Origin: Lentzea sp. NBRC 105346
Lineage (GTDB): Bacteria; Actinomycetota; Actinomycetes; Mycobacteriales; Pseudonocardiaceae
NCBI RefSeq assembly: GCF_030269605.1
Contig: NZ_BSTQ01000004.1
Location: 310,001 to 374,000 of the forward strand
Direction: 5' to 3'
DNA length: 64,000 nucleotides
Part shown: positions 1-64,000 of the stretch, piece by piece
Position numbering within the stretch: the stretch's first letter is position 1
How the letters are laid out: the number at the start of each line of letters is the position of its first letter
The notes under the pieces: model-generated
Told to the model about the DNA's origin: nothing
Database searches by the model: none
The model's input: the letters and a program-made list of their open reading frames with translations, nothing else
Program-made: the position numbers and the translations under genes

Positions 1-91
1 CACGCTGCACCTGGTGCTGCTCACCGACAACTCGCAGGTCACGAGCGGCCTCGGCACCGACAGCAAGACCGTCTTCGACCCCGTGAAATAG
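1..91 (+). CDS. C-terminal end of a CpaB/RcpC-like Flp pilus assembly protein (partial)
   Basis: Reading from base 2, 29 codons remain before the TAG stop at 89-91; the fragment begins TLHLVLLTDNS and ends DPVK. The start lies outside the window. The assignment rests mostly on position: it ends 13 bases before the TadZ-like gene, where CpaB/RcpC (SAF-domain, pilus secretin-associated) is usually encoded, and a hydrophobic strand followed by an acidic tail is compatible with that family. The fragment alone cannot prove it, and it could be another Tad-locus protein. Confidence 0.45.
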   Translation, partial: TLHLVLLTDNSQVTSGLGTDSKTVFDPVK

Positions 92-104
92 AAGTGGAAA
101 GACC

Positions 105-1280
105 ATGCCCATCCTGTGCACCAAACTGATTCAGGCGATCCCGCCGGTGTCGCGGGCGATCGGCGGCGAAGTGTCCCTTGTGGACGAACTGACCTCCGTC
201 GAGCACCTGCTCGCCTCGGATCCGCTCGAGACGCTCGTCGTCGTCGGCCCGGACGTCGACCTCGACGAGGCGCTGGCCTTCACCGCGGCCCAGCGGCTCG
301 CCCGCCCCGCCCTCGGCGTCGTCCTGCTGCGCGACGCCTTCGAGGTCAAGGTGCTCGCCCTCGCCATCCGTGCGGGCGTCCGTGAGGTCGTCCCGGTGAG
401 CGATCTGGATCTGATCGCCGAGGCCTGCACGCGGTCGCTGGAGCTGTCCAAGGCGACGCCGGCCGGCCTGAACCTCCCGATCCAGCAGGGGGTGGAGGGA
501 AAGGTCGCCGTGGTCTTCGCGACCAAGGGCGGTTGCGGGAAGACCACGACCGCCACGAACCTCGCCGTCGCGTTGCACGCGGGCGGCGCCAGCCGGGTCT
601 GCCTGGTCGACCTCGATCTCGCGTTCGGCGACGTGGCCATCTCGTTGCAGCTGACGCCGGCCCGCACGCTGGTCGACGCGCTGGCGATGGACGGCGGCCT
701 CGACGAGACCGGCGTGTCCGGGTTGCTGACCCGCTACCGGCCGGGCCTCGACTGCGTGCTCGCGCCCGTGGAACCCGGTGACTCCGAGCAGATCCCGGCG
801 TCGCTCATCACGGACCTGATCCTGGTGCTGCGCCGCATGTTCGACTACGTCGTCGTCGACACGCCACCGCAGTTCAACGAGCACGTGCTGGCGGTGCTGG
901 ACGAGGCGGACCACCACGTGCTGCTCACCACGCCGGACGTGCCGACGCTGAAGAACCTGCGGCTGACCCTGGACATGCTCGACATGCTGTCCTACCCGCG
1001 GGACCGGCGCAGCATCGTGCTGAACCGCGAGGACCCGCGGGTCGGGCTCACCGTGGCGGACGTGGAGAGCGTCGCGCGGACCAACGTCACCGCGCGGATC
1101 CCGGCCAGCCTGGCCGTCCCGGCGTCCATCAACCGCGGCGTGCCGATCACCATCGAGTCGCCCGACCACGCCGTCAGCGTGGCGATCAAGGAGATCGCCA
1201 CCCGGACGATCGTGGGCGCCAAGCACGAGCCGCCCGCGAGCAAGCGCGGGTTCCTCGGGTTGCGCAGGAGGTCCGGATGA
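105..1280 (+). CDS. tadZ: TadZ/CpaE-like pilus assembly ATPase (MinD/ParA superfamily)
   Basis: 391 residues. The first ~125 residues look like a degenerate receiver-type domain; the rest is a MinD/ParA P-loop ATPase with a deviant Walker A, KGGCGKTT (K141 to T148), and a Walker B-like VVVDTPP around D252. In Tad systems this protein sits at the pole and positions the pilus machine on the inner face of the membrane. The start is ATG 105 with a purine-rich GTGGAAAG just upstream. Its TGA overlaps the next ATG (ATGA, 1277-1280), so translation with TadA is probably coupled. Confidence 0.9.
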   Translation: MPILCTKLIQAIPPVSRAIGGEVSLVDELTSVEHLLASDPLETLVVVGPDVDLDEALAFTAAQRLARPALGVVLLRDAFEVKVLALAIRAGVREVVPVSDLDLIAEACTRSLELSKATPAGLNLPIQQGVEGKVAVVFATKGGCGKTTTATNLAVALHAGGASRVCLVDLDLAFGDVAISLQLTPARTLVDALAMDGGLDETGVSGLLTRYRPGLDCVLAPVEPGDSEQIPASLITDLILVLRRMFDYVVVDTPPQFNEHVLAVLDEADHHVLLTTPDVPTLKNLRLTLDMLDMLSYPRDRRSIVLNREDPRVGLTVADVESVARTNVTARIPASLAVPASINRGVPITIESPDHAVSVAIKEIATRTIVGAKHEPPASKRGFLGLRRRSG

Positions 1281-2650
1281 CCAGGCTGAGCGACCGGTTG
1301 GTGCAGCGCACCGCCACCGTGCCGACCGTGGAGGACGCCGCCCCGCAGGCCGCCCCGGTGGCCGAACCGCGGCGGCACAACGACCACTTCGGCGCGGTCA
1401 AACGCCGCGTGCACGGGGCGTTGCTCGACACGCTGGGCCCCAAGCTGCACGACGAACGCCTGGACGAACACGAGCTCGAACAGCGCGTCCGCACCACCCT
1501 GCAGACGGTGCTGGAGCACGACGAGACCCCCATGACGCTCGCCGACCGCGGCAGGCTGGCGGTCGAGGTCGCCGACGAGATCCTGGGCCACGGCCCGCTG
1601 GAACCGTTGCTGCGCGACCCCGACATCAGCGAGATCATGGTCAACGGACCGGACCAGATCTACGTGGAGCGCAAGGGAAAGCTCCAGGTGGTGGACGCCA
1701 CCTTCAGCGACGAGGTGCACCTGCGCCGCATCATCGACAAGATCGTGTCGCGGGTGGGCCGGCGGGTGGACGAGGCCAGCCCCATGGTGGACGCGCGCCT
1801 GCCGGACGGCAGCCGCGTCAACGCCGTGGTCCCGCCGATCGCGCTCGACGGCTCGTCGCTCACGATCCGGAAGTTCTCGACGGACCCGTTGCAGGTCGAG
1901 GACCTCATCCGGTTCGGCACGATCAGCCCGGCGGTGGCCGAACTGCTGTCGGCGTGCGTGCGCGGCCGGCTCAACATCCTGGTCAGCGGCGGCACCGGCT
2001 CGGGTAAGACGACGACGCTCAACGTGCTGTCGTCGTTCATCCCGGCCGACGAGCGGATTGTCACCATCGAGGACGCCGCCGAGCTGCAGCTGCGCCAGGA
2101 CCACGTGCTGCGCATGGAGTCCCGGCCGTCCAACGTGGAGGGTCGTGGTGCGGTCAGCATCCGCGAGCTGGTGCGCAACTCGCTGCGGATGCGGCCCGAC
2201 CGGATCGTCGTCGGCGAGGTCCGCGACGGCGCGGCGCTGGACATGTTGCAGGCCATGAACACCGGCCACGACGGGTCGTTGACCACCGCCCACGCCAACA
2301 CGCCACGCGACGCGCTGGCCCGGTTGGAGACCATGGTGCTGATGGCGGGCGTCGATCTGCCCAGCCGGGCGATCCGCGAGCAGGTCAACTCGGCGCTCGA
2401 CCTGATCATCCAGCAGGCGCGGCTGAAGGACGGCTCCCGTCGCATCACCCACATCACCGAGGTCATCGGGATGGAGGGCGACGTGATCACGTTGCAGGAC
2501 CTGTTCGTCTTCGACTACGCGGCGGGTGTGGACGAGAACGGCCGGTTCCGCGGCTCACTGCGCTCGACCGGGCTGCGCCCGACGTTCGCGGACCGGCTCG
2601 CGGACCACGGCATCACGTTGCCCGCCGGGCTGTTCTCGTCGGCGAGGTGA
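1277..2650 (+). CDS. tadA: TadA/CpaF-type secretion ATPase
   Basis: 457 residues, the usual length for CpaF. The Walker A GGTGSGKTT starts at G238 and the RecA-like core carries the HANTPRDALARLETM segment typical of the family. An N-terminal helical part precedes it. This is the hexameric cytoplasmic motor that powers Flp pilin assembly through the TadB/TadC platform. It follows TadZ with a 4-base overlap and is followed within a few bases by the vWA-TadB gene, so all are one transcription unit. Confidence 0.95.
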   Translation: MTRLSDRLVQRTATVPTVEDAAPQAAPVAEPRRHNDHFGAVKRRVHGALLDTLGPKLHDERLDEHELEQRVRTTLQTVLEHDETPMTLADRGRLAVEVADEILGHGPLEPLLRDPDISEIMVNGPDQIYVERKGKLQVVDATFSDEVHLRRIIDKIVSRVGRRVDEASPMVDARLPDGSRVNAVVPPIALDGSSLTIRKFSTDPLQVEDLIRFGTISPAVAELLSACVRGRLNILVSGGTGSGKTTTLNVLSSFIPADERIVTIEDAAELQLRQDHVLRMESRPSNVEGRGAVSIRELVRNSLRMRPDRIVVGEVRDGAALDMLQAMNTGHDGSLTTAHANTPRDALARLETMVLMAGVDLPSRAIREQVNSALDLIIQQARLKDGSRRITHITEVIGMEGDVITLQDLFVFDYAAGVDENGRFRGSLRSTGLRPTFADRLADHGITLPAGLFSSAR

Positions 2651-2654
2651 CGTG

Positions 2655-4502
2655 ATGATCCTGCGTGCGCTGCTGGCGGCCTCCCTGGCACTGGCCGCTT
2701 CGGAACCCTCCGCCGAGCTCACCGATGTGCGGACCGAGGAGGGCAAGCTGTATGCCACCCTCGTCGGCCACGACCTGGTGACGCCGTTGGACCCGAGCAG
2801 TGTGCGCGTGGAGCTCGATCGCGGGTCCGTGCCCGCGACGGCCAAGACCATCGGCGAGCCCGAGCCGCCCGGTGCGGCCCTCGTCGTGGTGGACGCCACC
2901 GGCACCATGGCCGGAGCGTCGATCGACCGGGCTCGCGCGGTCGTCGCCGGCTATCTCGCCGCGCTGCCCGCGGATGTTCAGGCCGGTCTCGTGACCTTCG
3001 CAGGCACAGCCGCGGTGACCGTTCCGCTCACGCTCGACCGGCAGCGCGTCGGCGCCGCGCTCGCGCAGGTCCGGCCGGACGGCACCAGTGCGCTCAACGA
3101 CGCGGTGCTGCTGGCCGCGCGCACCATCGCCGCCGTGCCGGGGCCGCGCAGGCTCCTCGTGTTGTCCGACGGTGAGGACGCGGGCAGCGTCGAGGCGGCC
3201 GACGACGTCGCGCGGCACCTGACGGCGGCGGGCGTCAACGCCGATGTCGTGGCGCTGGACCTGGCGGAAGGGGCAGCCGCGGCCGGCCGGGACCAGATCG
3301 CACGGGCCAGTGGGGGACAGGTGCTCGCGGCAGGAGATGCCGCCGCCATCGCTGCCGGATCGTTTGTACGACCAGCGGTCCGGCAGCTCGCGGTGACCGC
3401 CGAGGTACCCGACCGCCTGGCGGGCTGGGACGTGCGCGTGACCGTCCGGGCGTCCGCCGGCGGACAGCAACTCGCCGTCGAGAACGCCACCGTGCACCTC
3501 GCGGGCCATCGCGGCGAGGTGGTGCCCAGGACGCCGTCCTGGCTGCTTTTCGTGGTACTGGGTGTGGTATTCACCGTCCTCCTCGGAATGGCGTGGATGC
3601 TGTTCGGCCGCCGCGGGTTCGCCCTGCGCGCGCGGCCGCAACGGTTGACCGAAGTGCTGCGCTACCGCCTGGGCGAAGAGGAGGTGGCGGGACGGAAACC
3701 GCTGGCGATGCGGTCGCTGCTGACGTTGAGCGAACGCTTCGTGAACCGGCCCGGTATGCGGGAACGGATCGAGCTCGACCTCGACCTGGCGGGTATCCGG
3801 CTGCGGCCCGCGGAGTGGCTCCTGCTGCGGGCGGGCCTCGCCGTCGTGATCGGCGTGGTGTTCGGCGCGGTCACCGGAGCGATGATCATCTGCGGACCGC
3901 TCGGGACGCTGCTCGGCTGGTTCGGCACGCGGTTGTTCCTGAAGGTGCGCGTCGGGATGCGCCGCGCGGCGTTCGGCAACCAGCTTCCGGACACCCTGCA
4001 GCTCGTCGCGAGCGCGTTGCGGTCCGGGTTCTCGCTGCCGCAGGCGCTCGGCAGCGTGGTGCGGGAGGGCACCCAGCCCATCGCGGGCGAGTTCGCGCGC
4101 GCCCTCGCGAAGACCAGGCTCGGCATGTCCATTGAGGACGCACTGGACGCGGCCGCCGAGCGGATGAAGTGCCAGGACCTCTCGTGGGTCGTCATGGCGA
4201 TTCGCATCCAGCGCGAGGTCGGCGGAAACCTCGCCGAACTGCTGCTGACGACCGTGCACACCATGCGGGAGCGAGCCGCCATGCGCCGGCAGGTCAAGGC
4301 GCTCACCGCGGAGGGCAGGCTGTCGGCGTACATCCTGATCGGGTTGCCGGTGGGCCTCGGCCTCTGGATGTTCATCAGCCGCCGCGACTACATCGAGCCG
4401 CTCTACACCCGGCCGCTGGGCTGGGTACTGCTCGGCATCGCGTCGATCTGCATCACCGTGGGCTGGTTCTGGATGAGCCGGTTGATCAAGGTGGAGGTCT
4501 GA
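2655..4502 (+). CDS. tadB: vWA domain-TadB fusion (T2SS-F inner-membrane platform protein)
   Basis: 615 residues from ATG 2655 (GTG 2652 is also possible). The chosen start gives a signal-like N-terminus, MILRALLAASLALAA. A von Willebrand factor A domain spans about residues 65-240, with a MIDAS-like DATGT at D80 in place of DxSxS, a downstream DGTSALNDA threonine and LSDGED. A membrane segment near 296-318 leads to the TadB part: a T2SS-F domain about 440-560 (PDTLQLVASALRSGFSLPQAL) and C-terminal membrane helices. TadB with TadC forms the platform that TadA acts on. The extracytoplasmic vWA module is an addition to plain TadB and might bind pilin, metal or another surface protein. It abuts tadC with one base between. 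Confidence 0.88.
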   Translation: MILRALLAASLALAASEPSAELTDVRTEEGKLYATLVGHDLVTPLDPSSVRVELDRGSVPATAKTIGEPEPPGAALVVVDATGTMAGASIDRARAVVAGYLAALPADVQAGLVTFAGTAAVTVPLTLDRQRVGAALAQVRPDGTSALNDAVLLAARTIAAVPGPRRLLVLSDGEDAGSVEAADDVARHLTAAGVNADVVALDLAEGAAAAGRDQIARASGGQVLAAGDAAAIAAGSFVRPAVRQLAVTAEVPDRLAGWDVRVTVRASAGGQQLAVENATVHLAGHRGEVVPRTPSWLLFVVLGVVFTVLLGMAWMLFGRRGFALRARPQRLTEVLRYRLGEEEVAGRKPLAMRSLLTLSERFVNRPGMRERIELDLDLAGIRLRPAEWLLLRAGLAVVIGVVFGAVTGAMIICGPLGTLLGWFGTRLFLKVRVGMRRAAFGNQLPDTLQLVASALRSGFSLPQALGSVVREGTQPIAGEFARALAKTRLGMSIEDALDAAAERMKCQDLSWVVMAIRIQREVGGNLAELLLTTVHTMRERAAMRRQVKALTAEGRLSAYILIGLPVGLGLWMFISRRDYIEPLYTRPLGWVLLGIASICITVGWFWMSRLIKVEV

Positions 4503-4503
4503 G

Positions 4504-5403
4504 ATGCTCCTGCTCGTGGTGGGGCTTTCCGCCGTCGGCTCGGCGCTGGTGCTCGTGGGACTCCAGTTCGCCTCGCACAAGACCGTCCTGTCCCGGCGGC
4601 TCGCCCACATCCAGGCCACCTACGGTCGTGGTGCGACGCGAGCCGACGCGGGGGACGAGGGCGAGCTGCCGCCGTTGCTGGACCGGTTGCGCGCGCTGGC
4701 CGACCGGCTCTCGCCGGGCGAGACGATGGCGTCGCTGGAGCGCAGGCTCGACCTGGCGGGCAACCCGGCGCGCTGGACCCCGGAACGGGTGCTCGCGTAC
4801 AAGGGCGCCGGTCTGTTCGTGCTGGCGTCGATCGGCGTCCTGTACGGGCTGGGCTCCGTGCTGACGGTCCTCGGGTACGCACTGGCCGGCGCCGCGGCGG
4901 GGTTCTTCGTGCCGGACCTGCTGCTGTACAACGCCGCCACCAAGCGGCAGGCGGAGATCGCCAAGGGGCTCGCGGACGTGCTCGACATGCTCACCGTGTG
5001 CGTCGAGGCGGGACTGGGCTTCGACGCGGCCGTCTCCCAGGTGGCCCGCAACACCTCGGGGCCGCTGGCGGAGGAGTTCGCCCGGATGCTGCAGGAGATG
5101 CAGCTGGGCAAGTCCAGGGTGGAGGCGCTGCGGGCGCTGGCGGCCCGCACGACCGTCAACGAGGTGCACACGTTCGCGTCCTCGCTGGTGCAGGCGTCCG
5201 AGCTGGGCATCCCCACCGCGCGCGTACTGCGTGAGCAGGCGGGCGAGATGCGCGTGAAGCGCCGTCAGACGGCCGAGGAGAAGGCGCAGAAGGTACCGGT
5301 CAAAATCCTGTTTCCGCTGCTCATGTGCATCTTCCCGGCGTTGTTCATCATCATCATCGGACCGGGAGGCATCGCCATCTACGACACGTTCACCAATCGC
5401 TGA
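4504..5403 (+). CDS. tadC: TadC-like T2SS-F platform protein
   Basis: 299 residues, typical for TadC. It has an N-terminal membrane segment, further helices around residues 95-140, a T2SS-F cytoplasmic domain (KGLADVLDMLTVCVEAGLGF, then AEEFARMLQEMQLG) and a C-terminal hydrophobic helix (FPLLMCIFPALFIIIIGPGG). It pairs with TadB in the pilus platform. The ATG lies two bases after the TadB stop. No Flp pilin or TadE/F gene follows, so pilin genes must be upstream of the window or elsewhere. Confidence 0.93.
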   Translation: MLLLVVGLSAVGSALVLVGLQFASHKTVLSRRLAHIQATYGRGATRADAGDEGELPPLLDRLRALADRLSPGETMASLERRLDLAGNPARWTPERVLAYKGAGLFVLASIGVLYGLGSVLTVLGYALAGAAAGFFVPDLLLYNAATKRQAEIAKGLADVLDMLTVCVEAGLGFDAAVSQVARNTSGPLAEEFARMLQEMQLGKSRVEALRALAARTTVNEVHTFASSLVQASELGIPTARVLREQAGEMRVKRRQTAEEKAQKVPVKILFPLLMCIFPALFIIIIGPGGIAIYDTFTNR

Positions 5404-5406
5404 TCG

Positions 5407-5439
5407 CAACCGTTCGGCAACCGTTCCCGACCCGTTCCC
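5407..5439. promoter_or_regulatory. Three 11-bp-phased direct repeats (CAACCGTTC type)
   Basis: CAACCGTTCGG, CAACCGTTCCC and GACCCGTTCCC follow each other without gap, one helical turn apart, in the 91-bp space before the NarL-type regulator gene. Related pairs occur at 10759-10780 and 12343-12364. Head-to-tail sites spaced 11 bp are the pattern bound by SARP and PhoP/OmpR-type winged-helix activators. Which protein binds here is unknown. Confidence 0.5.
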
Positions 5440-5494
5440 GCACCGCGCGTGCTGCTTCATGGAGTCGTACAACGCCACTTGTAAGGGGACGGAC

Positions 5495-6133
5495 ATGGCG
5501 ATTCGACTCGTGATTGTGGACGGACAGCCTCTCGCCCGGTTCGGGCTCGCGCAGCTCCTCCAAGCCGAGTCCGACATCGACATCGTCGGTGAGGCCGACA
5601 CCGCGGCCGGCGCCGTCGAACTGATCGCTCGTACGCGGCCCGACGTGGTGAGCGTCGACGTGACGCTGCCCGACGGCAACGGCCTGACCCTGGCTCGTGA
5701 GCTGCGGGACCGCTGGCAGGAGCTCGGCATCGTGGTGCTCACCTCCAACGGCGAGGACGACGTGCTGTTCCGCGCCATGGAGACGGGCGTCTCCGCGTTC
5801 GTGCCGAAGACCTCGGCGCTGACCGAGATCGTCGGCTCCATCAGGCACGCCGCCGTCGCCGCCTCCTCGTTCACCGCCACCGGGCTGGCCGACGCGTTCA
5901 CCCGCATGCGGGACGCACGGGCGCGCTCGCCGCTCAGCCCGCGCGAGGCCGAAGTGCTGCGACTGTTGCAGGACGGGCTTTCCGTGCCCGCCGTGGCGCG
6001 GACGTTGCACATGAGCACGTCGACGGCGAAGACGTATGTGGCGCGGCTGTACGAGAAGCTGGGCGCGTCGAGCCGGGCCCAGGCGTTGATGAACGCGTTG
6101 GATCGAGGACTGATCGGCCTGCGCAGCGCGTGA
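5495..6133 (+). CDS. NarL/FixJ-family response regulator
   Basis: 212 residues from ATG 5495, chosen because AAGGGGAC (5483-5490) sits just upstream and the protein then begins directly with the receiver strand MAIRLVIVDG. Receiver domain 1-120 with phospho-acceptor D55 (VSVDVTLPDG) and the conserved lysine in VPKTSA; LuxR-type HTH about 145-205 (LSPREAEVLRLLQDGLS, then MSTSTAKTYVARLYEKLGA). The usual N-terminal acidic pair DD is DG here (D9-G10), which may weaken Mg2+ binding and phosphorylation. No kinase gene is directly attached, but the kinase/receiver cluster begins 89 bases downstream. Confidence 0.93.
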   Translation: MAIRLVIVDGQPLARFGLAQLLQAESDIDIVGEADTAAGAVELIARTRPDVVSVDVTLPDGNGLTLARELRDRWQELGIVVLTSNGEDDVLFRAMETGVSAFVPKTSALTEIVGSIRHAAVAASSFTATGLADAFTRMRDARARSPLSPREAEVLRLLQDGLSVPAVARTLHMSTSTAKTYVARLYEKLGASSRAQALMNALDRGLIGLRSA

Positions 6134-6222
6134 CGCGATCGTCAATATGCGGTATTCGCCGCGCTGCCAACGATTTCACCGTGCCAGCATCGCGGCGACG
6201 CGCAACAGCCCGGAGGTGACTC

Positions 6223-6573
6223 GTGGTCGTGAAGGTGCTCGTGATCGAGGACGACCAGGACATCCTCGGCCTGCTCGAATGCCACCTGCGCGGCATGGGG
6301 CTCGACGTCGCGCTGGCCCGCAGCGGGGAACAGGGGCTGGAGCTGGCCAGGGCCGACCTGCCTGACGTGGTGGTCGTCGACATCGTGCTGCCGGGCAAGG
6401 ACGGCCGCTGGGTCATCCGTGAGCTGCGGTCCGACCCGAGAACCAAGCACTGCCAGATAGTCGTCACGTCGATGCTCGACGCCGACGACATCGGTGTCGG
6501 CGACGTGGACGCGTTGCTGCTCAAGCCGTTCGACCGAGCCGCCGTGCGGGCGGCGCTGAAGGACGTCTCATGA
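6223..6573 (+). CDS. Single-domain response regulator (CheY-like)
   Basis: 116 residues, a receiver domain only: acidic VIEDDQD, phospho-acceptor D53 (VVVDIVLPGKDG), switch threonine region VTSML and LLKPFD lysine. GTG 6223 is used, six bases after a strong GGAGG within GGAGGTGA (6212-6219). Having no output domain, it probably passes phosphate or controls a partner by contact. It overlaps the next receiver gene by ATGA (6570-6573), the first of three such overlaps running through both kinases. Confidence 0.92.
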   Translation: MVVKVLVIEDDQDILGLLECHLRGMGLDVALARSGEQGLELARADLPDVVVVDIVLPGKDGRWVIRELRSDPRTKHCQIVVTSMLDADDIGVGDVDALLLKPFDRAAVRAALKDVS

Positions 6574-6944
6574 CCGTTGTCGTCGTGGCGGAGGATGACG
6601 CCGACATCCGCGACCTGCTGGTGTTCAAGCTGACGCAGGGCGGGTTCGACGTCACCGCCGTCGGTGACGGGTCCTCCGCGCTGTCGGCGATCGCGGACGT
6701 CGAGCCCGACCTGGTCATCCTCGACGTGATGATGCCCGGTGTGTCCGGCCTCGAGGTGTGCCGGCGGTTGCGCTCCGATCCGTCCACTGAGGACCTTCCG
6801 GTGGTGATGCTGACCGCACGGGCGCGAGAGGACGACATCGAGACCGGATTCGGTGTCGGGGCCGACGACTATCTGACGAAGCCGTTCAGCCCCAACGAGT
6901 TGATCCACCGCGTCCACACCCTCCTGTCCCGCTTCGAGCCATGA
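6570..6944 (+). CDS. Single-domain response regulator (CheY/PleD-receiver-like)
   Basis: 124 residues, receiver only: VVAEDDADIRD acidic patch, phospho-acceptor D52 (VILDVMMPGVSG), MLTARA switch and LTKPFSPNEL. The fold is of the OmpR/PleD receiver type, but the protein stops right after the receiver, so the output domain is absent. It is translationally coupled on both sides (ATGA at 6570 and 6941). Two receivers followed by two kinases suggest a branched phosphorelay rather than a simple pair. Confidence 0.93.
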   Translation: MTVVVVAEDDADIRDLLVFKLTQGGFDVTAVGDGSSALSAIADVEPDLVILDVMMPGVSGLEVCRRLRSDPSTEDLPVVMLTARAREDDIETGFGVGADDYLTKPFSPNELIHRVHTLLSRFEP

Positions 6945-8929
6945 ACACCACCGGTTCGGGGCAGACGTTCCGGCAGATGCTGCTCCTCACGTTCGGGCCG
7001 CTGGTGGTCCTGGTGCTCGTGCTGCTGGCACTCGGGATCAGCGCCATCTCGGCGGCCGCCGAGCCGGTCGAGCAGCTCGTGTCCCGCGTCCAGCCGCTGC
7101 AACGCGCGAACGCGGACCTGCGCGCGACCATGCTGGACAGCTCCCGCGGCCTGCGGGGCTTCACCTACAGCGGCGACGTGGCGTTCCGGGAGGCCTACGA
7201 CCGCGGCCGCCAGAGCTATTCCCGCTCGCGGGACGAGGTGGCCCGGCTCGCGTCGAGCGGTGAGGAGCAACAGGCGGCGAGCCGGTTGCGCGATCTGACC
7301 GACCGGTGGTTCGCGCTGACCGCGCCGATCCGCGAGACCCGGCCGGGACCGGAGGAGACGGCCAAGGTGCTGTCGTACGGGTCCGAGGTGCTGGAGGAGT
7401 TCCTCAACGCCAGCACGGAGTTCGAGGACAACCTCGACGTCACGAGCGCCTCGCTGCGGGAGACCAGTGCGGCGAGCCGCGGGCAGGCGCAGCTCGTGCT
7501 GCTCACCTGCGCCGTGGTCGCGGTGCTCATCGCGACCACGAGCTTCGTCGGCACCGTGCGCAGGCTCGGCGACTCGTTCAGCGGGCTGCGCGACACGGTG
7601 ACGAGGTGGGCGGCGGGTGACCGGGACGCACGCGTGCCGGAGGACGGGCTGACCGAGATGCGGGAGGTGGCCCGGTCGATCAACGCGCTCGTCGAGGAGG
7701 CCGCCCGCCTGCACGACGTGGAACTGGAGCGCGAGCGCCACCGGGACGTCGCGGCGAACATCGGCGTGCTGATCCGCGAGCACCTGGAGGTGTCGGAGGT
7801 CATCCGGATCGCCACCGCCGAGATCGGCACGCACTTCGGAGCCGGCCGCGTCCTGGTGTTGCTCGCCCAGGACGACACCGACGCCGAGTGCGCCGAGCCG
7901 GAGTGGTGCGCGCCGGGCCTCGAGCGGCTCGAAGAGATCCGAGTGCCGATCGCGCCGCTGCGCGCGTGGTACGCCGAGCACGTTTCCCAGGTGACGCAGG
8001 CGAAGGAACTGGGTCTGCCGGCCGAACTGGGCGAGGTGCTCGTCGTCCCCTTCGGACGCGGCGAGGTCGTGCTCGGTGCGCTCGTCCTCGTCCGTCCCGA
8101 CAACGCTTGGCGGCAGGTCGAGGTGGACGCCCTCGAAGCGATCGCGGCGGACCTCGCGCGAGGTGTCGACCAGGCCCGGTTGTACCAGGAGCAGCAGGCA
8201 CTCGTTCGCGAGCTGCGCGCGTTGGACCGCAGCAAGAGCGAGTTCGTCTCCAACGTCTCCCACGAGCTGCGTACCCCCATGACGAGCATCGCGGGCTACG
8301 TCGAGATGTTGCGCGACGGCGACGGTGGCCGGATGAACGCCCACCAGCGCAGGATGCTGGAAGTCGTGCACCGCAACGCGATCCGGCTGCGCAAGCTCAT
8401 CGAGGAACTGCTGCTGCTCGCCAAACTCGAGTCCGGCTCGATCTCGATGGCGGAGGAGACCGTGGACGTCGGCTCGCTCCTCGAGGGGGTCGTCGACACG
8501 CTGTGGCCCGCCGCGCAGGTGGGCGGAGTCCGGCTCGACCGTGAGCACAACGGCGAACTCGTGGTGATCGGAGACCCCGGTCACCTCGACCGCGCGTTGA
8601 CCAACCTCGTGTCCAACGCCGTCAAGTTCACGCCCGCGGGCGGCGAGGTGCACGTGAGCTCCCGCCGGTGCGGTGACGACTGGGTCGAGGTGGAGGTGAC
8701 CGACACGGGCATCGGTATCCCGAAGACCGAGCAGGAGGCCATGTTCACCCGGTTCCACCGCGCCACCAACGCCACCCAGAAGGCCATTCCCGGTTCGGGG
8801 CTGGGGCTCGCCATCGTGCAACAGATCGTGCAGCGCCACGGCGGTCAGGTCGCGCTGGTGTCGGCGGAGGGTTCGGGCACGAAGGCGACGGTGCGCCTGC
8901 CGGCGGCCAGGACGGGAGAGTCCGGATGA
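6941..8929 (+). CDS. Membrane-bound sensor histidine kinase (HAMP, GAF, HisKA, HATPase)
   Basis: 662 residues. Two membrane helices (about 12-36 and 183-205) flank an extracytoplasmic helical sensor of about 150 residues. A HAMP linker (about 205-260) and a GAF-type domain (about 275-405) follow. HisKA carries H441 (NVSHELRTPMTSIAG), and the ATPase has N box TNLVSNAVKFTP, G1 DTGIGIP and G2 GSGLGLAIV. All catalytic motifs are intact. It overlaps the receiver gene before it and the kinase gene after it by ATGA. The signal sensed cannot be told from sequence. Confidence 0.93.
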   Translation: MNTTGSGQTFRQMLLLTFGPLVVLVLVLLALGISAISAAAEPVEQLVSRVQPLQRANADLRATMLDSSRGLRGFTYSGDVAFREAYDRGRQSYSRSRDEVARLASSGEEQQAASRLRDLTDRWFALTAPIRETRPGPEETAKVLSYGSEVLEEFLNASTEFEDNLDVTSASLRETSAASRGQAQLVLLTCAVVAVLIATTSFVGTVRRLGDSFSGLRDTVTRWAAGDRDARVPEDGLTEMREVARSINALVEEAARLHDVELERERHRDVAANIGVLIREHLEVSEVIRIATAEIGTHFGAGRVLVLLAQDDTDAECAEPEWCAPGLERLEEIRVPIAPLRAWYAEHVSQVTQAKELGLPAELGEVLVVPFGRGEVVLGALVLVRPDNAWRQVEVDALEAIAADLARGVDQARLYQEQQALVRELRALDRSKSEFVSNVSHELRTPMTSIAGYVEMLRDGDGGRMNAHQRRMLEVVHRNAIRLRKLIEELLLLAKLESGSISMAEETVDVGSLLEGVVDTLWPAAQVGGVRLDREHNGELVVIGDPGHLDRALTNLVSNAVKFTPAGGEVHVSSRRCGDDWVEVEVTDTGIGIPKTEQEAMFTRFHRATNATQKAIPGSGLGLAIVQQIVQRHGGQVALVSAEGSGTKATVRLPAARTGESG

Positions 8930-10767
8930 ACCTGCTGCAGGATGTCGTCCTCGCGGAGGGCCAGTTCGGTTCCGTCGCACTGATGGCGGCCGCGCTCGGC
9001 CGGGTGCCGATCTCCGGGGTGGCGCTCCTGCGGGACGGCGTGCTGCGGCTGCGGGACGTGGTCGGGATGCCGCCGCTGCAGCAGGCCGAGCTGCTGCCGT
9101 TGTGCCGGCAGACCGTCGAGGCCGACGACATGGTCGTGTTCGCGCAGGTGCGGCGGTCCAAGGGACGAGTGGTCCACTACTTCGCGGGCATCCCGATCCG
9201 CTCGGACGACCGGCGGCCGGTCGGCGTCGTGTTCATCGCCGCCCACGACGCCAGGCACCTGGAGTCGTTCGTCCACGACGCGTTGTGGGTGCTGGGGCAT
9301 CAGATCGAACGGGAACTGCAGGCGCAGCGCGCGCAGCGGGACGCCGGACTGCTGAAGCGGGTCGCGGCGTCGGCACACCAGGCGACCGACGTGCGCACGA
9401 TGCTCGGCGACTGCCTCAACGAGCTCTGTGCGCACCTCAGGTGGCCGCTCGGGCACGTGTATCTCAGCGATGGTGAGAAGCTGGTGCCGTCCGGGCTGTG
9501 GCACGGCGCGGAAGATCCCCGGTTCGCCCGGCTGCGCGACATCACGGAGTCGGCGCCCATCCCGGTGGGCACCGGTCTGCCCGGCGAGGTGGCGGCGACG
9601 TCGCGTCCGAAGTGGATGGACTGCCTCGGCCTGCCGGAGATCGGGATCAGCAGTGCCTTCGCGTTTCCCGTGTGTGTGGACGACTCCGTGATCGCGGTGG
9701 TCGAGCTCTTCCACGACGAGTACCGGCCGCCGAGCCCGCGGTTGCTCGACCTGGCGAGCGCGCTCGGCGGTGAGCTCGGTCGTGCGGCGGGGTGGATCGC
9801 GTTGCGGGACACCGAACGCCGCCTGCGCGAGATCGTCGACGCCACACCGGACGCGTTCGCGGCGGTGGACGGCGAAGGCGCGGTCACCGAGTGGAACGCC
9901 GCGGCGGAGCGGATGTTCGGCTGGTCGCGCGGCGAGATCCTGGGCCGGTCGCTGACCGGGACCATCGGGATCACCGCATCGGCGGGCGTCAGCACGGCGG
10001 TCCGGGCGAACGGGCAGGAGTTTCCGGTCGAACTGGAGGTGCGGCCGTGTGGTGAGGGCACGGTCCTCCGCGCGCACGGCGAGCCGGGGACGCGGAACTT
10101 CATCGCCGCCATGGCCCACGAGCTGCGCACCCCGCTGACCTCCGTGGCCGGGTACATGGAGCTGCTGGTGGACGAGGAGCTGACCACCGAGCAGCGCGAG
10201 ATGGCGTTGATCGTGCAGCGGAACACCCAGCGGGTGCAGCGGCTGGTCGAGGACGTCGTGACGGTGGGCAAGATCGACGCGCGCGAGCTGCGGCTCACCC
10301 CCGAGCCCGCCGATCTCGGCCCGCTCGTGGCCGGCGCGGTGGGGGACGCGGAACCGGTGGCGGTCCGCAAGGCGATCAACCTCGTCAGCCAGATCGGTCC
10401 GGATCCGGTGCCCGTGCTGGCCGACCCCGACCAGCTCGGACGCGCGCTGCGACACCTGCTGGACAACGCGATCGAGCTCACCCCGCCCGCCGGCGCGGTC
10501 GCGATCCGCGTGCGGCGCGTGGGTGACGAGGCGCGGATCACGCTGGCGGACACCGGGGTCGGCCTGACCGACGAGGAGCTGCCGATGCTGTTCACCCGGT
10601 TCTTCCGCCCCTCGCTCGCGCTCGGAACCGATGCGCGGAGCACCGGGCTCGGGCTGGTCATCGCGAAGCACGTGGTCGAGCTGCACCGCGGCCGGGTGAC
10701 CGCGAGGTCGCGGGCGGGGCAGGGCACGATGATCACTGTCGTGCTGCCGATTGTCACGCAACCGTAG
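8926..10767 (+). CDS. Soluble sensor histidine kinase (GAF-like, PAS, HisKA, HATPase)
   Basis: 613 residues without membrane segments. The N-terminal two-thirds contains GAF-like regions (residues ~1-130 and ~150-290), then a PAS domain (about 300-370; ATPDAFAAVDGEGAVTEWN). HisKA has H398 (AMAHELRTPLTSVAG), and the ATPase has N box LRHLLDNAIEL, G1 DTGVGL and G2 STGLGLVI. It is the last gene of the chain 6223-10767. Two kinases in one operon with two lone receivers suggest cross-regulated output, perhaps through the NarL protein upstream. Confidence 0.92.
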   Translation: MNLLQDVVLAEGQFGSVALMAAALGRVPISGVALLRDGVLRLRDVVGMPPLQQAELLPLCRQTVEADDMVVFAQVRRSKGRVVHYFAGIPIRSDDRRPVGVVFIAAHDARHLESFVHDALWVLGHQIERELQAQRAQRDAGLLKRVAASAHQATDVRTMLGDCLNELCAHLRWPLGHVYLSDGEKLVPSGLWHGAEDPRFARLRDITESAPIPVGTGLPGEVAATSRPKWMDCLGLPEIGISSAFAFPVCVDDSVIAVVELFHDEYRPPSPRLLDLASALGGELGRAAGWIALRDTERRLREIVDATPDAFAAVDGEGAVTEWNAAAERMFGWSRGEILGRSLTGTIGITASAGVSTAVRANGQEFPVELEVRPCGEGTVLRAHGEPGTRNFIAAMAHELRTPLTSVAGYMELLVDEELTTEQREMALIVQRNTQRVQRLVEDVVTVGKIDARELRLTPEPADLGPLVAGAVGDAEPVAVRKAINLVSQIGPDPVPVLADPDQLGRALRHLLDNAIELTPPAGAVAIRVRRVGDEARITLADTGVGLTDEELPMLFTRFFRPSLALGTDARSTGLGLVIAKHVVELHRGRVTARSRAGQGTMITVVLPIVTQP

Positions 10768-10780
10768 GACAACCGGTCAC
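10759..10780. promoter_or_regulatory. Two 11-bp-phased direct repeats (CAACCG type) before the protease gene
   Basis: CAACCGTAGGA and CAACCGGTCAC are adjacent, the first overlapping the TAG stop of the kinase gene. They match the repeats at 5407-5439 and 12343-12364 in core sequence and 11-bp phase. They lie 74-95 bases before the protease start, a fitting place for an activator site. Confidence 0.45.
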
Positions 10781-10853
10781 GAACGGGCCGCGCTACCGGC
10801 CCGGCCGAACCTTGTGCACGTCGGGGAAACGATGTGCATGAGGGAGAACGAAG

Positions 10854-12335
10854 TTGAACACAGCTCGGTTGGTGGCGGCGGTCGGCGCCACGATGATCGG
10901 CCTGGCCGGTACCGCGCACGCTGCCACCACTGAGGGGCAGATCCGCGAGGTGCCCGGAGCTGAAGTCGTTGCGGGCCGCTACATCGCGGTCTTCAAGAAC
11001 GACGGGAACGCGGCGGACGTCGCGGGGCGGTTCGGTGGCCGCGTCCGGGCGGCCTGGTCGTCCGCGCTGAACGGCTTCTCGGTCGAGATGAGCGAGGGGC
11101 AGGCGCGCAGGCTCGCCGCCGACCCGCGCATCGCGTACGTCGAGCCGGTCACCATGGTGCGTGCCTCGGACACGCAGCCGGGCGCGACCTGGGGCCTGGA
11201 CCGGATCGACCAGCGCGCTCTTCCGCTGGACGGTTCTTACACCTACGGCATGACCGCGAGCACCGTCACCGCGTACATCCTGGACACCGGAATCCGCACC
11301 TCGCACACCCAGTTCGGCGGCCGGGCGAGCGTCGGGTTCGACGCGGTGGGCGACGGGTACAACGGCCAGGACTGCCACGGCCACGGCACGCACGTGGCGG
11401 GCACGGTCGGTGGCACCACGTACGGCGTGGCGAAGCAGGTGAGGCTCGTCGCGGTGCGCGTGCTGAACTGCCAGGGTTCGGGCACCAGTGACCAGATCGT
11501 CAACGGCATCAACTGGGTCACGCAGAACGCGGTGAAGCCGGCCGTGGTGAACATGAGCCTCGGCGGTGGCGTGAACTCCACCATCGACCAGGCGGTGCGC
11601 AACTCCGTCGCGTCGGGCATCACCTACGCGGTCGCCGCGGGCAACTCCAACACGGACGCCTGCACCTCGTCGCCCGCCAGGGTGGCCGAGGCGATCACGG
11701 TCGGCGCGACGGACAAGACCGACGTCCGGGCGTCCTTCTCGAACTACGGCAGCTGCCTGGACCTCTACGCGCCCGGTGTGTCGATCACGTCGTCCACGTT
11801 CACGAGCGACACCTCGACGGGCCTCATGAGCGGCACGTCGATGGCCTCCCCGCACGTGGCGGGCGCGGCGGCGCTGTACCTGGCCGCGAACCCGGCGGCG
11901 ACGCCGCAGCAGGTCCGCGACGCGCTCGTCGCCGCAACCACTCCGGTCGCGGCGGGCAACCTGCTCTACACCGGTACGACGGCTCCGGCGGTCACCTTCG
12001 CCAACGCGACGGACATGCCGATCCCCGGTCGTGGCACGGCGACGAGTTCCATCACCGTCAGCGGTGTGGCGGGCAACGCGCCCGCGACGCTGCGGGTCGG
12101 CGTCGACATCAAGCACACCGCCCGCGGTGACCTGGTGCTCGACCTGATCGCGCCGGACGGCAGCGCCTACCGCCTGAAGAACGCCTCGCTGTCCGACTCG
12201 ACGGACAACCTCGTCGCGACCTACTCGGTCAACGCGTCGAGCGAGCTCGCGAGCGGCACGTGGAAGCTCCGCGTGCAGGACGTGTACCACTCCAACCAGA
12301 GCGGCTACCTGGACTCCTGGCAGCTGACTTTCTGA
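10854..12335 (+). CDS. Secreted subtilisin-like serine protease (S8, proteinase K type) with P-domain
   Basis: 493 residues from TTG 10854, with GGGAG at 10842-10846. Signal peptide (NTARLVAAVGATMIGLAGTAHA); I9-type propeptide about residues 35-105 (GRYIAVFKND to IAYVEP); S8 domain with triad D144 (YILDTG), H177 (GHGTHVAG) and S329 (GTSMASPHVAG); C-terminal proprotein-convertase P-domain about 380-493 ending LDSWQLTF. It should be exported by Sec, self-processed and released. It follows the kinase operon, preceded by phased repeats, and is closed by the hairpin at 12361-12390. Confidence 0.95.
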   Translation: MNTARLVAAVGATMIGLAGTAHAATTEGQIREVPGAEVVAGRYIAVFKNDGNAADVAGRFGGRVRAAWSSALNGFSVEMSEGQARRLAADPRIAYVEPVTMVRASDTQPGATWGLDRIDQRALPLDGSYTYGMTASTVTAYILDTGIRTSHTQFGGRASVGFDAVGDGYNGQDCHGHGTHVAGTVGGTTYGVAKQVRLVAVRVLNCQGSGTSDQIVNGINWVTQNAVKPAVVNMSLGGGVNSTIDQAVRNSVASGITYAVAAGNSNTDACTSSPARVAEAITVGATDKTDVRASFSNYGSCLDLYAPGVSITSSTFTSDTSTGLMSGTSMASPHVAGAAALYLAANPAATPQQVRDALVAATTPVAAGNLLYTGTTAPAVTFANATDMPIPGRGTATSSITVSGVAGNAPATLRVGVDIKHTARGDLVLDLIAPDGSAYRLKNASLSDSTDNLVATYSVNASSELASGTWKLRVQDVYHSNQSGYLDSWQLTF

Positions 12336-12342
12336 TCCGCGG

Positions 12343-12364
12343 CAACCGTTCTGCACCCGTCGAG
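12343..12364. promoter_or_regulatory. Two 11-bp-phased direct repeats before the sigma factor gene
   Basis: CAACCGTTCTG followed at once by CACCCGTCGAG, matching the sites at 5407 and 10759. The second unit runs into the hairpin at 12361-12390. They end 38 bases before the sigma factor ATG. Confidence 0.4.
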
Positions 12365-12390
12365 GTCCCGGTGTTCTCACCGGGACCTCG
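12361..12390 (+). terminator. Perfect 13-bp hairpin after the protease gene
   Basis: CGAGGTCCCGGTG, loop TTCT, then the exact complement (12378-12390). No U-tract follows, as is common in actinomycete terminators. It ends only 12 bases before the next ATG, so the sigma factor gene must either be read through the hairpin or start from a promoter overlapping it. Confidence 0.6.
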
Positions 12391-12402
12391 CACTGTTTCT
12401 CC

Positions 12403-13179
12403 ATGGCAACGGTCACAGCACTGGTGGAGAGCCACCTTTCGTTGGTGCGAAGGGAAGTCCGGTCGCTCGCGCGCCGGCTCCCGGCGCACGTGGACCGCGA
12501 CGACCTCGAGTCGGCGGGTATGACGGCACTGGTCGCGTGCGCCCGGTCCTACCGGGGCAACGGGTCGTTCGTGCAGGTCGCCACTGTGCGCGTCCGTGGC
12601 GCGCTGCTCGACGAGCTGCGCAGGCTCGACTGGGCCAGCCGCTCGGTGCGGGTCCGGGCACGCGAGCTGGAGTCCACCGAGGACGACCTCACCGCGACCC
12701 TCGGCCGCGCACCCACCGCCACCGAGGTCGCGCACGCCCTGGGCGTCGGAGTCCGGGAAGTCGCCGCGCGCGTCGACGACGTGCGGCGGGCGGCGACGTT
12801 CAGCCTGCAGGCCGTCGCCGCGGAGCTGGTCGTCCACGAACCCTCGCCCGGACCGGAGGACCAGCTGTTGCTGCGCGAGCGGATCGGTTACCTGCGTGAC
12901 GCGATCGCGGCGCTGCCCGGACAGCTGCGCACCGTTGTCGTGCGCTACTTCCTGGAGGAGCGCCCGATGGCCGAGATCGCGGCCGAGCTCGGTGTGACCG
13001 AGTCCCGCGTGTCCCATGTCCGCGCCGAGGCTTTGGTGTTGCTCCGCGACGGAATCAACGCCCAGCTCGACCGGGACCTGCTCGCCGAAACCCGGTCCGG
13101 CCGAGCGGGCCGCAAGCGGGCGGCTTATTTCGCCGCGATCGCCGCCCGCGGCAGTCTGCGCACCCGCCTCGCCGCCTGA
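12403..13179 (+). CDS. FliA/WhiG-like alternative sigma factor
   Basis: 258 residues. Region 2 is at about 8-75 (ESHLSLVRREVRSLARRLP; DRDDLESAGMTALVACARSY), region 3 about 75-150 and region 4 about 175-235 (LPGQLRTVVVRYFLEERPMAEIA then SRVSHVRAEALVLLRDG). The arrangement is that of the FliA/WhiG branch of sigma-70 group 3. There are no flagellar genes here, so a developmental or surface role is likelier than motility. No convincing Shine-Dalgarno precedes ATG 12403; only 12 bases separate it from the hairpin, so a leaderless transcript is possible. Residues after ~236 form a basic tail. Confidence 0.88.
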   Translation: MATVTALVESHLSLVRREVRSLARRLPAHVDRDDLESAGMTALVACARSYRGNGSFVQVATVRVRGALLDELRRLDWASRSVRVRARELESTEDDLTATLGRAPTATEVAHALGVGVREVAARVDDVRRAATFSLQAVAAELVVHEPSPGPEDQLLLRERIGYLRDAIAALPGQLRTVVVRYFLEERPMAEIAAELGVTESRVSHVRAEALVLLRDGINAQLDRDLLAETRSGRAGRKRAAYFAAIAARGSLRTRLAA

Positions 13180-13225
13180 ACAACTGCAAGGGTGCCCCTA
13201 ACGGCACTCCCTCCTCGCCGCCTGA
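13167..13225. repeat. Half-copy of the palindrome family bounded by a 13-bp direct duplication
   Basis: CCTCGCCGCCTGA occurs at 13167-13179, where it holds the sigma factor stop codon, and again at 13213-13225. Between the copies lies AAGGGTGCCCCTAACGGCAC (13188-13207). Its reverse complement resembles one arm of the palindromes at 13231 and 53868 (GTGCCGTTAAGGCCACCTT). The layout looks like a short insertion that duplicated its target, but replication slippage is equally possible. Confidence 0.45.
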
Positions 13226-13230
13226 GGAAA

Positions 13231-13281
13231 CCGTTATGGCCACCTTTACGGACCTCAAGTCCGTAAAGGTGGCCATAACGG
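13231..13281. repeat. 51-bp perfect palindrome, 23-bp arms (family copy 1)
   Basis: Arms 13231-13253 and 13259-13281 are exact complements around the loop CTCAA. The core CCGTTATGGCCACCTT is shared, but for one base, with the palindrome at 53868-53918. It lies between the ends of two convergent genes (stops at 13179 and 13290) and would act as a terminator in both directions. The same length, loop size and core in both copies point to a dispersed REP-like family rather than two chance terminators. Confidence 0.75.
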
Positions 13282-13289
13282 CATTCCGG

Positions 13290-14429
13290 TCACGCGGCTG
13301 GAGCGAGGACGACCACGGAGTTGTGACCGCCCATCCCGAGCGACGACTTCACGATGATCCCGTCGGCGAACGGCGTGGGCCCGTCCAGCAGCCGCGGGTG
13401 CGCCGCCGCGACGATCGGCGACGCGGGCACCAGTCCGCGCGCGTTGCCCAAGGCGGCCGCGGCCACCTCGATCGCCGAAGCCGCGCCCTGGCAGTGCGCG
13501 GTGAGCGGCTTCACCGAGTAGATCTCCGTGTGCGGCGAGAAAAGCTGCTCCACCACGGCGGCCTCCGCCCGGTCGCACTGCTGCGTACCGGGACCGTGTG
13601 CGTTCAGGTATCGCACGGACGCGGCGTCCACCCCGGCGTTCGCTAGTGCATCCTGGAAACAACCGAGCACCTGTGTCAGCTGCGGGTCGATCGACGTCAC
13701 GTGGTGCGCGTCGTGGGACATTGCTCCGCCGAGCAGGTTCAGGTACGGGTCCGCGCACCGCCGCGACAACACCATCGCGACCGACGCCTCGCCGACGGTG
13801 AACCCGCGGCTGCCCTCCTGGAACGGACGGCACGCGTCCAGCGGATCGGCGTCCGTGATGGCGACACCGAGCCGGACGAAGTGCCCCACGTTCTCCGGCG
13901 TCGCCGAGAGGTCGGTGGCGACGAGCACCACGTCGTCCACGACGCCCGCGTCGATCCACGCCTTCGCGGTGATCAACGCGGCGTTCCCGGAGGCGCACAT
14001 CGCCGAGACGTTCATCGCCGGGCCGTGGAATCCGTACTCCTGCATGAGCGTCGACATCGGCGTCGACGGCATCAACCCGAGGAACTCCCGCACCGGCACC
14101 CGCATGTCCCGTGCGGTGTAGAAGTCCCGCCAGAGGTCGACCTCGCCGAGCACGACGGCGTGCAGCAGCCCGACCCGGCGGCCGGGACGCCAGCCGCGCG
14201 CGCCGGCGTCGGTGATCGCCTCGCGGGCGGCGGCCCGCATCGCCCGCGCGAACCGGCTGGGTCCGTCCTCGGGGTCGCCGCCGTCCGGCACGAGCGCGAC
14301 CCACGCCTCGTGTTCGCCGTAACCTCCCACGAGCTGGGCCGCCGGTTTGCCGCCGACCAGCCCGTCCCACAACGGCTCCCGGCCCCAGCCGTAGCCGCTC
14401 ACCACTCCGATTCCACTGATGCCGATCAT
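13290..14429 (-). CDS. Stand-alone beta-ketoacyl synthase (KAS II-like)
   Basis: 379 residues with a complete thiolase-fold active site: C145 (NVSAMCASGNAAL), H278 (LNAHGPGTQ) and H312 (KPLTAHCQGAAS), plus the conserved lysine K307. It should carry out decarboxylative Claisen condensation of an acyl thioester. It is slightly shorter than FabF (~410). ATG 14429 has GGGAGA just upstream. No ACP, ketoreductase, chain-length factor or acyltransferase is nearby, so it is either a tailoring/priming enzyme using ACPs encoded elsewhere or an orphan. It follows the zinc-ribbon/HTH gene on the same strand by 16 bases. Confidence 0.9.
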   Translation of the reverse strand: MIGISGIGVVSGYGWGREPLWDGLVGGKPAAQLVGGYGEHEAWVALVPDGGDPEDGPSRFARAMRAAAREAITDAGARGWRPGRRVGLLHAVVLGEVDLWRDFYTARDMRVPVREFLGLMPSTPMSTLMQEYGFHGPAMNVSAMCASGNAALITAKAWIDAGVVDDVVLVATDLSATPENVGHFVRLGVAITDADPLDACRPFQEGSRGFTVGEASVAMVLSRRCADPYLNLLGGAMSHDAHHVTSIDPQLTQVLGCFQDALANAGVDAASVRYLNAHGPGTQQCDRAEAAVVEQLFSPHTEIYSVKPLTAHCQGAASAIEVAAAALGNARGLVPASPIVAAAHPRLLDGPTPFADGIIVKSSLGMGGHNSVVVLAPAA

Positions 14430-14445
14430 GTCCGTTCTCCCTTCC

Positions 14446-14844
14446 TCACCTCCTCTTTGCGGAACCGGGGGCGGGGGCCTGCGGAATGTCGTGGGGCGGG
14501 CTCGTGTTGCGGTCGAACGAGCGCAGCCAGTCCCGCACGGTCGTCTCGGGCAACCCCATGCTCAGCGCGATCCGCCGATACCCCTTGCCACGGGCGTGCG
14601 CCGCGATCGCCTCCGCCACGACCGGTGCCGCGTACGCCCGGCGCGCGAGCATCCACTCGGGCAGCAGGACGTGGGTCCGGTGGCACTTCACGCATCTCGT
14701 CCGATGTGGACGCACCTTCAGATCCCCGGCGTCACCGAGCCGGACGACGCGTTCGCGGGCCATTCCCCACGGCCGCAGCGCTCCCCGGCACGCCGGGCAG
14801 CGGAGGCGGCCGTTGTCGAGGTCTAAGGCGGTTCCCGTCACCAC
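14446..14844 (-). CDS. Small zinc-ribbon plus helix-turn-helix protein
   Basis: 132 residues from GTG 14844. An N-terminal four-cysteine zinc ribbon (CPAC near residue 16, CVKC near 51) is followed by an HTH of the transposase/Hin type (GKGYRRIALSMGLPETTVRDW). The C-terminus is basic and proline-rich. Similar short proteins occur alone in actinomycetes and may be domesticated transposase DNA-binding ends or regulators; no catalytic DDE domain and no inverted repeats are present. It probably shares a transcript with the ketosynthase gene. Function is inferred only at the level of DNA binding. Confidence 0.7.
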   Translation of the reverse strand: MVTGTALDLDNGRLRCPACRGALRPWGMARERVVRLGDAGDLKVRPHRTRCVKCHRTHVLLPEWMLARRAYAAPVVAEAIAAHARGKGYRRIALSMGLPETTVRDWLRSFDRNTSPPHDIPQAPAPGSAKRR

Positions 14845-14862
14845 GCCCCATTCTCGTCAGGT

Positions 14863-14882
14863 ATACGGCGAACCTGCCGTAT
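14863..14882. promoter_or_regulatory. Inverted repeat ATACGGC-N6-GCCGTAT in a divergent promoter
   Basis: Two exact 7-bp arms, 13 bp centre to centre, occupy most of the 46-bp space between two divergent genes (starts 14844 minus and 14891 plus). A site here could control both. The adjacent HTH protein is a possible binder. Confidence 0.5.
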
Positions 14883-14890
14883 CGACGGGT

Positions 14891-17557
14891 ATGGACGCTG
14901 ATGTGAAGCTCGCCGACCTGGCGCCCTCCACCGACTCCGCGGTCATGTGGTGGTTCGACCTCACGACCAACTCCGGCACGTGGATGCCGGGCATGAGCGA
15001 CCTGCTCGGCGTGGCCGGGGACCCGCTGGTCCGGGAACGGCTGGAGGAGCTGGTCGAACCGCTCGTCGTGGCCGCGCGCACCGCGTCGGTGTGGCAGGAC
15101 TTCACCCTCGAACAGCCGTATCCGCTGCCCGACGGGTCGACGAGGTGGATCCAGCTGCGGGCGTGCGTGTCCGGTGACGCATGCGCGAAAGGCCTGACCG
15201 GCGTCGCCACCGACGTGACGAGGCGGCACTCCGACCAGCGGGCGCTGGCCGACCTCGCCGACCGCTACCGCCTGCTCGTAGAGCTCAGCCCCGACGCGAT
15301 CGCGGTGCACGAGAACGGCGTCCTGACTTACACCAACCCGGCCGGCGTCCGGTTCCTCGGGGCGGGCTCGGCGGCGGAGATCGTGGGCCGGCCCATCACC
15401 GACTTCGTCCACCCCGCCTCGGTTCCGGACATGCTGCGACGCATCGACGCGCTGGACACGCCGGGTGCGGCGTCCGAGCCGGCCGAGGCCACCATCGTGC
15501 GGTTCGACGGCGGCACCGTCGACACCGTGGCGGTGTCCGTGCGGACGACGTGGGAGGGACGGCCCGCGTTCCAGGTGATCCTGCGCGACGTCACCGTGCA
15601 GAAGGCCGCCGAGGCGACGCTGCACTACCAGGCGGCGCTGGTCGCGCACGTCAGCGACGCGATCATCGCGACGACCGCGGACGGCGTGGTGACGACGTGG
15701 AACCCGGCCGCCGAGACCGTGTACGGCCGGCCGGCCGTGGAGGCGGTGGGCAGGCACGTGGGCACGGTCGTCGGCGCTCCGCTCGACCCGCCCGGGATTC
15801 TGCGGCTGGGCGGGCTGACCCGTGCCGTGCACCGGCGGTCCGACGGATCGACGCTGCTCATGCGGGTCTCCGTCGCGGAGATGGACGGCGGGTACGTTCT
15901 GGTCTGCGCGGACGAGACCGCACGGCGTCGCGCGGAGCAGCACTTCACGACCGTGGTCGCCTCGCTGGAGGAGGGTGTCCTGGTCGTGGGGCCGACCGGT
16001 CTCATCGAGTCGGCCAACCCGGCGGCGGTCCGCATCCTCGGTGTCCACGAGGACCAGCTCGTGGGTACGCCGACGACCGCCCTCGAGGTGTACGACGAGC
16101 GCGGCGCGCTGTTGGCTGAAGCGGACCACCCGTCCGTGCGGACCCGGCGCACCGGACTGCCGCACAACGGGCAGGTGGTGCGGGTGCGCACGCCCGACGG
16201 GCGGGACATCTGGCTGGCCTTGAGCTGCCGGCCGCTCACCCACGTCACCACGTTCCCGCCCGCCGTGGTGGTCTCGTTCACCGACATCACCGAGCGCAGG
16301 TCGATCGCCGCCCGGCTGGAGCACGACGCCACGCACGACACGGTCACCGGACTGGCCAACCGCGCCGTCGTGATCCGCCACCTCGACGCGCGCTCGAGCG
16401 GCATGTCGGTGCTGTTCATCGACCTGGACAAGTTCAAGGTCATCAACGACTCGCTGGGCCACTCGTGCGGCGACAAGGTGCTGCGGATCGCGGGAGAGCG
16501 GTTGCGCAGCCGGTCCAGGCGAGGCGACCTGGTCGGCCGGCTCGGCGGCGACGAGTTCGTGGTCGTCACCAGCGCCACCACCCACGGCGACGTGTGCGCA
16601 CTCGCCCAGAACCTGCGGGACGCGATCGCCGCGCCGATGCTCGTGGACGGACGGCAGCTGCACCTCGACGCCAGCATCGGCATCGTCACTGTCGAACGCC
16701 GCGACGCGCGGGACGGCGAGGACATCCTGCGCGACGCCGATGTCGCCATGTACCAGGCGAAAGCACAGGGCCGCGGCAGGCACGTGTTCTTCGACGTCGA
16801 CCTGCGCGAACGCGTGCAACGCAGGCTGCAGCTTGAGCAGGACCTCCGCGACGCCGCGCGCAACGACCAGCTTTCCGTTGTGTACCAACCGATCGTGGAC
16901 CTGCGCTCGGAGCGGGTGGTGTCGTTCGAGGCGCTGCTGCGGTGGACGCACCCCGTGCAGGGCGCGATCTCGCCCGCCGAGTTCATCCCGCTCGCCGAGG
17001 AGAGCGATCTGATCAACCTGCTCGGCCGGCACGTGCTGCGGACGACGGCGGACCAGGTGACCGGCCTGCGGGCCCGCGTCGGCGACGGTTGTCACCTCGC
17101 GGTGAACCTGTCCCCGAGGCAGCTCGACGATCCCCGGCTCGTGCCCGCCGTACGGGAGGTGCTGCACACGACAGGGCTGGCCCCAGGCACGCTGTGCCTG
17201 GAGATCACCGAGAACGCCCTGATGAAGGACCCGGCCGTCGCGGCCCGCACGGTCAGCGCGTTGCGTGACCTCGGGGTGCGGCTCGCCATCGACGACTTCG
17301 GCACCGGCTACTCGTCGCTGGCCCAGCTGCGCAGGCTGCCACTGGACCAGCTGAAGATCGACCAGTCGTTCGTCGCCGCGCTGGGCGACTGCCGCGACGC
17401 CGAAGCCATCGTCGGCAGCATCATCGGGATGGCGCACGCGGTGAACCTCACCGTCGTGGCCGAGGGCGTCGAGACCGAGCGCCAGCTCGACGTCCTGCGG
17501 CGCCTGGAATGCGACCAGGTGCAGGGCTTCCACATCGGCAGGCCGGCCCCGCTCTAG
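14891..17557 (+). CDS. Cyclic-di-GMP turnover protein: four PAS-like domains, GGDEF, EAL
   Basis: 888 residues from ATG 14891. Four PAS-like domains (about 15-110, 120-235, 238-350 and 355-470) precede a GGDEF domain with the intact motif at 552-556 and an EAL domain with E680-A-L, EITENAL, IDDFGTGYSSL and EGVETERQL all conserved. Both synthesis and breakdown of c-di-GMP are therefore possible. There are no membrane segments, so the PAS domains would sense a cytoplasmic signal. In actinomycetes c-di-GMP governs development, consistent with the WhiG-like sigma nearby, though a link is not shown. Its TAG shares a CTAG with the convergent next gene. Confidence 0.93.
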   Translation: MDADVKLADLAPSTDSAVMWWFDLTTNSGTWMPGMSDLLGVAGDPLVRERLEELVEPLVVAARTASVWQDFTLEQPYPLPDGSTRWIQLRACVSGDACAKGLTGVATDVTRRHSDQRALADLADRYRLLVELSPDAIAVHENGVLTYTNPAGVRFLGAGSAAEIVGRPITDFVHPASVPDMLRRIDALDTPGAASEPAEATIVRFDGGTVDTVAVSVRTTWEGRPAFQVILRDVTVQKAAEATLHYQAALVAHVSDAIIATTADGVVTTWNPAAETVYGRPAVEAVGRHVGTVVGAPLDPPGILRLGGLTRAVHRRSDGSTLLMRVSVAEMDGGYVLVCADETARRRAEQHFTTVVASLEEGVLVVGPTGLIESANPAAVRILGVHEDQLVGTPTTALEVYDERGALLAEADHPSVRTRRTGLPHNGQVVRVRTPDGRDIWLALSCRPLTHVTTFPPAVVVSFTDITERRSIAARLEHDATHDTVTGLANRAVVIRHLDARSSGMSVLFIDLDKFKVINDSLGHSCGDKVLRIAGERLRSRSRRGDLVGRLGGDEFVVVTSATTHGDVCALAQNLRDAIAAPMLVDGRQLHLDASIGIVTVERRDARDGEDILRDADVAMYQAKAQGRGRHVFFDVDLRERVQRRLQLEQDLRDAARNDQLSVVYQPIVDLRSERVVSFEALLRWTHPVQGAISPAEFIPLAEESDLINLLGRHVLRTTADQVTGLRARVGDGCHLAVNLSPRQLDDPRLVPAVREVLHTTGLAPGTLCLEITENALMKDPAVAARTVSALRDLGVRLAIDDFGTGYSSLAQLRRLPLDQLKIDQSFVAALGDCRDAEAIVGSIIGMAHAVNLTVVAEGVETERQLDVLRRLECDQVQGFHIGRPAPL

Positions 17558-18222
17558 GTACGCAGCTCCACCTGCCAGACCTGCTGTCCGGGCTTGCGCA
17601 GCAGCTCCATGCCGCCGACCATCCGCAACCGGATCCGACCCATCGCGTCCGCGCCGACCGCGCTCACCTCGCCGACGGGCCCGGCCGTGCCGTAGAGCCG
17701 GATCTGTTGCCCCGTGGTCAGTTCCGCGGCGGGCGTGCGCTGCGTGTTCACCGCTTGCGAGGCGGGCAACCGGCGCGTACACAACTTCCACAGCAGGTAA
17801 GCCAACGGCGGTGCGACGACCGGCAGCGCCGGCGCCGCCGCGGCCAGCGGCACCGCGGCCGACAAAGCCGCCAGCGCGGCCCAGACCCCGGAGCTCACCG
17901 GCATGTTCCCGAGCTGCACACCCGCGGTCGCGCGCACCGTGCCGTCCGGCCGCAGACCCTCCGGCGCGGTTCCGTCTGCTAACCGCACCTCCGGCGCCAT
18001 CTCGACGGTCGCCTGGTCCGAGGTGGCGAGCTCGACGAGCTTGGTGTCCGCCGTGACACCGTGCCCGCAGCCGGTGCAGGCGAGGCGCAGCCCGGTCGGC
18101 GACTCCGCGTCCGGCCACACGCGCAGCACGCCGTGCCCGCCGGGGCAGTGGTACGCGGCCGGACCCTGCTGCAACCTGTGCAACGCCTGGGCGGCGGGAC
18201 TCTGCATCAGCCTGCGGGTCAC
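17554..18222 (-). CDS. Membrane protein with N-terminal Cys pairs, unknown function
   Basis: 222 residues from GTG 18222, chosen for the GGAGGAAG upstream and the 4-base overlap (GTGA) with the previous gene. A Cys/His cluster near residues 25-55 (CPGGHG and CTGCGHG) suggests a zinc ribbon; one or two hydrophobic stretches at about 115-155 follow, then a C-terminal beta-rich domain with possible SH3-like strands (QQIRLYGTAGPVGEVSAVG). It is probably made with the 18219-18689 gene. I do not recognise the family. Confidence 0.6.
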   Translation of the reverse strand: MTRRLMQSPAAQALHRLQQGPAAYHCPGGHGVLRVWPDAESPTGLRLACTGCGHGVTADTKLVELATSDQATVEMAPEVRLADGTAPEGLRPDGTVRATAGVQLGNMPVSSGVWAALAALSAAVPLAAAAPALPVVAPPLAYLLWKLCTRRLPASQAVNTQRTPAAELTTGQQIRLYGTAGPVGEVSAVGADAMGRIRLRMVGGMELLRKPGQQVWQVELRT

Positions 18223-18689
18223 ATCTTCCTCCAGCGCAGGTCGCCGTTTCCGGTCAACGCGCACACCGTCGGAGCACTGTCCGCGTACGCGGCGATCTCG
18301 CCCTGGTAGGTGCACGGAGCACCCACTTGCGTGGTCGTCGACGGTGCCGGCTGCTGTTGCTCAGTCACCACAACGGTCGTCGGCTGCTGCACGGGGGGCG
18401 GCGCGGCCGTCACGACCTTCGTCACCGCGCCCGCCGCGGTGCCGCGCGGGTTCGCGGCCGGGGCCTCCACCACGACCGGCGGAGCCGCCTTGGTGCTCGG
18501 CACCGGCCGTGGCGTCACCGGAGCGAGCGCCTCCGCGGCGTGGTGCGCCGGAGGCTGCGGCGCGGACATGGACATGAACGCGATCGGGGCGAGCAGGGAG
18601 CCGCCCAGCACCGGCAGTACACGGGACCAGGTCGGCAGGCGCCACCACATGCGCAGGATCGCGGGCGGCGTCTCGTGTTGCTGAATCAA
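18219..18689 (-). CDS. Membrane-anchored proline/threonine-rich protein, unknown
   Basis: 156 residues if started at TTG 18689, which has GGAG five bases upstream; ATG 18770 is an alternative but would put a dyad (18768-18781) inside the coding start. One membrane helix near residues 23-43 (VLPVLGGSLLAPIAFM) is followed by an Ala/Pro/Thr/Val-rich linker (~70 residues) and a short C-terminal domain with two cysteines (PCTYQGEIAAYA and TVCALTG) that may form a disulfide outside the cell. It overlaps the following gene by four bases. Confidence 0.6.
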   Translation of the reverse strand: MIQQHETPPAILRMWWRLPTWSRVLPVLGGSLLAPIAFMSMSAPQPPAHHAAEALAPVTPRPVPSTKAAPPVVVEAPAANPRGTAAGAVTKVVTAAPPPVQQPTTVVVTEQQQPAPSTTTQVGAPCTYQGEIAAYADSAPTVCALTGNGDLRWRKM

Positions 18690-18917
18690 AGTGTCTCCAG
18701 GGACAACTGTGTTGTTGCCCGCGAGATCGATCACGAAGCGCCGTGCGTTATCCAATCCGAAGATGATCACTCATTCGAGTGGCAAGTGGACAGTCCGATG
18801 TAGATCGGAGGCAACCGAGGTGCTCCCGTGACGCGACCGCCACCACAACGGCGTCGGGTCGTACTTGAACGGCCACCGGAACGGGTGGTGTGCGGACACT
18901 CGGCCCGAAGGGATCTC
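18690..18917. promoter_or_regulatory. Divergent intergenic region with two small dyads
   Basis: The 228 bases between two divergent membrane-protein genes hold CACTC-ATTC-GAGTG (18768-18781) and TCCGAT-GTAG-ATCGGA (18794-18809), both perfect. These are plausible operators. I see no convincing -35/-10 pair. Confidence 0.35.
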
Positions 18918-19484
18918 ATGAACCAGCAAACGGCTCCCCAGGATCTTTCGTTCGTCCCCACCGTTGTGCCGCCCCCGGTTCTTCAGCCCTCACCCAGGCC
19001 CCGCCGGCGCTGGCCGTGGGTGGTGGCGGTGGCGGTGGCTCTGTTCACCGGGGTCGGGATCGGCGGCGCGGCAGAGAGCACGGAGAACATCGGTGTGGCG
19101 CAGCAGTCGGCCCCGGTGACCATGACCGTCACCGCCCCGGCGAAGACGATCACGCAGACTGTCACCGCCCCTGCGCAGACGATCACGCAGACCGCGACGG
19201 CGTCGAAACCGGCCGAAGCGCCCGTCGTCGCGGGCACGCGCACCGAGTTCGGGGCGGGCACCTACGAGGTCGGCACCGACATCAAGGCGGGCAAGTACAA
19301 GACGTCCGGACCGGACGGGTCGGGGTGGGTTCGGTCGTGCTACTGGGCGCGCAACAAGGACTCGTCGGGCTCGTTCGACGCGATCATCGCGAACGACAAC
19401 ATCGAAGGGCCGGGCACGTTGACCGTCAACAGCGGTGAGGTGCTCCAACTGTCGGGTTCGTGCGTCTGGAAGCTGGCGGGCTAG
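18918..19484 (+). CDS. Membrane-anchored extracellular beta-domain protein, unknown function
   Basis: 188 residues from ATG 18918 with GAAGGGA upstream. A cytoplasmic proline-rich N-terminus (~45 residues) leads to one helix (WVVAVAVALFTGVGIGG), a Thr-rich spacer with a direct repeat (TVTAPAKTITQ / TVTAPAQTITQ) and a C-terminal domain about 115-188 with GTYEVGTDIKAGKYKT, CYWAR, IIAND and a final SCVWK. That last pattern is common in secreted actinobacterial proteins and lipoproteins of unknown role, with two cysteines likely bonded. Its stop shares CTAG with the convergent giant gene. Confidence 0.72.
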   Translation: MNQQTAPQDLSFVPTVVPPPVLQPSPRPRRRWPWVVAVAVALFTGVGIGGAAESTENIGVAQQSAPVTMTVTAPAKTITQTVTAPAQTITQTATASKPAEAPVVAGTRTEFGAGTYEVGTDIKAGKYKTSGPDGSGWVRSCYWARNKDSSGSFDAIIANDNIEGPGTLTVNSGEVLQLSGSCVWKLAG

Positions 19485-22400
19485 GCGCGCCGCCTTGCGA
19501 AGACGCGCAAGAGCACGCCCGCCCCCACCAGTAGTAGGCCGATGGCCAGCAGCGGCCAGATGTCGTCGCCGGTCACCGCGAGCGGCGCGCTGGCCGGTGG
19601 TATCGGCGTCGGTGCCACCTCGGCGCTCGCCGAGTCGGGCGGGATCACGACCGGTGGCTCTCCGGGTAGCGAGTAGGTCGCGGTCGCCGTGTTCACGACG
19701 CCCGCGGTCAGTCCCGCGGTCGCGCAGTAAACGGTCTTCTCGGCCCCCGAGGCCAGGGCGAAGGCCGGCGTGACGCAACCGGGCTCGATCGCGTCCTGCA
19801 CGGTCACCTCGCCGAGGTCGACCTCACCGGTGTTGACGACGGTGATGCGCCAGTCGGCCGTTCCGCCACTGTGGACGGTCACCAGCTCGCCCCAGAGGTC
19901 GCAGGCACCCGCCAGGCAGACCTCCTTCCGCACGGTCAGGTCGGCCACCCGCACCCTGGCGTCGTCGGGTGGAGTGGACAGCGGTGGGGTGGTGGCGGGC
20001 GCGCCGGGTGGCACGTACTGCCCGGTCACCGTGTTCGTCATCCCCGCCGTGACGTTGGTGGTCGAGCAGGTGAACGTCGTGGACGCGCCGGCCGCGAGGT
20101 CGATGCCGCCGGTCGAGCACGACGGCTCGACGGCGTCGTCGAGCATGATCCCGGTGAGGTCGACCTCGCCGGTGTTCGTCACCGTGATCCGCCAGCGTGC
20201 GGTGCCGCCCCGCTGGATGACGTGGTCGTCACCCCATGTCGTGCAATCCGCTGACTGGCAGATGTCCTTGCGCACCAACAGATCCGACACCTTCGCGGTC
20301 GCGTCGGCCGGAGCGGTGACGATCGGCGGGGTGCTGGGCGGTGAGCCCGGCGGGACGTACGCCGCGGTCACCGCGTTGGTCTTGGTCGCGGTGACGTTGG
20401 CCGTCGAACAGTAGACGACCTTCGACGCGCCCTTGGCCAGATCGAACGCCGCCGGGACGCACGACGGCTCGGCCGGATCGTTCACCACGATGCCCGTGAG
20501 GTCGACGTCGCCGGAATTGGTCACCGTGATCCGCCAGTGCGCCGTCGCGCCCTTCGGCAGGGTCGCCGTGTCCACCCACGGGCCGGTGCCGCAGTCCGCC
20601 GCGGTCAACGACGAGCAGATCTCCTTCTGCACCTGGAGATCCGTCACGTTCACCGACGCCTCGGCGTCCTCGGTGACGTCCGGCCACCCCATCATCCCGA
20701 ACGTTGCCGTGACCTCGTTCGTCACGCTTCCCGTCACGCCGTCGGTCGAGCAGTAGAACGAGGCCGACGCACCGACCGCGAGATCGAACACCGTGTCACA
20801 GCTCGGCTCGTCCGCGTCGGTCAGGGTGACACCGGTCAGGTCGACATCACCGGTGTTGGTCGCGGTGATCCGCCAGTGCACCGACGAGCCGCTCGGGATG
20901 TTCGCGACGAGGCCCCACGGCCCCGGACCACCTGGTCCGCAGTCGGTGTCGCTCAGTGACGCGCAGACCTCCTTGACCAGCTCCAGCCCGTACACGTTCG
21001 CGGTAGCGCTCGCCGGCGCCGTCACGACCGGTTCGGTGCTCGGTGGCGCACCCGGCGGTACGTACTGCGCGGTCGCGCTGTTGGTCGTGTTCGTCGTGAG
21101 GTTCGTGGTGGAGCAGTTGACCGTCTTCGACTCGTTCACGGCCAGGTCGAACGATGCCCCGGCGCACGATGCCTCGACGGGATCGTTCAACGCGATGCCC
21201 GTCAGTCCGATCTCGCCGGTGTTGGTCACCGTGATCCGCCAGTACGCGGTCGAGCCCGTCATCAGGCTCGCCGTGTCGCTCCACGGACCGTCGCCGCAGT
21301 CCGTGTCGGTGCAGACCTCCTTGTCCACAGCCAGGTTCGTCACGACGACCGTCGCCGAGTCGGGCGGGGTCGTCGCCGGCGTTCCCGACCCCGGCGGCAC
21401 GTACTGCGCGGTCACGGTGTTCGTCCGGCCGGTCGTGACGTTGGCCGTCGAGCAGTAGAACGCCTTCGATTCGTCGACGGCCAGGTCGAACGAGGTGACG
21501 CACGACGCCTCGGCCGGATCGTCCAACGTGATGCCGGTCAGGTCGACGTCACCGGTGTTGGTCACCGTGATCCGCCACTGTGCGGTCGACCCGCTCGGCA
21601 GGTTCGCCGTCTCCGCCCACGGGCCGGTGGTGCCCGAACAGTCCACCGCGGTGCAGACTTCCTTCGCCACGGCCAGGTTCGTCACCTTCACCGTCGCGGA
21701 GTCCGGTGCCGTCGTCTGCAGAGCACCGCCCGGCGGCGTGAACGTGGCCGTCACCGTGTTCGTGACGCTGTCCGTCACCCCGGCCGTCGAGCAGTAGAAC
21801 GTCTTCAGCTCACCGACGATCAGGTCGAACGACCCCGCGGCTGTCGCACACCCCGGTTCGGCCGCATCGTTCAGCACGATGCCGGTCAGGCCGACGTCGC
21901 CGGTGTTGGTGGCGGTGATCCGCCAGTACGCGGTGGAGCCGCTCGGAATGTTGGCCGTCTCGACCCACGAACCGCAGGTCGCCGAGGCGCAGGCCTCCTT
22001 CGCCAGCACGAGCCCGAAGACCGTCGCGGTCGCGCTGTCCGGACCGCTCACAACAGGTTCCGTGTCCAAGGGAGCACCTGGTGGCAGGTACTGCGCGGTC
22101 ACGGTGTTCGTCTTGTTCACGCTGAGGTTCGCGGTGGAACAGTTGACCGTCTTCGATTCGTTCACGGCCAGGTCGAACGGCGCCGCGACGCACGATGCCT
22201 CGGCGGCGTCGTTCAGCGTGATGCCGGTGAGGTCGACTTCGCCGGTGTTGGTGACCGTGATCTGCCACTGCGCGGTCGAACCGGTCGGGAGGGTCGCCGT
22301 GTCACCGCAGTCGGTGGCGGTGCAGATGTCCTTGGCTACGGTCAGGTTCGTGACTTTGACGGTCGCGGAGTCAGGAACCGTGGTCACCTCGGTGCCACCA

Positions 22401-25400
22401 GGCGGGGTGTACGTAGCGGTGACCGTGTTCGTCCGGCCGGTTGTGACGTTGGCTGTCGAGCAGTAGAAGACCTTCGACGCGCTCACGGCCAGGTCGAACG
22501 AGGTGACACACGTGGCCTCGGCCGGATCGTTCAACGTGATGGCGGTGAGGTCGACGTCGCCGGTGTTGGTGGCGGTGATCCGCCAGTACGCGGTGGTGCC
22601 GCTCGGGATGTTGGCGGTCTCCACCCAGGGACCGGTCGAGGCACAGTCCGCCGCGACGAGCGAGGAGCAGACTTCCTTTGCCAGCACCAGACCGAAGACG
22701 GTCGCGGTCGCGCTGTCCGGAGCGCTCACAACAGGTTCCGTACCCAGGGCAGCGCCTGGTGGCAGGTACTGCGCGGTCGCGGTGTTCGTCTTGTTCGTAG
22801 TGACGTTAGCGGTGGAGCAGTTGACCGTCTTGGACTCGTTCACGGCGAGGTCGAACGGCGCGACGACACACGATGCCTCACCGGGGTCGTTGAGGGTGAT
22901 GCCGGTGAGGTCGACTTCGCCGGTGTTGGTGACTGTGATCTGCCACTGCGCGGTCGAACCGGTGGGCAGGGTCGCGGTGTCGCTACAGCCGACGCCGGTG
23001 CAGATGTCCTTGACCACAGCCAGGTTCGTGACTTTGACGGTCGCGGAGTCAGGGACCGTGGTCACCTGGCTGCCGCCGGGCGGGGTGTAGGTCGCCGTGA
23101 CCGTGTTCGTCAGGCCTGCCGTCACCGTGGTGGTGGTGCAGTGGAACGTCTTCGTCGCACCGGCCGCGAGGTCGAACGAGGTGATGCACGAGGCCTCGGA
23201 CGGATCGTTCAAAGTGACGCCGGTGAGGTCGACATCGCCGGTGTTGGTGGCGGTGATCCGCCAGTACGCGGTGGAGCCGCTCGGGATGTTGGCGGTCTCC
23301 ACCCAGGGACCGGCCGAGGCACAGTCCGCCGCAATGAGCGAGGAGCAGACTTCCTTCGCCACCACGAGACCGAAGACGGTGGCGGTCGCGCTGTCCGGTG
23401 CGGTCACGATCGGCTCGGTGCCGGACGGAGCGCCTGGCGGCAGGTACTGCGCGGTCGCGGTGTTCGTCTTGTTCACGCTGAGGTTCGCGGTGGAGCAGTT
23501 GACCGTCTTGGACTCGTTCACGGCCAGGTCGAACGGCGCGACGACACACGATGCCTCACCGGGGTCGTTGAGCACGATGCCAGTGAGGTCGACTTCGCCA
23601 GTGTTGGTCACCGTGATCCGCCACTGCGCGGTCGAACCGGTCGGCAGGGTCGCGCTGTCGCTACAGCCGACGCCGGTGCAGATGTCCTTGACTACAGCCA
23701 GGTTCGTGACTTTGACGGTCGCGGAGTCAGGCGCCGTGCTCACCTGGCTGCCGCCGGGCGGGGTGTAGGTAGCGGTGACCGTGTTCGTCCGGCCGGTTGT
23801 GACGTTGGCCGTCGAGCAGTAGAAGACCTTCGACGCGCTCACGGCCAGGTCGAACGAGGTGACGCACGAGGCCTCGGCCGGATCGTTCAAAGTGACGCCG
23901 GTGAGGTTGACGTCACCGGTGTTGGTGGCGGTGATCCGCCAGTAAGCGGTGGAACCGCTGGGCAGGTTGGCCGTTTCCACCCACGGCCCCGAAGCGCATC
24001 CGGTCAGCGCCGAGCAGACCTCCTTGGCCAGGACGAGACCGTAGACGTTCACGGTCGCACCGTCCGGCGCCGTCACCACCGGGGCCGTGCCGGCCGGCGC
24101 ACCCGGCGGCACGTACTGCGCGGTCGCCGTGTTCGTCCTGTTCGCCGAGACGTTCGCGGTCGAGCAGTAGAACGTCTTGGTCGCACCCGCGGTCAGGTCG
24201 AACGACGCCACGGCACACGATGCCTCGGCCGCGTCGTTCAGCGCGATCGCGGTCAGGTCGGCTTCGCCGGTGTTGGCCACCGTGATCCGCCAGTAGACGG
24301 CCGACCCGGCCGAGGCGGTCAGGTTCTCCTGCCACGGACCGGTTCCGCCGGCGACGCAGTCGGCCGCGAGCGACGACCCGCACACCTCCTTGGCGACGGT
24401 CAGCCGGGACACCCGTACGCGCGCGTCATCGGGCGCGGTCACCACCTGGGACAAGCCCGGCGGGGTGTACTGCGCGGTGACGGTGTTCGTGCTGCCCGCG
24501 GCCACGTTCGCGGTCGAGCAGTAGAAGGACGCGGAAGCCCCGGCGGCCACGGAGAACGGCCCGGTGGCGCAGGCGGGGTGGGCCGCGTCGTTGATCGTGA
24601 TACCGGTGAGGTCGACGCTGCCGGTGTTGGTCACCGTGATCTTCCAACGGACCGTGGTGCCCGCCGGGATCGTCGCGAGCTCCACCCACGGCCCCGCCCC
24701 TCCCGCACCACAGTCCGCCGCGACGAGCGAGGAACAGACCTGCTTGGCGATCGTGAGCGCGTGCACGTCGGCGCGTGCGGTGTCCGGTGCGGTGTCGACG
24801 GGTGGTGAACCCGCCGGCGCGCTCAGCGGCACGAACCGGGCCGTCACGCTGTTCACCAGCGCCGTGGTGAGGTTCGGCGACGAGCAGTAGAAGGTGAGGG
24901 TCTGCCCGGCGAGCACGGTGAACGTCCCCGCCGCGGTCACGCAGGAGGGCGCCGCCGGGTCGTTCAGCGTCACCCCCGGAATGTCCACAGTGGTCGGATT
25001 GCTCACCTTGATCCGCCAGTACGCGGTGCTTCCCGACGGGATGAGGGTGTTCTCCGCCCACGGACCGGTGCCGCCGGAGCCGCAGTTCGCCGGTGTGGTG
25101 GAGGTGCACACCTCCTTCACCACGTTCAGCGTGGGCAGTGGAACGGAGAACGCCACCTGCTGGGCGAGGTAGGAGTCACCGGTGGTGTTGAGCTGCAGCG
25201 TGAGGCTGTTCGCCCCGACGGGCACCGTGCCCGCCGGCAGCACGAAGTCCTTGGCGTCGACCGAGAAGTTGTTGGGGGTGTTGGGATTCACCGGCCCCGC
25301 GGCGCTGTCGACGAAGAAGTTCCCCGAGCCGGTGCCGGTGGGTTCGGCGATCGGGGTTCCGTTGATGAGGAACTGGTCGCCGCTGATGCCCCAGTCACCC

Positions 25401-26296
25401 TCGTAGGCCGTGACGCCGGCGCGCAGCGGGCCGCCGGGGTACCGGAAGCCGCTGATCGGCACGGTAGTGGGAGGCTGCAGGCTGTCCTGACGGACGTGGC
25501 CGTCGTAGATGAAGATCTCGCGCGGCACCGGTGCGTAGGTCGGTTCGGGCTGCGGATACGTGTACACGAGGGTCAACGACCAGCCGCCGAAGCAGTTGTA
25601 TCCCTCTGGCGTCCAGACATTTCCCACCGTGACGGTGATCGGGGACCCCGTCGAGGCGCCGGAGAAGAGCGAGGTGATCTCGGCGGACGCGCTGTAGTAC
25701 TGGGCCTCCGTCAGCGCGGCTACCGGCTCGTTCACGAATGTCTGCGGAGCCACGGCGGTGGTCGTGCCGGTGCCCAGCCGGACGCTCACCGACTGGGTCT
25801 GGGGAGTTCCGGGAGGCGGGGTCGCGTACTCGCCGATCGACAGGCCGTTGCCGCTGCACAGCGGATAGACGAGTGTGCCGTCGGAGTCCGTGTAACGGCC
25901 GGTGTCGCCCGCCCAGTACAGGCGGACGTAGTCGATCGTCGCGCCGGGCGGGACGGTGACGCTCGCCGAGCTCGAGTCGAACGTCGCCGGGTTCGAGTCG
26001 ATGTCGGCCCACGCCATCGCGTACTCGTCGTTCACCGCGTCGGTGTCGATCCGGTTGGCGCCGTCCGAGCAGGGGACCGAGGTGAGCGGGGACGCCGTGG
26101 CCGGGCACTTCGTCACCGAGTTGCCGATGATGTTGAAGTCGCCGTAGACGACCTTGTCGTACACCTGGGTGAACGGGGTGACGATGCCGGCCGAGGCCGA
26201 GCCGGTCGTCACCGTCGCAGATCCGGCGACCAGGACGAGGATGACCAGCAGGCGCGTCACCGACCGGAGCACGCGGGAGCCTCGCCGTGCGGGCAT
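19481..26296 (-). CDS. Giant LAxTG-type cell-wall surface protein with 16 DUF11-like repeats
   Basis: 2271 residues. A signal peptide (about 1-36) is followed by an N-terminal adhesin-like domain of ~350 residues resembling DUF3344 (YGDFNIIGNS start, RLYWAGDTG, GYNCFGGWSL). Then come 16 tandem Ig-like repeats of about 111-127 residues (390-2228) of the DUF11/DUF7507 type. Most carry KEVC or KDIC, YWRITVTNTG, EASC and YCSTAN, so each has two likely disulfides. The C-terminus has LAVTG (2239-2243), a hydrophobic helix and RRRA, the substrate signal of class E sortase. GGAGG precedes ATG 26296. The protein would project far from the wall; the sortase is not in the window. Confidence 0.9.
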   Translation of the reverse strand: MPARRGSRVLRSVTRLLVILVLVAGSATVTTGSASAGIVTPFTQVYDKVVYGDFNIIGNSVTKCPATASPLTSVPCSDGANRIDTDAVNDEYAMAWADIDSNPATFDSSSASVTVPPGATIDYVRLYWAGDTGRYTDSDGTLVYPLCSGNGLSIGEYATPPPGTPQTQSVSVRLGTGTTTAVAPQTFVNEPVAALTEAQYYSASAEITSLFSGASTGSPITVTVGNVWTPEGYNCFGGWSLTLVYTYPQPEPTYAPVPREIFIYDGHVRQDSLQPPTTVPISGFRYPGGPLRAGVTAYEGDWGISGDQFLINGTPIAEPTGTGSGNFFVDSAAGPVNPNTPNNFSVDAKDFVLPAGTVPVGANSLTLQLNTTGDSYLAQQVAFSVPLPTLNVVKEVCTSTTPANCGSGGTGPWAENTLIPSGSTAYWRIKVSNPTTVDIPGVTLNDPAAPSCVTAAGTFTVLAGQTLTFYCSSPNLTTALVNSVTARFVPLSAPAGSPPVDTAPDTARADVHALTIAKQVCSSLVAADCGAGGAGPWVELATIPAGTTVRWKITVTNTGSVDLTGITINDAAHPACATGPFSVAAGASASFYCSTANVAAGSTNTVTAQYTPPGLSQVVTAPDDARVRVSRLTVAKEVCGSSLAADCVAGGTGPWQENLTASAGSAVYWRITVANTGEADLTAIALNDAAEASCAVASFDLTAGATKTFYCSTANVSANRTNTATAQYVPPGAPAGTAPVVTAPDGATVNVYGLVLAKEVCSALTGCASGPWVETANLPSGSTAYWRITATNTGDVNLTGVTLNDPAEASCVTSFDLAVSASKVFYCSTANVTTGRTNTVTATYTPPGGSQVSTAPDSATVKVTNLAVVKDICTGVGCSDSATLPTGSTAQWRITVTNTGEVDLTGIVLNDPGEASCVVAPFDLAVNESKTVNCSTANLSVNKTNTATAQYLPPGAPSGTEPIVTAPDSATATVFGLVVAKEVCSSLIAADCASAGPWVETANIPSGSTAYWRITATNTGDVDLTGVTLNDPSEASCITSFDLAAGATKTFHCTTTTVTAGLTNTVTATYTPPGGSQVTTVPDSATVKVTNLAVVKDICTGVGCSDTATLPTGSTAQWQITVTNTGEVDLTGITLNDPGEASCVVAPFDLAVNESKTVNCSTANVTTNKTNTATAQYLPPGAALGTEPVVSAPDSATATVFGLVLAKEVCSSLVAADCASTGPWVETANIPSGTTAYWRITATNTGDVDLTAITLNDPAEATCVTSFDLAVSASKVFYCSTANVTTGRTNTVTATYTPPGGTEVTTVPDSATVKVTNLTVAKDICTATDCGDTATLPTGSTAQWQITVTNTGEVDLTGITLNDAAEASCVAAPFDLAVNESKTVNCSTANLSVNKTNTVTAQYLPPGAPLDTEPVVSGPDSATATVFGLVLAKEACASATCGSWVETANIPSGSTAYWRITATNTGDVGLTGIVLNDAAEPGCATAAGSFDLIVGELKTFYCSTAGVTDSVTNTVTATFTPPGGALQTTAPDSATVKVTNLAVAKEVCTAVDCSGTTGPWAETANLPSGSTAQWRITVTNTGDVDLTGITLDDPAEASCVTSFDLAVDESKAFYCSTANVTTGRTNTVTAQYVPPGSGTPATTPPDSATVVVTNLAVDKEVCTDTDCGDGPWSDTASLMTGSTAYWRITVTNTGEIGLTGIALNDPVEASCAGASFDLAVNESKTVNCSTTNLTTNTTNSATAQYVPPGAPPSTEPVVTAPASATANVYGLELVKEVCASLSDTDCGPGGPGPWGLVANIPSGSSVHWRITATNTGDVDLTGVTLTDADEPSCDTVFDLAVGASASFYCSTDGVTGSVTNEVTATFGMMGWPDVTEDAEASVNVTDLQVQKEICSSLTAADCGTGPWVDTATLPKGATAHWRITVTNSGDVDLTGIVVNDPAEPSCVPAAFDLAKGASKVVYCSTANVTATKTNAVTAAYVPPGSPPSTPPIVTAPADATAKVSDLLVRKDICQSADCTTWGDDHVIQRGGTARWRITVTNTGEVDLTGIMLDDAVEPSCSTGGIDLAAGASTTFTCSTTNVTAGMTNTVTGQYVPPGAPATTPPLSTPPDDARVRVADLTVRKEVCLAGACDLWGELVTVHSGGTADWRITVVNTGEVDLGEVTVQDAIEPGCVTPAFALASGAEKTVYCATAGLTAGVVNTATATYSLPGEPPVVIPPDSASAEVAPTPIPPASAPLAVTGDDIWPLLAIGLLLVGAGVLLRVFARRRA
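22010..24034. repeat. Higher-order tandem repeat inside the giant surface gene (three ~675-bp units)
   Basis: Repeats 4-9 alternate between two types: an A form (KEVC start, ATYTPPGG end) and a B form (KDICT start, short, AQYLPPGA end). The pairs 4/5, 6/7 and 8/9 form three double units of about 675 bp that are much more alike than neighbouring single repeats. This shows recent duplication of a two-repeat block and a site prone to length change or assembly collapse. Confidence 0.75.
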
Positions 26297-26576
26297 GTGG
26301 TGCCTCCGGTCCCCGCCGACCCGGCGGTCGTGTGGACTCGTACCCAGGTACAGACCCGAAAACGATCAGCGGATGACGTGGCAATACCGCAAATGCGGGA
26401 TTCCCTATTGACGTCGACGCTCATTACGCGTGTTTTCGGGGGATTTTGTTCACGCGATGAGGTGGGATTCCTGCAATGGTGTGAGATCAAGACCGGAAGT
26501 AGCATTTCGAGTCAGACCGGCTGACCTGTGGCTGTCGTCAGTGGTCCTCGTGTAGAACGACAATGAGAGGCTTGCC
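26297..26576. promoter_or_regulatory. Divergent, relatively AT-rich promoter region of the surface cluster
   Basis: The 280 bases between the giant surface gene (minus) and the first WxL-like gene (plus). Bases around 26380-26470 are clearly richer in A/T than the neighbourhood (for example TTTTCGGGGGATTTTGTTC). GAGAGG before ATG 26577 serves as ribosome-binding site. Both directions of the accessory surface region could be set from here; I find no certain promoter hexamers. Confidence 0.4.
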
Positions 26577-27137
26577 ATGCAAATTGGTACCGGTTATAGG
26601 CTTCGAACCGCATTTGGTGCATTGGTCGCCGCGACGGCCATGGCAGTGCTCACCGCCGGTCCGGCCGGCGCCGCTGACACCACGACGACGTTCACCGTCA
26701 CCGGTGGCGCTCTGCTGATCACCGCACCGGCGACGGCGGACCTCGGCAGCGGTGGGCCGGGATCCCCGATCAGCTCGGCTCTCGGAGCCGTCACCGTCAC
26801 CGACGGGCGGGCCCTGCTCGCTCCCACCTGGGCGGCCACGGTCACCTCCGGCGACTTCACCACCGGTGGCGCGACGGCCGATGAGACGATCGCCAACACC
26901 CTCGTGGACTACTGGTCGGGACCCGCGACCGCGACGACCGGCTCCGGCACCACGTTCGCGCCCGGACAGGCCAACGCCGCCGCCGCAGTGCCGCTGAGCG
27001 AGACCCCGACGGCGTTCGCCCTCACCGCCGGTGTCGGCAACAACTCGGCGACCTGGAACCCGACGCTGGTCGTCAACGTCCCGGCACAGGCGGTCGGTGG
27101 CCTCTACACCGGAACGGTGACGCATTCGATGGCGTGA
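26577..27137 (+). CDS. Secreted WxL-like surface protein, type A
   Basis: 186 residues: signal peptide ending near AGPAGAA, then one beta-rich domain. The arrangement parallels the Firmicutes WxL domain: VTVTDGRALLAPTWAATV matches the VTDxRG-GW block, YWSGP and FAPGQAN lie in the middle, and TWNPTLVVNVP then YTGTVTHSMA end the domain where WxL proteins have the TWxL block. The true Trp-x-Leu pairs are absent. It is closest to 35865-36452 and to the C-terminus of the 28321 protein. It is followed by, and overlaps the likely start of, a WxL-interacting protein gene. Role inferred: non-covalent wall-bound component of a surface complex. Confidence 0.7.
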   Translation: MQIGTGYRLRTAFGALVAATAMAVLTAGPAGAADTTTTFTVTGGALLITAPATADLGSGGPGSPISSALGAVTVTDGRALLAPTWAATVTSGDFTTGGATADETIANTLVDYWSGPATATTGSGTTFAPGQANAAAAVPLSETPTAFALTAGVGNNSATWNPTLVVNVPAQAVGGLYTGTVTHSMA

Positions 27138-27165
27138 CCGGGCCGCTCGGCTGTTCGTAGTACTC

Positions 27166-28164
27166 GTGGTCGCCGCGCTCGTGCAGAGCGCGGCGACCAC
27201 AACATGTTGGTCTGCGACACCGGACGGGAAGCCCGGCGACTCAATCGGAATCAAGCTGCTCGATGCCCCTACGAACAGGCGGGACGACCCCAGGGCCAAG
27301 ACCTACATCATCGACTTCCTGCCGCCCAACTCCGTGATCCAGAGACGGGTGGAGGTATCGAACACCACGGACGAGACGAAGTCCTTCGATGTCTATGCGG
27401 CCGCGGCCGACATTCGGGACGCCAAGTTCGTCTTCGGCAACGCTCGCACGGCCAACGAGCTGTCCAGCTGGGTTTCGTTCGACCGCACCCACTTCGACCT
27501 GCCCGCCCACAGCACGACCACGGTGCTGGCGACGATCACGGTTCCCCTGCACGCGACAGGTGGAGAGCAGTACGCCGTGATCTGGGCGGAGGTCGCCGCG
27601 CCACCCGGCGCCTCGGGGAACATCGGCATGATCAACAGGGTCGGCGTTCGGATCTACCTCGACGTCGGCCCCGGTGGCGAGCCCAAGACGGACTTCGAGA
27701 TCGAGAGCATCACCCCGGCACGGACCGACGACGGGCGACCCGAGATCCGCGCGCAGGTGCACAACACCGGTGGGCGGGCGATCGACGTGAGCGGAACGCT
27801 GTCGCTGTCGGACGGGCCGGGAGCGTTGAGCGCGGGCCCGTTCAACCTGTCCGTCGGCACGACGATCGGGCCGGGAGGCAGGGCGGAGGTCAAGGTCCTG
27901 CTCGACAAGCGACTGCCGGTCGGCCCCTGGAAGGCGGAGCTGAGCCTGGCGAGTGGTCTCATCACCCGGACCGTGAACGCGGTGATCACCTTTCCCAGCT
28001 CGCCCGGTGTCGGCGAGACGGTCACAACGCAGTCGCCCTACCCCAAGCTGTTGCTGATCGGACTGGCGGGGCTCCTCGCGGTGGCGTGCACGGCATTGCT
28101 CTGGATCGGCATTCTCGCGTGGCGACGTCGCCGACGGGAACGCGAAGAGGCCAAGCAGTGGTAG
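27166..28164 (+). CDS. WxL-interacting-type membrane protein (DUF916/DUF3324 architecture)
   Basis: 332 residues from GTG 27166, the first standard start. The N-terminal domain (DDPRAKTYIIDFLPPNSV, SNTTDETKSFDVYA, ATGGEQYAVIWAEV) matches the peptidoglycan-binding DUF916 domain and the middle (HNTGGRAIDVSGTLSLSDGPG) the DUF3324 position. A C-terminal helix (LLLIGLAGLLAVACTALLW) and an Arg-rich tail anchor it. From GTG there is no signal peptide. The frame extends upstream to ATT 27124, giving RWRDRAARLFVVLVVAALV, a textbook signal sequence that overlaps the WxL-like gene by 14 bases. I think the real start is there. The paralogue at 34237 shows the same. Confidence 0.82.
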   Translation: MVAALVQSAATTTCWSATPDGKPGDSIGIKLLDAPTNRRDDPRAKTYIIDFLPPNSVIQRRVEVSNTTDETKSFDVYAAAADIRDAKFVFGNARTANELSSWVSFDRTHFDLPAHSTTTVLATITVPLHATGGEQYAVIWAEVAAPPGASGNIGMINRVGVRIYLDVGPGGEPKTDFEIESITPARTDDGRPEIRAQVHNTGGRAIDVSGTLSLSDGPGALSAGPFNLSVGTTIGPGGRAEVKVLLDKRLPVGPWKAELSLASGLITRTVNAVITFPSSPGVGETVTTQSPYPKLLLIGLAGLLAVACTALLWIGILAWRRRRREREEAKQW

Positions 28165-28320
28165 TCATTTTTGATTATGGCGAAACCGTGAAGATCACTC
28201 CTTTTGGTGGTTGGCCGGATAGGTCAATGCACAGGGGGATGGGGAACTAAATAATCCCTCTGGTTGTGCGAGCGGAGAGCGGTCGGCAACGGCTCGCGCG
28301 TCGTTTCCTGACGAGTTGGG
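28165..28320 (+). promoter_or_regulatory. AT-rich leader with stem-loop before the LamG protein gene
   Basis: Bases 28165-28260 are unusually A/T-rich. GCACA-GGGGGAT (28229-28240) can pair with ATCCCTC (28254-28260) and TGTGC (28265-28269), leaving a 13-base loop and a small bulge. It does not match any riboswitch consensus I know. It may be a terminator of the gene before or a leader structure. Confidence 0.3.
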
Positions 28321-31300
28321 GTGGTGGCGTTGCAGCGGCGGGTTTTGGCCAGGCTGGTGGTCGCGGTCTTGCTGGTGACTTGCATGCCTCTCGTCTTTCC
28401 CGGCATGTCCGCGGCGGCCACCCCACTCGTGATCACGAGCGCGGACCACGCTCGGTTCTCGGTGGGGCGGTCGGACGCCTTCACGTTCACCGCGACCCGT
28501 TCGCTGTCACCAGAGCTCACCGCGGCCGGCGCGTTGCCCGACGGCGTCGAGTTCACCGACAACGGCGACGGAACGGCAACGCTGTCCGGAACGCCCAGGA
28601 CCGAGGGCACGTACCCCCTGACCATCAACGCCGAGGACCCCACCGGTCGAACCACCGAGCAGCGGTTCCTCCTGGCCGTCGGGGAGGGCTGGTACAACGC
28701 GAGCTGGACGCGGCGCAAGCCGATCACGATCAGCCGCACCATGGTGTCCGGGACGGTGACCAACTTCCCCGTGACGATCCGGAGGTCCTCCGACTCCGAC
28801 CTGGCCGCCAGGGCGCAGGCGGACGCCGACGACATCCTGTTCACCGACTCGGACGGGGTCACCAAGCTCAACCACCAGATCCAGTCGTACACGTCGGCGA
28901 CCGGGGTGCTGTGGGCCTGGGTTCAGGTGCCGTCGTTGACCGACACTGCCGACCACACGCTCTACATGTACTACGGCAACGCCTCGGCGACCAGCCAGCA
29001 GAACGCCACCGCGGTGTGGGACTCGAACCACAAGTCCGTCTGGCACCTGTCCGAGGCCGTCAGCGCGACCGCGGGCAACTTCAAGGACTCCACCAGCAAC
29101 GCCAACCACGCGTCGTACCAGGGCTCGACCGGCATGACCACGGACGCCGAAGGCGGCGTCGTCCTCGACGGCGTCAACGACTACCTGTCGACCACGACCC
29201 AGCAGACCAACCCGCAGGTCTTCACCATCGAGGCATGGGTGAAAACCAGTACCGCGTCGGGTAAACCGATCTTCAACTTCGAGTCGACGCAGACCGGTAC
29301 CGCGGCAACGCTCTTCGACCGGAACCTGAACATCGGCACCGACGGCAAGGCCTACTTCGCCCTGTGGGACGGCACCGCCGGTCACGTGGCCTCCGGCGGC
29401 ACCAACCTGGCCACCGGCGTCTGGCACTTCCTCGTCGCCACGTACGACACCACCGGTGACGCCATGAACCTTTACGTGGACGGCAACCTGGTCGGCACCA
29501 GCACCAGCACCCAGGCCGAGACCAACAACGGGTGGTGGCGCCTGGGCAGCTACCACGTGTCCGACAACACCGCCGGCGTCGACGGATACTTTCCAGGCAC
29601 CATCTCCGAACCCCGTGTCTCCAACGTCGTCCGCAACGCCAACTGGGTGACCACCAACTTCCGCACCCAGAACAACCCCTGGGCGTACACGACGTTCGGC
29701 ACGGAGCAGTCCCTCTCCGCACCGGCGATCACGAGTGCGACCAGCACCAGCTTCGCCGACGGCGCGGCGGGCACCTTCACCATCACCACGACCGGTGGCC
29801 CGACACCGGTCATCACCAAGACCGGCACGTTGCCCGCCGGAGTGACCTTTGTGGACAACGGCGACGGAACGGCCACCCTGTCCGGAACAACCACCAGCGT
29901 CGGCGCGTACCCGCTGACCATCACCGCCAGCAACGGGGTCGCGCCCAATGCCACGCAGAACTTCACCCTGAACGTCGTGCCGTCCTGGTACAACGCGAGC
30001 TGGCTCTACCGCAAGGCGATCACGATCGACCACACGAAGGTGCCTGCCAACACGACCACCTTCGCGGTACTTATCAGCAGGACTGACTCCGATCTCGCCG
30101 CACACGCCCAGTCCGATGCCGACGACATCCTGTTCACCGACACGGACATGATCACCAAGCTCCCGCACGAGATCGAGTCCTACACCTCGGCGTCCGGAAT
30201 CCTGGTCGCCTGGGTGCAGGTGCCGTCCCTGTCCAGCACGGTCGACAAGACGATCTACATGTACTACGGCAACGCCTCGGCGGCCAACCAGCAGAACGTC
30301 AGCGGCACGTGGCGCTCGGAGTACAAGGGCGTCTGGCACCTGTCGCAGAGCCCGACCGCCACCGCGCCGCAGTTCAAGGACTCGACCAGCAACGCGAACC
30401 ACGGCACCAACCAGGGCTCCATGCCCGCGGGCTCCCAGGTGGCCGGCAAGATCAACGGCAGCATCACCCTCGACGGCAGCAACGACTACATCTCGACCGC
30501 CGTCCAGCAGACCAACCCGCAGTCGTTCACGATCGAGGTATGGGTGAAAACCACCTCCCTCCTCGGTAAGCCCATCGTCAACTTCGAGGACATCCAGACC
30601 GGCAGTACCGCCACCAACAACTACGACCGCGTCATCTACATCGGCACCGACGGCAAACCCCGGTTCGTCCTGTGGGACGGCAACGCGGATACCGCGGTGG
30701 GGCCTACCAGCATCGCGGACAACCAGTGGCACTACCTCGTGGCCACCTACACCGGCACCACGATGAACTTCTACGTGGACGGCGTGGCCGTCACGCCGGT
30801 CACCAGTAACAACGCCCAGGTGTACAACGGCTACTGGCGCTTCGGCAGCTACCACGTGGCCCCCTACACCGCCAGCGCCGACGGGTACTTCGCCGGCAGC
30901 ATCGACGAGGTCCGGGTGTCCACCGGGGCCTGGTCGGCGACGGCCATCACCGCCAGGTACAACAACCAGAGCTCGCCGTCCACGTTCGTCTCGGTCGCGG
31001 GCGAGGTGGCGTACAGCGTCGCACCGACGATCACGAGCGCGAACAGCACCTCCTTCGGTGCGACGCTGCCGAGCACCTTCACCATCACGACGACCGGCGC
31101 ACCGACACCGACGATCAGCATGACCGGCACGCTGCCCAGCGGTGTGTCCTTTGTGGACAACGGCAACGGTACGGCCACCCTGTCCGGCACGCCCGTGTCG
31201 ACCTCCATCGGCACGTACCCGCTGAGCTTCACCGCCGCCAACGGGGTCAGTCCCAACGCCACGCAGTCGTTCACCCTCACCGTCGTACAGGGGTGGTACA

Positions 31301-33027
31301 ACTCCAGCTGGCGGTATCGCAAGGCGATCACGATCGACCGCACCAAGGTCGGCGCGACCCTGACCAACTTCCCGTTCCTGGTCAGCAGAACCGACTCCGA
31401 TCTCGCCGCGGACGCCCAGTCCGACGGTGACGACATCCTGTTCACCAGCTCGGACGGCACCACCAAGCTCAACCACCAGATCGAGTCCTTCACCTCGGGC
31501 ACCGGTGTGCTCGTGAGCTGGGTCAACGTGCCAACGGTGTCCAACACCACGGACACGATCATCTACATGTACTACGGCAACGCCTCGGCGGCCAACCAGC
31601 AGAACGCCACCGCGGTCTGGGACTCCGGCTACGACGCCGTCTGGCACCTCTCCGAGGGGCCCACGAGCACGGCCCCGCAGTTCCAGGACTCCACCAGCAA
31701 CACCAACCACGGCACCGCGCAGGGCCCGATGGCCGCGGGCGCGCAGGTGTCGGGCAAGGTCGACGGTTCGCTGACGCTGGACGGCACCGACGACAACGTC
31801 ACCACGACGAACCTGCTGACGAACCCGCAGAACTTCATGGAGAGCGTCTGGTTCAGGACGACCTCGACGGCGGGCAAGAAGGTGCTGGGCTTCGAGCAGG
31901 TGCAGAGCGGAACGGGCTCGGGCAGCTACGACCGGCACATCTACGTCGGCACCGACAGCAAGGTGTACTTCGGCGTGAACGACGGCGCGGGCAACAACAT
32001 CACCGTCAACACCGCGGGCACGTACACCGATGGGAACTGGCACCAGGCCGTCGGATATCGCGACGACACCAACGACATCATCGGCCTGTACGTGGACGGA
32101 ACTCTGCAGGCGACCTCGGTCAGCACGCAGGCGCAGCCCTACAACGGTTATGTGCGCATGGGTTCCTACCGGTCGCTCGGCCCGAACTGGCCGTCGGCGG
32201 GCGGTCACGGTTACTTCGCGGGCAGCATCGACGAGGTCCGGTGGGGCAGCACCGTGCGCAGCTCGTCGTACGTCAGCACCCAGTACAACAACCAGAGCTC
32301 GCCGTCGACCTTCTTCGCGACGGGCAGCGAGGTGGTCTACACGGCCGCGCCCGCGATCACGAGCGCGAACAGCACGACCTTCACCGCGGGCTCGGCGGGC
32401 ACCTTCACGGTCACCACGACCGGCGTGCCGACACCGGCCATCAGCAAGACCGGCACGTTGCCCACCGGTGTGACCTTTGTGGACAACGGGGACGGCACGG
32501 CGACGCTGTCGGGAACGCCGACGCTCGCGGGCACCTACCCGCTGACGATCACCGCCAGCAGTTCGACCACTCCCAACGCAACCCAGTCCTTCACCCTCAC
32601 CGTCGCCGGAGGCTCGCTGACGATCAGCCTGCCCGGCACGGCGAACCTGGGCAGCGGCCTGATCGGCAACACGGTCAGCGGTGCGCTCGGTTCGACCCAG
32701 GTCATCGACAACCGAGGCGTCGCAAGCGCATCGTGGACCGCCTCGGTGTCCTCCACCACCTTCACCAGTGGCGGCCGGACGGTTCCGCTCGCGAACCTGA
32801 AGTACTGGTCCGGGCCGTCCACCTCGACCACCGGCAGCGGCACCTTCACCCCGGGACAGAGCAACTCCGGGGCCGCGCAGGACATGACCACATCCCGCAC
32901 CGGCTTCACGCAGGCCGGTAGCAACGGCATCAACCAGGCCACCTGGAACCCGACATTCATGGCCACCGTGCCGATAACGGTCATCCCCGGCTCCTATAGC
33001 GGAACCGTCACGCACTCCGTCGTTTAG
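28321..33027 (+). CDS. Giant secreted adhesin-like protein: three Ig/DUF2341/LamG modules and a WxL-like C-terminus
   Basis: 1568 residues. Signal peptide about 1-36 (ARLVVAVLLVTCMPLVF). Three modules of ~430 residues follow, each a putative-Ig strand set (TFVDNGDGTATLSGT), a DUF2341 domain (WYNASWLYRKAITI to LYMYYGNAS) and a concanavalin/LamG domain (VFTIEAWVKT, WHFLVATYD, MNLYVDG). A fourth Ig leads to a C-terminal type A WxL-like domain (about 1430-1568: NRGVASASWTASV, YWSGP, TWNPTFM, YSGTVTHSVV). DUF2341 and LamG domains bind or process glycans in other proteins. The C-terminus suggests it is held at the wall by the adjacent WxL-interacting proteins. GTG 28321 or 28324 starts it after GGGG. 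Confidence 0.85.
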   Translation: MVALQRRVLARLVVAVLLVTCMPLVFPGMSAAATPLVITSADHARFSVGRSDAFTFTATRSLSPELTAAGALPDGVEFTDNGDGTATLSGTPRTEGTYPLTINAEDPTGRTTEQRFLLAVGEGWYNASWTRRKPITISRTMVSGTVTNFPVTIRRSSDSDLAARAQADADDILFTDSDGVTKLNHQIQSYTSATGVLWAWVQVPSLTDTADHTLYMYYGNASATSQQNATAVWDSNHKSVWHLSEAVSATAGNFKDSTSNANHASYQGSTGMTTDAEGGVVLDGVNDYLSTTTQQTNPQVFTIEAWVKTSTASGKPIFNFESTQTGTAATLFDRNLNIGTDGKAYFALWDGTAGHVASGGTNLATGVWHFLVATYDTTGDAMNLYVDGNLVGTSTSTQAETNNGWWRLGSYHVSDNTAGVDGYFPGTISEPRVSNVVRNANWVTTNFRTQNNPWAYTTFGTEQSLSAPAITSATSTSFADGAAGTFTITTTGGPTPVITKTGTLPAGVTFVDNGDGTATLSGTTTSVGAYPLTITASNGVAPNATQNFTLNVVPSWYNASWLYRKAITIDHTKVPANTTTFAVLISRTDSDLAAHAQSDADDILFTDTDMITKLPHEIESYTSASGILVAWVQVPSLSSTVDKTIYMYYGNASAANQQNVSGTWRSEYKGVWHLSQSPTATAPQFKDSTSNANHGTNQGSMPAGSQVAGKINGSITLDGSNDYISTAVQQTNPQSFTIEVWVKTTSLLGKPIVNFEDIQTGSTATNNYDRVIYIGTDGKPRFVLWDGNADTAVGPTSIADNQWHYLVATYTGTTMNFYVDGVAVTPVTSNNAQVYNGYWRFGSYHVAPYTASADGYFAGSIDEVRVSTGAWSATAITARYNNQSSPSTFVSVAGEVAYSVAPTITSANSTSFGATLPSTFTITTTGAPTPTISMTGTLPSGVSFVDNGNGTATLSGTPVSTSIGTYPLSFTAANGVSPNATQSFTLTVVQGWYNSSWRYRKAITIDRTKVGATLTNFPFLVSRTDSDLAADAQSDGDDILFTSSDGTTKLNHQIESFTSGTGVLVSWVNVPTVSNTTDTIIYMYYGNASAANQQNATAVWDSGYDAVWHLSEGPTSTAPQFQDSTSNTNHGTAQGPMAAGAQVSGKVDGSLTLDGTDDNVTTTNLLTNPQNFMESVWFRTTSTAGKKVLGFEQVQSGTGSGSYDRHIYVGTDSKVYFGVNDGAGNNITVNTAGTYTDGNWHQAVGYRDDTNDIIGLYVDGTLQATSVSTQAQPYNGYVRMGSYRSLGPNWPSAGGHGYFAGSIDEVRWGSTVRSSSYVSTQYNNQSSPSTFFATGSEVVYTAAPAITSANSTTFTAGSAGTFTVTTTGVPTPAISKTGTLPTGVTFVDNGDGTATLSGTPTLAGTYPLTITASSSTTPNATQSFTLTVAGGSLTISLPGTANLGSGLIGNTVSGALGSTQVIDNRGVASASWTASVSSTTFTSGGRTVPLANLKYWSGPSTSTTGSGTFTPGQSNSGAAQDMTTSRTGFTQAGSNGINQATWNPTFMATVPITVIPGSYSGTVTHSVV

Positions 33028-33071
33028 AAACCGGCCTCAGACTTCGAACGAACCAACGCTAGGAGCGTGTT

Positions 33072-33617
33072 GTGTTTGGCATACGTAGTGGATCGCTGAT
33101 GGTGGGCGTCGCCGCCGTCGCGGTCGGCACCGCCGTTCCGGCGAACGCGGTGGACTCCACCGTGACGTTCTCGACCACGGGCGGCACGCTTTCGGTGGCG
33201 GTGCCCGCTTCGGCGACGCTGACCGGTGGCACCACGGTTCCCGGTGGGACGGTGACCGGCGCGATGGGAACCGTGACCGTGACCGACACGCGCGGCAACG
33301 CCACCGGGTGGACGGCCAGCGTGTATTCGACGACGGGGTTCACCTCCGCTGGAAGTACCGCGATCGCCAACAGTGGCATCACTTACACGCCGGGGTCGAC
33401 GACGAGCACGACCGCTCCGGGCAGCCCGACCATCACGGCGGGAACGGCTGGGTCTCCCGGTGCGAACGCCGGGGCGGCGCTGACGGCGTACACGTACGCC
33501 AACGCGACGGCCGGAGGTAACACGGTCGCGTGGAACCCGAGCCTCGCGGTCGTCATTCCCCTTACCGCACAAGGAGGTGCGACCTACTCCGGGACCGTCA
33601 GTCACCAGGTGGCGTGA
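33072..33617 (+). CDS. Secreted WxL-like surface protein, type B copy 1
   Basis: 181 residues from GTG 33072 (AGGAG at 33061-33065). Signal peptide ends VPANA. The single domain has VTVTDTRGNATGWTASVYST, the closest match in the window to the WxL block VTDxRGxxxGW. It also has TYANATAGGNTVAWNPSL and ends YSGTVSHQVA. The next gene encodes a protein of the same length with most residues identical, so the pair arose by tandem duplication. Type B proteins have a longer Gly/Thr/Ser middle than type A and lack YWSGP. Confidence 0.7.
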   Translation: MFGIRSGSLMVGVAAVAVGTAVPANAVDSTVTFSTTGGTLSVAVPASATLTGGTTVPGGTVTGAMGTVTVTDTRGNATGWTASVYSTTGFTSAGSTAIANSGITYTPGSTTSTTAPGSPTITAGTAGSPGANAGAALTAYTYANATAGGNTVAWNPSLAVVIPLTAQGGATYSGTVSHQVA

Positions 33618-33653
33618 CTGCTTCTCAGCTCAACTTCGAGGATTGGGGATGTC

Positions 33654-34199
33654 GTGAGTACCAAGCGCATTGGCTTTCTTGTCGTGGGTGTCGCGGCCAT
33701 CGCCGTCGGCGCCGCCGTCCCGGCGAACGCGGTGGACTCCACCGTCACGTTCACCGCGAGTGCCGGCACACTTTCCGTGGCGGTGCCCGCTTCGGCGACG
33801 TTGAGCGGTGGCAGCACGGTTCCCGGCGGGACGGTGACCGGCGCGCTGGGAACCGTGACCGTGACGGACACGCGGGGTAGTGCCGCCGGTTGGACGGCGA
33901 GTGTGTACTCGACGACGGGGTTCACCGCCACCGCGAGCACCGCGATCACCAACAGCGGCGTCACTTATACGCCCGGAGCGACCACGAGCACGAACACTCC
34001 GGGCAGCCCGACCATCACTGCGGGAACGGCCGGCTCGCCGGGCGCCAGCGCCGGGGCCGCGCTGACGGCGTACACGTACGCCAACGCGACGGCCGGAGGT
34101 AACACGGTCGCCTGGAACCCGACCATCGCCGTCGTCATTCCCGTCACCGCGAAGTCGGGTGCGGCCTACTCCGGGACGGTGAGCCATCAAGTGGCGTGA
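33654..34199 (+). CDS. Secreted WxL-like surface protein, type B copy 2
   Basis: 181 residues from GTG 33654 after GATTGGGGAT. It differs from copy 1 mainly in the signal peptide and at scattered positions (TDTRGSAAGWTASV; AWNPTIAVVIP; YSGTVSHQVA), with no length change. Its last codons overlap the probable true start (ATC 34186) of the WxL-interacting protein gene that follows, the same arrangement as at 27124-27137. Predicted to be exported and wall-associated. Confidence 0.7.
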   Translation: MSTKRIGFLVVGVAAIAVGAAVPANAVDSTVTFTASAGTLSVAVPASATLSGGSTVPGGTVTGALGTVTVTDTRGSAAGWTASVYSTTGFTATASTAITNSGVTYTPGATTSTNTPGSPTITAGTAGSPGASAGAALTAYTYANATAGGNTVAWNPTIAVVIPVTAKSGAAYSGTVSHQVA

Positions 34200-34236
34200 C
34201 CAGGCCGCTGTCCTGCTCACCTGCCTGTTCGTCCTC

Positions 34237-35232
34237 GTGAACTCGGGGACCGGCGCGCCGGCGGAGGAGGACAACGCCAAGAACAGCATCGGCATCCGGC
34301 TGCTCGAGATGCCGGTCAACCGTGCCGACGACCCCCGCGCGCAGGTCTACATCGTGGACCACCTCGCGCCGGGTGCCGTCATCAAACGGCATGTGCTGGT
34401 CACGAACAGTTCCCCGGCGCCGCAACACATCGAGGTCTTCCCCGGTGCGGCCGGCATCGACGACGACGCGTTCAACGCGCTGGCCGGACGCGCCACCAGC
34501 GAGCTGACCAGCTGGATCTCCCTCGATCGCACCGCCGTGGACCTGCCGCCGGGAGGCAGCGAGAAGGTACTGGTGACGATCGCGGTCGACCCCATCGCGT
34601 CGACCGGCGAGCGCTACGGCGTCATCTGGGCGGAGACCAGCGCTCCGTCCAACACGCCGGACAACGTCCTGATGGTCACCAGGGTCGGCGTCCGGATCTA
34701 CCTCGACGTCGGGCCGGGCGGTGAGCCGCCGCCGAGTTTCGACGTCGGCAGCCTCACCCCGTCGCGCGACGGCGACCGCAGGCCCGCGGTGGTGGCCAGC
34801 GTGCACAACACCGGCGGTCGTGCGTTGGACATGGTGGGCGAGCTCTCGTTGTCCGACGGCCCTGGTGGGGTGAGCGCGGGCCCGTTCCCGGTCTCGACCG
34901 CGGTCACGTTGCTGCCGGGCCGCACCGCGGGCGTGCGCACGGTGCTCGACCAGCACCTGCCGGACGGGCCGTGGAAAGCGCGGCTGACGTTGCGCAGCGG
35001 CTTCATCGAAAAAGTGGTGACGGCCACGATCACCTTTCCGGCCTCCGCCAACACGGTGGGTGGACCGGTCCGGCCCGAGAACTGGTTCGAGAGACACCCT
35101 TTGCTGTCGGCTGGTCTCGGGATGCTGGTCGGGGCCGCGTTGGTCGGAACGTTCTTCGCGCGCCGGTGGCTGGTCTCACGCCGGCGAACGCGCGATGAGG
35201 AGTCTCCACAAGGGAGTCTCATCGAGGTGTGA
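34237..35232 (+). CDS. WxL-interacting-type membrane protein, second copy
   Basis: 331 residues from GTG 34237. DUF916-like N-domain (DDPRAQVYIVDHLAPGAV, LVTNSSPAPQHIEVFPGA, STGERYGVIWAE), DUF3324-like middle (HNTGGRALDMVGELSLSDG) and a C-terminal membrane helix (LLSAGLGMLVGAALVGTFF) with RRWLVSRRRTR. As in the first copy, GTG gives no signal peptide, while the open frame back to ATC 34186 yields KWRDQAAVLLTCLFVLVNSG. A stop codon immediately precedes ATC, so no standard start exists between it and GTG. The protein should be an outward-facing anchor holding the neighbouring WxL-like proteins. Confidence 0.82.
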   Translation: MNSGTGAPAEEDNAKNSIGIRLLEMPVNRADDPRAQVYIVDHLAPGAVIKRHVLVTNSSPAPQHIEVFPGAAGIDDDAFNALAGRATSELTSWISLDRTAVDLPPGGSEKVLVTIAVDPIASTGERYGVIWAETSAPSNTPDNVLMVTRVGVRIYLDVGPGGEPPPSFDVGSLTPSRDGDRRPAVVASVHNTGGRALDMVGELSLSDGPGGVSAGPFPVSTAVTLLPGRTAGVRTVLDQHLPDGPWKARLTLRSGFIEKVVTATITFPASANTVGGPVRPENWFERHPLLSAGLGMLVGAALVGTFFARRWLVSRRRTRDEESPQGSLIEV

Positions 35233-35287
35233 CCGGTCCCCATCGGCAAGTGTTCGATTGTTGAGCGTGGCTCGGAGAGGGGCTCAT

Positions 35288-35833
35288 GTGTTCGGCAACC
35301 GCATCGGAACAGTCCTCACGGCCGCAGCCGCGGTCGTGATCTTCGCTGTCACTCCGGCGAACGCCGCGGACAGCACCGTCACGTTCGCGACGACCGGCGG
35401 CGTGCTGTCCGTCTCGGTGGCCCCGGCGGCCGCGCTCAACACCGGCAGCGCCACGCCGGGCACGACCATCAGCGGCCTGCTCGGAGCGGTGACCGTGACC
35501 GACGCGCGCGGCACCGCCGAGGGATGGGCCATCGGCGTGTACTCGACCACGGGGTTCACCGCCACCGGGAGTCCGTCCATTCCGAACACCGGCATCACGT
35601 ACACGCCGGGTGCGGCCACCGGAACGGTCGCACCGGGAACCCCGGCCATCACCCCTGGCGCCGCTGGATCGCCGGGCAACGACCGCGGCTCCGCCCGGAC
35701 CGTCTACACCTACGCCAACGCCACGGCGGGCGGCAACCGGGTCTCCTGGGTCCCGACCCTCGCGGTCGCGATCCCCAGCACCGCCCGTCCGGGCGCCCTC
35801 TACAGCGGGAAGATCACTTACCGGGTGATGTGA
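35288..35833 (+). CDS. Secreted WxL-like surface protein, type B copy 3
   Basis: 181 residues from GTG 35288, giving VFGNRIGTVLTAAAAVV like the MFGIRSG start of copy 1; an out-of-frame ATG overlaps it. GAGAGGGG lies 5-12 bases upstream. Same length as copies 1 and 2 but more diverged (TDARGTAEGWAIGVYST; SWVPTLAVAIP; final YSGKITYRVM). The terminal THSV/SHQV motif is ITYRV here. It lies after the second WxL-interacting gene, suggesting the module has been extended at its 3' side. Confidence 0.7.
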   Translation: MFGNRIGTVLTAAAAVVIFAVTPANAADSTVTFATTGGVLSVSVAPAAALNTGSATPGTTISGLLGAVTVTDARGTAEGWAIGVYSTTGFTATGSPSIPNTGITYTPGAATGTVAPGTPAITPGAAGSPGNDRGSARTVYTYANATAGGNRVSWVPTLAVAIPSTARPGALYSGKITYRVM

Positions 35834-35864
35834 AACGTTCAGCCCCAATGCCAATGGAGACTTC

Positions 35865-36452
35865 ATGCTTGCGGGACGCGTCAGAATGGTCGTGGCCGGT
35901 GTCGCCGTGCTCGTTTTCGCCGTCGTGGCCCCGGCGTACGCGGAGGATCCGGACGACGTCGACACGACCGTGACGTTCATGGTGAACTCGGGGACGGAGA
36001 CGACCTTCGAGGTCCTGAGCGGCCCGCTGTCCGTCTCGGCACCGGAGTCCGTGGCGCTCGGGGATTCGGGCCCGTCGTCGTCGATCACCTCGACCCTCGG
36101 CACCGTCACCGTCACCGACATGCGCGCCCTGATGAATCCGACCTGGACCGCCGAGGTGTCGTCCACCGACTTCACCACCGGTAGCGGGACGGCCGGTGAG
36201 ACCATTCCCGCCGAGGACGTGGCCTACTGGTCCGGCCCGCAGACCTCGTTCTCGGGCATGAACACGATCACCGCGCCAGGACAGTTGAACCAGTCCAACC
36301 GGGTCCCGATTCACGAGCGGAAGCCGGCCTTCGCGCTCACCTCCGGCAGGGGCAACAACTCGGTGAGCTGGAACCCGACCCTCGTCATCACGATCCCGGA
36401 CGCCGCGGTCGCCGGTGAGTACACCGGAACGGTGACGCACTCGGCAGCCTGA
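35865..36452 (+). CDS. Secreted WxL-like surface protein, type A
   Basis: 195 residues with signal peptide ending APAYA. An acidic N-terminus (EDPDDVD) precedes the domain: VTVTDMRALMNPTWTAEVSS, VAYWSGPQTSF, TAPGQLNQSN, SWNPTLVITIP and final YTGTVTHSAA. It pairs with 26577-27137 as the type A form, and the two bracket the cluster. It converges on the tachylectin-like gene with six bases between the stops, so no terminator separates them. Confidence 0.7.
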   Translation: MLAGRVRMVVAGVAVLVFAVVAPAYAEDPDDVDTTVTFMVNSGTETTFEVLSGPLSVSAPESVALGDSGPSSSITSTLGTVTVTDMRALMNPTWTAEVSSTDFTTGSGTAGETIPAEDVAYWSGPQTSFSGMNTITAPGQLNQSNRVPIHERKPAFALTSGRGNNSVSWNPTLVITIPDAAVAGEYTGTVTHSAA

Positions 36453-36458
36453 CCGCTC

Positions 36459-37328
36459 TCAGTTCTTCCTGACCGCGTTCAACCGCGTGACGACGGCACC
36501 ACCGTCTCGCGGACCGAACGAGGTACACGCCGTGGCCCAGTCGAAGCGGCTGCAGGCGTTGGACTGCGCGACAACGTCCTGCTCGTTGTTCCAGCCGGTG
36601 CCGATGACGTTGCCAGCGGTGGACGCCCACTTCTTCGTCACCGGGTTGTAGCTGTGCCAGAGCAGGTTGCCGGTCGAGGAGTCCACCGCGTAGAACACCT
36701 CGCCGCCGGGCGAGCTGATGTTCTTCAGGTTCTGCCAGCCCGTGGTGACCTGTGCGACCGGTCGCACCCAGGTCGGGTTCGTACCGGACCAGAAGTCGAT
36801 GTGGTAGCGGAACATCGCACCGGCCGTCGTGCGCATGTACACGACTCCCTTGCTGGTGGCGACGATCGCGTTGTACTGCGTCAGCCCGGTGTCCAGCAAC
36901 GCGCCCTGCACCGCCCACTGGTTCTTGGCGAAGTTGTAGTAGTGCGCTTTGAGGTTTCCGCTGGTGTCCAAGGTGTACAGAACGCCGTCCTCGTCGACGG
37001 AGATCCGGTTCCGGGTGTTCGCCGCGGTGTAGGACCAACCCTGGCCGAGCACCTTGTACTCGCCGCCGCCGGGAAAGCCGTCCCAGCGGGTTCCGTTGTA
37101 GTGCAACAGTCTCAGCTCACCGCCGGTGGTGATGCCGAACATCCACCCGCTCGGACCGGCGAGCACGCGGCCCAGCCAGCCGCCACCGATCTGGTAGCTC
37201 TCGCCCCATGTGAACGCGCCGTTGGTCGGCGCCTCGTGCTCGAACAGGTACAGGTCGCCCGCGGCGTCGCACGGGTAGACCGGAGCGAGACCGTAGCGGG
37301 CCGTCAACGTGGTGCTTGGTCCTGCCAT
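36459..37328 (-). CDS. Tachylectin-like beta-propeller protein
   Basis: 289 residues forming about five to six repeats of the tachylectin-2 kind (LYLFEHEAP, LRLLHYNGTRWDG, LKAHYYNFAKNQW, MFRYHIDFWSG, LLWHSYNPVTKKW). Such propellers bind N-acetylglucosamine-type sugars. There is no signal peptide, which is odd for a lectin; the protein may stay inside or leave by a non-Sec route. GGAGAGAG precedes ATG 37328. It is the last gene of a three-gene operon, 12 bases after the ceramidase-like gene. Confidence 0.8.
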   Translation of the reverse strand: MAGPSTTLTARYGLAPVYPCDAAGDLYLFEHEAPTNGAFTWGESYQIGGGWLGRVLAGPSGWMFGITTGGELRLLHYNGTRWDGFPGGGEYKVLGQGWSYTAANTRNRISVDEDGVLYTLDTSGNLKAHYYNFAKNQWAVQGALLDTGLTQYNAIVATSKGVVYMRTTAGAMFRYHIDFWSGTNPTWVRPVAQVTTGWQNLKNISSPGGEVFYAVDSSTGNLLWHSYNPVTKKWASTAGNVIGTGWNNEQDVVAQSNACSRFDWATACTSFGPRDGGAVVTRLNAVRKN

Positions 37329-37340
37329 TGCTCTCTCCGC

Positions 37341-38705
37341 TCAGAGGTTCATGAGTTTCGTGCACGCGTCGAGGACGACACGCTCCGTCGTCCCGGCAGC
37401 GGCGGCGCCAGTGGAGAAGGCCAGCGGTGCGGGCCATCCGTAGGAGTTCGTCCACGTACCGGGGCCGGACATCGTGTTGTCGTCGGTCCAGCCGGCCTCA
37501 TAGCCGAAGTGCTTCACCTCACCGGCCTGCAGGACGTCGTTGGCCGCGACGTAACCCTCGGTCTCGTTGGCGTACGCCATGACCCACAACGAGCCCGATG
37601 TCTGGGCCTGCAGCTTCACCTCGTACGCCGAGAGCACCTCGTGTGACAGCGCGAGGACGTTGAGGCCGCCCATGTTCCAGCGCTGGATGGGCATGGGGAA
37701 CACGCGCGGCAACCCGGCGCCGCCGATCTGGCCGAGCATGACCTCGGCGTGCCGGTACGCGAAATCGTCGCTGGGATGGTTGTCGAGCCGCTGGAGGTAG
37801 GCCTTGCGGGCTCTGACCACCGCGGCCGGATCGCCGAAGTCCACGGACAGCGGCAGCTCGACCTCGGTGTAGTAGGTCTTGATCGGGCCGTTGACGGCGA
37901 TCCAGCTGCCGGAGTTCACCATGCTGACGACCTTGTTGCCCAGCTGCGTGCCGAGAGTGGTGACCTGGCCAGGCGAGTGGGGGTCGTTGGGTTCCTGGTC
38001 TCCCGCGGCGCCCTGGAAGAACAACGCCTGCACGCCGAGCGCGTTGGTGATCACGTCGGTGGCGGCGCCGGGGTAGTCGCTGCAGAACACCCGGTCGTTG
38101 CCCCGCGACACGGTGTGGCACGCGTAGCCGAACAACACGGCGAACAGGCCGTTGTTGCTCTGCCGGCGGGCGATCAGCACCGAGACCGTGGTGAGGACGT
38201 TGGTCCCGTCCGCCCGGTTGTAGCCGATCGTGGTGTTGCCTTCCTTGTACCACAACGTGACCGGCGTTCTGGTCATGGCCAGGGTCTGCTGCACCAGCGT
38301 GACCATCTGGCCGATGAAGACGGTCGTGGTGGCCTCGATCGCGGCGACGTCCGCGGGCGTGAGGCCCATCATCACGTACGGGTCGGGCCGGGTGGTGCCG
38401 ATCATCGGGCCGGAGTGCGTGTGGCTGCAGATGATCAGGAAGTTGCCGTTGTTGTTGCCCACCAACGACAACACTTTGGATCTGATCGCCTGGTGGACGT
38501 ATCTCGGGATGCTGACGACGTCGATGCGCAGCATCACCTTCGGCCCGTAGCCGTCGTCGATGACGACGCACTGGGCGCGTAGCCTGCGGTCCACCTGGCC
38601 CTGGTTGCCGCGCGGCGCACCGGCGTACCCGCCCATCCAGAGGCTGGGGTAGGTGGGCCAGGACGGGGTGTAGTCCAAGGTCTTGACGGCCATCGAGAAC
38701 GGCAT
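37341..38705 (-). CDS. Neutral/alkaline ceramidase-like hydrolase
   Basis: 454 residues matching the N-terminal catalytic region of neutral ceramidases: IICSHTHSGP (zinc histidines), FGYACHTVS, CSDYPGAATD and FFQGAAGDQEPN. This family hydrolyses the amide of ceramides. The C-terminal domain of longer ceramidases (650-700 residues) is mostly missing and there is no signal peptide, so substrate and location are uncertain. GGAGG precedes ATG 38705. It sits between the propeller gene (19 bases upstream) and the lectin gene (12 bases downstream). Confidence 0.8.
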   Translation of the reverse strand: MPFSMAVKTLDYTPSWPTYPSLWMGGYAGAPRGNQGQVDRRLRAQCVVIDDGYGPKVMLRIDVVSIPRYVHQAIRSKVLSLVGNNNGNFLIICSHTHSGPMIGTTRPDPYVMMGLTPADVAAIEATTTVFIGQMVTLVQQTLAMTRTPVTLWYKEGNTTIGYNRADGTNVLTTVSVLIARRQSNNGLFAVLFGYACHTVSRGNDRVFCSDYPGAATDVITNALGVQALFFQGAAGDQEPNDPHSPGQVTTLGTQLGNKVVSMVNSGSWIAVNGPIKTYYTEVELPLSVDFGDPAAVVRARKAYLQRLDNHPSDDFAYRHAEVMLGQIGGAGLPRVFPMPIQRWNMGGLNVLALSHEVLSAYEVKLQAQTSGSLWVMAYANETEGYVAANDVLQAGEVKHFGYEAGWTDDNTMSGPGTWTNSYGWPAPLAFSTGAAAAGTTERVVLDACTKLMNL

Positions 38706-38724
38706 CGCGGTTCCTCCGGGTGGG

Positions 38725-39768
38725 TCAGGCGGTCTCGACGAAGGCGACGCAGGTCGGCTTCTCGGAGTTGGGAGTCGGCAGCGAGTTGTCCGGCTTGCCG
38801 GTCGCGATGTCCGCGGAGGTGGCCTTGCGGTTCTCCTGGTCGAGCACGAACGCCGTGCCGCCGTCGTGGTTCAGTGCGACCGGGCCGTACGCCCGACCGT
38901 TGTCCCACCGGGTCAACACCTTGCCGGAGTTGACGTTCACGACCACCAGCGCCGCCGGCGACGTGCGTCCGGTGTGGACACTGACCACCGCGAAGTTCCC
39001 GTTCGGATGCACCGCGAGTCCGCCGGGTCTGCCCTCCAGCGCGGTCACGCCGGACGCGTTGCCCGTGCCGAGGTCGAACGTGACCAACTCCCGCTGCGTG
39101 GTGACGTACAGCCGCTTGCCCTTGGGATCGATCGCGAGCTGCAGCGGGGTCTTCTCGGTCTTGAACGACCCGGAGACCTGCTGCTTCGCCGTGTCGATCA
39201 CCGTGACGCCCTTGGCGCGCTCATCACCGACGAACAGGCGCCTGCCGTCCGGTGTGATCGCCAGGTGGCTCGGCAGCAACCCCGCCTGGATCCTCGCCTT
39301 GACCTCACCATTCGCCGCGTCGACCACGGCGACGTGACCACGTGAGCCGCCCGCCCCGCTGGAGCCGCTCGCGACGTAGACCACCTTGCCGTCGGGCGAG
39401 ACGACCGCCTGGTTCGCGAACCCGCCCACCCCGATCTCGCCGGTGACCCGGCGGGCACCGATGTCCACAATGCTCAGTCCCGGCCCGGACTGCGTTGCCA
39501 CGTAAGCACACAGCCCGTCCGGCGTGCCCGCGATGTCGTTCGGCCGGCCGTTCACGGCGAGCGAAGCCGGTGTCCCGGTCAGACCGGGGTCGGACAGCAG
39601 CAGGAGCCCGTTGCCCAGCCCGTCGACGGTGCCGACCAACAGCTTGGGTCCTTGCTCCGCGGCAGCCGCACCGGCGATCAGGCTCTGGCCGGCGATCCCG
39701 GCGGCCGCACCTCCCAGTGCGGCGGTCAGGAGCGTGCGCCGGGAGACCGGTCGGTACTCGGTCGTCAT
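38725..39768 (-). CDS. Tat-exported YncE-like beta-propeller protein
   Basis: 347 residues from ATG 39768, after GAGAGGGG. A twin-arginine signal (SRRTLLTAALGGAAAG) leads to a propeller of YVTN/YncE-type blades (VSPDGKVVYVASG, ITPDGRRLFVGD, IDPKGKRLYVTTQ, VHPNGNFAVVSV). Tat export means it folds in the cytoplasm, perhaps with a cofactor. No catalytic motif is visible. It is the first gene of the propeller-ceramidase-lectin operon, the only one of the three with an export signal. Confidence 0.82.
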   Translation of the reverse strand: MTTEYRPVSRRTLLTAALGGAAAGIAGQSLIAGAAAAEQGPKLLVGTVDGLGNGLLLLSDPGLTGTPASLAVNGRPNDIAGTPDGLCAYVATQSGPGLSIVDIGARRVTGEIGVGGFANQAVVSPDGKVVYVASGSSGAGGSRGHVAVVDAANGEVKARIQAGLLPSHLAITPDGRRLFVGDERAKGVTVIDTAKQQVSGSFKTEKTPLQLAIDPKGKRLYVTTQRELVTFDLGTGNASGVTALEGRPGGLAVHPNGNFAVVSVHTGRTSPAALVVVNVNSGKVLTRWDNGRAYGPVALNHDGGTAFVLDQENRKATSADIATGKPDNSLPTPNSEKPTCVAFVETA

Positions 39769-40034
39769 GCCAGGCCCCTCTCGTCTCACTCGACTGGCTG
39801 AAGGAGCGACCGGAGAGGGCGGCTCTTTATCACTAGGAGTGACCAAATGGCAGTTCGTTATGCAGCTGTGACCCTCGTTGGCGCGAGGCACTTGGTGCGG
39901 CTCTCTTGACCTGGTCACACAGAGTGCCCACCTGGCTGCATTGCGAAGTTTCTTCAGGTTTTCCTCAGTCGGGCACTGACGCGACCGCAATTCACGTCAG
40001 GAACAGGTCGTCCGCTGGGTGCTTGGAGGGTCGG
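39769..40034. promoter_or_regulatory. Divergent intergenic region between propeller operon and RHS toxin gene
   Basis: 266 bases, A/T-rich for this genome. It contains the dyads TCACT-AGG-AGTGA (39830-39842) and TCAGT-CGGGC-ACTGA (39965-39979). The first overlaps GATAAAG read on the minus strand, a possible -10 for the operon. GGAGGG lies before ATG 40035 of the RHS gene. Confidence 0.35.
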
Positions 40035-43000
40035 ATGTTCGGTCGCCGCGGTGTGCGCCGGTTGGGCTTGGTCGTGGCCGGGTTGGTGGGCCTGCAGGTG
40101 GCCGCGGTGGTCACCACGGAGACGGCCGTCGCGGCGGTACCGGCGTCACCACCGGCAGCTGTGAACCCGGCACCCGTGGTGCGGACGGTGACCACGCCCG
40201 GCCCGACCGTGGTGTCGAACGGCCTGATCGCGACGGACACGGTGTGGGGCCCGCTGGGTTCGCCCTATGTGCTCAAGGGGCGGCTGAAGATCGAGGAACG
40301 GGCGTCGCTGACGTTGTTGCCCGGCACCGTGATCAAGCTCGACAGCGGCACCGACCACTACGCGGAGATCTCGGTCGACGGACAGCTCCTGTCGCTGGGG
40401 ACCCCGGCGCAGCACGTGGTGATCACCTCGATCAAGGACGACACGGTCGCCGGTGACACCAATGGCGACGGTTCGGCGTCGCAGCCCAAGGCCGGGGACT
40501 GGTACCAGGTCAGGCTGTACGGTTCCTCGCTCGAGCCGGCGACGAAGCGGCCGGTGTCGGTGCTGGACTACACCGATGTCCGCTACGGCGGCTGGGGCTC
40601 GAGCATCGCGTGCCAGTCCTATGCCGCGGTTGGGACGAACTCTTCTGCCGCGCGGTTGATCGTGTCGAACTCGTCGATCACCGATTCGATGATCAACGGG
40701 CTGTCCACGAACGCCGATCCTGCCGCTCTCGGGTTCGTCGGGGTGTACAACAGCCGGTTCGCGCGTTCGCAGTGTGGTATCTCCGCGATGGGTGGCGCGG
40801 TCGACGCGGTCGGGAACACCTTCGAGAACTCGTTCAGCATGCACGGGTTCTTCGCACTCGGTGCGAAGAAGTCCCGGTTCTGGTTCAACACCGTCAACAG
40901 CAGGATGGCGGTGTCCGCACCCGGCACGGCGCCGACCCGTGCCATGGTCGACGTGCGGTACAACCACATCGCTGGTGGCATCGGATCGTACGGAGCGTCG
41001 TACGAGCAGCTGCAGGACTACTCGACCAACTGGTGGGGCTACAACCTCAACACGCAGAAGCCGCCCGCCTGTGCCACCACCTCGGAGGCCTCGGCAGCTA
41101 GTCCACAGTGGACGCTCAACACGGCGACCCAGTGCCCGGACGGCTCGAGGGGCAAGTACCCGGTGACGGGGTACGTCAAGGCCGTGCAGCCGGCTCTGTC
41201 GGGTGCGCCCGCGCCGGTGCCCGGCGGCGTGAACGAGACCTCGGCGCCGCGGTACGGGCCGGTTGACGCGCAGTCCGGCGTGCTGACCTATCAGGCGAGC
41301 GACCTCGCCGTGCAGGACGCGGGCAAGCAGGTGACCGCTACCCGCACCTACCGCTCCGACACGACGTCCGGTGACGCCGGGGCCGGCTGGAGCTCGGCGT
41401 TCTCGGAGGCGTTGTCGACGGTGAACGGCACGGCGACGATGTCCACCGCGGACGGTCGTTCGGTGTCGTTCGGCATGGATCCGGCGGCGGGATACACGCC
41501 GGCACCGGGCGTGTCGGCGGGATTCTCCAGTGACGCCAACGGTTCCCAGGTGACCACACCTGGGCAGGACACCTACCAGTTCGATCCGGGCGGCGCGTTG
41601 ACCGGGATGCTGCTGGGGGATGCGGGGCACAAGGTCGACATCGCCCGCACTGAAGGGCAGCTGGACCGCGTCACCGGAGTCTCGGGCCGGTTCCTGGCCT
41701 ACACGCGTTCCGGTGGGAAGCTGCGTTCGGTCAACGACGCCACCGGCCGGTCGGCGGGCTTCGCCTACACCGACGACCGCCTGGCCGCGGCGACCGGCGT
41801 GGACGGCAAGACGGAAACGTATTCCTACGACGGCAACGGCCGGCTGACGAAGGTCACCACGCCGTCGGGCCGCACGAAGCTCGCCGCCGAGTACGACGCC
41901 AACGGCAAGGTCGTATGGGTCGAGCAGGAGGGCACCGGGCGGTCCACCTTCCACTACGACCCGGCCAACCGGCGCACCACGATCGACCTGCCCGACGGAT
42001 CGCATGTCCAGCAGGACTACGACGCCGGCGGCCGGCTGGTGGTCGACCAGGTCGTGGGCGGCAGCGGCCGGCACGTGGTCTACGACGGCGAGGGCCGCGC
42101 GGTCACCGTGGTGACCGGTGTGCCGACGGTGCCGATGACCGGCTACGGGCCGGCCGCGAGCACGACTCTCTTCGACAGCAACGGCGATCCGGCGACGAAG
42201 GTCGACCCGCAGGGCCTGGTCGTGCGATCGACGTTCGCCGCGCACCAGCCGCTGGTGACGACCTTCGGCGACGGCACCACGATCACCCGCACCTACGACG
42301 GTGCGGGCCGGTTGGCCACGGTCACCGACCAGCGCGGCAAGCTGTGGCGCTACGCGTTCAACTCGCGCGGGCAGCTGATCGGCCGCACGGATCCGTTGGG
42401 CCGCAACGCGACCTACGACTACGCCGCCAACGGCGACCGGGCCGGCGTCACCGACGAGACCGGCGCCGTCACCACCTACGACAACGATCCGCAGGGGCGC
42501 CCGGTCGCGACCACCGACCCGCTGGGCCGCCGGCGCACGATCACGTACACGACGTGGGACGAGCCGGAGCGGATCACGCAGCCCCGCGGCGGCACCTATG
42601 CGATCACCTTCGACGAGGACCGCCGCAAGACCACGTCCAGCGACCCGTCGGGAACCACGCGCTACGAGTACGACGGTGCGGGCAGGCTCGCCGTGTCGAT
42701 CGATCCCGCGGGCGGCCGCACCACGGTCGAGTACGACGCCGCGGGACGGCCGGTCAAGGTCACCGACCCGCGCGGCGGCGTCGTCACCCGCCAGTACTCC
42801 GTCGAGGGCTGGCCCACCCAAGTCACCGATCCGGCGGACGCGGTCACCAGGACCGAGTACGACCCGGCGGGCCGGTCGATCCGGATCATCGACGCACTCG
42901 GGCAGGTCGTGCAGACGATGTACGACCGCGCGGGCCGCGCGGTGAAGGTGCAGACCCCGGACGGGGCGACGCGCTCGTTCGCCTACAACCTGCTGGGCCG

Positions 43001-46000
43001 GCTGACCCAGTCCACGACCCCGCTGGGCCGCAAGTGGCTGCAGGCCTACGACGCGGCCGGAAACCCCACTGTCACAACGGATCCGCTGGGCAAGACGGTC
43101 GTCGTCGCCTACGACGACCTCGGTCGCCAGATCAGCCGCACCGACCAGGCCGGCGTGGTCAGCACGATCGGCTACGACGATGCCGCGCGCACCACGACGG
43201 TCAGCGACCCGCTCGGCGTCGTGCAGATGACCTTCACCGACGCCGCAGGTCAGGTGATCAGGACCGTGGACGGCCGAGGCGCCGCCACGACGATCGAGTA
43301 CGACGCCGACGGCAACCTGGTCAAGCAGACCGATCCGACCGGCGCGCCCACGAGCATCGGCTACGACCTGGCCGGGCACGCCACGTCGGCCGCCGATCCG
43401 CTCGGCCGGACCACGAGCGGCGAGTACGACAGCCTGGGCCGGCTGACCAAACGCACGTGGCCGGACGCCGCCGTGGAGACGTTCGCCTACGACGCGGTGG
43501 GCAACCTGACGCGGCGCACCGACCGCATCGGCGCCGCCTGGACCTACGCCTACGACGCGGCCAACCACGCGGTTGGCGCGAAGGATCCGCTGGGCAACGA
43601 GACCAGCTACGCCTACGACGCGTTGGGGCGGATGACCAGGTCCACCGATCCGACCGGTGTCGTGCAGGCCATCGGATATGACCCGGCGGGGCGGGCCGCG
43701 GTGCGCAGCGACGCCACCGGAGCGTCCTGGGTGGACACCTACGACCTGGACGGCAACGTGCTCACCAGCACCGACCCGGCCGGCGTCAAGGTCACGAACG
43801 TCTACGACGTCCTCGGCAGGCTGACGAAGGTCACCTCGTTCGGCTATGCGCGCGAGTCCACCTACGACGCGATGGGCCACCTCGTCGCCTACGACGACGA
43901 GTACAACCAGATCAGCAAGTTCGAGTACGACGTGCGAGGCCGGCAGACGGCGAGCGTCAACCCGTTGCAACAGCGCACGACCTACGGCTACGACGCCGCT
44001 GGAAACGTGCTGACCGTGACGCCACCAAGCGGCCACACCCGGACACGAACCTATGACCAGGCCGGCCGCGTGCTCACCGCCGCGGACGCCCTGGGCAACA
44101 CCAGCCGTTACACCTACGACGCGGCAGGCGAACTGACCACGCTGACCCTGCCCCGCGGCGGCACCTACACCTACTCCTACGACGCGACCGGCCGCACATC
44201 GTCCGAAGTGGATCCACGCGGCGCGACCACCCGGTTCTCCTACGACGGCGCGGGCAGGCTGACCGGCACCACCTACCCGTCCGGCCGAGTGGTAGCCAAC
44301 AACTACGACGCGGCGGGCAGGCTGACCCAGCGCATCGCAGGCACGGACACCCGCACCTACGGCTACGACGCCGCTGGCCGACTGACCTCCGCGGGCAACC
44401 TGGGGTTCGGCTACGACAACCGCGGCCTGCTCAGCCGCAGCACCGACGCCCTCGGCGACACGACCTACGCCTACGACGCCGCACAGCGCCTGTCGGCCCG
44501 CACCCCGCCGGGCGGTGCCACCACGACTTTTCTTTACGGCACCTCGGGCCTGCTCTCCCAGGTACGTGGCGGCACCAACCTCAACTACACCTACGACTAC
44601 AGCCTCCGCCAGGTCACCAAGACGTCGGTCAGCCCGACCGCAGGCAACGAGACCCGTACGCTGGACGCCGCCCGCCGACCGACGTCGGTCAAGTCCGGCG
44701 GCGGCACGTACGTCGTCAGCGCGCAGTACTCGCCCGACGGCCAGATCAGCAGCCTCACGCAAACCATGCCCGGCAACGCGGCGAGCAACACCACCGCGTT
44801 CGGCTACGACGACGCCGGCCGACTCACTTCGGCCGGCACCACGACCTACGCCTGGGACGCCGACGGCAACCGCACCAGCGCTTCCGGAGTCGTGTCCGCC
44901 TACGACGAGGCCGGCCACCTGACCGGCGCCTCGGACGGCAGCACCTACACCTACGACGCCGACGGCAACCTGACCGACGCCACCCGGTCCGGCGTGAGCA
45001 CGCACTACGACTACAACGCCTTCGGTGAGCTCACCTCCGCCCGCAACGGCACGGTTTCCGTCACCTACGGCCGCGACGCCCTGGGCCGCACCAGCACCAG
45101 CCGCGGCAACGCGTTGTCCTACAACGGCACCTCGACCGAGCTGTCGCAATACCGAGCCGGCGGCACGAAGACCGATCTGGTGCGGGATCCGTCCGGTGCC
45201 CTGCTGGCCGAGGCCACGCAGAACGGCGGCAGCGCACGGGTCTGGCAGACCCTCCACGGCGACATCGGCATGCTCGCCAACGCTGCAACCGGTGCAGTGC
45301 AACACACTTCGGTGTACGACGCCTTCGGCAACGCCACTAAAACCGGTACAGCACCGGTCCCGCTCGGCTTCCAGTCAATGCTCACCGACTCGGGCCTCGT
45401 GGACATGGGTGCCCGCAGCTACGACCCCGCGACCGGCCGCTTCACCACTGTCGACGACGTGGTGGGCGACCTGACGTCGCCGGTCACTCTCAACCGCTAC
45501 ACCTACGCCAACGCCGACCCGCTCAACTACTTCGACCCCGACGGCCACTGGAGCCTGCCCAGCTGGAACGACGTCACCAGCTTCGTGAAGCAGGCGGCGG
45601 ACTGGGTAGGCGACCGCCTGGACGAGGCCGGTTCCGCAATCGGTGAGGCGGCCACCCAGGCCGGCTCCGCTGTCTCGGAAGCCTGGAGCGCGGCACGCGG
45701 CGCCGCCTCAACGGTCGCCGACGTGGTGCAACACCACGCCGCGCCAATCGTCACCAACATCCAGAACACCGTCTACCACCTCACCCACGACCCCAAGGCC
45801 GCACTCGCCACCGTCGCGTCGGTCGCCGCCGGTGCGGTGACGTTCCTCGGCTGTGCGGCACTGACCGCCGGCGTCGGCTCTTTCGGTTGCGTGGTGGCAG
45901 CGTTCACCGTGGGCGGGGCGGTCGGCGGCGCACTGGACTGCCCGGACGGGCAAGCGATCCTGAGCTGCGCCGCCGTCGGCGGAGTGTCCGGCGCCGTCAG

Positions 46001-46700
46001 CGGAGTCGTCGCCTACGCGACCGGCGGCATGGGCACCGTCGCCGCCGGTGCGCTGTCCAGCGCCGCGGGCAGCGCCGCCGGCCAGTACCTGACCACCGGT
46101 CGGGTCGACCTCGACCAGGTCGCCGCGGGTGCCCTACTTGGCGCGGCAATGCCCGGCGCCGGCAAACTCGCCGGCCCGGCAAGAAACATGACGAGCCGGG
46201 CTACCGCCGCCGCAGGACGTACCTGGAGTGGACTGAAGGACCGCGCAGGAACTGTTCTGGCAAACGACCGAGGATCCATCCGGCTGGGAGGTGGGGCCGG
46301 CACGCCACGGCGTGATCCGATCTTCGCTGATACCGACCTTATGGTGAATGCACAAAAAGGACACCAGGGCGCACTCGACGAGATCCGCGCTGGAACGACC
46401 TACGTGACGCCCAACCAGTACCGCGAGTTCCTAGCGGGTGGACCCGGCAGGCGCGAGTTCATGCAGGAGGAAGGCATCGAGCTGTTCGATGGCGCACGCG
46501 CCGCTCAGGTTGCGGGCACGTCGGAGTTCCAAACGGCGTTCAACTCGGTGCGGGACGCCCAGGGACGTGGCGACGCAGCGCTCTGTGCCTTCGCCTGCGC
46601 GACCGGCTATACCGCGGTGACAATGGAGAAGAGACTGTTCAACTTCGTGACGAAGACACTCAAGAACTCGCCCATCCCGATCCGTAGGGTCATGCCATGA
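40035..46700 (+). CDS. Secreted RHS/YD-repeat polymorphic toxin with PIN-like C-terminal domain
   Basis: 2221 residues from ATG 40035 (GGAGGG upstream). Signal peptide about 1-36; a parallel beta-helix region about 60-380; a DUF6531-like junction near 405-441; then more than 40 YD repeats (YDAAGRLT kind) to about residue 1830, closing with the RHS hallmark RSYDPATGRFTTVDD and NRYTYANADPLNYFDPDG. An Ala/Gly-rich hydrophobic stretch (1835-2085) precedes the toxin tip (about 2090-2221). The tip has D2099/D2101, E2131 (TPNQYREF), D2180 (GRGDAAL) and VTMEKRLF, resembling PIN-family RNase acid residues. The overlapping next gene is the expected immunity partner. Confidence 0.88.
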   Translation: MFGRRGVRRLGLVVAGLVGLQVAAVVTTETAVAAVPASPPAAVNPAPVVRTVTTPGPTVVSNGLIATDTVWGPLGSPYVLKGRLKIEERASLTLLPGTVIKLDSGTDHYAEISVDGQLLSLGTPAQHVVITSIKDDTVAGDTNGDGSASQPKAGDWYQVRLYGSSLEPATKRPVSVLDYTDVRYGGWGSSIACQSYAAVGTNSSAARLIVSNSSITDSMINGLSTNADPAALGFVGVYNSRFARSQCGISAMGGAVDAVGNTFENSFSMHGFFALGAKKSRFWFNTVNSRMAVSAPGTAPTRAMVDVRYNHIAGGIGSYGASYEQLQDYSTNWWGYNLNTQKPPACATTSEASAASPQWTLNTATQCPDGSRGKYPVTGYVKAVQPALSGAPAPVPGGVNETSAPRYGPVDAQSGVLTYQASDLAVQDAGKQVTATRTYRSDTTSGDAGAGWSSAFSEALSTVNGTATMSTADGRSVSFGMDPAAGYTPAPGVSAGFSSDANGSQVTTPGQDTYQFDPGGALTGMLLGDAGHKVDIARTEGQLDRVTGVSGRFLAYTRSGGKLRSVNDATGRSAGFAYTDDRLAAATGVDGKTETYSYDGNGRLTKVTTPSGRTKLAAEYDANGKVVWVEQEGTGRSTFHYDPANRRTTIDLPDGSHVQQDYDAGGRLVVDQVVGGSGRHVVYDGEGRAVTVVTGVPTVPMTGYGPAASTTLFDSNGDPATKVDPQGLVVRSTFAAHQPLVTTFGDGTTITRTYDGAGRLATVTDQRGKLWRYAFNSRGQLIGRTDPLGRNATYDYAANGDRAGVTDETGAVTTYDNDPQGRPVATTDPLGRRRTITYTTWDEPERITQPRGGTYAITFDEDRRKTTSSDPSGTTRYEYDGAGRLAVSIDPAGGRTTVEYDAAGRPVKVTDPRGGVVTRQYSVEGWPTQVTDPADAVTRTEYDPAGRSIRIIDALGQVVQTMYDRAGRAVKVQTPDGATRSFAYNLLGRLTQSTTPLGRKWLQAYDAAGNPTVTTDPLGKTVVVAYDDLGRQISRTDQAGVVSTIGYDDAARTTTVSDPLGVVQMTFTDAAGQVIRTVDGRGAATTIEYDADGNLVKQTDPTGAPTSIGYDLAGHATSAADPLGRTTSGEYDSLGRLTKRTWPDAAVETFAYDAVGNLTRRTDRIGAAWTYAYDAANHAVGAKDPLGNETSYAYDALGRMTRSTDPTGVVQAIGYDPAGRAAVRSDATGASWVDTYDLDGNVLTSTDPAGVKVTNVYDVLGRLTKVTSFGYARESTYDAMGHLVAYDDEYNQISKFEYDVRGRQTASVNPLQQRTTYGYDAAGNVLTVTPPSGHTRTRTYDQAGRVLTAADALGNTSRYTYDAAGELTTLTLPRGGTYTYSYDATGRTSSEVDPRGATTRFSYDGAGRLTGTTYPSGRVVANNYDAAGRLTQRIAGTDTRTYGYDAAGRLTSAGNLGFGYDNRGLLSRSTDALGDTTYAYDAAQRLSARTPPGGATTTFLYGTSGLLSQVRGGTNLNYTYDYSLRQVTKTSVSPTAGNETRTLDAARRPTSVKSGGGTYVVSAQYSPDGQISSLTQTMPGNAASNTTAFGYDDAGRLTSAGTTTYAWDADGNRTSASGVVSAYDEAGHLTGASDGSTYTYDADGNLTDATRSGVSTHYDYNAFGELTSARNGTVSVTYGRDALGRTSTSRGNALSYNGTSTELSQYRAGGTKTDLVRDPSGALLAEATQNGGSARVWQTLHGDIGMLANAATGAVQHTSVYDAFGNATKTGTAPVPLGFQSMLTDSGLVDMGARSYDPATGRFTTVDDVVGDLTSPVTLNRYTYANADPLNYFDPDGHWSLPSWNDVTSFVKQAADWVGDRLDEAGSAIGEAATQAGSAVSEAWSAARGAASTVADVVQHHAAPIVTNIQNTVYHLTHDPKAALATVASVAAGAVTFLGCAALTAGVGSFGCVVAAFTVGGAVGGALDCPDGQAILSCAAVGGVSGAVSGVVAYATGGMGTVAAGALSSAAGSAAGQYLTTGRVDLDQVAAGALLGAAMPGAGKLAGPARNMTSRATAAAGRTWSGLKDRAGTVLANDRGSIRLGGGAGTPRRDPIFADTDLMVNAQKGHQGALDEIRAGTTYVTPNQYREFLAGGPGRREFMQEEGIELFDGARAAQVAGTSEFQTAFNSVRDAQGRGDAALCAFACATGYTAVTMEKRLFNFVTKTLKNSPIPIRRVMP

Positions 46701-47029
46701 GCATTTACAACTACCTTGAGGTGACGGCACCGTGCCCACACTGCGGCGTCGTCTCGACCCTCAACGCCGAGTTCAGGTTCGGATTGCGCGAGTTGACCTC
46801 CTACCGCGTGGGCGACCAGCTCACCTGGGAAGGCAAAGGAGTCCGTACACCCACCCATCGCCCGGAGAACGGGAATTTCGCGGGCGAGGCATACGCGGAG
46901 TGCCCGGCCTGCGGGCGCGACTACTGGCTCAACGTGCGAGTCGAGCATGACGTGATCATCTCGTACGAAGTGGACGCCGACCGTCCGGGCTACGTGAAGC
47001 CCGATGGGGCGGGCGAAGCTGACGCCTGA
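46697..47029 (+). CDS. Zinc-ribbon protein, probable immunity partner of the RHS toxin
   Basis: 110 residues. The ATG overlaps the toxin's TGA (ATGA 46697-46700). Two CxxC pairs, C13/C16 (CPHC) and C69/C72 (CPAC), should bind zinc; between them are beta strands (FRFGLRELTSYRVGDQLTW). No signal peptide, so it stays in the cytoplasm where a self-delivered RNase would act. Position and size are those of immunity genes in polymorphic toxin loci; function is inferred from that, as I do not recognise an immunity family by name. Confidence 0.65.
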   Translation: MSIYNYLEVTAPCPHCGVVSTLNAEFRFGLRELTSYRVGDQLTWEGKGVRTPTHRPENGNFAGEAYAECPACGRDYWLNVRVEHDVIISYEVDADRPGYVKPDGAGEADA

Positions 47030-47422
47030 TGGCGGAGGGGTGAACTCGTCCGGCCACTCGGAGGTTCGAGCGAGTGTCGATCCTCATGGAGGCACAACGA
47101 ATCGGTGTGAACACATCAAGTCCTTCGGCACGCCTATAAGGCCGAGGAAGGGTGCACGCCAATCCGTCTGCGCGGGTTGGCAGAGCGAGCATTCACCTGC
47201 TCAACCACGCCGTCCGTCGTTGGTCTGATCACCGATGTGCCGGATAACTCCTTTTCCGTCGTGAAATCGGCTTGCTCAACGTCCTCCGTCGCGATTATCC
47301 GACAGTATTCGACCGGTCACGGAGCGAAAAGTTTTCACGTTTTGCTCAGATGTGTACCCGATCGTCCGCAGTTCATGTTGAGCCGGCACGTCTCGCCGCA
47401 ATAGATCGAAGGGGTGACCAAG
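47030..47422. other. Gene-free stretch between toxin locus and sigma factor
   Basis: About 390 bases without a convincing gene; short open frames lack coding character. CACTCG (47055-47060) and CGAGTG (47071-47076) may form a weak terminator after the immunity gene. The part 47240-47360 is A/T-rich (AACTCCTTTTCC, AAAAGTTTTCACG). TTGAGC (47378-47383) and TAGATC (47402-47407) are 18 bases apart and might be the promoter of the sigma factor gene. Confidence 0.4.
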
Positions 47423-48106
47423 ATGGGCATCGACGTGGAACAGCCGCTCGACGGGCGAGACCTGAGGTCGCCCTCGTCTGTGGCCACAGGTTTGGACTTC
47501 GAGACAAAGCTGAACCCGTGCGACGCCGAGGTGGGCGCGGCCGCTAATGGCGACCTTCGGGCGATAGAGCGCCTGCTGGCGAGCATTCGTCCCCTGGTGG
47601 TGCGGTATTGCCGCGCCCGTGTCGGCAGGCAGGAACGGTCTTTCACGTCGGCGGACGACGTGGCCCAGGAAGTGTGTATGGCGGTGCTGAAGGCATTGCC
47701 CACCTATCGCGACCAGAAGCGATCCTTCATCGCGTTCGTGTACGGCATCGCGGCGCACAAGGTCGCCGACGCGCATCGGTCTGCCGCCAGGAACCGCTCG
47801 GAGCCGGTCCCGGAACTCCCGGACGCTCCGGGGATCGAGGCCGGTCCGGAGCAGCGGGCTCTGCGGAGTGAGCTGTCGGATCAACTGGCTCAGCTCCTGC
47901 GAATCCTCTCGGAGCGGCACCGAGAAATCCTCCTGCTGCGGGTGGTGGCGGGCCTGTCAGCCGAGGAGACCGCCGAGGCGGTCGGACTGACGCCGGGTGC
48001 GGTCCGGGTAGCGCAACACCGCGCGCTGGTCCGACTCCGCGAATCCCTGTCAGCACAAGGGTTCCCAGGCGCCTTTGACCGCGTTCGCGCAGGGCAGGAA
48101 TGCTGA
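47423..48106 (+). CDS. shbA: ShbA/SigD-family ECF-type sigma factor
   Basis: 227 residues from ATG 47423, eight bases after GAAGGGG; GTG 47414 is in frame. Sigma region 2 reads RPLVVRYCRARVGRQ then TSADDVAQEVCMAVL and AFVYGIAAHKVADAHR, nearly as in mycobacterial SigD and streptomycete ShbA. Region 4 has LSERHREILLLRVVAGLSAEE and TPGAVRVAQHRALVRL. ShbA directs transcription of the housekeeping sigma gene hrdB in Streptomyces; SigD responds to starvation in mycobacteria. No anti-sigma gene follows. The N-terminal ~28 residues are an unstructured extension. Confidence 0.9.
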   Translation: MGIDVEQPLDGRDLRSPSSVATGLDFETKLNPCDAEVGAAANGDLRAIERLLASIRPLVVRYCRARVGRQERSFTSADDVAQEVCMAVLKALPTYRDQKRSFIAFVYGIAAHKVADAHRSAARNRSEPVPELPDAPGIEAGPEQRALRSELSDQLAQLLRILSERHREILLLRVVAGLSAEETAEAVGLTPGAVRVAQHRALVRLRESLSAQGFPGAFDRVRAGQEC

Positions 48107-48168
48107 TCAAACGTAATGCCCCACGCGGGAACCAAACCCACGGACCAGTCAAACCACCATGGGGGTCC

Positions 48169-48241
48169 GGGGGTTAGGCCCCCAGAAAACACTCGAAGGG
48201 CGACGAGGTTCGCGCTTTCCGCGAACACACGCCGCCCTTCG
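48169..48241 (-). terminator. Double hairpin after tRNA-Arg
   Basis: On the minus strand, CGAAGGGCG (48233-48241) pairs with 48194-48202, with an inner CGCGAA/TTCGCG stem. It is followed by GTTTTCT and a second hairpin with GGGGG/CCCCC arms (48169-48183). The first with its U-run is a credible terminator for the tRNA transcript. The second resembles the hairpin at 59626-59641. Confidence 0.6.
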
Positions 48242-48249
48242 GTCTTCGA

Positions 48250-48321
48250 TGCCCCCGGCAGGATTCGAACCTGCGCACCCGCCTCCGGAGGGCGGTGCTC
48301 TATCCCCTGAGCTACGGGGGC
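48250..48321 (-). tRNA. tRNA-Arg (anticodon CCG)
   Basis: 72 nt read on the minus strand. Acceptor GCCCCCG pairs with CGGGGGC with discriminator A; the D arm is GCTC...GAGC; anticodon stem CCGCC/GGCGG holds the loop CTCCGGA, giving CCG for CGG codons; the T arm is GCAGG-TTCGAAT-CCTGC. CCA is not encoded. No duplicated 3' end or integrase suggests use as an attachment site. Confidence 0.95.
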
Positions 48322-48336
48322 TCAGTGACGTTGTAG

Positions 48337-48342
48337 ATCCTA
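48337..48342 (-). promoter_or_regulatory. -10 box of the tRNA-Arg promoter
   Basis: TAGGAT on the minus strand, the preferred actinobacterial -10, ends 15 bases before the mature tRNA 5' end. The -35 region about 17 bases further upstream is not a clear TTGACA. Confidence 0.45.
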
Positions 48343-48384
48343 GCAGTCTGGCCGGAGCGGTTTTCACCGCCTACCCTCCGAAGT

Positions 48385-49908
48385 ATGGATCCGGTACGCG
48401 AGCGTTCCGTAGACGTCGGTGACCTGCGGCTTCACGTCCGCGAGGAGGGCAACGAGTCCAACCCGACGGTCCTCCTGGTCCACGGCTACCCGGACAACTC
48501 CACCATCTGGGACGGACTAGCTCGAACCCTCAGCAAGGACTTCCACGTAGTCCGCTACGACGTCCGAGGCCACGGCAAGTCAGACAAAGCGACCAGCTAC
48601 ACCCTGGACGAGCTCGCACAGGACATGGCGAGGGTCATCGGCGACCGGAAGGTGCACCTGGTCGCTCACGACTGGGGCTCGATGCAGTCGTGGCACGCCG
48701 TCGCGAAGTACCCGGACCTGTTCCTGAGCTTCACCAGCATCTCCGGCCCGAGCATCGCCCACGTCACCCACTGGATGCGCCGGCACCCGGTCAAAGCGAT
48801 CGGCACCGCGCTGCACTCCTGGTACATCGCGCTGTTCCTGATCCCCAAAGCCGCAGAGATCGGCATGTGGCTAGTCCGCAAGCGTTTGCGGGCAACGTGG
48901 AGGGACGCGAAGAACGGCCTGAACCTCTATCGCGCCAACATCTTCAAGGCGAAGACGCCGCTAACGATCACCACGAGGACGCTGCAGGTCCAGTTGACCA
49001 AGGACCCGTTCGTCACCAAGCATCACCTCGAGGCCGCGGAGCCGTTCGCCAAGAACCTCACCAGGACCAAGCTCGTCAGCGGCCACTGGGCGCCGCGTAC
49101 GCACCCCGAGCAGGTGGCCAGGATCGTCAAGGAGTTCATCAACGACGAGCGGCCACAAAGGACGGTGCTGATCACCGGTGCGGCGAGCGGGATCGGCAAG
49201 GCGACCAAGGAAGCCTTCAACAGCCAAGGATGGAAAGCCCTTGGTGTCGACAAAGAGACGAGTGACTACCAGGTCGACGTGACCGACAGCGAGGCTGTCC
49301 ACGACCTCGCCAAAAAAGTCATCGAGGAGCACGGCGTGCCGGACGTCGTGATGGCCAACGCCGGGATCGCGGTCGCGGGGTCGTTCCTGGAGACGTCCGA
49401 AGAGAGTTGGCGCAAGGTCGTCGACGTCAACCTCTGGGGTGTCGTCCACACGGTCAAAGCGTTCGTGAAACCTATGGTCGAACGGGCGCAGGGCGGGCAC
49501 ATCGTGATCACCGCGAGCATGGCCGGGTACTTCCCGACGACGGCGCTGCCGGCCTACTCGACCACCAAGGCGGCGGTGCTCATGCTCGCCGAATGCCTGA
49601 ACGCCGAACTCAAAAAGCACGGAATCGGCGTCACGGCGATCTGCCCAGGGCCGGTCAACACGAACATCACCACGTCGGCGACGTTCGCCGGTGACCAGCA
49701 GAAGAAGCGCCAAGCGGTGAAGAGACTCTACGAACTTCGTGGCTTCGGGCCTGAGAAGGTGGCGAAGGCCGTGCTCAAGGCGGTGGAGACCAACCGGAGA
49801 GTTGTGCCCGTCACCCTGGAGTCTCATCTGGTGCGCGCGCTGAACCGGATTTCGCCTGGTCTCGTGCGTCTGGCGGCCAAACTGGCCGATCGGATCTGGC
49901 AACGGTAA
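48385..49908 (+). CDS. Alpha/beta-hydrolase-SDR fusion (EphD-like)
   Basis: 507 residues in two domains. Residues 1-255 are an epoxide-hydrolase-type alpha/beta hydrolase with HGYP (33-36), nucleophile D96 (AHDWGS) and H234 (SGHWAP). Residues 258-507 are a classical short-chain dehydrogenase with TGAASGIG (264-271), NAG (325-327), S378 and Y391xxxK395. The order matches mycobacterial EphD (about 590 residues), where the hydrolase acts on epoxide-bearing lipids. The substrate here is unknown, since Pseudonocardiales lack mycolates. It diverges from the tRNA gene with 63 bases between. Confidence 0.9.
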   Translation: MDPVRERSVDVGDLRLHVREEGNESNPTVLLVHGYPDNSTIWDGLARTLSKDFHVVRYDVRGHGKSDKATSYTLDELAQDMARVIGDRKVHLVAHDWGSMQSWHAVAKYPDLFLSFTSISGPSIAHVTHWMRRHPVKAIGTALHSWYIALFLIPKAAEIGMWLVRKRLRATWRDAKNGLNLYRANIFKAKTPLTITTRTLQVQLTKDPFVTKHHLEAAEPFAKNLTRTKLVSGHWAPRTHPEQVARIVKEFINDERPQRTVLITGAASGIGKATKEAFNSQGWKALGVDKETSDYQVDVTDSEAVHDLAKKVIEEHGVPDVVMANAGIAVAGSFLETSEESWRKVVDVNLWGVVHTVKAFVKPMVERAQGGHIVITASMAGYFPTTALPAYSTTKAAVLMLAECLNAELKKHGIGVTAICPGPVNTNITTSATFAGDQQKKRQAVKRLYELRGFGPEKVAKAVLKAVETNRRVVPVTLESHLVRALNRISPGLVRLAAKLADRIWQR

Positions 49909-49935
49909 TTGCACTCATGCGCATATCGCTATATG
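49909..49935 (+). promoter_or_regulatory. Putative promoter with dyad for a leaderless transporter mRNA
   Basis: TTGCAC (49909-49914) and TATATG (49930-49935) are 15 bases apart, the latter ending eight bases before GTG 49944. No Shine-Dalgarno precedes that GTG, so transcription would begin at or near it. CATAT-CGCT-ATATG (49922-49935) overlaps the -10 and could be bound by a metal-sensing repressor. Confidence 0.4.
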
Positions 49936-49943
49936 TTTGACCC

Positions 49944-50843
49944 GTGGGTCACGGACACAGCCACTCCGGCGCGGGTCAGCACGTGAGCAAGCTCTGGATC
50001 GCGTTCGGGATCGGCGCGGTCTTCATGGTCGTGGAGTTCACGGTCGGGTTCGCGACCAAGTCGCTGGCCCTGATCTCGGACGCCGCACACATGCTCACGG
50101 ACGTGCTCGGCATCGGCATGGCGCTGGCGGCGATCATGGTGGCCAGGCGCACCAAGGCCGGCCGCAACCGGACGTTCGGGCTCTACCGCGCGGAGGTGCT
50201 GGCGGCGCTTGCCAACGCCGTGCTGCTCTTCGGCGTGGCCGGGTACGTCGTCTACGAAGCCATCGGGCGGTTCGCGAACCCGCCGGAGGTGCCTGGACTT
50301 CCTGTGCTCATCGCTGCGAGCCTCGGTCTGGTGGCCAACATCATCTCTTTCGCAATACTGCGAAAAGGTGCCGAGGAGAGCATCAACGTCAAAGGCGCGT
50401 ACCTCGAGGTGCTGGCCGACCTCATCGGGTCGGTGGGCGTGCTCGTCAGCGGCGCGGTGACGCTGATCTTCGGCTGGCGGTACGCGGACCCGATCATCGG
50501 TGTCGCGATCGGCCTGTTCGTGTTGCCGCGCACGTGGAAGCTCGCGAAGAACGCGCTGCACATCCTGTTCCAGCACGCGCCCGAGCGGATCGACGTGCGC
50601 GAGGTGCAGAGCGCGCTCGCCGGACTCAAGGGCGTCGTCGAGGTGCACGACGTGCACGTGTGGACGCTCACCAGCGGCATGGAGGTGGCCACGGCGCACC
50701 TCACGATCCGCAAGCCCGCGGTGCACGCTGAAGTGCTCGAAGCCGCACAGGATCTGTTGCACGATAAGTACGGCATCGAGCACGCCACGCTCCAGGTCGA
50801 GGCCGGCGACACCGCGGAACGGTGCCGCGAGCTCTCCTGGTGA
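49944..50843 (+). CDS. Cation diffusion facilitator (CzcD/ZitB-like metal efflux)
   Basis: 299 residues. A His-rich N-terminus (GHGHSHSGAGQH) precedes six membrane helices with the metal-site motifs LISDAAHMLTDVLG in helix 2 and YLEVLADLIGSVGVL in helix 5. A cytoplasmic ferredoxin-like domain (about 210-299; VVEVHDVHVWTLTSG) follows. The family exports Zn2+, Cd2+ or Co2+ in exchange for protons. GTG 49944 starts the His-rich segment without a Shine-Dalgarno; see the promoter entry. No ArsR/SmtB-type regulator gene is adjacent. Confidence 0.93.
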   Translation: MGHGHSHSGAGQHVSKLWIAFGIGAVFMVVEFTVGFATKSLALISDAAHMLTDVLGIGMALAAIMVARRTKAGRNRTFGLYRAEVLAALANAVLLFGVAGYVVYEAIGRFANPPEVPGLPVLIAASLGLVANIISFAILRKGAEESINVKGAYLEVLADLIGSVGVLVSGAVTLIFGWRYADPIIGVAIGLFVLPRTWKLAKNALHILFQHAPERIDVREVQSALAGLKGVVEVHDVHVWTLTSGMEVATAHLTIRKPAVHAEVLEAAQDLLHDKYGIEHATLQVEAGDTAERCRELSW

Positions 50844-50847
50844 TCGA

Positions 50848-53847
50848 TCAGCGCAACCGGTACGCGTCGTACACGGTCTGGTCCAGCGAGTTGCCCTGGA
50901 CGTCGGTCACCTGCACGCGCAACGCCACCGAACCGCTGCGCGGGTGGAACACCATGCCGCGGTAGGAATCACCGCTGTGCAACAGGTGCGGCACCGGCCG
51001 CCACGTCCGGCCCCGGTCGAACGACACCCCCACACTGACCTCCTTGATGGGCACCAGCGGTGCGCCGTATTGCGTCGCCGGTGAGAGCTTCAGGACGAAC
51101 GGCAGGCCGCCCGGCGCGGTGTTGTTCCCGTCCAGGTTCAGATCCCACCGGTTGATCAACACCGGGAGGTAGGCCCGTTCAGGTGATCGCTGCGACCGGA
51201 ACGTCCACACCGAACGGCTTTCGGTTGAAACGTTCCAGTCCTGCGCACCCTTGCGGACATCCATCTCCACCCGGTACACCGCCGGATCCGGCCCGGCGAC
51301 GCCGTTGAAGATCCCGCGCGCGTTCGTGCCCTGCCAGACGAGGGCGTCGTCGCGGTACACGCGCACGGCCTTGTCGAGCGCGGTCGCCTCCAGTGCGTGG
51401 CCGGAGAACGAGTCGGTGAACTCGGAGAAGTTCAGCAGGAACTGGTCCTTCTCCCGGTACATCGGGTAGTGCACCTCGGTGCTGCCCGGCATGAGCGGCC
51501 CGCGGAACCAGTCCTCCGCCGCGCGCTCGCGCGGTGCGTACGTGCGCATCCGGAGCACGGTCGACTCGAACGGGAAGCGGCCCCACACGAACTGGCCGTA
51601 GGTCGTGTCGCCGGCGAGCACGTACTTGGTGACGCTGCGCGGGAACGGCACGTCCACGCGCGGGATCAGCGACGACACGTCGTACGGCCGGCGTGCGGTG
51701 GCCGCGTACGAACCGGTCTGGTTCGGCCGGGTCGCGTGGAACGACGTCCGGACCGACGCCAGCTGGGACCGGCTGTAGCGGGGAACCTGGCCGTGTGACG
51801 GGACGACGAGGTGGTAGTCGGTGTGCTCGCCGACCAGCCACGCGCGCGTCGTGAGCTCGAAGTCCGCCGGACCGTCGACCGGCACCACGGACATGCGGGC
51901 CGTGGGCGTCACGCCGCTCAGCACGGTCAGCTTCCCGCGATGCATGCCGAACTGCAGCGCCGCCGGCTTCACCCGGTGCGGCACGGTCCACGACACCGGT
52001 TTGCCGAGCCGGGCGTCGAGCACCACCTCGGTCTCGCCGGTGACCTGCAACGCCGGCAACGGAACCGCGGTCTGCTCGACCTCGGCACCATCCATAGTGG
52101 ACACGAAACCGGCCAGCGTGTACTCGCCGAGCTCGCGCACCCGCACCTGGCCGTTGCCCTGCAACGACAACCGGGCCGAAGCACCCGCAGCGTTCGCCAG
52201 GATGACGTTCGCCCGACCGGGGTTACCGTTGCGGTCGATCGCCTTCACAGTAACGCCGTACGTGCGGTCCTTGTGGAACGCCACGACCGTGCGCAACCCG
52301 CCCGCGACGAGCTCGCCGGTGAACCGGCCGAGCTCGCCCTGGTTCACATCGAGAGTGACCGTCACGGAGGCCGATCCACCCGCGGGAACCTCCACCGAAG
52401 CGGGCGAGACGGTGACCGCCGACGAGCCGTTCCACGCGAGGTCCAGCCGAACCGGCGCAGCGGAATCGTTGCTGTACAACACCTTTTTGCTGATCGGCGG
52501 CACGGACCCGTACGGCCCGGCGAAGTAGCCGAAGTTCACCACGCCGGTGGCCCGCACCGGCGACCCGACAGCCTTGCGCAGGTCCACCCGGCCGGTGCCG
52601 CGCGTGAACGGGTCACCGGCGATCACGGCCGTGGAGCTGGTCAGCGCGGCCTTTAGATCCTCGCCACGCCACGACGGGTGCGCGGCGGCCAGCAGAGCGG
52701 CCGCGCCGGCCACGTGCGGCGTCGCCATCGACGTGCCGGACATCCCGACGTGGCCGCCCGCCAGCCCGGCCGACACGATGCCGACACCCGGCGCGGCCAG
52801 GTCCGGCTTCACGGCACTGTCGCCGAGCCGGGGACCGGTGCTGGAGAACGAGGCGACGACGTCGTTGCGGTCCACCGCGCCCACGGTCAGCGCCGCATCG
52901 GCGGCCGCGGGGGTGCCCAGCTTGCCCGGACCGCTGTTGCCCGCGGCGACCACGAACAACGCGCCGGTCTGCGCGCTGAGCTTGTTCACGGCCTGCGACA
53001 ACGGATCCGTGCCGTCACTCGGCGCGTCGTTGCCCAGCGACATGTTGACCACGCGCGCCTTCGACGCGGCCCACTCCATGCCCGCGATGATCGCGTCGAA
53101 CGGGCAGCCGGACGCCGTGCAGACCTTGCCGCTCAACAACGTCGCGTCCGGTGCCACCCCGCGGTAGGGGGCGCCGTTGGACGCGATGATGCCGGCGACG
53201 TGCGTGCCGTGACCGTGCTCGTCGTTCGGCGACGTACCGGTGAAGTCCTTGGCCTCCAGCACCTTCCCGGCGAGGTCGGGGTGGTCGGCCTTGATGCCCG
53301 TGTCCAGCACGGCGACGGTCGCGCCTTGCCCGCTGTAACCGGGCACCGGGCCGCCGATCTGCGCGACGCTGCGGTCCAGCGCCGGCTTCGCCATGCCGTT
53401 GAGCCAGATCTTGTCGAACGACTCGACGTCGCGCCAGAAATCGGCCTGCTGGGTGACATCGATGACCGACGCGCCGATGCTCGGCAACGACCGCTTGACC
53501 GACATGGTCCCGACGCCACCGGTCACGATCACCGGCGTCGACCGCAGGTGCCCCTCGGCGACGAGGCGCGTGACGTTGAAGAGCTCCCGGTCGACGCGCC
53601 CGGAGTTGACCAGACCGGCCGCCTTGTTCGGCACCACGTAGACGTCGTCACCGACGGTCTCCTGGATCCACCCACCCGATGGTTCCCCGACCAGACCGGC
53701 CGGCTTCCCGTCCGGGCCCCTCATCACGGTGAGAACGTCTCCCGTCACCAGCGTGAGGGTCTCTGAAGACTGTGACGGCTCTTCCGAAGCGTGAGCCGGT
53801 GTAACGACAGTTAGAAGCAATAACAAAGGTAAGAGGAGCTTGCGCAA
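50848..53847 (-). CDS. Large secreted subtilisin-like protease (S8)
   Basis: 999 residues from TTG 53847, chosen because AGGGGG lies six bases upstream and the product then opens with a signal peptide (RKLLLPLLLLLTVVTPAHA); a longer frame would start inside the palindrome at 53868. Propeptide to about 165. Peptidase domain with D182 (VAVLDTG), H213 (HGHGTHVAG) and S373 (GTSMATPHVAG). Then ~550 residues of beta-rich C-terminal domains, including a Fn3/CARDB-like part near 440-510 (ASVEVPAGGSASVTVTLD). It follows the GH92 gene on the same strand and converges on the transporter gene four bases away. Confidence 0.92.
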   Translation of the reverse strand: MRKLLLPLLLLLTVVTPAHASEEPSQSSETLTLVTGDVLTVMRGPDGKPAGLVGEPSGGWIQETVGDDVYVVPNKAAGLVNSGRVDRELFNVTRLVAEGHLRSTPVIVTGGVGTMSVKRSLPSIGASVIDVTQQADFWRDVESFDKIWLNGMAKPALDRSVAQIGGPVPGYSGQGATVAVLDTGIKADHPDLAGKVLEAKDFTGTSPNDEHGHGTHVAGIIASNGAPYRGVAPDATLLSGKVCTASGCPFDAIIAGMEWAASKARVVNMSLGNDAPSDGTDPLSQAVNKLSAQTGALFVVAAGNSGPGKLGTPAAADAALTVGAVDRNDVVASFSSTGPRLGDSAVKPDLAAPGVGIVSAGLAGGHVGMSGTSMATPHVAGAAALLAAAHPSWRGEDLKAALTSSTAVIAGDPFTRGTGRVDLRKAVGSPVRATGVVNFGYFAGPYGSVPPISKKVLYSNDSAAPVRLDLAWNGSSAVTVSPASVEVPAGGSASVTVTLDVNQGELGRFTGELVAGGLRTVVAFHKDRTYGVTVKAIDRNGNPGRANVILANAAGASARLSLQGNGQVRVRELGEYTLAGFVSTMDGAEVEQTAVPLPALQVTGETEVVLDARLGKPVSWTVPHRVKPAALQFGMHRGKLTVLSGVTPTARMSVVPVDGPADFELTTRAWLVGEHTDYHLVVPSHGQVPRYSRSQLASVRTSFHATRPNQTGSYAATARRPYDVSSLIPRVDVPFPRSVTKYVLAGDTTYGQFVWGRFPFESTVLRMRTYAPRERAAEDWFRGPLMPGSTEVHYPMYREKDQFLLNFSEFTDSFSGHALEATALDKAVRVYRDDALVWQGTNARGIFNGVAGPDPAVYRVEMDVRKGAQDWNVSTESRSVWTFRSQRSPERAYLPVLINRWDLNLDGNNTAPGGLPFVLKLSPATQYGAPLVPIKEVSVGVSFDRGRTWRPVPHLLHSGDSYRGMVFHPRSGSVALRVQVTDVQGNSLDQTVYDAYRLR

Positions 53848-53867
53848 GGGAATCCCCCTGGTAAGTG

Positions 53868-53918
53868 CCGTTAAGGCCACCTTCACTGCGCTGAACGCAG
53901 TGAAGGTGGCCTTAACGG
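53868..53918. repeat. 51-bp perfect palindrome, 23-bp arms (family copy 2)
   Basis: Arms 53868-53890 and 53896-53918 are exact complements around the loop CTGAA. The core CCGTTAAGGCCACCTT differs by one base from copy 1 at 13231. Here it lies between two genes in the same direction, 15 bases after the GH92 stop and 20 bases before the TTG of the protease gene. It therefore either ends the GH92 transcript or sits within a joint mRNA. Confidence 0.75.
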
Positions 53919-53933
53919 TGGTTCGCTATCGGG

Positions 53934-56900
53934 CTACAGGTTGGTGCACTGGCCCGCCTTGGGGCCCTTCACGTCGTTGGCGAGACCGTTGTTCACCGGC
54001 TCCGGGCTGTTGCCCGTGCAGGAGAGCGGTCCGCCGACGGACGTCTGAGCCACGACCGTGCGGGTCTTGTTGTTGGTCAGGCTGACGGGACCGGCCACGG
54101 AGGCGTTCTCCAGGGCGACCTCGGTCGTCCCGCCGTCGATCGACACCGGGCCGCCGACGCGGGTCCCGACCAGCACCACGGACGCGGCGTCGGACGCCGA
54201 CAGCGGGCCCTTGATCTCGCCGCCGAAGAACAGCAGCGTCGCGCCCTTCTGCACGGTCACCGGACCGCCGATCGTCGCGCCCTCCACGCACGTCACGCCG
54301 GACACCGAGAGCGAACCGGTGTTGGCCGTGATCGTCGTGGTGCACGCCGGGTTCGGCTTGGCCAGCAGCTCGAACTCGGCCAGCGCCACGTCACCGGAGA
54401 ACTCCAGCTTGTAGTACTGGTACCGGCCCGGCGACGCGATCTTGAACGAGCGCGTGTACGGCCGCCACTGGAACTGTTCACCAGAACGGCTGTCCACAGT
54501 GGTCCACGTCTTGTTGTCGTAGGACGCCTTCAGGGTCCACGACGACGGGAGCGCACCCTCCTTGGCCGAGGTCAGCGTGTAGAACTCCGCCTTCTCCTTG
54601 GAATCGGGGAGCTTCACGTCGACCGCGCGAACGACCGCCGAGGTGCCGGAGTTGTTGTCCACCAACGCCTTGTGCGCCACACCGGCCGAGATGTCCCGCA
54701 GCGGCCTGGCCACCTCGGTGCCCTTGGTGATCGACTCCGGAGCGGCGTCCGGAGACGTACCCCACGACGAGGGCGAGGAGCCCATGTCGAAGTCGATCGT
54801 GGCACCGTTCGCCAGCACGTCGTGCGGCAGCCAGGTCTTGTTGTACGCCTGGCCGTTGACCTTCACGGACTGGACGTAGATGTTCGACCGGCTGTTCTTC
54901 GGCGCGTTGATGACGAGCTTCTTGCCGTTCTCCAAACGAACGGTCGCCTTGGTGAACAGCGGCGAGCCGATCGCGTAGGCCGGCTTGCCCATCTGCAGCG
55001 GGTAGAAGCCCAGCGCGCTGAACAGGTACCACGCGGACATCTCGCCGTTGTCCTCGTCACCGGCGTAGCCCTGGCCGATCTCGCTGCCGATGTAGAGCCG
55101 CGACAGGATCTCCCGCACCTTGGCCTGCGTCTTGGACGGCTGGCCCACGTAGTTGTACATGTACGCGATGTGGTGCGACGGCTGGTTGCTGTGGCCGTAC
55201 TGGCCCATCCGCACGTCCCGCGCCTCGAGCATCTCGTGGATCGTGCCGCCGTACGAACCGGGGTACTTCGCGGTCTCCGGCGTCGACCAGAACGTGTCGA
55301 GCTTCTGCGCCAGCTTGTCACGGCCGCCGTAGAGGTTCGCGAGACCGTTGCCGTCCTGCGGCACCGAGAACGCCATGTTCCACGCGTTCGTCTCGGTGTA
55401 GTCGCCACCCCAGTCGAGCGGCTGGTACTTGTCGGGCTCCGCGCGCCACGACCCGTCCGGCTTGCGGCCCTGGAAGAAGCCGACCCGCGAGTCGAAGATG
55501 TTGACGTAGTTCTGCGCGCGGTTGAGGAAGTACTCGTGCTCCTCCAGGTACCGCTTCTCGCCGGTCTTGTCGTACAACGCCTTCGCCATGTTCGCGATGC
55601 CGAAGTCGTTGATGTAGCCGTCGATCGCCCACGACATGCCCTCACCGGTGGCGGTGGAGGTGTAGCCGTTGAAGATCGACGTGTCCAGGCCCTTGCGGCC
55701 GACCTGCGCGTTCGGCGGCGCCACCGAGGCGTTGCGCACCGCGGCGTCGTAGGCCGCCTTGGCGTCGAAGTTCGTGACGCCCTTGAGGTAGGCGTCGGCG
55801 AACGCGACGTCCGAGCTCGTGCCGGTCATCAGGTTCGCGTAGCCCGGCGAGGACCACCGCGAGATCCAGCCGCCGTCCTTGTACTGCTGGACGAACCCGT
55901 CGGCCATCTCGCCCGCCTTGGACGGGGTGAAGAGGCTGTACGCGGGCCAGGTCGTGCGGTAGGTGTCCCAGAACCCGTTGTTGACGAAGATCTTGCCGTC
56001 GACGATCTTCGCGCCGGTCTGCGTCGGGGTGTTCGAGCCCGTCGCCGGGGACACCGGGGACGCGTACTTGTTCGTGCCGCCGACGTTCTCGTAGCCCGAG
56101 TTCGGGTACAGGTACAGCCGATACATGTTGGAGTACAACGTGATCAGCTGCTGCTCGGACGCGCCCTCGACCTCGATGATGCCGAGAGTCTTGTCCCACG
56201 CGGCCTGCGCCTTGTCCCGCACCGACTCGAGCGGCTCGTTCGCGCCGATCTCCTGCTGCAGGTTGGCCTTCGCCTGGTCGACGCTGAGCAGCGACGTGGC
56301 GATGCGCAGGTTGACCGTCTTGTCCGCGAACTTGAAGTAGCCCGCGGTGTTGTCGCGGCCGGCGCCGGTCAGCTTGCCGCTGCCCGTGACCGGCTTGTCC
56401 ACGACGCCGTAGACGAACAGGCGCGTCGCGCCGGTCGACAGACCGCTCTTCACGTCGGTGAAGCCGGTGACGACACCGTTGGCCTGGTCGAGCGTCAGAC
56501 CACCGTTGTTGTTCACGTTGTCGAAGATCAGGTTCTGCTGGTCGCCGGTGAACGCGAACCGCAGGATCGCGGCGTGGTCCGTCGGCGCGATCTCCGTGCG
56601 CATGCCGTTCTCGAACTTGACGCTGTAGTAGTGCGCCCGCGCGATCTCGTTGTCGTGCCGGAACGCCAGCGCGCGCGCCGCACGGTCCGCGGTCGGCGCC
56701 GCGTTCGTCGGGAACACCTGGAACGTCTGCCGGTCACCCATCCACGGGCTGGGCTCGTGGCTCGCGGTGAACGCTTGCAGCGTCGGCAGGTTCTGCGCGT
56801 TGTTGCGCTGCTGGTACTCGTACAGCCAGCTGATCGAGCCCGCGTTGGTCATCGGGGCCCAGAAGTTGAAGCCGTGCGGCACCGCGGTCGCCGGGAAGTT

Positions 56901-58157
56901 GTTGCCGCGCGAGAAACCACCGTTGGAGTTCGTGCCACGCGTGGTGAGCACGTAGTCCGACGGCTTCGCGTAGACGTTGCGCGGCGGGTTGGCCGTGATC
57001 GAGATGTCGTCGACCCAGCCGCCGAACGCCGTCGGGCCCTTGGGGCCGTCGTACGCCACGAGGATGCGCTTGATCGTCTTGCCCGCGGCCACCGCGCCGA
57101 TCGTCGAGACGATCTTGTTCCACTGGTCGGTGTACAGGAACTTGCCCGCGCCCTGGCCCTGCGGCGACAGCACCGCGCCGTACTGGTCGACGGCCTTGAG
57201 GTCGCTCAGGTACGTGCCGTCGGAGAACGCGAGGTCCACCGACGAGTACGTGCTCGGGTAGTTCAGGTTGTCCTGGACGTGGTCCGGGAAGATCAGGTAC
57301 GACAGTTCGGTGGTGGGCGCCACCGCGATGTCGACGTCGAAGACCTTGTTGTACGAGTACGCCCGGCCCTCGGCGGTGTGCGTGCCCTGGAAGCGGAACG
57401 AGTGCAGACCCGTCCAGCCCGCGCGGGCCTTCGACGCGTAGCCGCCGGTCGGGCCCGAGCCCACGACGCTGCGCATGTTCGGCGGCGGGACCGTGGTCGA
57501 GCCGTCCGAGAGCAGCCAGTCGGCGAGCTGCACGATGTCGGTGCCGTGGTTCGCCGTGATGTCGAGCTTGTAGTAGAGGAACGACTGCGGCGAGGCGATG
57601 TCGTAGATCTTGGTCTGGAAGCGCTCGGTCCAGCTCTGCCCGGTCTGGGTGTCGATCGTGGTCCACGCCGTGCCGTCGTTGGAACCCTGGAGCGTCCAGT
57701 CCTTGGGGTCACGTTCGGGCACGTCGTTGGCCGACGTCAGCGCGTACTTCTTGACGGTGACCGCCTCGCGGAGCCCGTACCGCACCCACCCCGTCGTGCT
57801 GAACGTCAGCCACTTCGTGTTGGCGCTGCCGTCGGTGAGGTTGTCCGCGACCTCGCCCGCCTCCTCGTTCTCCGAGTTGGCCTGGACCGCGTTGACCTTG
57901 TCCATCACGCTGCCGGGGAGGCCGGACGAGTCCGCCCCCGTCACACCGGACGTCTTGCGGTTGCCCGCCGAGTCGGTCTCCACCGTGTTCGCCCACGCGG
58001 GCTGTGGTTGACCGTCCTCAAAGGACGACGAAAAACTCACGCCCGACTCCTCCGGTGCGGCGGCCGCGAGGCCGTTGTTGCTCATCCCGCACACCAGTGT
58101 CGCAGCGATCGCAGCGCTGACCAGCGCCGTTCGTCTTTTTATCGAGTAGTGCCTCAT
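53934..58157 (-). CDS. Secreted GH92 alpha-mannosidase with carbohydrate-binding domains
   Basis: 1407 residues from ATG 58157, after GGAAGGCG; the signal peptide includes TALVSAAIAATLVCGM. A discoidin-like (F5/8 type C) domain at about 70-190 and a further beta-sandwich come first. The GH92 N-terminal sandwich begins near 400, and the alpha-barrel (about 650-1090) carries NQPSHHIAYMYNYVG and GDEDNGEMSAWYLFSALGFYP, hallmarks of exo-acting Ca2+-dependent alpha-mannosidases. A second discoidin-like domain (~1140-1265) and a C-terminal beta-helix-like domain with repeated GGPV/GGPL (~1275-1407) follow. Likely trims mannose from glycans outside the cell. Confidence 0.93.
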   Translation of the reverse strand: MRHYSIKRRTALVSAAIAATLVCGMSNNGLAAAAPEESGVSFSSSFEDGQPQPAWANTVETDSAGNRKTSGVTGADSSGLPGSVMDKVNAVQANSENEEAGEVADNLTDGSANTKWLTFSTTGWVRYGLREAVTVKKYALTSANDVPERDPKDWTLQGSNDGTAWTTIDTQTGQSWTERFQTKIYDIASPQSFLYYKLDITANHGTDIVQLADWLLSDGSTTVPPPNMRSVVGSGPTGGYASKARAGWTGLHSFRFQGTHTAEGRAYSYNKVFDVDIAVAPTTELSYLIFPDHVQDNLNYPSTYSSVDLAFSDGTYLSDLKAVDQYGAVLSPQGQGAGKFLYTDQWNKIVSTIGAVAAGKTIKRILVAYDGPKGPTAFGGWVDDISITANPPRNVYAKPSDYVLTTRGTNSNGGFSRGNNFPATAVPHGFNFWAPMTNAGSISWLYEYQQRNNAQNLPTLQAFTASHEPSPWMGDRQTFQVFPTNAAPTADRAARALAFRHDNEIARAHYYSVKFENGMRTEIAPTDHAAILRFAFTGDQQNLIFDNVNNNGGLTLDQANGVVTGFTDVKSGLSTGATRLFVYGVVDKPVTGSGKLTGAGRDNTAGYFKFADKTVNLRIATSLLSVDQAKANLQQEIGANEPLESVRDKAQAAWDKTLGIIEVEGASEQQLITLYSNMYRLYLYPNSGYENVGGTNKYASPVSPATGSNTPTQTGAKIVDGKIFVNNGFWDTYRTTWPAYSLFTPSKAGEMADGFVQQYKDGGWISRWSSPGYANLMTGTSSDVAFADAYLKGVTNFDAKAAYDAAVRNASVAPPNAQVGRKGLDTSIFNGYTSTATGEGMSWAIDGYINDFGIANMAKALYDKTGEKRYLEEHEYFLNRAQNYVNIFDSRVGFFQGRKPDGSWRAEPDKYQPLDWGGDYTETNAWNMAFSVPQDGNGLANLYGGRDKLAQKLDTFWSTPETAKYPGSYGGTIHEMLEARDVRMGQYGHSNQPSHHIAYMYNYVGQPSKTQAKVREILSRLYIGSEIGQGYAGDEDNGEMSAWYLFSALGFYPLQMGKPAYAIGSPLFTKATVRLENGKKLVINAPKNSRSNIYVQSVKVNGQAYNKTWLPHDVLANGATIDFDMGSSPSSWGTSPDAAPESITKGTEVARPLRDISAGVAHKALVDNNSGTSAVVRAVDVKLPDSKEKAEFYTLTSAKEGALPSSWTLKASYDNKTWTTVDSRSGEQFQWRPYTRSFKIASPGRYQYYKLEFSGDVALAEFELLAKPNPACTTTITANTGSLSVSGVTCVEGATIGGPVTVQKGATLLFFGGEIKGPLSASDAASVVLVGTRVGGPVSIDGGTTEVALENASVAGPVSLTNNKTRTVVAQTSVGGPLSCTGNSPEPVNNGLANDVKGPKAGQCTNL

Positions 58158-58236
58158 TGCACGCCTTCCGCCGCCTACCCAGCCCCCATTCGCGCGACAG
58201 ACAATCCGGGACGTGACATCGTTGTCAAGATAGGCG

Positions 58237-58248
58237 GACAAAGTTGTC
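58237..58248. promoter_or_regulatory. Inverted repeat GACAA-AG-TTGTC, probable ROK operator
   Basis: Near the middle of the 153-bp divergent space between the GH92 and ROK genes. A further TTGTC half-site lies at 58222-58226. ROK regulators bind such short dyads and release them with sugar. Confidence 0.5.
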
Positions 58249-58310
58249 TCCGAACCTGTCTATTCGCTGCTCCAAGCGGACTTGGAGGTTTCTCGATCTA
58301 GACTCTTCGG

Positions 58311-59486
58311 GTGACCGACCGCAAGCCGCCAGAGGTAGGCACACCCGCCGGAATGCGCGCGCTCAACCAGCGTGCCGTGCTCGACCGCTTGCGCGTGCTC
58401 GGTGCGGCCACCCGGCCGCAGATCGCGAAGGACACGGGCCTGTCGAAACCGACCGTCGGTCAGGCGCTCGTCGACCTCGAACGCGACGGCCTCGTCCGGC
58501 CCATCGGCCGCACCTCCGCGGGTCCGGGCCGGTCAGCCGTGGTCTACGAGCCGGACCCGTCGGCCGGCTACGTGCTCGGCATCGACATCGGGCGGCAACG
58601 GATCCGTGCCGCGGTCGCCGATCTGGCGGGTGCGGTGGTGGCGCGGGTGGACGAGCGCAACCGGTGCCGCAGCGCGGGCGCGTTGGTCCGGTTGGTGTCG
58701 GAACTGGTGGGGCGCACCGTGTCCGACGCGGGGCTCACGCTGGCGGACGTGGTCGTCAAGGTCGTCGGAACGCCCGGCGTGCCGCGCGGCCGCACCGTGC
58801 ACCACGCGCCGAACCTGCCCGGCTGGGAGCGGACCGGCCTGCTCGGCGACCTGGAGGCGGCGCTGGGCACGGGACTGGTCGTGGAGAACGACGCGAACCT
58901 CGCGGCCATAGGTGAGTACGCCTCGGGTGCGGCGCGCGACGCGCGCGTGGCCGTGTGCATCACGGTCGGCACGGGCGTCGGCATGGGCATCGTGGTGAAC
59001 GGCGAGCTGTTCCGCGGCGCGAACGGCGCGGCGGGCGAGATCAGTTACCTCCCGTTCGGACAGTCCACTGAGGATGTCCAACGCGGACAGTTCGAGGACG
59101 CGGCCGCGGCGGAGTCCGTGGTGTCGCTGGCCCAGTTGCACGGGGTGCCCGCCCGGTCCGCGCGGGAGGTGTTCGACCTCGCGCGGGAGGGCGACTCGCG
59201 CGCGTTGGCGGCGGTGGGGGAGGAGGCCGCGCGGCTGGCGTTCCTCGTCGCGGCGGTGACGGCCGTGGTGGACCCGGAGCTGGTCGTGCTCGGCGGCGGG
59301 ATCGGCGGCAACGTCGATCTGATGCGTGAGCCGATGGAGGCCGTGCTGCGCCGGACGACACCGTTGGTGCCGCGGATCGTGCCCGGCGAGCTCGGTGACG
59401 GCGCGGTGCTGACGGGGGCCATCGCGGTCGGGCTGGAATCGGCGCGTGAGCTCGTTTTCCATCGACGGGGCGCAGTTACTCTCTGA
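58311..59486 (+). CDS. ROK-family transcriptional regulator
   Basis: 391 residues from GTG 58311. N-terminal winged HTH about 15-75 (NQRAVLDRLRVLGAATRPQIA then GLSKPTVGQALVDLE); ROK sugar-kinase-like domain from about 82 with IDIGRQRIRAAVADLAG, VVENDANLAAIGEY and TVGTGVGMGIVVNGELFRG. The zinc-binding Cys cluster of many ROK proteins is not apparent. It diverges from the GH92 mannosidase gene, so mannose or a mannoside is the likely effector and that gene the likely target; both points are inferred. Confidence 0.93.
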   Translation: MTDRKPPEVGTPAGMRALNQRAVLDRLRVLGAATRPQIAKDTGLSKPTVGQALVDLERDGLVRPIGRTSAGPGRSAVVYEPDPSAGYVLGIDIGRQRIRAAVADLAGAVVARVDERNRCRSAGALVRLVSELVGRTVSDAGLTLADVVVKVVGTPGVPRGRTVHHAPNLPGWERTGLLGDLEAALGTGLVVENDANLAAIGEYASGAARDARVAVCITVGTGVGMGIVVNGELFRGANGAAGEISYLPFGQSTEDVQRGQFEDAAAAESVVSLAQLHGVPARSAREVFDLAREGDSRALAAVGEEAARLAFLVAAVTAVVDPELVVLGGGIGGNVDLMREPMEAVLRRTTPLVPRIVPGELGDGAVLTGAIAVGLESARELVFHRRGAVTL

Positions 59487-59707
59487 GAGTAGTCGAATGC
59501 CCCTGACCTGGTAATTCACTCAATTGTCGTAACTGTGAACGGGCGTGAGTGGCTTAGCGTTACCACACCTCCACCTGGAGGGTGTTGTGTCCTTCCGTTG
59601 CAAAGGGGAGTCGGGAGGGGGATGCGGGGGACGTAGCCCCCTTCCGACCGTAGCCCTGAGCAGGCGCCGCGCCCGCAACACACCTGCTCAGGGCAACACC
59701 TAAGCGA
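59487..59707. terminator. Convergent terminator region, two hairpins
   Basis: Between the convergent ROK and sigma factor genes. GCCCTGAGCAGG (59653-59664) pairs perfectly with 59683-59694 around an 18-base loop; it is the main candidate bidirectional terminator. GGGGG-N6-CCCCC (59626-59641) forms a second hairpin like that at 48169-48183. No gene is visible in these 221 bases. Confidence 0.6.
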
Positions 59708-61045
59708 TCACCCACCGGCCCATCTGCGGCATTCCGCCGCGGTCCAGGTCGAGCTCCCGCGCACCACGCAGACCGAGGTGCTCGCGGTGACCGTGAACGT
59801 GCACGGCTGACCGACGTTGATCACTCCGGTCGGGCAGCCCAGCCATCTGACCGGCCCGAACGGGTCCGTGCCCGGTGCCGGTACCTGCACCGTGAGCGTC
59901 ACACGCGTGCCCGTGGACACCGGCACCAGGCAGTTGTCGGACGCGGTGACGGCCCGGCAGCTCATGCCCGCCGGAGCGACGGCGATGGTGTGGCCGCTGC
60001 CGGGCGTCACCCAGAGGTGCAAGCCGACCGGCGACCTGCTCTGGCCGATCTTGAACCGCTCCAGCACGCCCGGTGCGAACTTGCTGATCAACGTCACGGC
60101 CAGGACGAACATCGCCACCTTGCCGAGGAAGTCGGCGACGCCGCTGCCCGCCTTGGTGTAGATCGGCGCCTGCATGGCCGCGACCAGCGCCGGGTCGATG
60201 GTCGGTCGGCGCTTGTCGTCCGGGTCGGTGTCCTCCTTGATCCGGGCGTAGACCTCCGCCGGGACGAGGATCGCGAAGAAGACCGGCAGCAGCTCCAGCG
60301 TCTTCTTCAGCCGCTCGCGGTGCTCCTGGCAGCGCTTGCACTGGTCGACGTGGTTGATCAGGGTGCGCGCGAGCGACTCGCCGAGCGGCCCGCTCTGCCA
60401 GTGCGCCTCGGCGAGCATCTTGCGGAAACCGCGGCACGGCCGGCCGGACCTGCCGCGGGCCATCATGGTCACCGCGACCGTGTCGTAGAGCTGCGGATGG
60501 CCTTCGGAGCGCCACCTCGAGGCCTCCCGCGCGGTGAGGCCGAGCAGGCCCGCGAGGTCCTTGCCGGTGGCTCCCGTGGCGAGGTGGGTGCGCAGGACCT
60601 TGCGGTACTTGACGGGCATGCTGTCGATGGCGTCGCCGAGCAGTGCGACGAACCAGTCCCAGTCCGCCCGCATCTCGGCCGCCCGCAGCGCGCCGACGGA
60701 GAAGTCGTTCGCGCGGAAGACCTCGTCGTCCAGGCCCAACGTGACGTGCTCGCGGTCGGCGACCCGGCGTTGGACGTACGCGTAGAGCTTGTTGCGCGCG
60801 ATCCGGAAGAGCCACGGCCGGAACCGCCGCGGCGGCTTCTTCAGCAGCTCGAGCGACTGCCACGCGCCGAGCATCGTCTCCTGGGTGAGGTCGTCGACGG
60901 ATGCGGGATCGCCGGACAGACGGGCCGCGAAGAACCCGTGGATTCGCGGCGTCCACAACAGGTACAGCTCGACCCAGGCCGTGCGGTCCTTGGCCAGCAC
61001 GGCGCGGGCCAGCTCCTCGCTGCCGGCGTTCGACCACTCAGTCAT
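59708..61045 (-). CDS. ECF sigma factor fused to an anti-sigma-like zinc finger, membrane helix and outer domain
   Basis: 445 residues from ATG 61045 (GGGAG upstream). Sigma region 2 is about 12-95 (DDLTQETMLGAWQSL, RFRPWLFRIARNKLYAYV) and region 4 about 135-190 (MPVKYRKVLRTHLA, GLTAREASRWRSEG). A ZAS-type zinc motif H232xxxC236xxC239 follows, then a helix about 308-323 and an exterior beta domain (about 335-445) with several cysteines. This resembles ECF groups with C-terminal zinc-finger and membrane extensions, such as ECF52: sensor, anti-sigma and sigma in one chain. It overlaps the small membrane protein gene by eight bases. Confidence 0.85.
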   Translation of the reverse strand: MTEWSNAGSEELARAVLAKDRTAWVELYLLWTPRIHGFFAARLSGDPASVDDLTQETMLGAWQSLELLKKPPRRFRPWLFRIARNKLYAYVQRRVADREHVTLGLDDEVFRANDFSVGALRAAEMRADWDWFVALLGDAIDSMPVKYRKVLRTHLATGATGKDLAGLLGLTAREASRWRSEGHPQLYDTVAVTMMARGRSGRPCRGFRKMLAEAHWQSGPLGESLARTLINHVDQCKRCQEHRERLKKTLELLPVFFAILVPAEVYARIKEDTDPDDKRRPTIDPALVAAMQAPIYTKAGSGVADFLGKVAMFVLAVTLISKFAPGVLERFKIGQSRSPVGLHLWVTPGSGHTIAVAPAGMSCRAVTASDNCLVPVSTGTRVTLTVQVPAPGTDPFGPVRWLGCPTGVINVGQPCTFTVTASTSVCVVRGSSTWTAAECRRWAGG

Positions 61046-61214
61046 CGGCACTCCCGGTGGAGTGCTCGGTCGTCACCAGCAGCGCCTCGACCGCCAGTTG
61101 GCCCAACAGCAGCACGAGATCCCGCGAAACCCCGTCGCCCAGCACCAGGGTCGTCAACACCACGAGCCCGCACAGCACGGCCACCCGCAGTCCGGCCAGC
61201 ACAACTCCAGACAC
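61038..61214 (-). CDS. 58-residue hydrophobic protein upstream of the ECF sigma
   Basis: Starts at GTG 61214 six bases after AGGAGG, the best ribosome-binding site in this region, and ends TGA 61038, overlapping the sigma ATG by eight bases. The product begins VSGVVLAGLRVAVLCGLVVL and has two hydrophobic stretches (about 3-26 and 33-50) with a short charged tail (EHSTGSADD). It is likely a small membrane protein coupled to translation of the sigma factor. No family recognised. Its ribosome-binding site lies inside the hairpin at 61219-61256. Confidence 0.6.
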   Translation of the reverse strand: MSGVVLAGLRVAVLCGLVVLTTLVLGDGVSRDLVLLLGQLAVEALLVTTEHSTGSADD

Positions 61215-61218
61215 AGCA

Positions 61219-61256
61219 ACCTCCTCACGTCCCGCGAGTGCGGGTCGTGAGGAGGT
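61219..61256 (-). promoter_or_regulatory. Hairpin that sequesters the ribosome-binding site of the 58-residue gene
   Basis: ACCTCCTCACG and CGTGAGGAGGT form an exact 11-bp stem. After a single T/T mismatch, CCCGC and GCGGG add five pairs around a GAGT loop. In the minus-strand RNA the 3' arm contains GAGGAGG, the ribosome-binding site, and the start codon lies five bases further on. The structure would block initiation until opened. Alternatively it is the terminator of the acyl-CoA dehydrogenase gene, which ends at 61305; both roles could coexist as an attenuator. Confidence 0.65.
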
Positions 61257-61304
61257 GTGTGGATCGGGACCCGATATCCGGTCAGGTCCCCAGAAATTTC
61301 CGGG

Positions 61305-63176
61305 CTATCGCGGCGTCGGCCGGTGCACGTTCTCGACCTCGGTCGCGCGATGCGCCGAGTCGGCGATCCACGGGCCCGGCGTCGAACAGTCGAGGACGCC
61401 TTCCTCCAGCCACGTGTACCGGCCGTCGAGGACCTGCTTGGCCAGCTTGCTGTCGGTGTCGTCGGTGTTCGTCCACAGCCGTTCGAACATCTCGTCCACC
61501 CGCACGCGGGCCTGCGCGCAGAAGAAGTCCGCGAGCTCCCTGGCCGAGTCGTCCATGCGCGCGGCACGGACGCACGTCGCGCTCATCGCGAACAGCTCGG
61601 CGCCGATGTCGACGATGCGGGCGAGGAAGCGCTGCTTGCGCTCCATCTTTCCCTGCCAGCGCGACATGGCGTAGAAGGTGTTGCGGGCGAGCTTGCGGCT
61701 GGCGCGTTCGACGTAACGCAGGTGCGTGGCGAGCTGCTTGAACTCCCCGTACGCGGCGGGCACCTGGCCCTTGCCGACGACGAGCGTGGGGAACCACTTG
61801 GCGTAGAACCCGCCGGCCCTGGCGAACGCCTTGGCCTTGTCGCCGCGGCCCTTGTCCGGGTCGATGATGTCGCCGGCGACGCTGAGGTGCGCGTCGACCG
61901 CCTCGCGCGCGATCAGCAGGTGCATGATCTCGGTCGAACCCTCGAAGATCCGGTTGATGCGCAGGTCGCGCAGCACCTGCTCGGCGGGCACGCCCTTCTC
62001 GCCGCGGGCCGCCTGCGACTCGGCCGTCTCGTACCCGCGGCCGCCGCGGATCTGTACCAGCTCGTCCGCGACGAGCCAGGCCATCTCGCTGGCGTAGAGC
62101 TTGGCGAGCGCGGCCTCGATGCGGATGTCGTGCTTGCCCGCGTCCGCGAGCTCGCTGGACAGGTCGAGCACGGCCTCGAGCGCGAAGGCCGTCGCCGCGA
62201 TGAACGCGATCTTCCCGCTGATCGCCTCGTGCTTGCCGACCGGCAGTCCCCACTGCACGCGGGCGTTGGACCACTCGCGGGCGATCCTGAGGCACCACTT
62301 CGCGCTGCCCGCGCACAGTGCCGGGAGGCTGAGCCGGCCCGTGTTGAGCGTGCTGAGGGCGATCTTGAGCCCCTGCCCCTCGCGGCCGATGAGGTTCTTC
62401 TTGGGCACGCGGACGTTGTGGAACCTCGTCACGCCGTTTTCGATGCCCTTGAGGCCCATGAAGGCGTTGCGGTTCTCGACCGTGATGCCCTCGCTGTCGC
62501 CTTCGACGACGAACGCGCTGATGCCCTTGCCGGGCACCTGTGCCATGACCACGAGGAGGTCTGCGACGACGCCGTTGGTCGTCCACAGCTTGACGCCGTT
62601 GAGGACGTACTCGTCGCCCTCTTCGACGGCGGTTGTGCCCAGGCGGGCCGGGTCGCTGCCGACGTCCGGTTCGGTGAGCAGGAACGCCGTGATCTCGCCG
62701 GCCGCGCACCTCGGGAGGAACTCCTGCTTCTGCTCCGGCGTGCCGAACATCGCGATCGGCTGCGGGACGCCGATCGACTGGTGCGCGCTCAGCATCGCGC
62801 CGAGCGACGGGCAGGCGCTGCCGACCAGCATGAGCGCCTTGTTGTAGTAGACCTGGCTGAGACCGACGCCGCCGTACTCCTGCTTGATCTTCATGCCGAA
62901 GGCGCCGAGCTTCTTCAGGCCCTTCAGCACGTCGTCGGGGATCAGCGACTCTTTCTCGATCTTGGCGCCGTCGATCTCGGACTCGCAGAACTTGCGGAGT
63001 TTCTCGAGGTACGCCTCGCCGGTTTGCCTGGTGGTCTCGTCGCCCTCGGGGTGCGGATGGATGAGGTCCAGGCGAAAGTGGCCCAGGAACAGCTCCTTGC
63101 CGAAGCTCGGGTGCTTCCACTTGGTCTCACGGGCCTGTTCGGCGACCTGCCTGGCCGCGCGCTCGTCGACAGTCAT
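61305..63176 (-). CDS. Acyl-CoA dehydrogenase (long/very-long-chain type)
   Basis: 623 residues from ATG 63176 (GGGAGGTAA upstream). Standard ACAD fold about 60-450: FLLTEPDVGSDPARLGTTA, YVLNGVKLWTTNG, FHNVRVPKKNLIG, IRGGRGYE and RIFEGSTEIMHLL with the catalytic glutamate. A C-terminal extension of ~170 residues (as in VLCAD/ACAD9) follows, helical, probably for dimerisation or membrane contact. It oxidises acyl-CoA to trans-2-enoyl-CoA using FAD. No electron-transfer flavoprotein genes are nearby. Confidence 0.94.
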   Translation of the reverse strand: MTVDERAARQVAEQARETKWKHPSFGKELFLGHFRLDLIHPHPEGDETTRQTGEAYLEKLRKFCESEIDGAKIEKESLIPDDVLKGLKKLGAFGMKIKQEYGGVGLSQVYYNKALMLVGSACPSLGAMLSAHQSIGVPQPIAMFGTPEQKQEFLPRCAAGEITAFLLTEPDVGSDPARLGTTAVEEGDEYVLNGVKLWTTNGVVADLLVVMAQVPGKGISAFVVEGDSEGITVENRNAFMGLKGIENGVTRFHNVRVPKKNLIGREGQGLKIALSTLNTGRLSLPALCAGSAKWCLRIAREWSNARVQWGLPVGKHEAISGKIAFIAATAFALEAVLDLSSELADAGKHDIRIEAALAKLYASEMAWLVADELVQIRGGRGYETAESQAARGEKGVPAEQVLRDLRINRIFEGSTEIMHLLIAREAVDAHLSVAGDIIDPDKGRGDKAKAFARAGGFYAKWFPTLVVGKGQVPAAYGEFKQLATHLRYVERASRKLARNTFYAMSRWQGKMERKQRFLARIVDIGAELFAMSATCVRAARMDDSARELADFFCAQARVRVDEMFERLWTNTDDTDSKLAKQVLDGRYTWLEEGVLDCSTPGPWIADSAHRATEVENVHRPTPR

Positions 63177-63236
63177 GGGGTTACCTCCCGGTAGCTGTGA
63201 TCCACGTTACTACCGGCGGGTAGCCGCCAACAGACC

Positions 63237-63270
63237 GAACGCCCGCGACTCCGAAGAGTCGCGGGCGTTC
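63237..63270 (-). terminator. Perfect 15-bp hairpin terminator
   Basis: GAACGCCCGCGACTC, loop CGAA, then the exact complement (63256-63270). It lies after the stop of the small secreted protein gene and before the acyl-CoA dehydrogenase gene on the same strand. No U-tract is present, but it is the strongest simple hairpin in the window. Confidence 0.75.
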
Positions 63271-63291
63271 GTCGGGCTGCTCGGATGAGCG

Positions 63292-63693
63292 TCAGACCAC
63301 CGTGGCGCAGGGCGCCCCGCGCAACGTGAAGTTGCCGCCGCCGTTGTTCTGCCAGCCGCGGCCACAGTACGACTGCACGTTGATGCCCTTCAATGCCCAG
63401 ACATCGATCCTGAAGGTGGGCGCGGGCTGCCCGGTTCCACCGTTCCAGCTGTTCCCGGTCCACTCATCGCGGATCTGGTGGTGGCCGTAGTAGCTGCACC
63501 GGCTGTTGATGTTGCTGACCTCGACCCACTTCACGTAACGCGAACCGTTGTGGTTCGTGCCGTCGTACTCGATGTGGATGAAGGTGCAGCCGTTGGAGCC
63601 ACCGTTACTGGCCATCGCCGCCGGTGCGAAGGACATGGTCATACCCAGTGCCGCCAGCAGGGCGGCAAAGGTCAAGCCGAGTCGCTTGATCAT
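63292..63693 (-). CDS. Small secreted protein with four cysteines, unknown function
   Basis: 133 residues. Signal peptide ending PAAMAS. The mature part (~104 residues) is rich in Gly, Asn, Trp and Tyr, with cysteines in NGCTFIH, SRCSYYG, QSYCGRGW and APCATVV, which should form two disulfides. It may be a small beta-sandwich like secreted inhibitors or carbohydrate-binding proteins, but I do not recognise it. GGGGAG precedes ATG 63693. In the leader, GACGGC-CCCCT-GCCGTC (63712-63728) forms a hairpin, and TAACAT (minus strand, 63743-63738) is a possible -10. Confidence 0.75.
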   Translation of the reverse strand: MIKRLGLTFAALLAALGMTMSFAPAAMASNGGSNGCTFIHIEYDGTNHNGSRYVKWVEVSNINSRCSYYGHHQIRDEWTGNSWNGGTGQPAPTFRIDVWALKGINVQSYCGRGWQNNGGGNFTLRGAPCATVV

Positions 63694-63794
63694 TGAAACT
63701 CCCCAGAAATGGACGGCCCCCTGCCGTCATGCGGGGAATGTTAGCGACCAAACAGAGGCCTGTTCGCGGAATCGGGAAGTTTGTTGTCTTACTC

Positions 63795-64000
63795 TCACAA
63801 CGGCTGAGCGCCACGCTCCGTGAGCATCGTCTTCATCACGTCGACCTCATGGCCCTGCGACTTGATCATGTTGTCCGCGAGCGTCTGGACGACGTGCTGA
63901 CCGGCGTGCTGCCGTGCGTACTCGGCCATCGGCGCGCCGCCCAGGTGGTGGCGAAGCATGAGTTGCAGGAAGTAGACATCGAGGTCCTTGCCCGTCAGCG
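63795..64000 (-). CDS. DUF305-family protein, C-terminal part (partial)
   Basis: 68 codons before the TGA at 63795-63797; the start lies beyond the window. The end reads YFLQLMLRHHLGGAPMAEYA, then SQGHEVDVMKTMLTERGAQPL. It matches the second DUF305 repeat: a His-containing HHxGA-MA motif, a Q-x-E-xxxM helix and the final RGA-PL. DUF305 proteins are usually secreted or lipid-anchored, four-helix, ferritin-like and often linked to copper. The gene runs toward the secreted Cys protein, with about 100 bases between. Confidence 0.85.
   Translation of the reverse strand, partial: LTGKDLDVYFLQLMLRHHLGGAPMAEYARQHAGQHVVQTLADNMIKSQGHEVDVMKTMLTERGAQPL

Follow-up and report, generated by a model that had tools for sequence, protein, structure and literature searches.

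WxL systems are known mainly from Firmicutes and have been interpreted as devices that are bound to the wall, bind the host or act in virulence (PMC9772566, PMC10599100). We asked whether a block of eight genes in the actinomycete Lentzea sp. NBRC 105346 encodes a system of this kind. The block lies in the window (the whole stretch of 64,000 nucleotides analyzed here, part of a 9.39-Mb genome), and the initial annotation had proposed that it is the equivalent system in a high-GC Gram-positive. The comparisons below support that proposal: profiles and the anchor fold indicate that the two systems are homologous.

Gene content and order

All eight genes were found on the forward strand in the order that had been given (Table 1). 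We placed gene starts and signal peptides by eye; for B3 we took GTG 35288 as the start and discarded a longer frame from 35060. As first described, five genes encode complete secreted proteins (181–195 aa, with signal peptides), and a sixth domain forms the last ~150 residues of a 1,568-aa protein, the giant. This combination of small domain-only secreted proteins with a large protein carrying the domain at its C terminus resembles the Firmicutes WxL/csc clusters (PF13731; CscB small, CscC large), and one or more WxL genes followed by a DUF916 gene on the same strand are also found at Firmicutes plasmid loci. Lentzea indica and L. alba share the gene order A-anchor-giant-B-B-anchor, the window having an additional final B-A pair, while the L. 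terrae contig stops inside the first B gene. The giant sits inside the cluster in the window and in these three relatives.

Table 1. Features of the Lentzea block, in coordinates of the window
Feature	Position	Strand	Remarks
A1, small secreted WxL-type protein	26577..27137	+	186 aa; signal peptide and one domain; no Pfam match
Anchor 1, WxLIP-like	27124..28164	+	putative ATT start at 27124
Giant surface protein	28321..33027	+	1,568 aa; signal peptide, He_PIG/DUF2341/Laminin_G_3 repeats, C-terminal WxL-type domain
WxL-type domain of giant	32578..33027	+	~residues 1420–1568; overlaps end of last He_PIG domain
B1, small secreted WxL-type protein	33072..33617	+	181 aa; PF13731 1.1e-5, 26.0 bits
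B2, small secreted WxL-type protein	33654..34199	+	181 aa; PF13731 4.4e-6, 27.3 bits
Anchor 2, WxLIP-like	34186..35232	+	putative ATC start at 34186
B3, small secreted WxL-type protein	35288..35833	+	181 aa, GTG start; PF13731 8.1e-6, 26.4 bits (longer frame scanned)
A2, small secreted WxL-type protein	35865..36452	+	195 aa; no Pfam match

Relationship of the six domains to WxL domains

The six domains align over their full length with 25 invariant columns, A1 being 39–53% identical to the other five, and when a profile built from them was run against the 9.39-Mb genome, these six sites were the only ones with E ≤ 1 (best 8.0e-74). The blocks by which they had been recognized are less uniform than claimed: both A proteins have R-A in the VTDxRG block, the giant has VIDNRG, and the C-terminal block is YSGKITYRVM in B3. 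The N-terminal strand of A2 is seemingly doubled (TTVTFMVNSG, TETTFEVLSG; alignment read by eye).

Three of the six domains (B1, B2, and B3) pass the curated PF13731 cut-off of 25 bits. A1 and A2 had no match to this family, a whole-protein Pfam scan of the giant listed none, and NCBIfam returned sub-threshold matches only for the eight locus proteins. A set of 42 domains was gathered from the window and from actinobacterial genomes; PF13731 matched 20 of these (E ≤ 0.1). A dual Trp-x-Leu motif is the published WxL signature (PMC5817068, PMC9772566), the second motif being given as Y-x-x-x-(L/I/V)-T-W-x-L-x-x-x-P (PMC5817068). None of the six domains has Trp-x-Leu at either position, the first reading W-T-A, W-A-A or W-A-I and the second H-x-V/M/A or Y-R-V; we therefore speak of WxL-type domains rather than WxL proteins. 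Asp and Arg, described as conserved at positions W-8 and W-6 of the WxL domain (PMC9772566), are kept in B1–B3 and lie one residue off in A1, A2, and the giant.

For comparison with Firmicutes, we used the WxL loci of five plasmids, taken from 36 plasmid records matched by an actinobacterial WxL protein (L084) and hence a favourable sample. A 42-row WxL-type profile containing no Firmicutes sequence matched seven Firmicutes ORFs in a set of 10,110 (E 2.6e-14 to 4.2e-5), at least one at each of the five loci; these seven do not include the large WxL ORF on the Terribacillus plasmid. A small Terribacillus protein aligned nearly end to end, with Y-x-G-T-V-T over Y-K-S-T-L-T and a His opposite its Trp. 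The Firmicutes Y-x-x-x-T-W-x-L-x-x-x-P thus corresponds to Y-x-x-x-T-H-x-V in Lentzea, where the protein ends. Like Firmicutes WxL domains, the Lentzea domains have D-x-R-(G) ahead of the first Trp and match the profile from end to end; unlike them, they have lost both Trp-x-Leu motifs and possess a conserved W-N-P-T-L strand. We had considered W-N-P-T-L as the second WxL motif and dropped it, the profile alignment setting that motif at the C-terminal T-H-x-V.

The initial annotation had named profile comparison beforehand as a test able to refute its WxL-like reading, and by this comparison the small proteins belong to the WxL superfamily. On the profile evidence, the six domains are homologous to Firmicutes WxL domains and not merely equivalent to them. 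The structure model of B2 had a pLDDT of 85.2; the structure-match (VIA) list for the small protein did not contain the WxL chain of 9i25, which we do not count as a sign of a different fold. When the small-protein profile was searched against PDB sequences, the only hits were two glycoside hydrolases (E 0.054 and 0.056).

Fold and class of the anchor proteins

Anchor 1 consists of a signal peptide, two Ig-like domains, and a C-terminal transmembrane helix (306–345 in the model) followed by an arginine-rich end. WxLIP proteins (DUF916-DUF3324-TM; PF06030, PF11797; PDB 9i25, 9i1y) are built in the same way, and the best match of the anchor 1 model among all PDB chains is the WxLIP of Enterococcus faecium. 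Structure comparison was the other test named in advance, and on the anchor side its outcome agrees with the earlier reading. The model gives anchor 1 the WxLIP fold and a membrane helix near its C terminus; the two anchors share 47% identity, and anchor 2 would fold alike.

Pfam gives a different picture. Anchor 1 matched PF06030 with E 0.021 and 15.3 bits, below the cut-off of 27.3, anchor 2 gave no PF06030 match, and a DUF3324 match was absent in both. The two proteins had been called DUF916/DUF3324-type membrane proteins, a label that holds by fold and iterated profiles and fails by Pfam score; we place the anchors in the WxLIP class because of the former. An uniterated anchor profile found none of five Firmicutes DUF916 proteins, and round 1 found two (2.3e-4 and 0.0059). 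Direct profile-profile comparison (hhalign) was weak, with a probability of 6.8% and E 0.0053 (unrelated pair, 0.59). A PDB sequence search with the anchor profile hit only the E. faecium WxLIP, at E 0.47 and 0.51, which proves nothing by itself. Besides falling below the Pfam cut-off, the Lentzea anchors differ from WxLIP in blocks of their own (YIVDHLxPG, GERYxVIWAE, VGPGGEP, and NTGGRALD). As modelled, anchor 1 also has the fold of PapD-like chaperones, the proteins that assemble pili in Gram-negative bacteria.

Distribution in actinomycetes

Using nothing but the anchor alignment as query, we found 315 relatives in named genomes; the best 80 were kept, corresponding to 78 distinct loci. 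These 80 come from Lentzea, Actinokineospora, Micromonospora, Kitasatospora, Streptomyces, Streptosporangium, and others, including Nonomuraea, Thermobifida fusca, Rhodococcus, Cryobacterium, and Modestobacter; judged by this spread among the best 80 of 315, the system is not special to Pseudonocardiales. Each of the 82 anchor ORFs at the 78 best loci is preceded on its own strand by a WxL-type ORF, the domain ends lying no more than 458 bases apart; exactly one ORF of each type is present at 50 of the 78 loci. The two-gene WxL-anchor pair is the basic unit of the actinobacterial loci seen. Hence the two modules into which the Lentzea block had been divided (A-anchor-giant and B-B-anchor-B-A) keep their gene order, but their grouping is better read as two WxL-anchor pairs plus the giant and duplicates. 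In the reverse direction, 18 of 20 loci chosen by the WxL-type profile have an anchor match at E ≤ 0.01, and one of the two anchor-less loci (L056) runs into a contig end.

Broader draws extended this distribution. At the level of the class, an anchor-type match (E ≤ 1e-10) occurs in 103 of 394 genomes, a more distant type accounting for many of these; at the level of the phylum, the WxL-type profile matches at least 26 of 396 genomes (at most eight candidates per genome scored among the matches shown). Within the genus, the WxL-type profile matches 4 of 24 genomes and the anchor profile 8, four of them weakly and to distant types. Because the distant type of anchor match occurs in four same-genus genomes that the WxL-type profile does not match, we confine the pairing to the near anchor type.

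Start codons of the anchor genes

Neither anchor in the window has an ATG, GTG or TTG upstream of the hydrophobic core of its signal peptide. Each frame opens 17 bases before the upstream gene ends (counting its stop codon), and the second codon is ATT (27124) in one and ATC (34186) in the other; a classic signal peptide reads on from each. Starting there, anchor 1 would overlap the last 14 bases of A1, and anchor 2 the last 14 bases of B2 (stops included). We consider these two starts plausible from the sequence. CTG was left out of the count of start codons; anchor 1 has one CTG at 27151, just before the hydrophobic core and after the charged region.

We extended this analysis to 55 distinct anchors (53 from named loci and the two in the window) whose frame opens 14–25 bases before the upstream end. 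ATG, GTG or TTG precedes the core in 19 of them; the other 36 have none and carry ATT or ATC as the second codon. In 13 of these 36 there is no ATG, GTG or TTG ahead of the mature domain at all, and the n-region is net positive in 34. The embedded ATT/ATC start recurs in 11 named genera.

The WxL-type gene supplies the ATT or ATC through its His codon, CAT. Where the genes overlap and no canonical start is near, 36 of 37 cases have CAT; the frequency is 7 of 26 in WxL-type genes that no anchor follows, 5 of 21 in cases with a canonical start, and 1 of 7 in cases lacking overlap (Fisher p = 1.8e-9 versus genes without anchor and 3.8e-9 versus canonical-start genes, values that are too small, the species being related). 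Counted by genus or MAG label, the direction is the same, with CAT only in 15 of 16 versus 3 of 14 in each control (no anchor; canonical start). In the TTG type, the start is formed by a Val codon, GTT, found in 19 of 32 canonical-start cases versus 1 of 26 genes without anchor. A preference for GTG as the Val codon before the motif in ATT/ATC cases (34/34 versus 4/11) was rejected as circular, as the overlap criterion requires a TGA made by GTG-A.

We suggest that anchor synthesis is translationally coupled to the upstream gene through a weak start, by which the anchor would stay scarcer than its client. Precedents under IF3 control are infC (ATT; ATC in Streptomyces) and sigR (GTC), the latter likewise a near-cognate start within a two-gene coupled unit of an actinomycete (PMC5472188). 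Unlike infC and sigR, and unlike WxLIP genes, the anchors would start inside the 3′ end of an upstream WxL-type gene, recurrently across genera. We found no description of an embedded ATT/ATC anchor start in the literature titles and abstracts searched (bioRxiv and subscription text lay outside the search). Such starts would amount to a sizeable and conserved group of additional near-cognate start codons, which rules confined to ATG/GTG/TTG miss.

Cargo of the large WxL-tailed proteins

In Pfam, the giant contains three Laminin_G_3 domains, three DUF2341 domains, and four He_PIG stretches. In other actinomycetes, the domains found on large WxL-tailed proteins are Ice_binding (L142, L143, and L150), RCC1 with fn3 (L147), and FG-GAP (L125); three of the eight proteins scanned had no family. 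As far as the domain scans go, cargo differs among these proteins and the docking domain is constant. Large WxL proteins of L. plantarum are described as lectin-like (PMC1534035); by analogy with these, the LamG-type (ConA-like) domains point to a polysaccharide or glycoprotein as the ligand of the giant. For this reason we regard adhesion to plant, fungal or soil material as its likely role, ligand and purpose being guessed from domain names.

Proposed mechanism and alternatives

Taken together, the locus probably encodes a WxL/WxLIP (csc)-type cell-surface complex that displays the giant through its own C-terminal domain, with adhesion as a likely use. The upstream WxL-type gene would drive synthesis of the anchor by translational coupling, and Sec would export both proteins. 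The membrane-held anchor would then capture the WxL-type domain through β-strand insertion and keep it at the cell wall, the giant facing outward by means of its WxL-type domain.

The PapD-like features of the anchor model raise the possibility of chaperone-pilin logic, in which WxL-type domains are incomplete sandwiches, the membrane-held anchor lends a strand, the small proteins link up as a thin fibre, and the giant sits at the tip as a FimH-like cap. This analogy is conceivable but doubtful: the pilin rows of the structure comparison have low TM-scores. In such a fibre the small proteins would link by their N-terminal strands; no such strand is free in the WxL-type domain of the giant. Lentzea is a bacterium without a classic outer membrane, and the locus departs from chaperone-usher pili (PapD/FimC/Caf1M; FimA/FimG) in that its anchor is membrane-bound and no usher was seen among the genes of the cluster. 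A broader version is speculative, and we would not bet on it: WxL/WxLIP would be the single-membrane counterpart of chaperone-pilin systems across Firmicutes and Actinomycetota, with WxLIP as a tethered PapD-like chaperone, AUU/AUC re-initiation inside the client gene in many actinomycetes, donor-strand chaining, and a large WxL adhesin as cap. The authors of the 9i25 structure may already have drawn the chaperone parallel.

Alternatively, the pair might be a wall-sensing or structural module (a peptidoglycan-bound protein and a membrane tether) without adhesive role, the giant being an addition confined to Lentzea. The prevalence of loci with a single ORF of each type would fit, as would the neighbour survey, in whose listed clusters no partner family kept recurring next to the pair. 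However, the flanks surveyed were at most 9 kb and often cut at contig ends, and large WxL-tailed proteins can be encoded elsewhere; those with named domains occur at five other loci, and the giant itself lies within the Lentzea clusters. We judge this module unlikely as an explanation of the locus. A last alternative concerns the anchor starts, which a +1 frameshift fusing the anchor to the WxL-type protein would make unnecessary. The frames do overlap, and the upstream stop in the window is TGA followed by C, but the stops differ among loci (TGA, TAG, and TAA), a common slippery site is not visible, and 19 overlapping anchors have a usable canonical start. A fusion would also bury a charged, signal-peptide-like segment within an exported protein, and we consider it highly improbable.

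Implications and genomic surroundings

The Lentzea locus and the WxL complexes on the surface of gut bacteria are relatives that have diverged. The presence of a diverged WxL-anchor pair in free-living actinomycetes, without exception among the near-type anchors (82/82), makes host virulence alone unlikely as the basic function. The modelled match of the anchor to pilus chaperones would provide a concrete, testable mechanism for the joint travel of WxL and WxLIP proteins.

The subtilase gene in the flank is one of many paralogues, which limits the flank comparison to the GGDEF/EAL gene; relative to that gene, the comparison suggests that the position of the block differs in the three Lentzea relatives. 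In the neighbour survey, the commonest neighbours among the best 26 clusters were antisense anchor frames and Micromonospora synteny.

Genomic position of the WxL block

We compared the flanks of the WxL block, the eight-gene cluster of WxL-type proteins and their anchors, with those in L. alba, L. indica, and L. terrae. In all three relatives, the block appears to sit immediately next to the sequence homologous to the window's ketoacyl synthase/GGDEF-EAL region, in inverted orientation relative to that region and ~9-14 kb from its position in the window. From these sequence comparisons, the block seems to have moved as one unit.

Features in and around the WxL block (window coordinates)
Feature	Position	Strand	Details
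Flank comparison with the three relatives	12335-12342 and 26384-35246
Ketoacyl synthase/GGDEF-EAL region	12342-17552
Repeat protein	19481-26296	-	2271 aa; 16 DUF7617 stretches, DUF11
Part of A2 with the insertion	35865-36010		15-residue insertion
Tachylectin-type beta-propeller protein	36459-37328	-
RHS-repeat protein	39906-46700	+	2264 aa; DUF6531

The repeat protein gene is transcribed divergently from the block, and its product ends in an LAVTG-type sorting signal (motif read by eye), a transmembrane segment, and RRR; it may be the LPxTG-type partner known from csc clusters. Immediately 3' of the block, the Tachylectin-type gene is convergent with it.

Other WxL and anchor types

Elsewhere in the Actinomycetota, loci L069-L072, L083, and L084 encode WxL domains that fit the Pfam model far better, with E-values as low as 1.9e-14. 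By eye, some of these loci also have DUF916-like-looking frames. A distant anchor type occurs in four more genomes of the same genus (G008, G010, G016, and G023; E 6.9e-16 to 1.2e-13), and the genome search with the WxL-type profile gave no match in any of them. Within the window, alignment of the six WxL-type domains revealed the insertion in A2, the last small secreted protein of the block, which resembles a duplicate of the motif forming the N-terminal strand.
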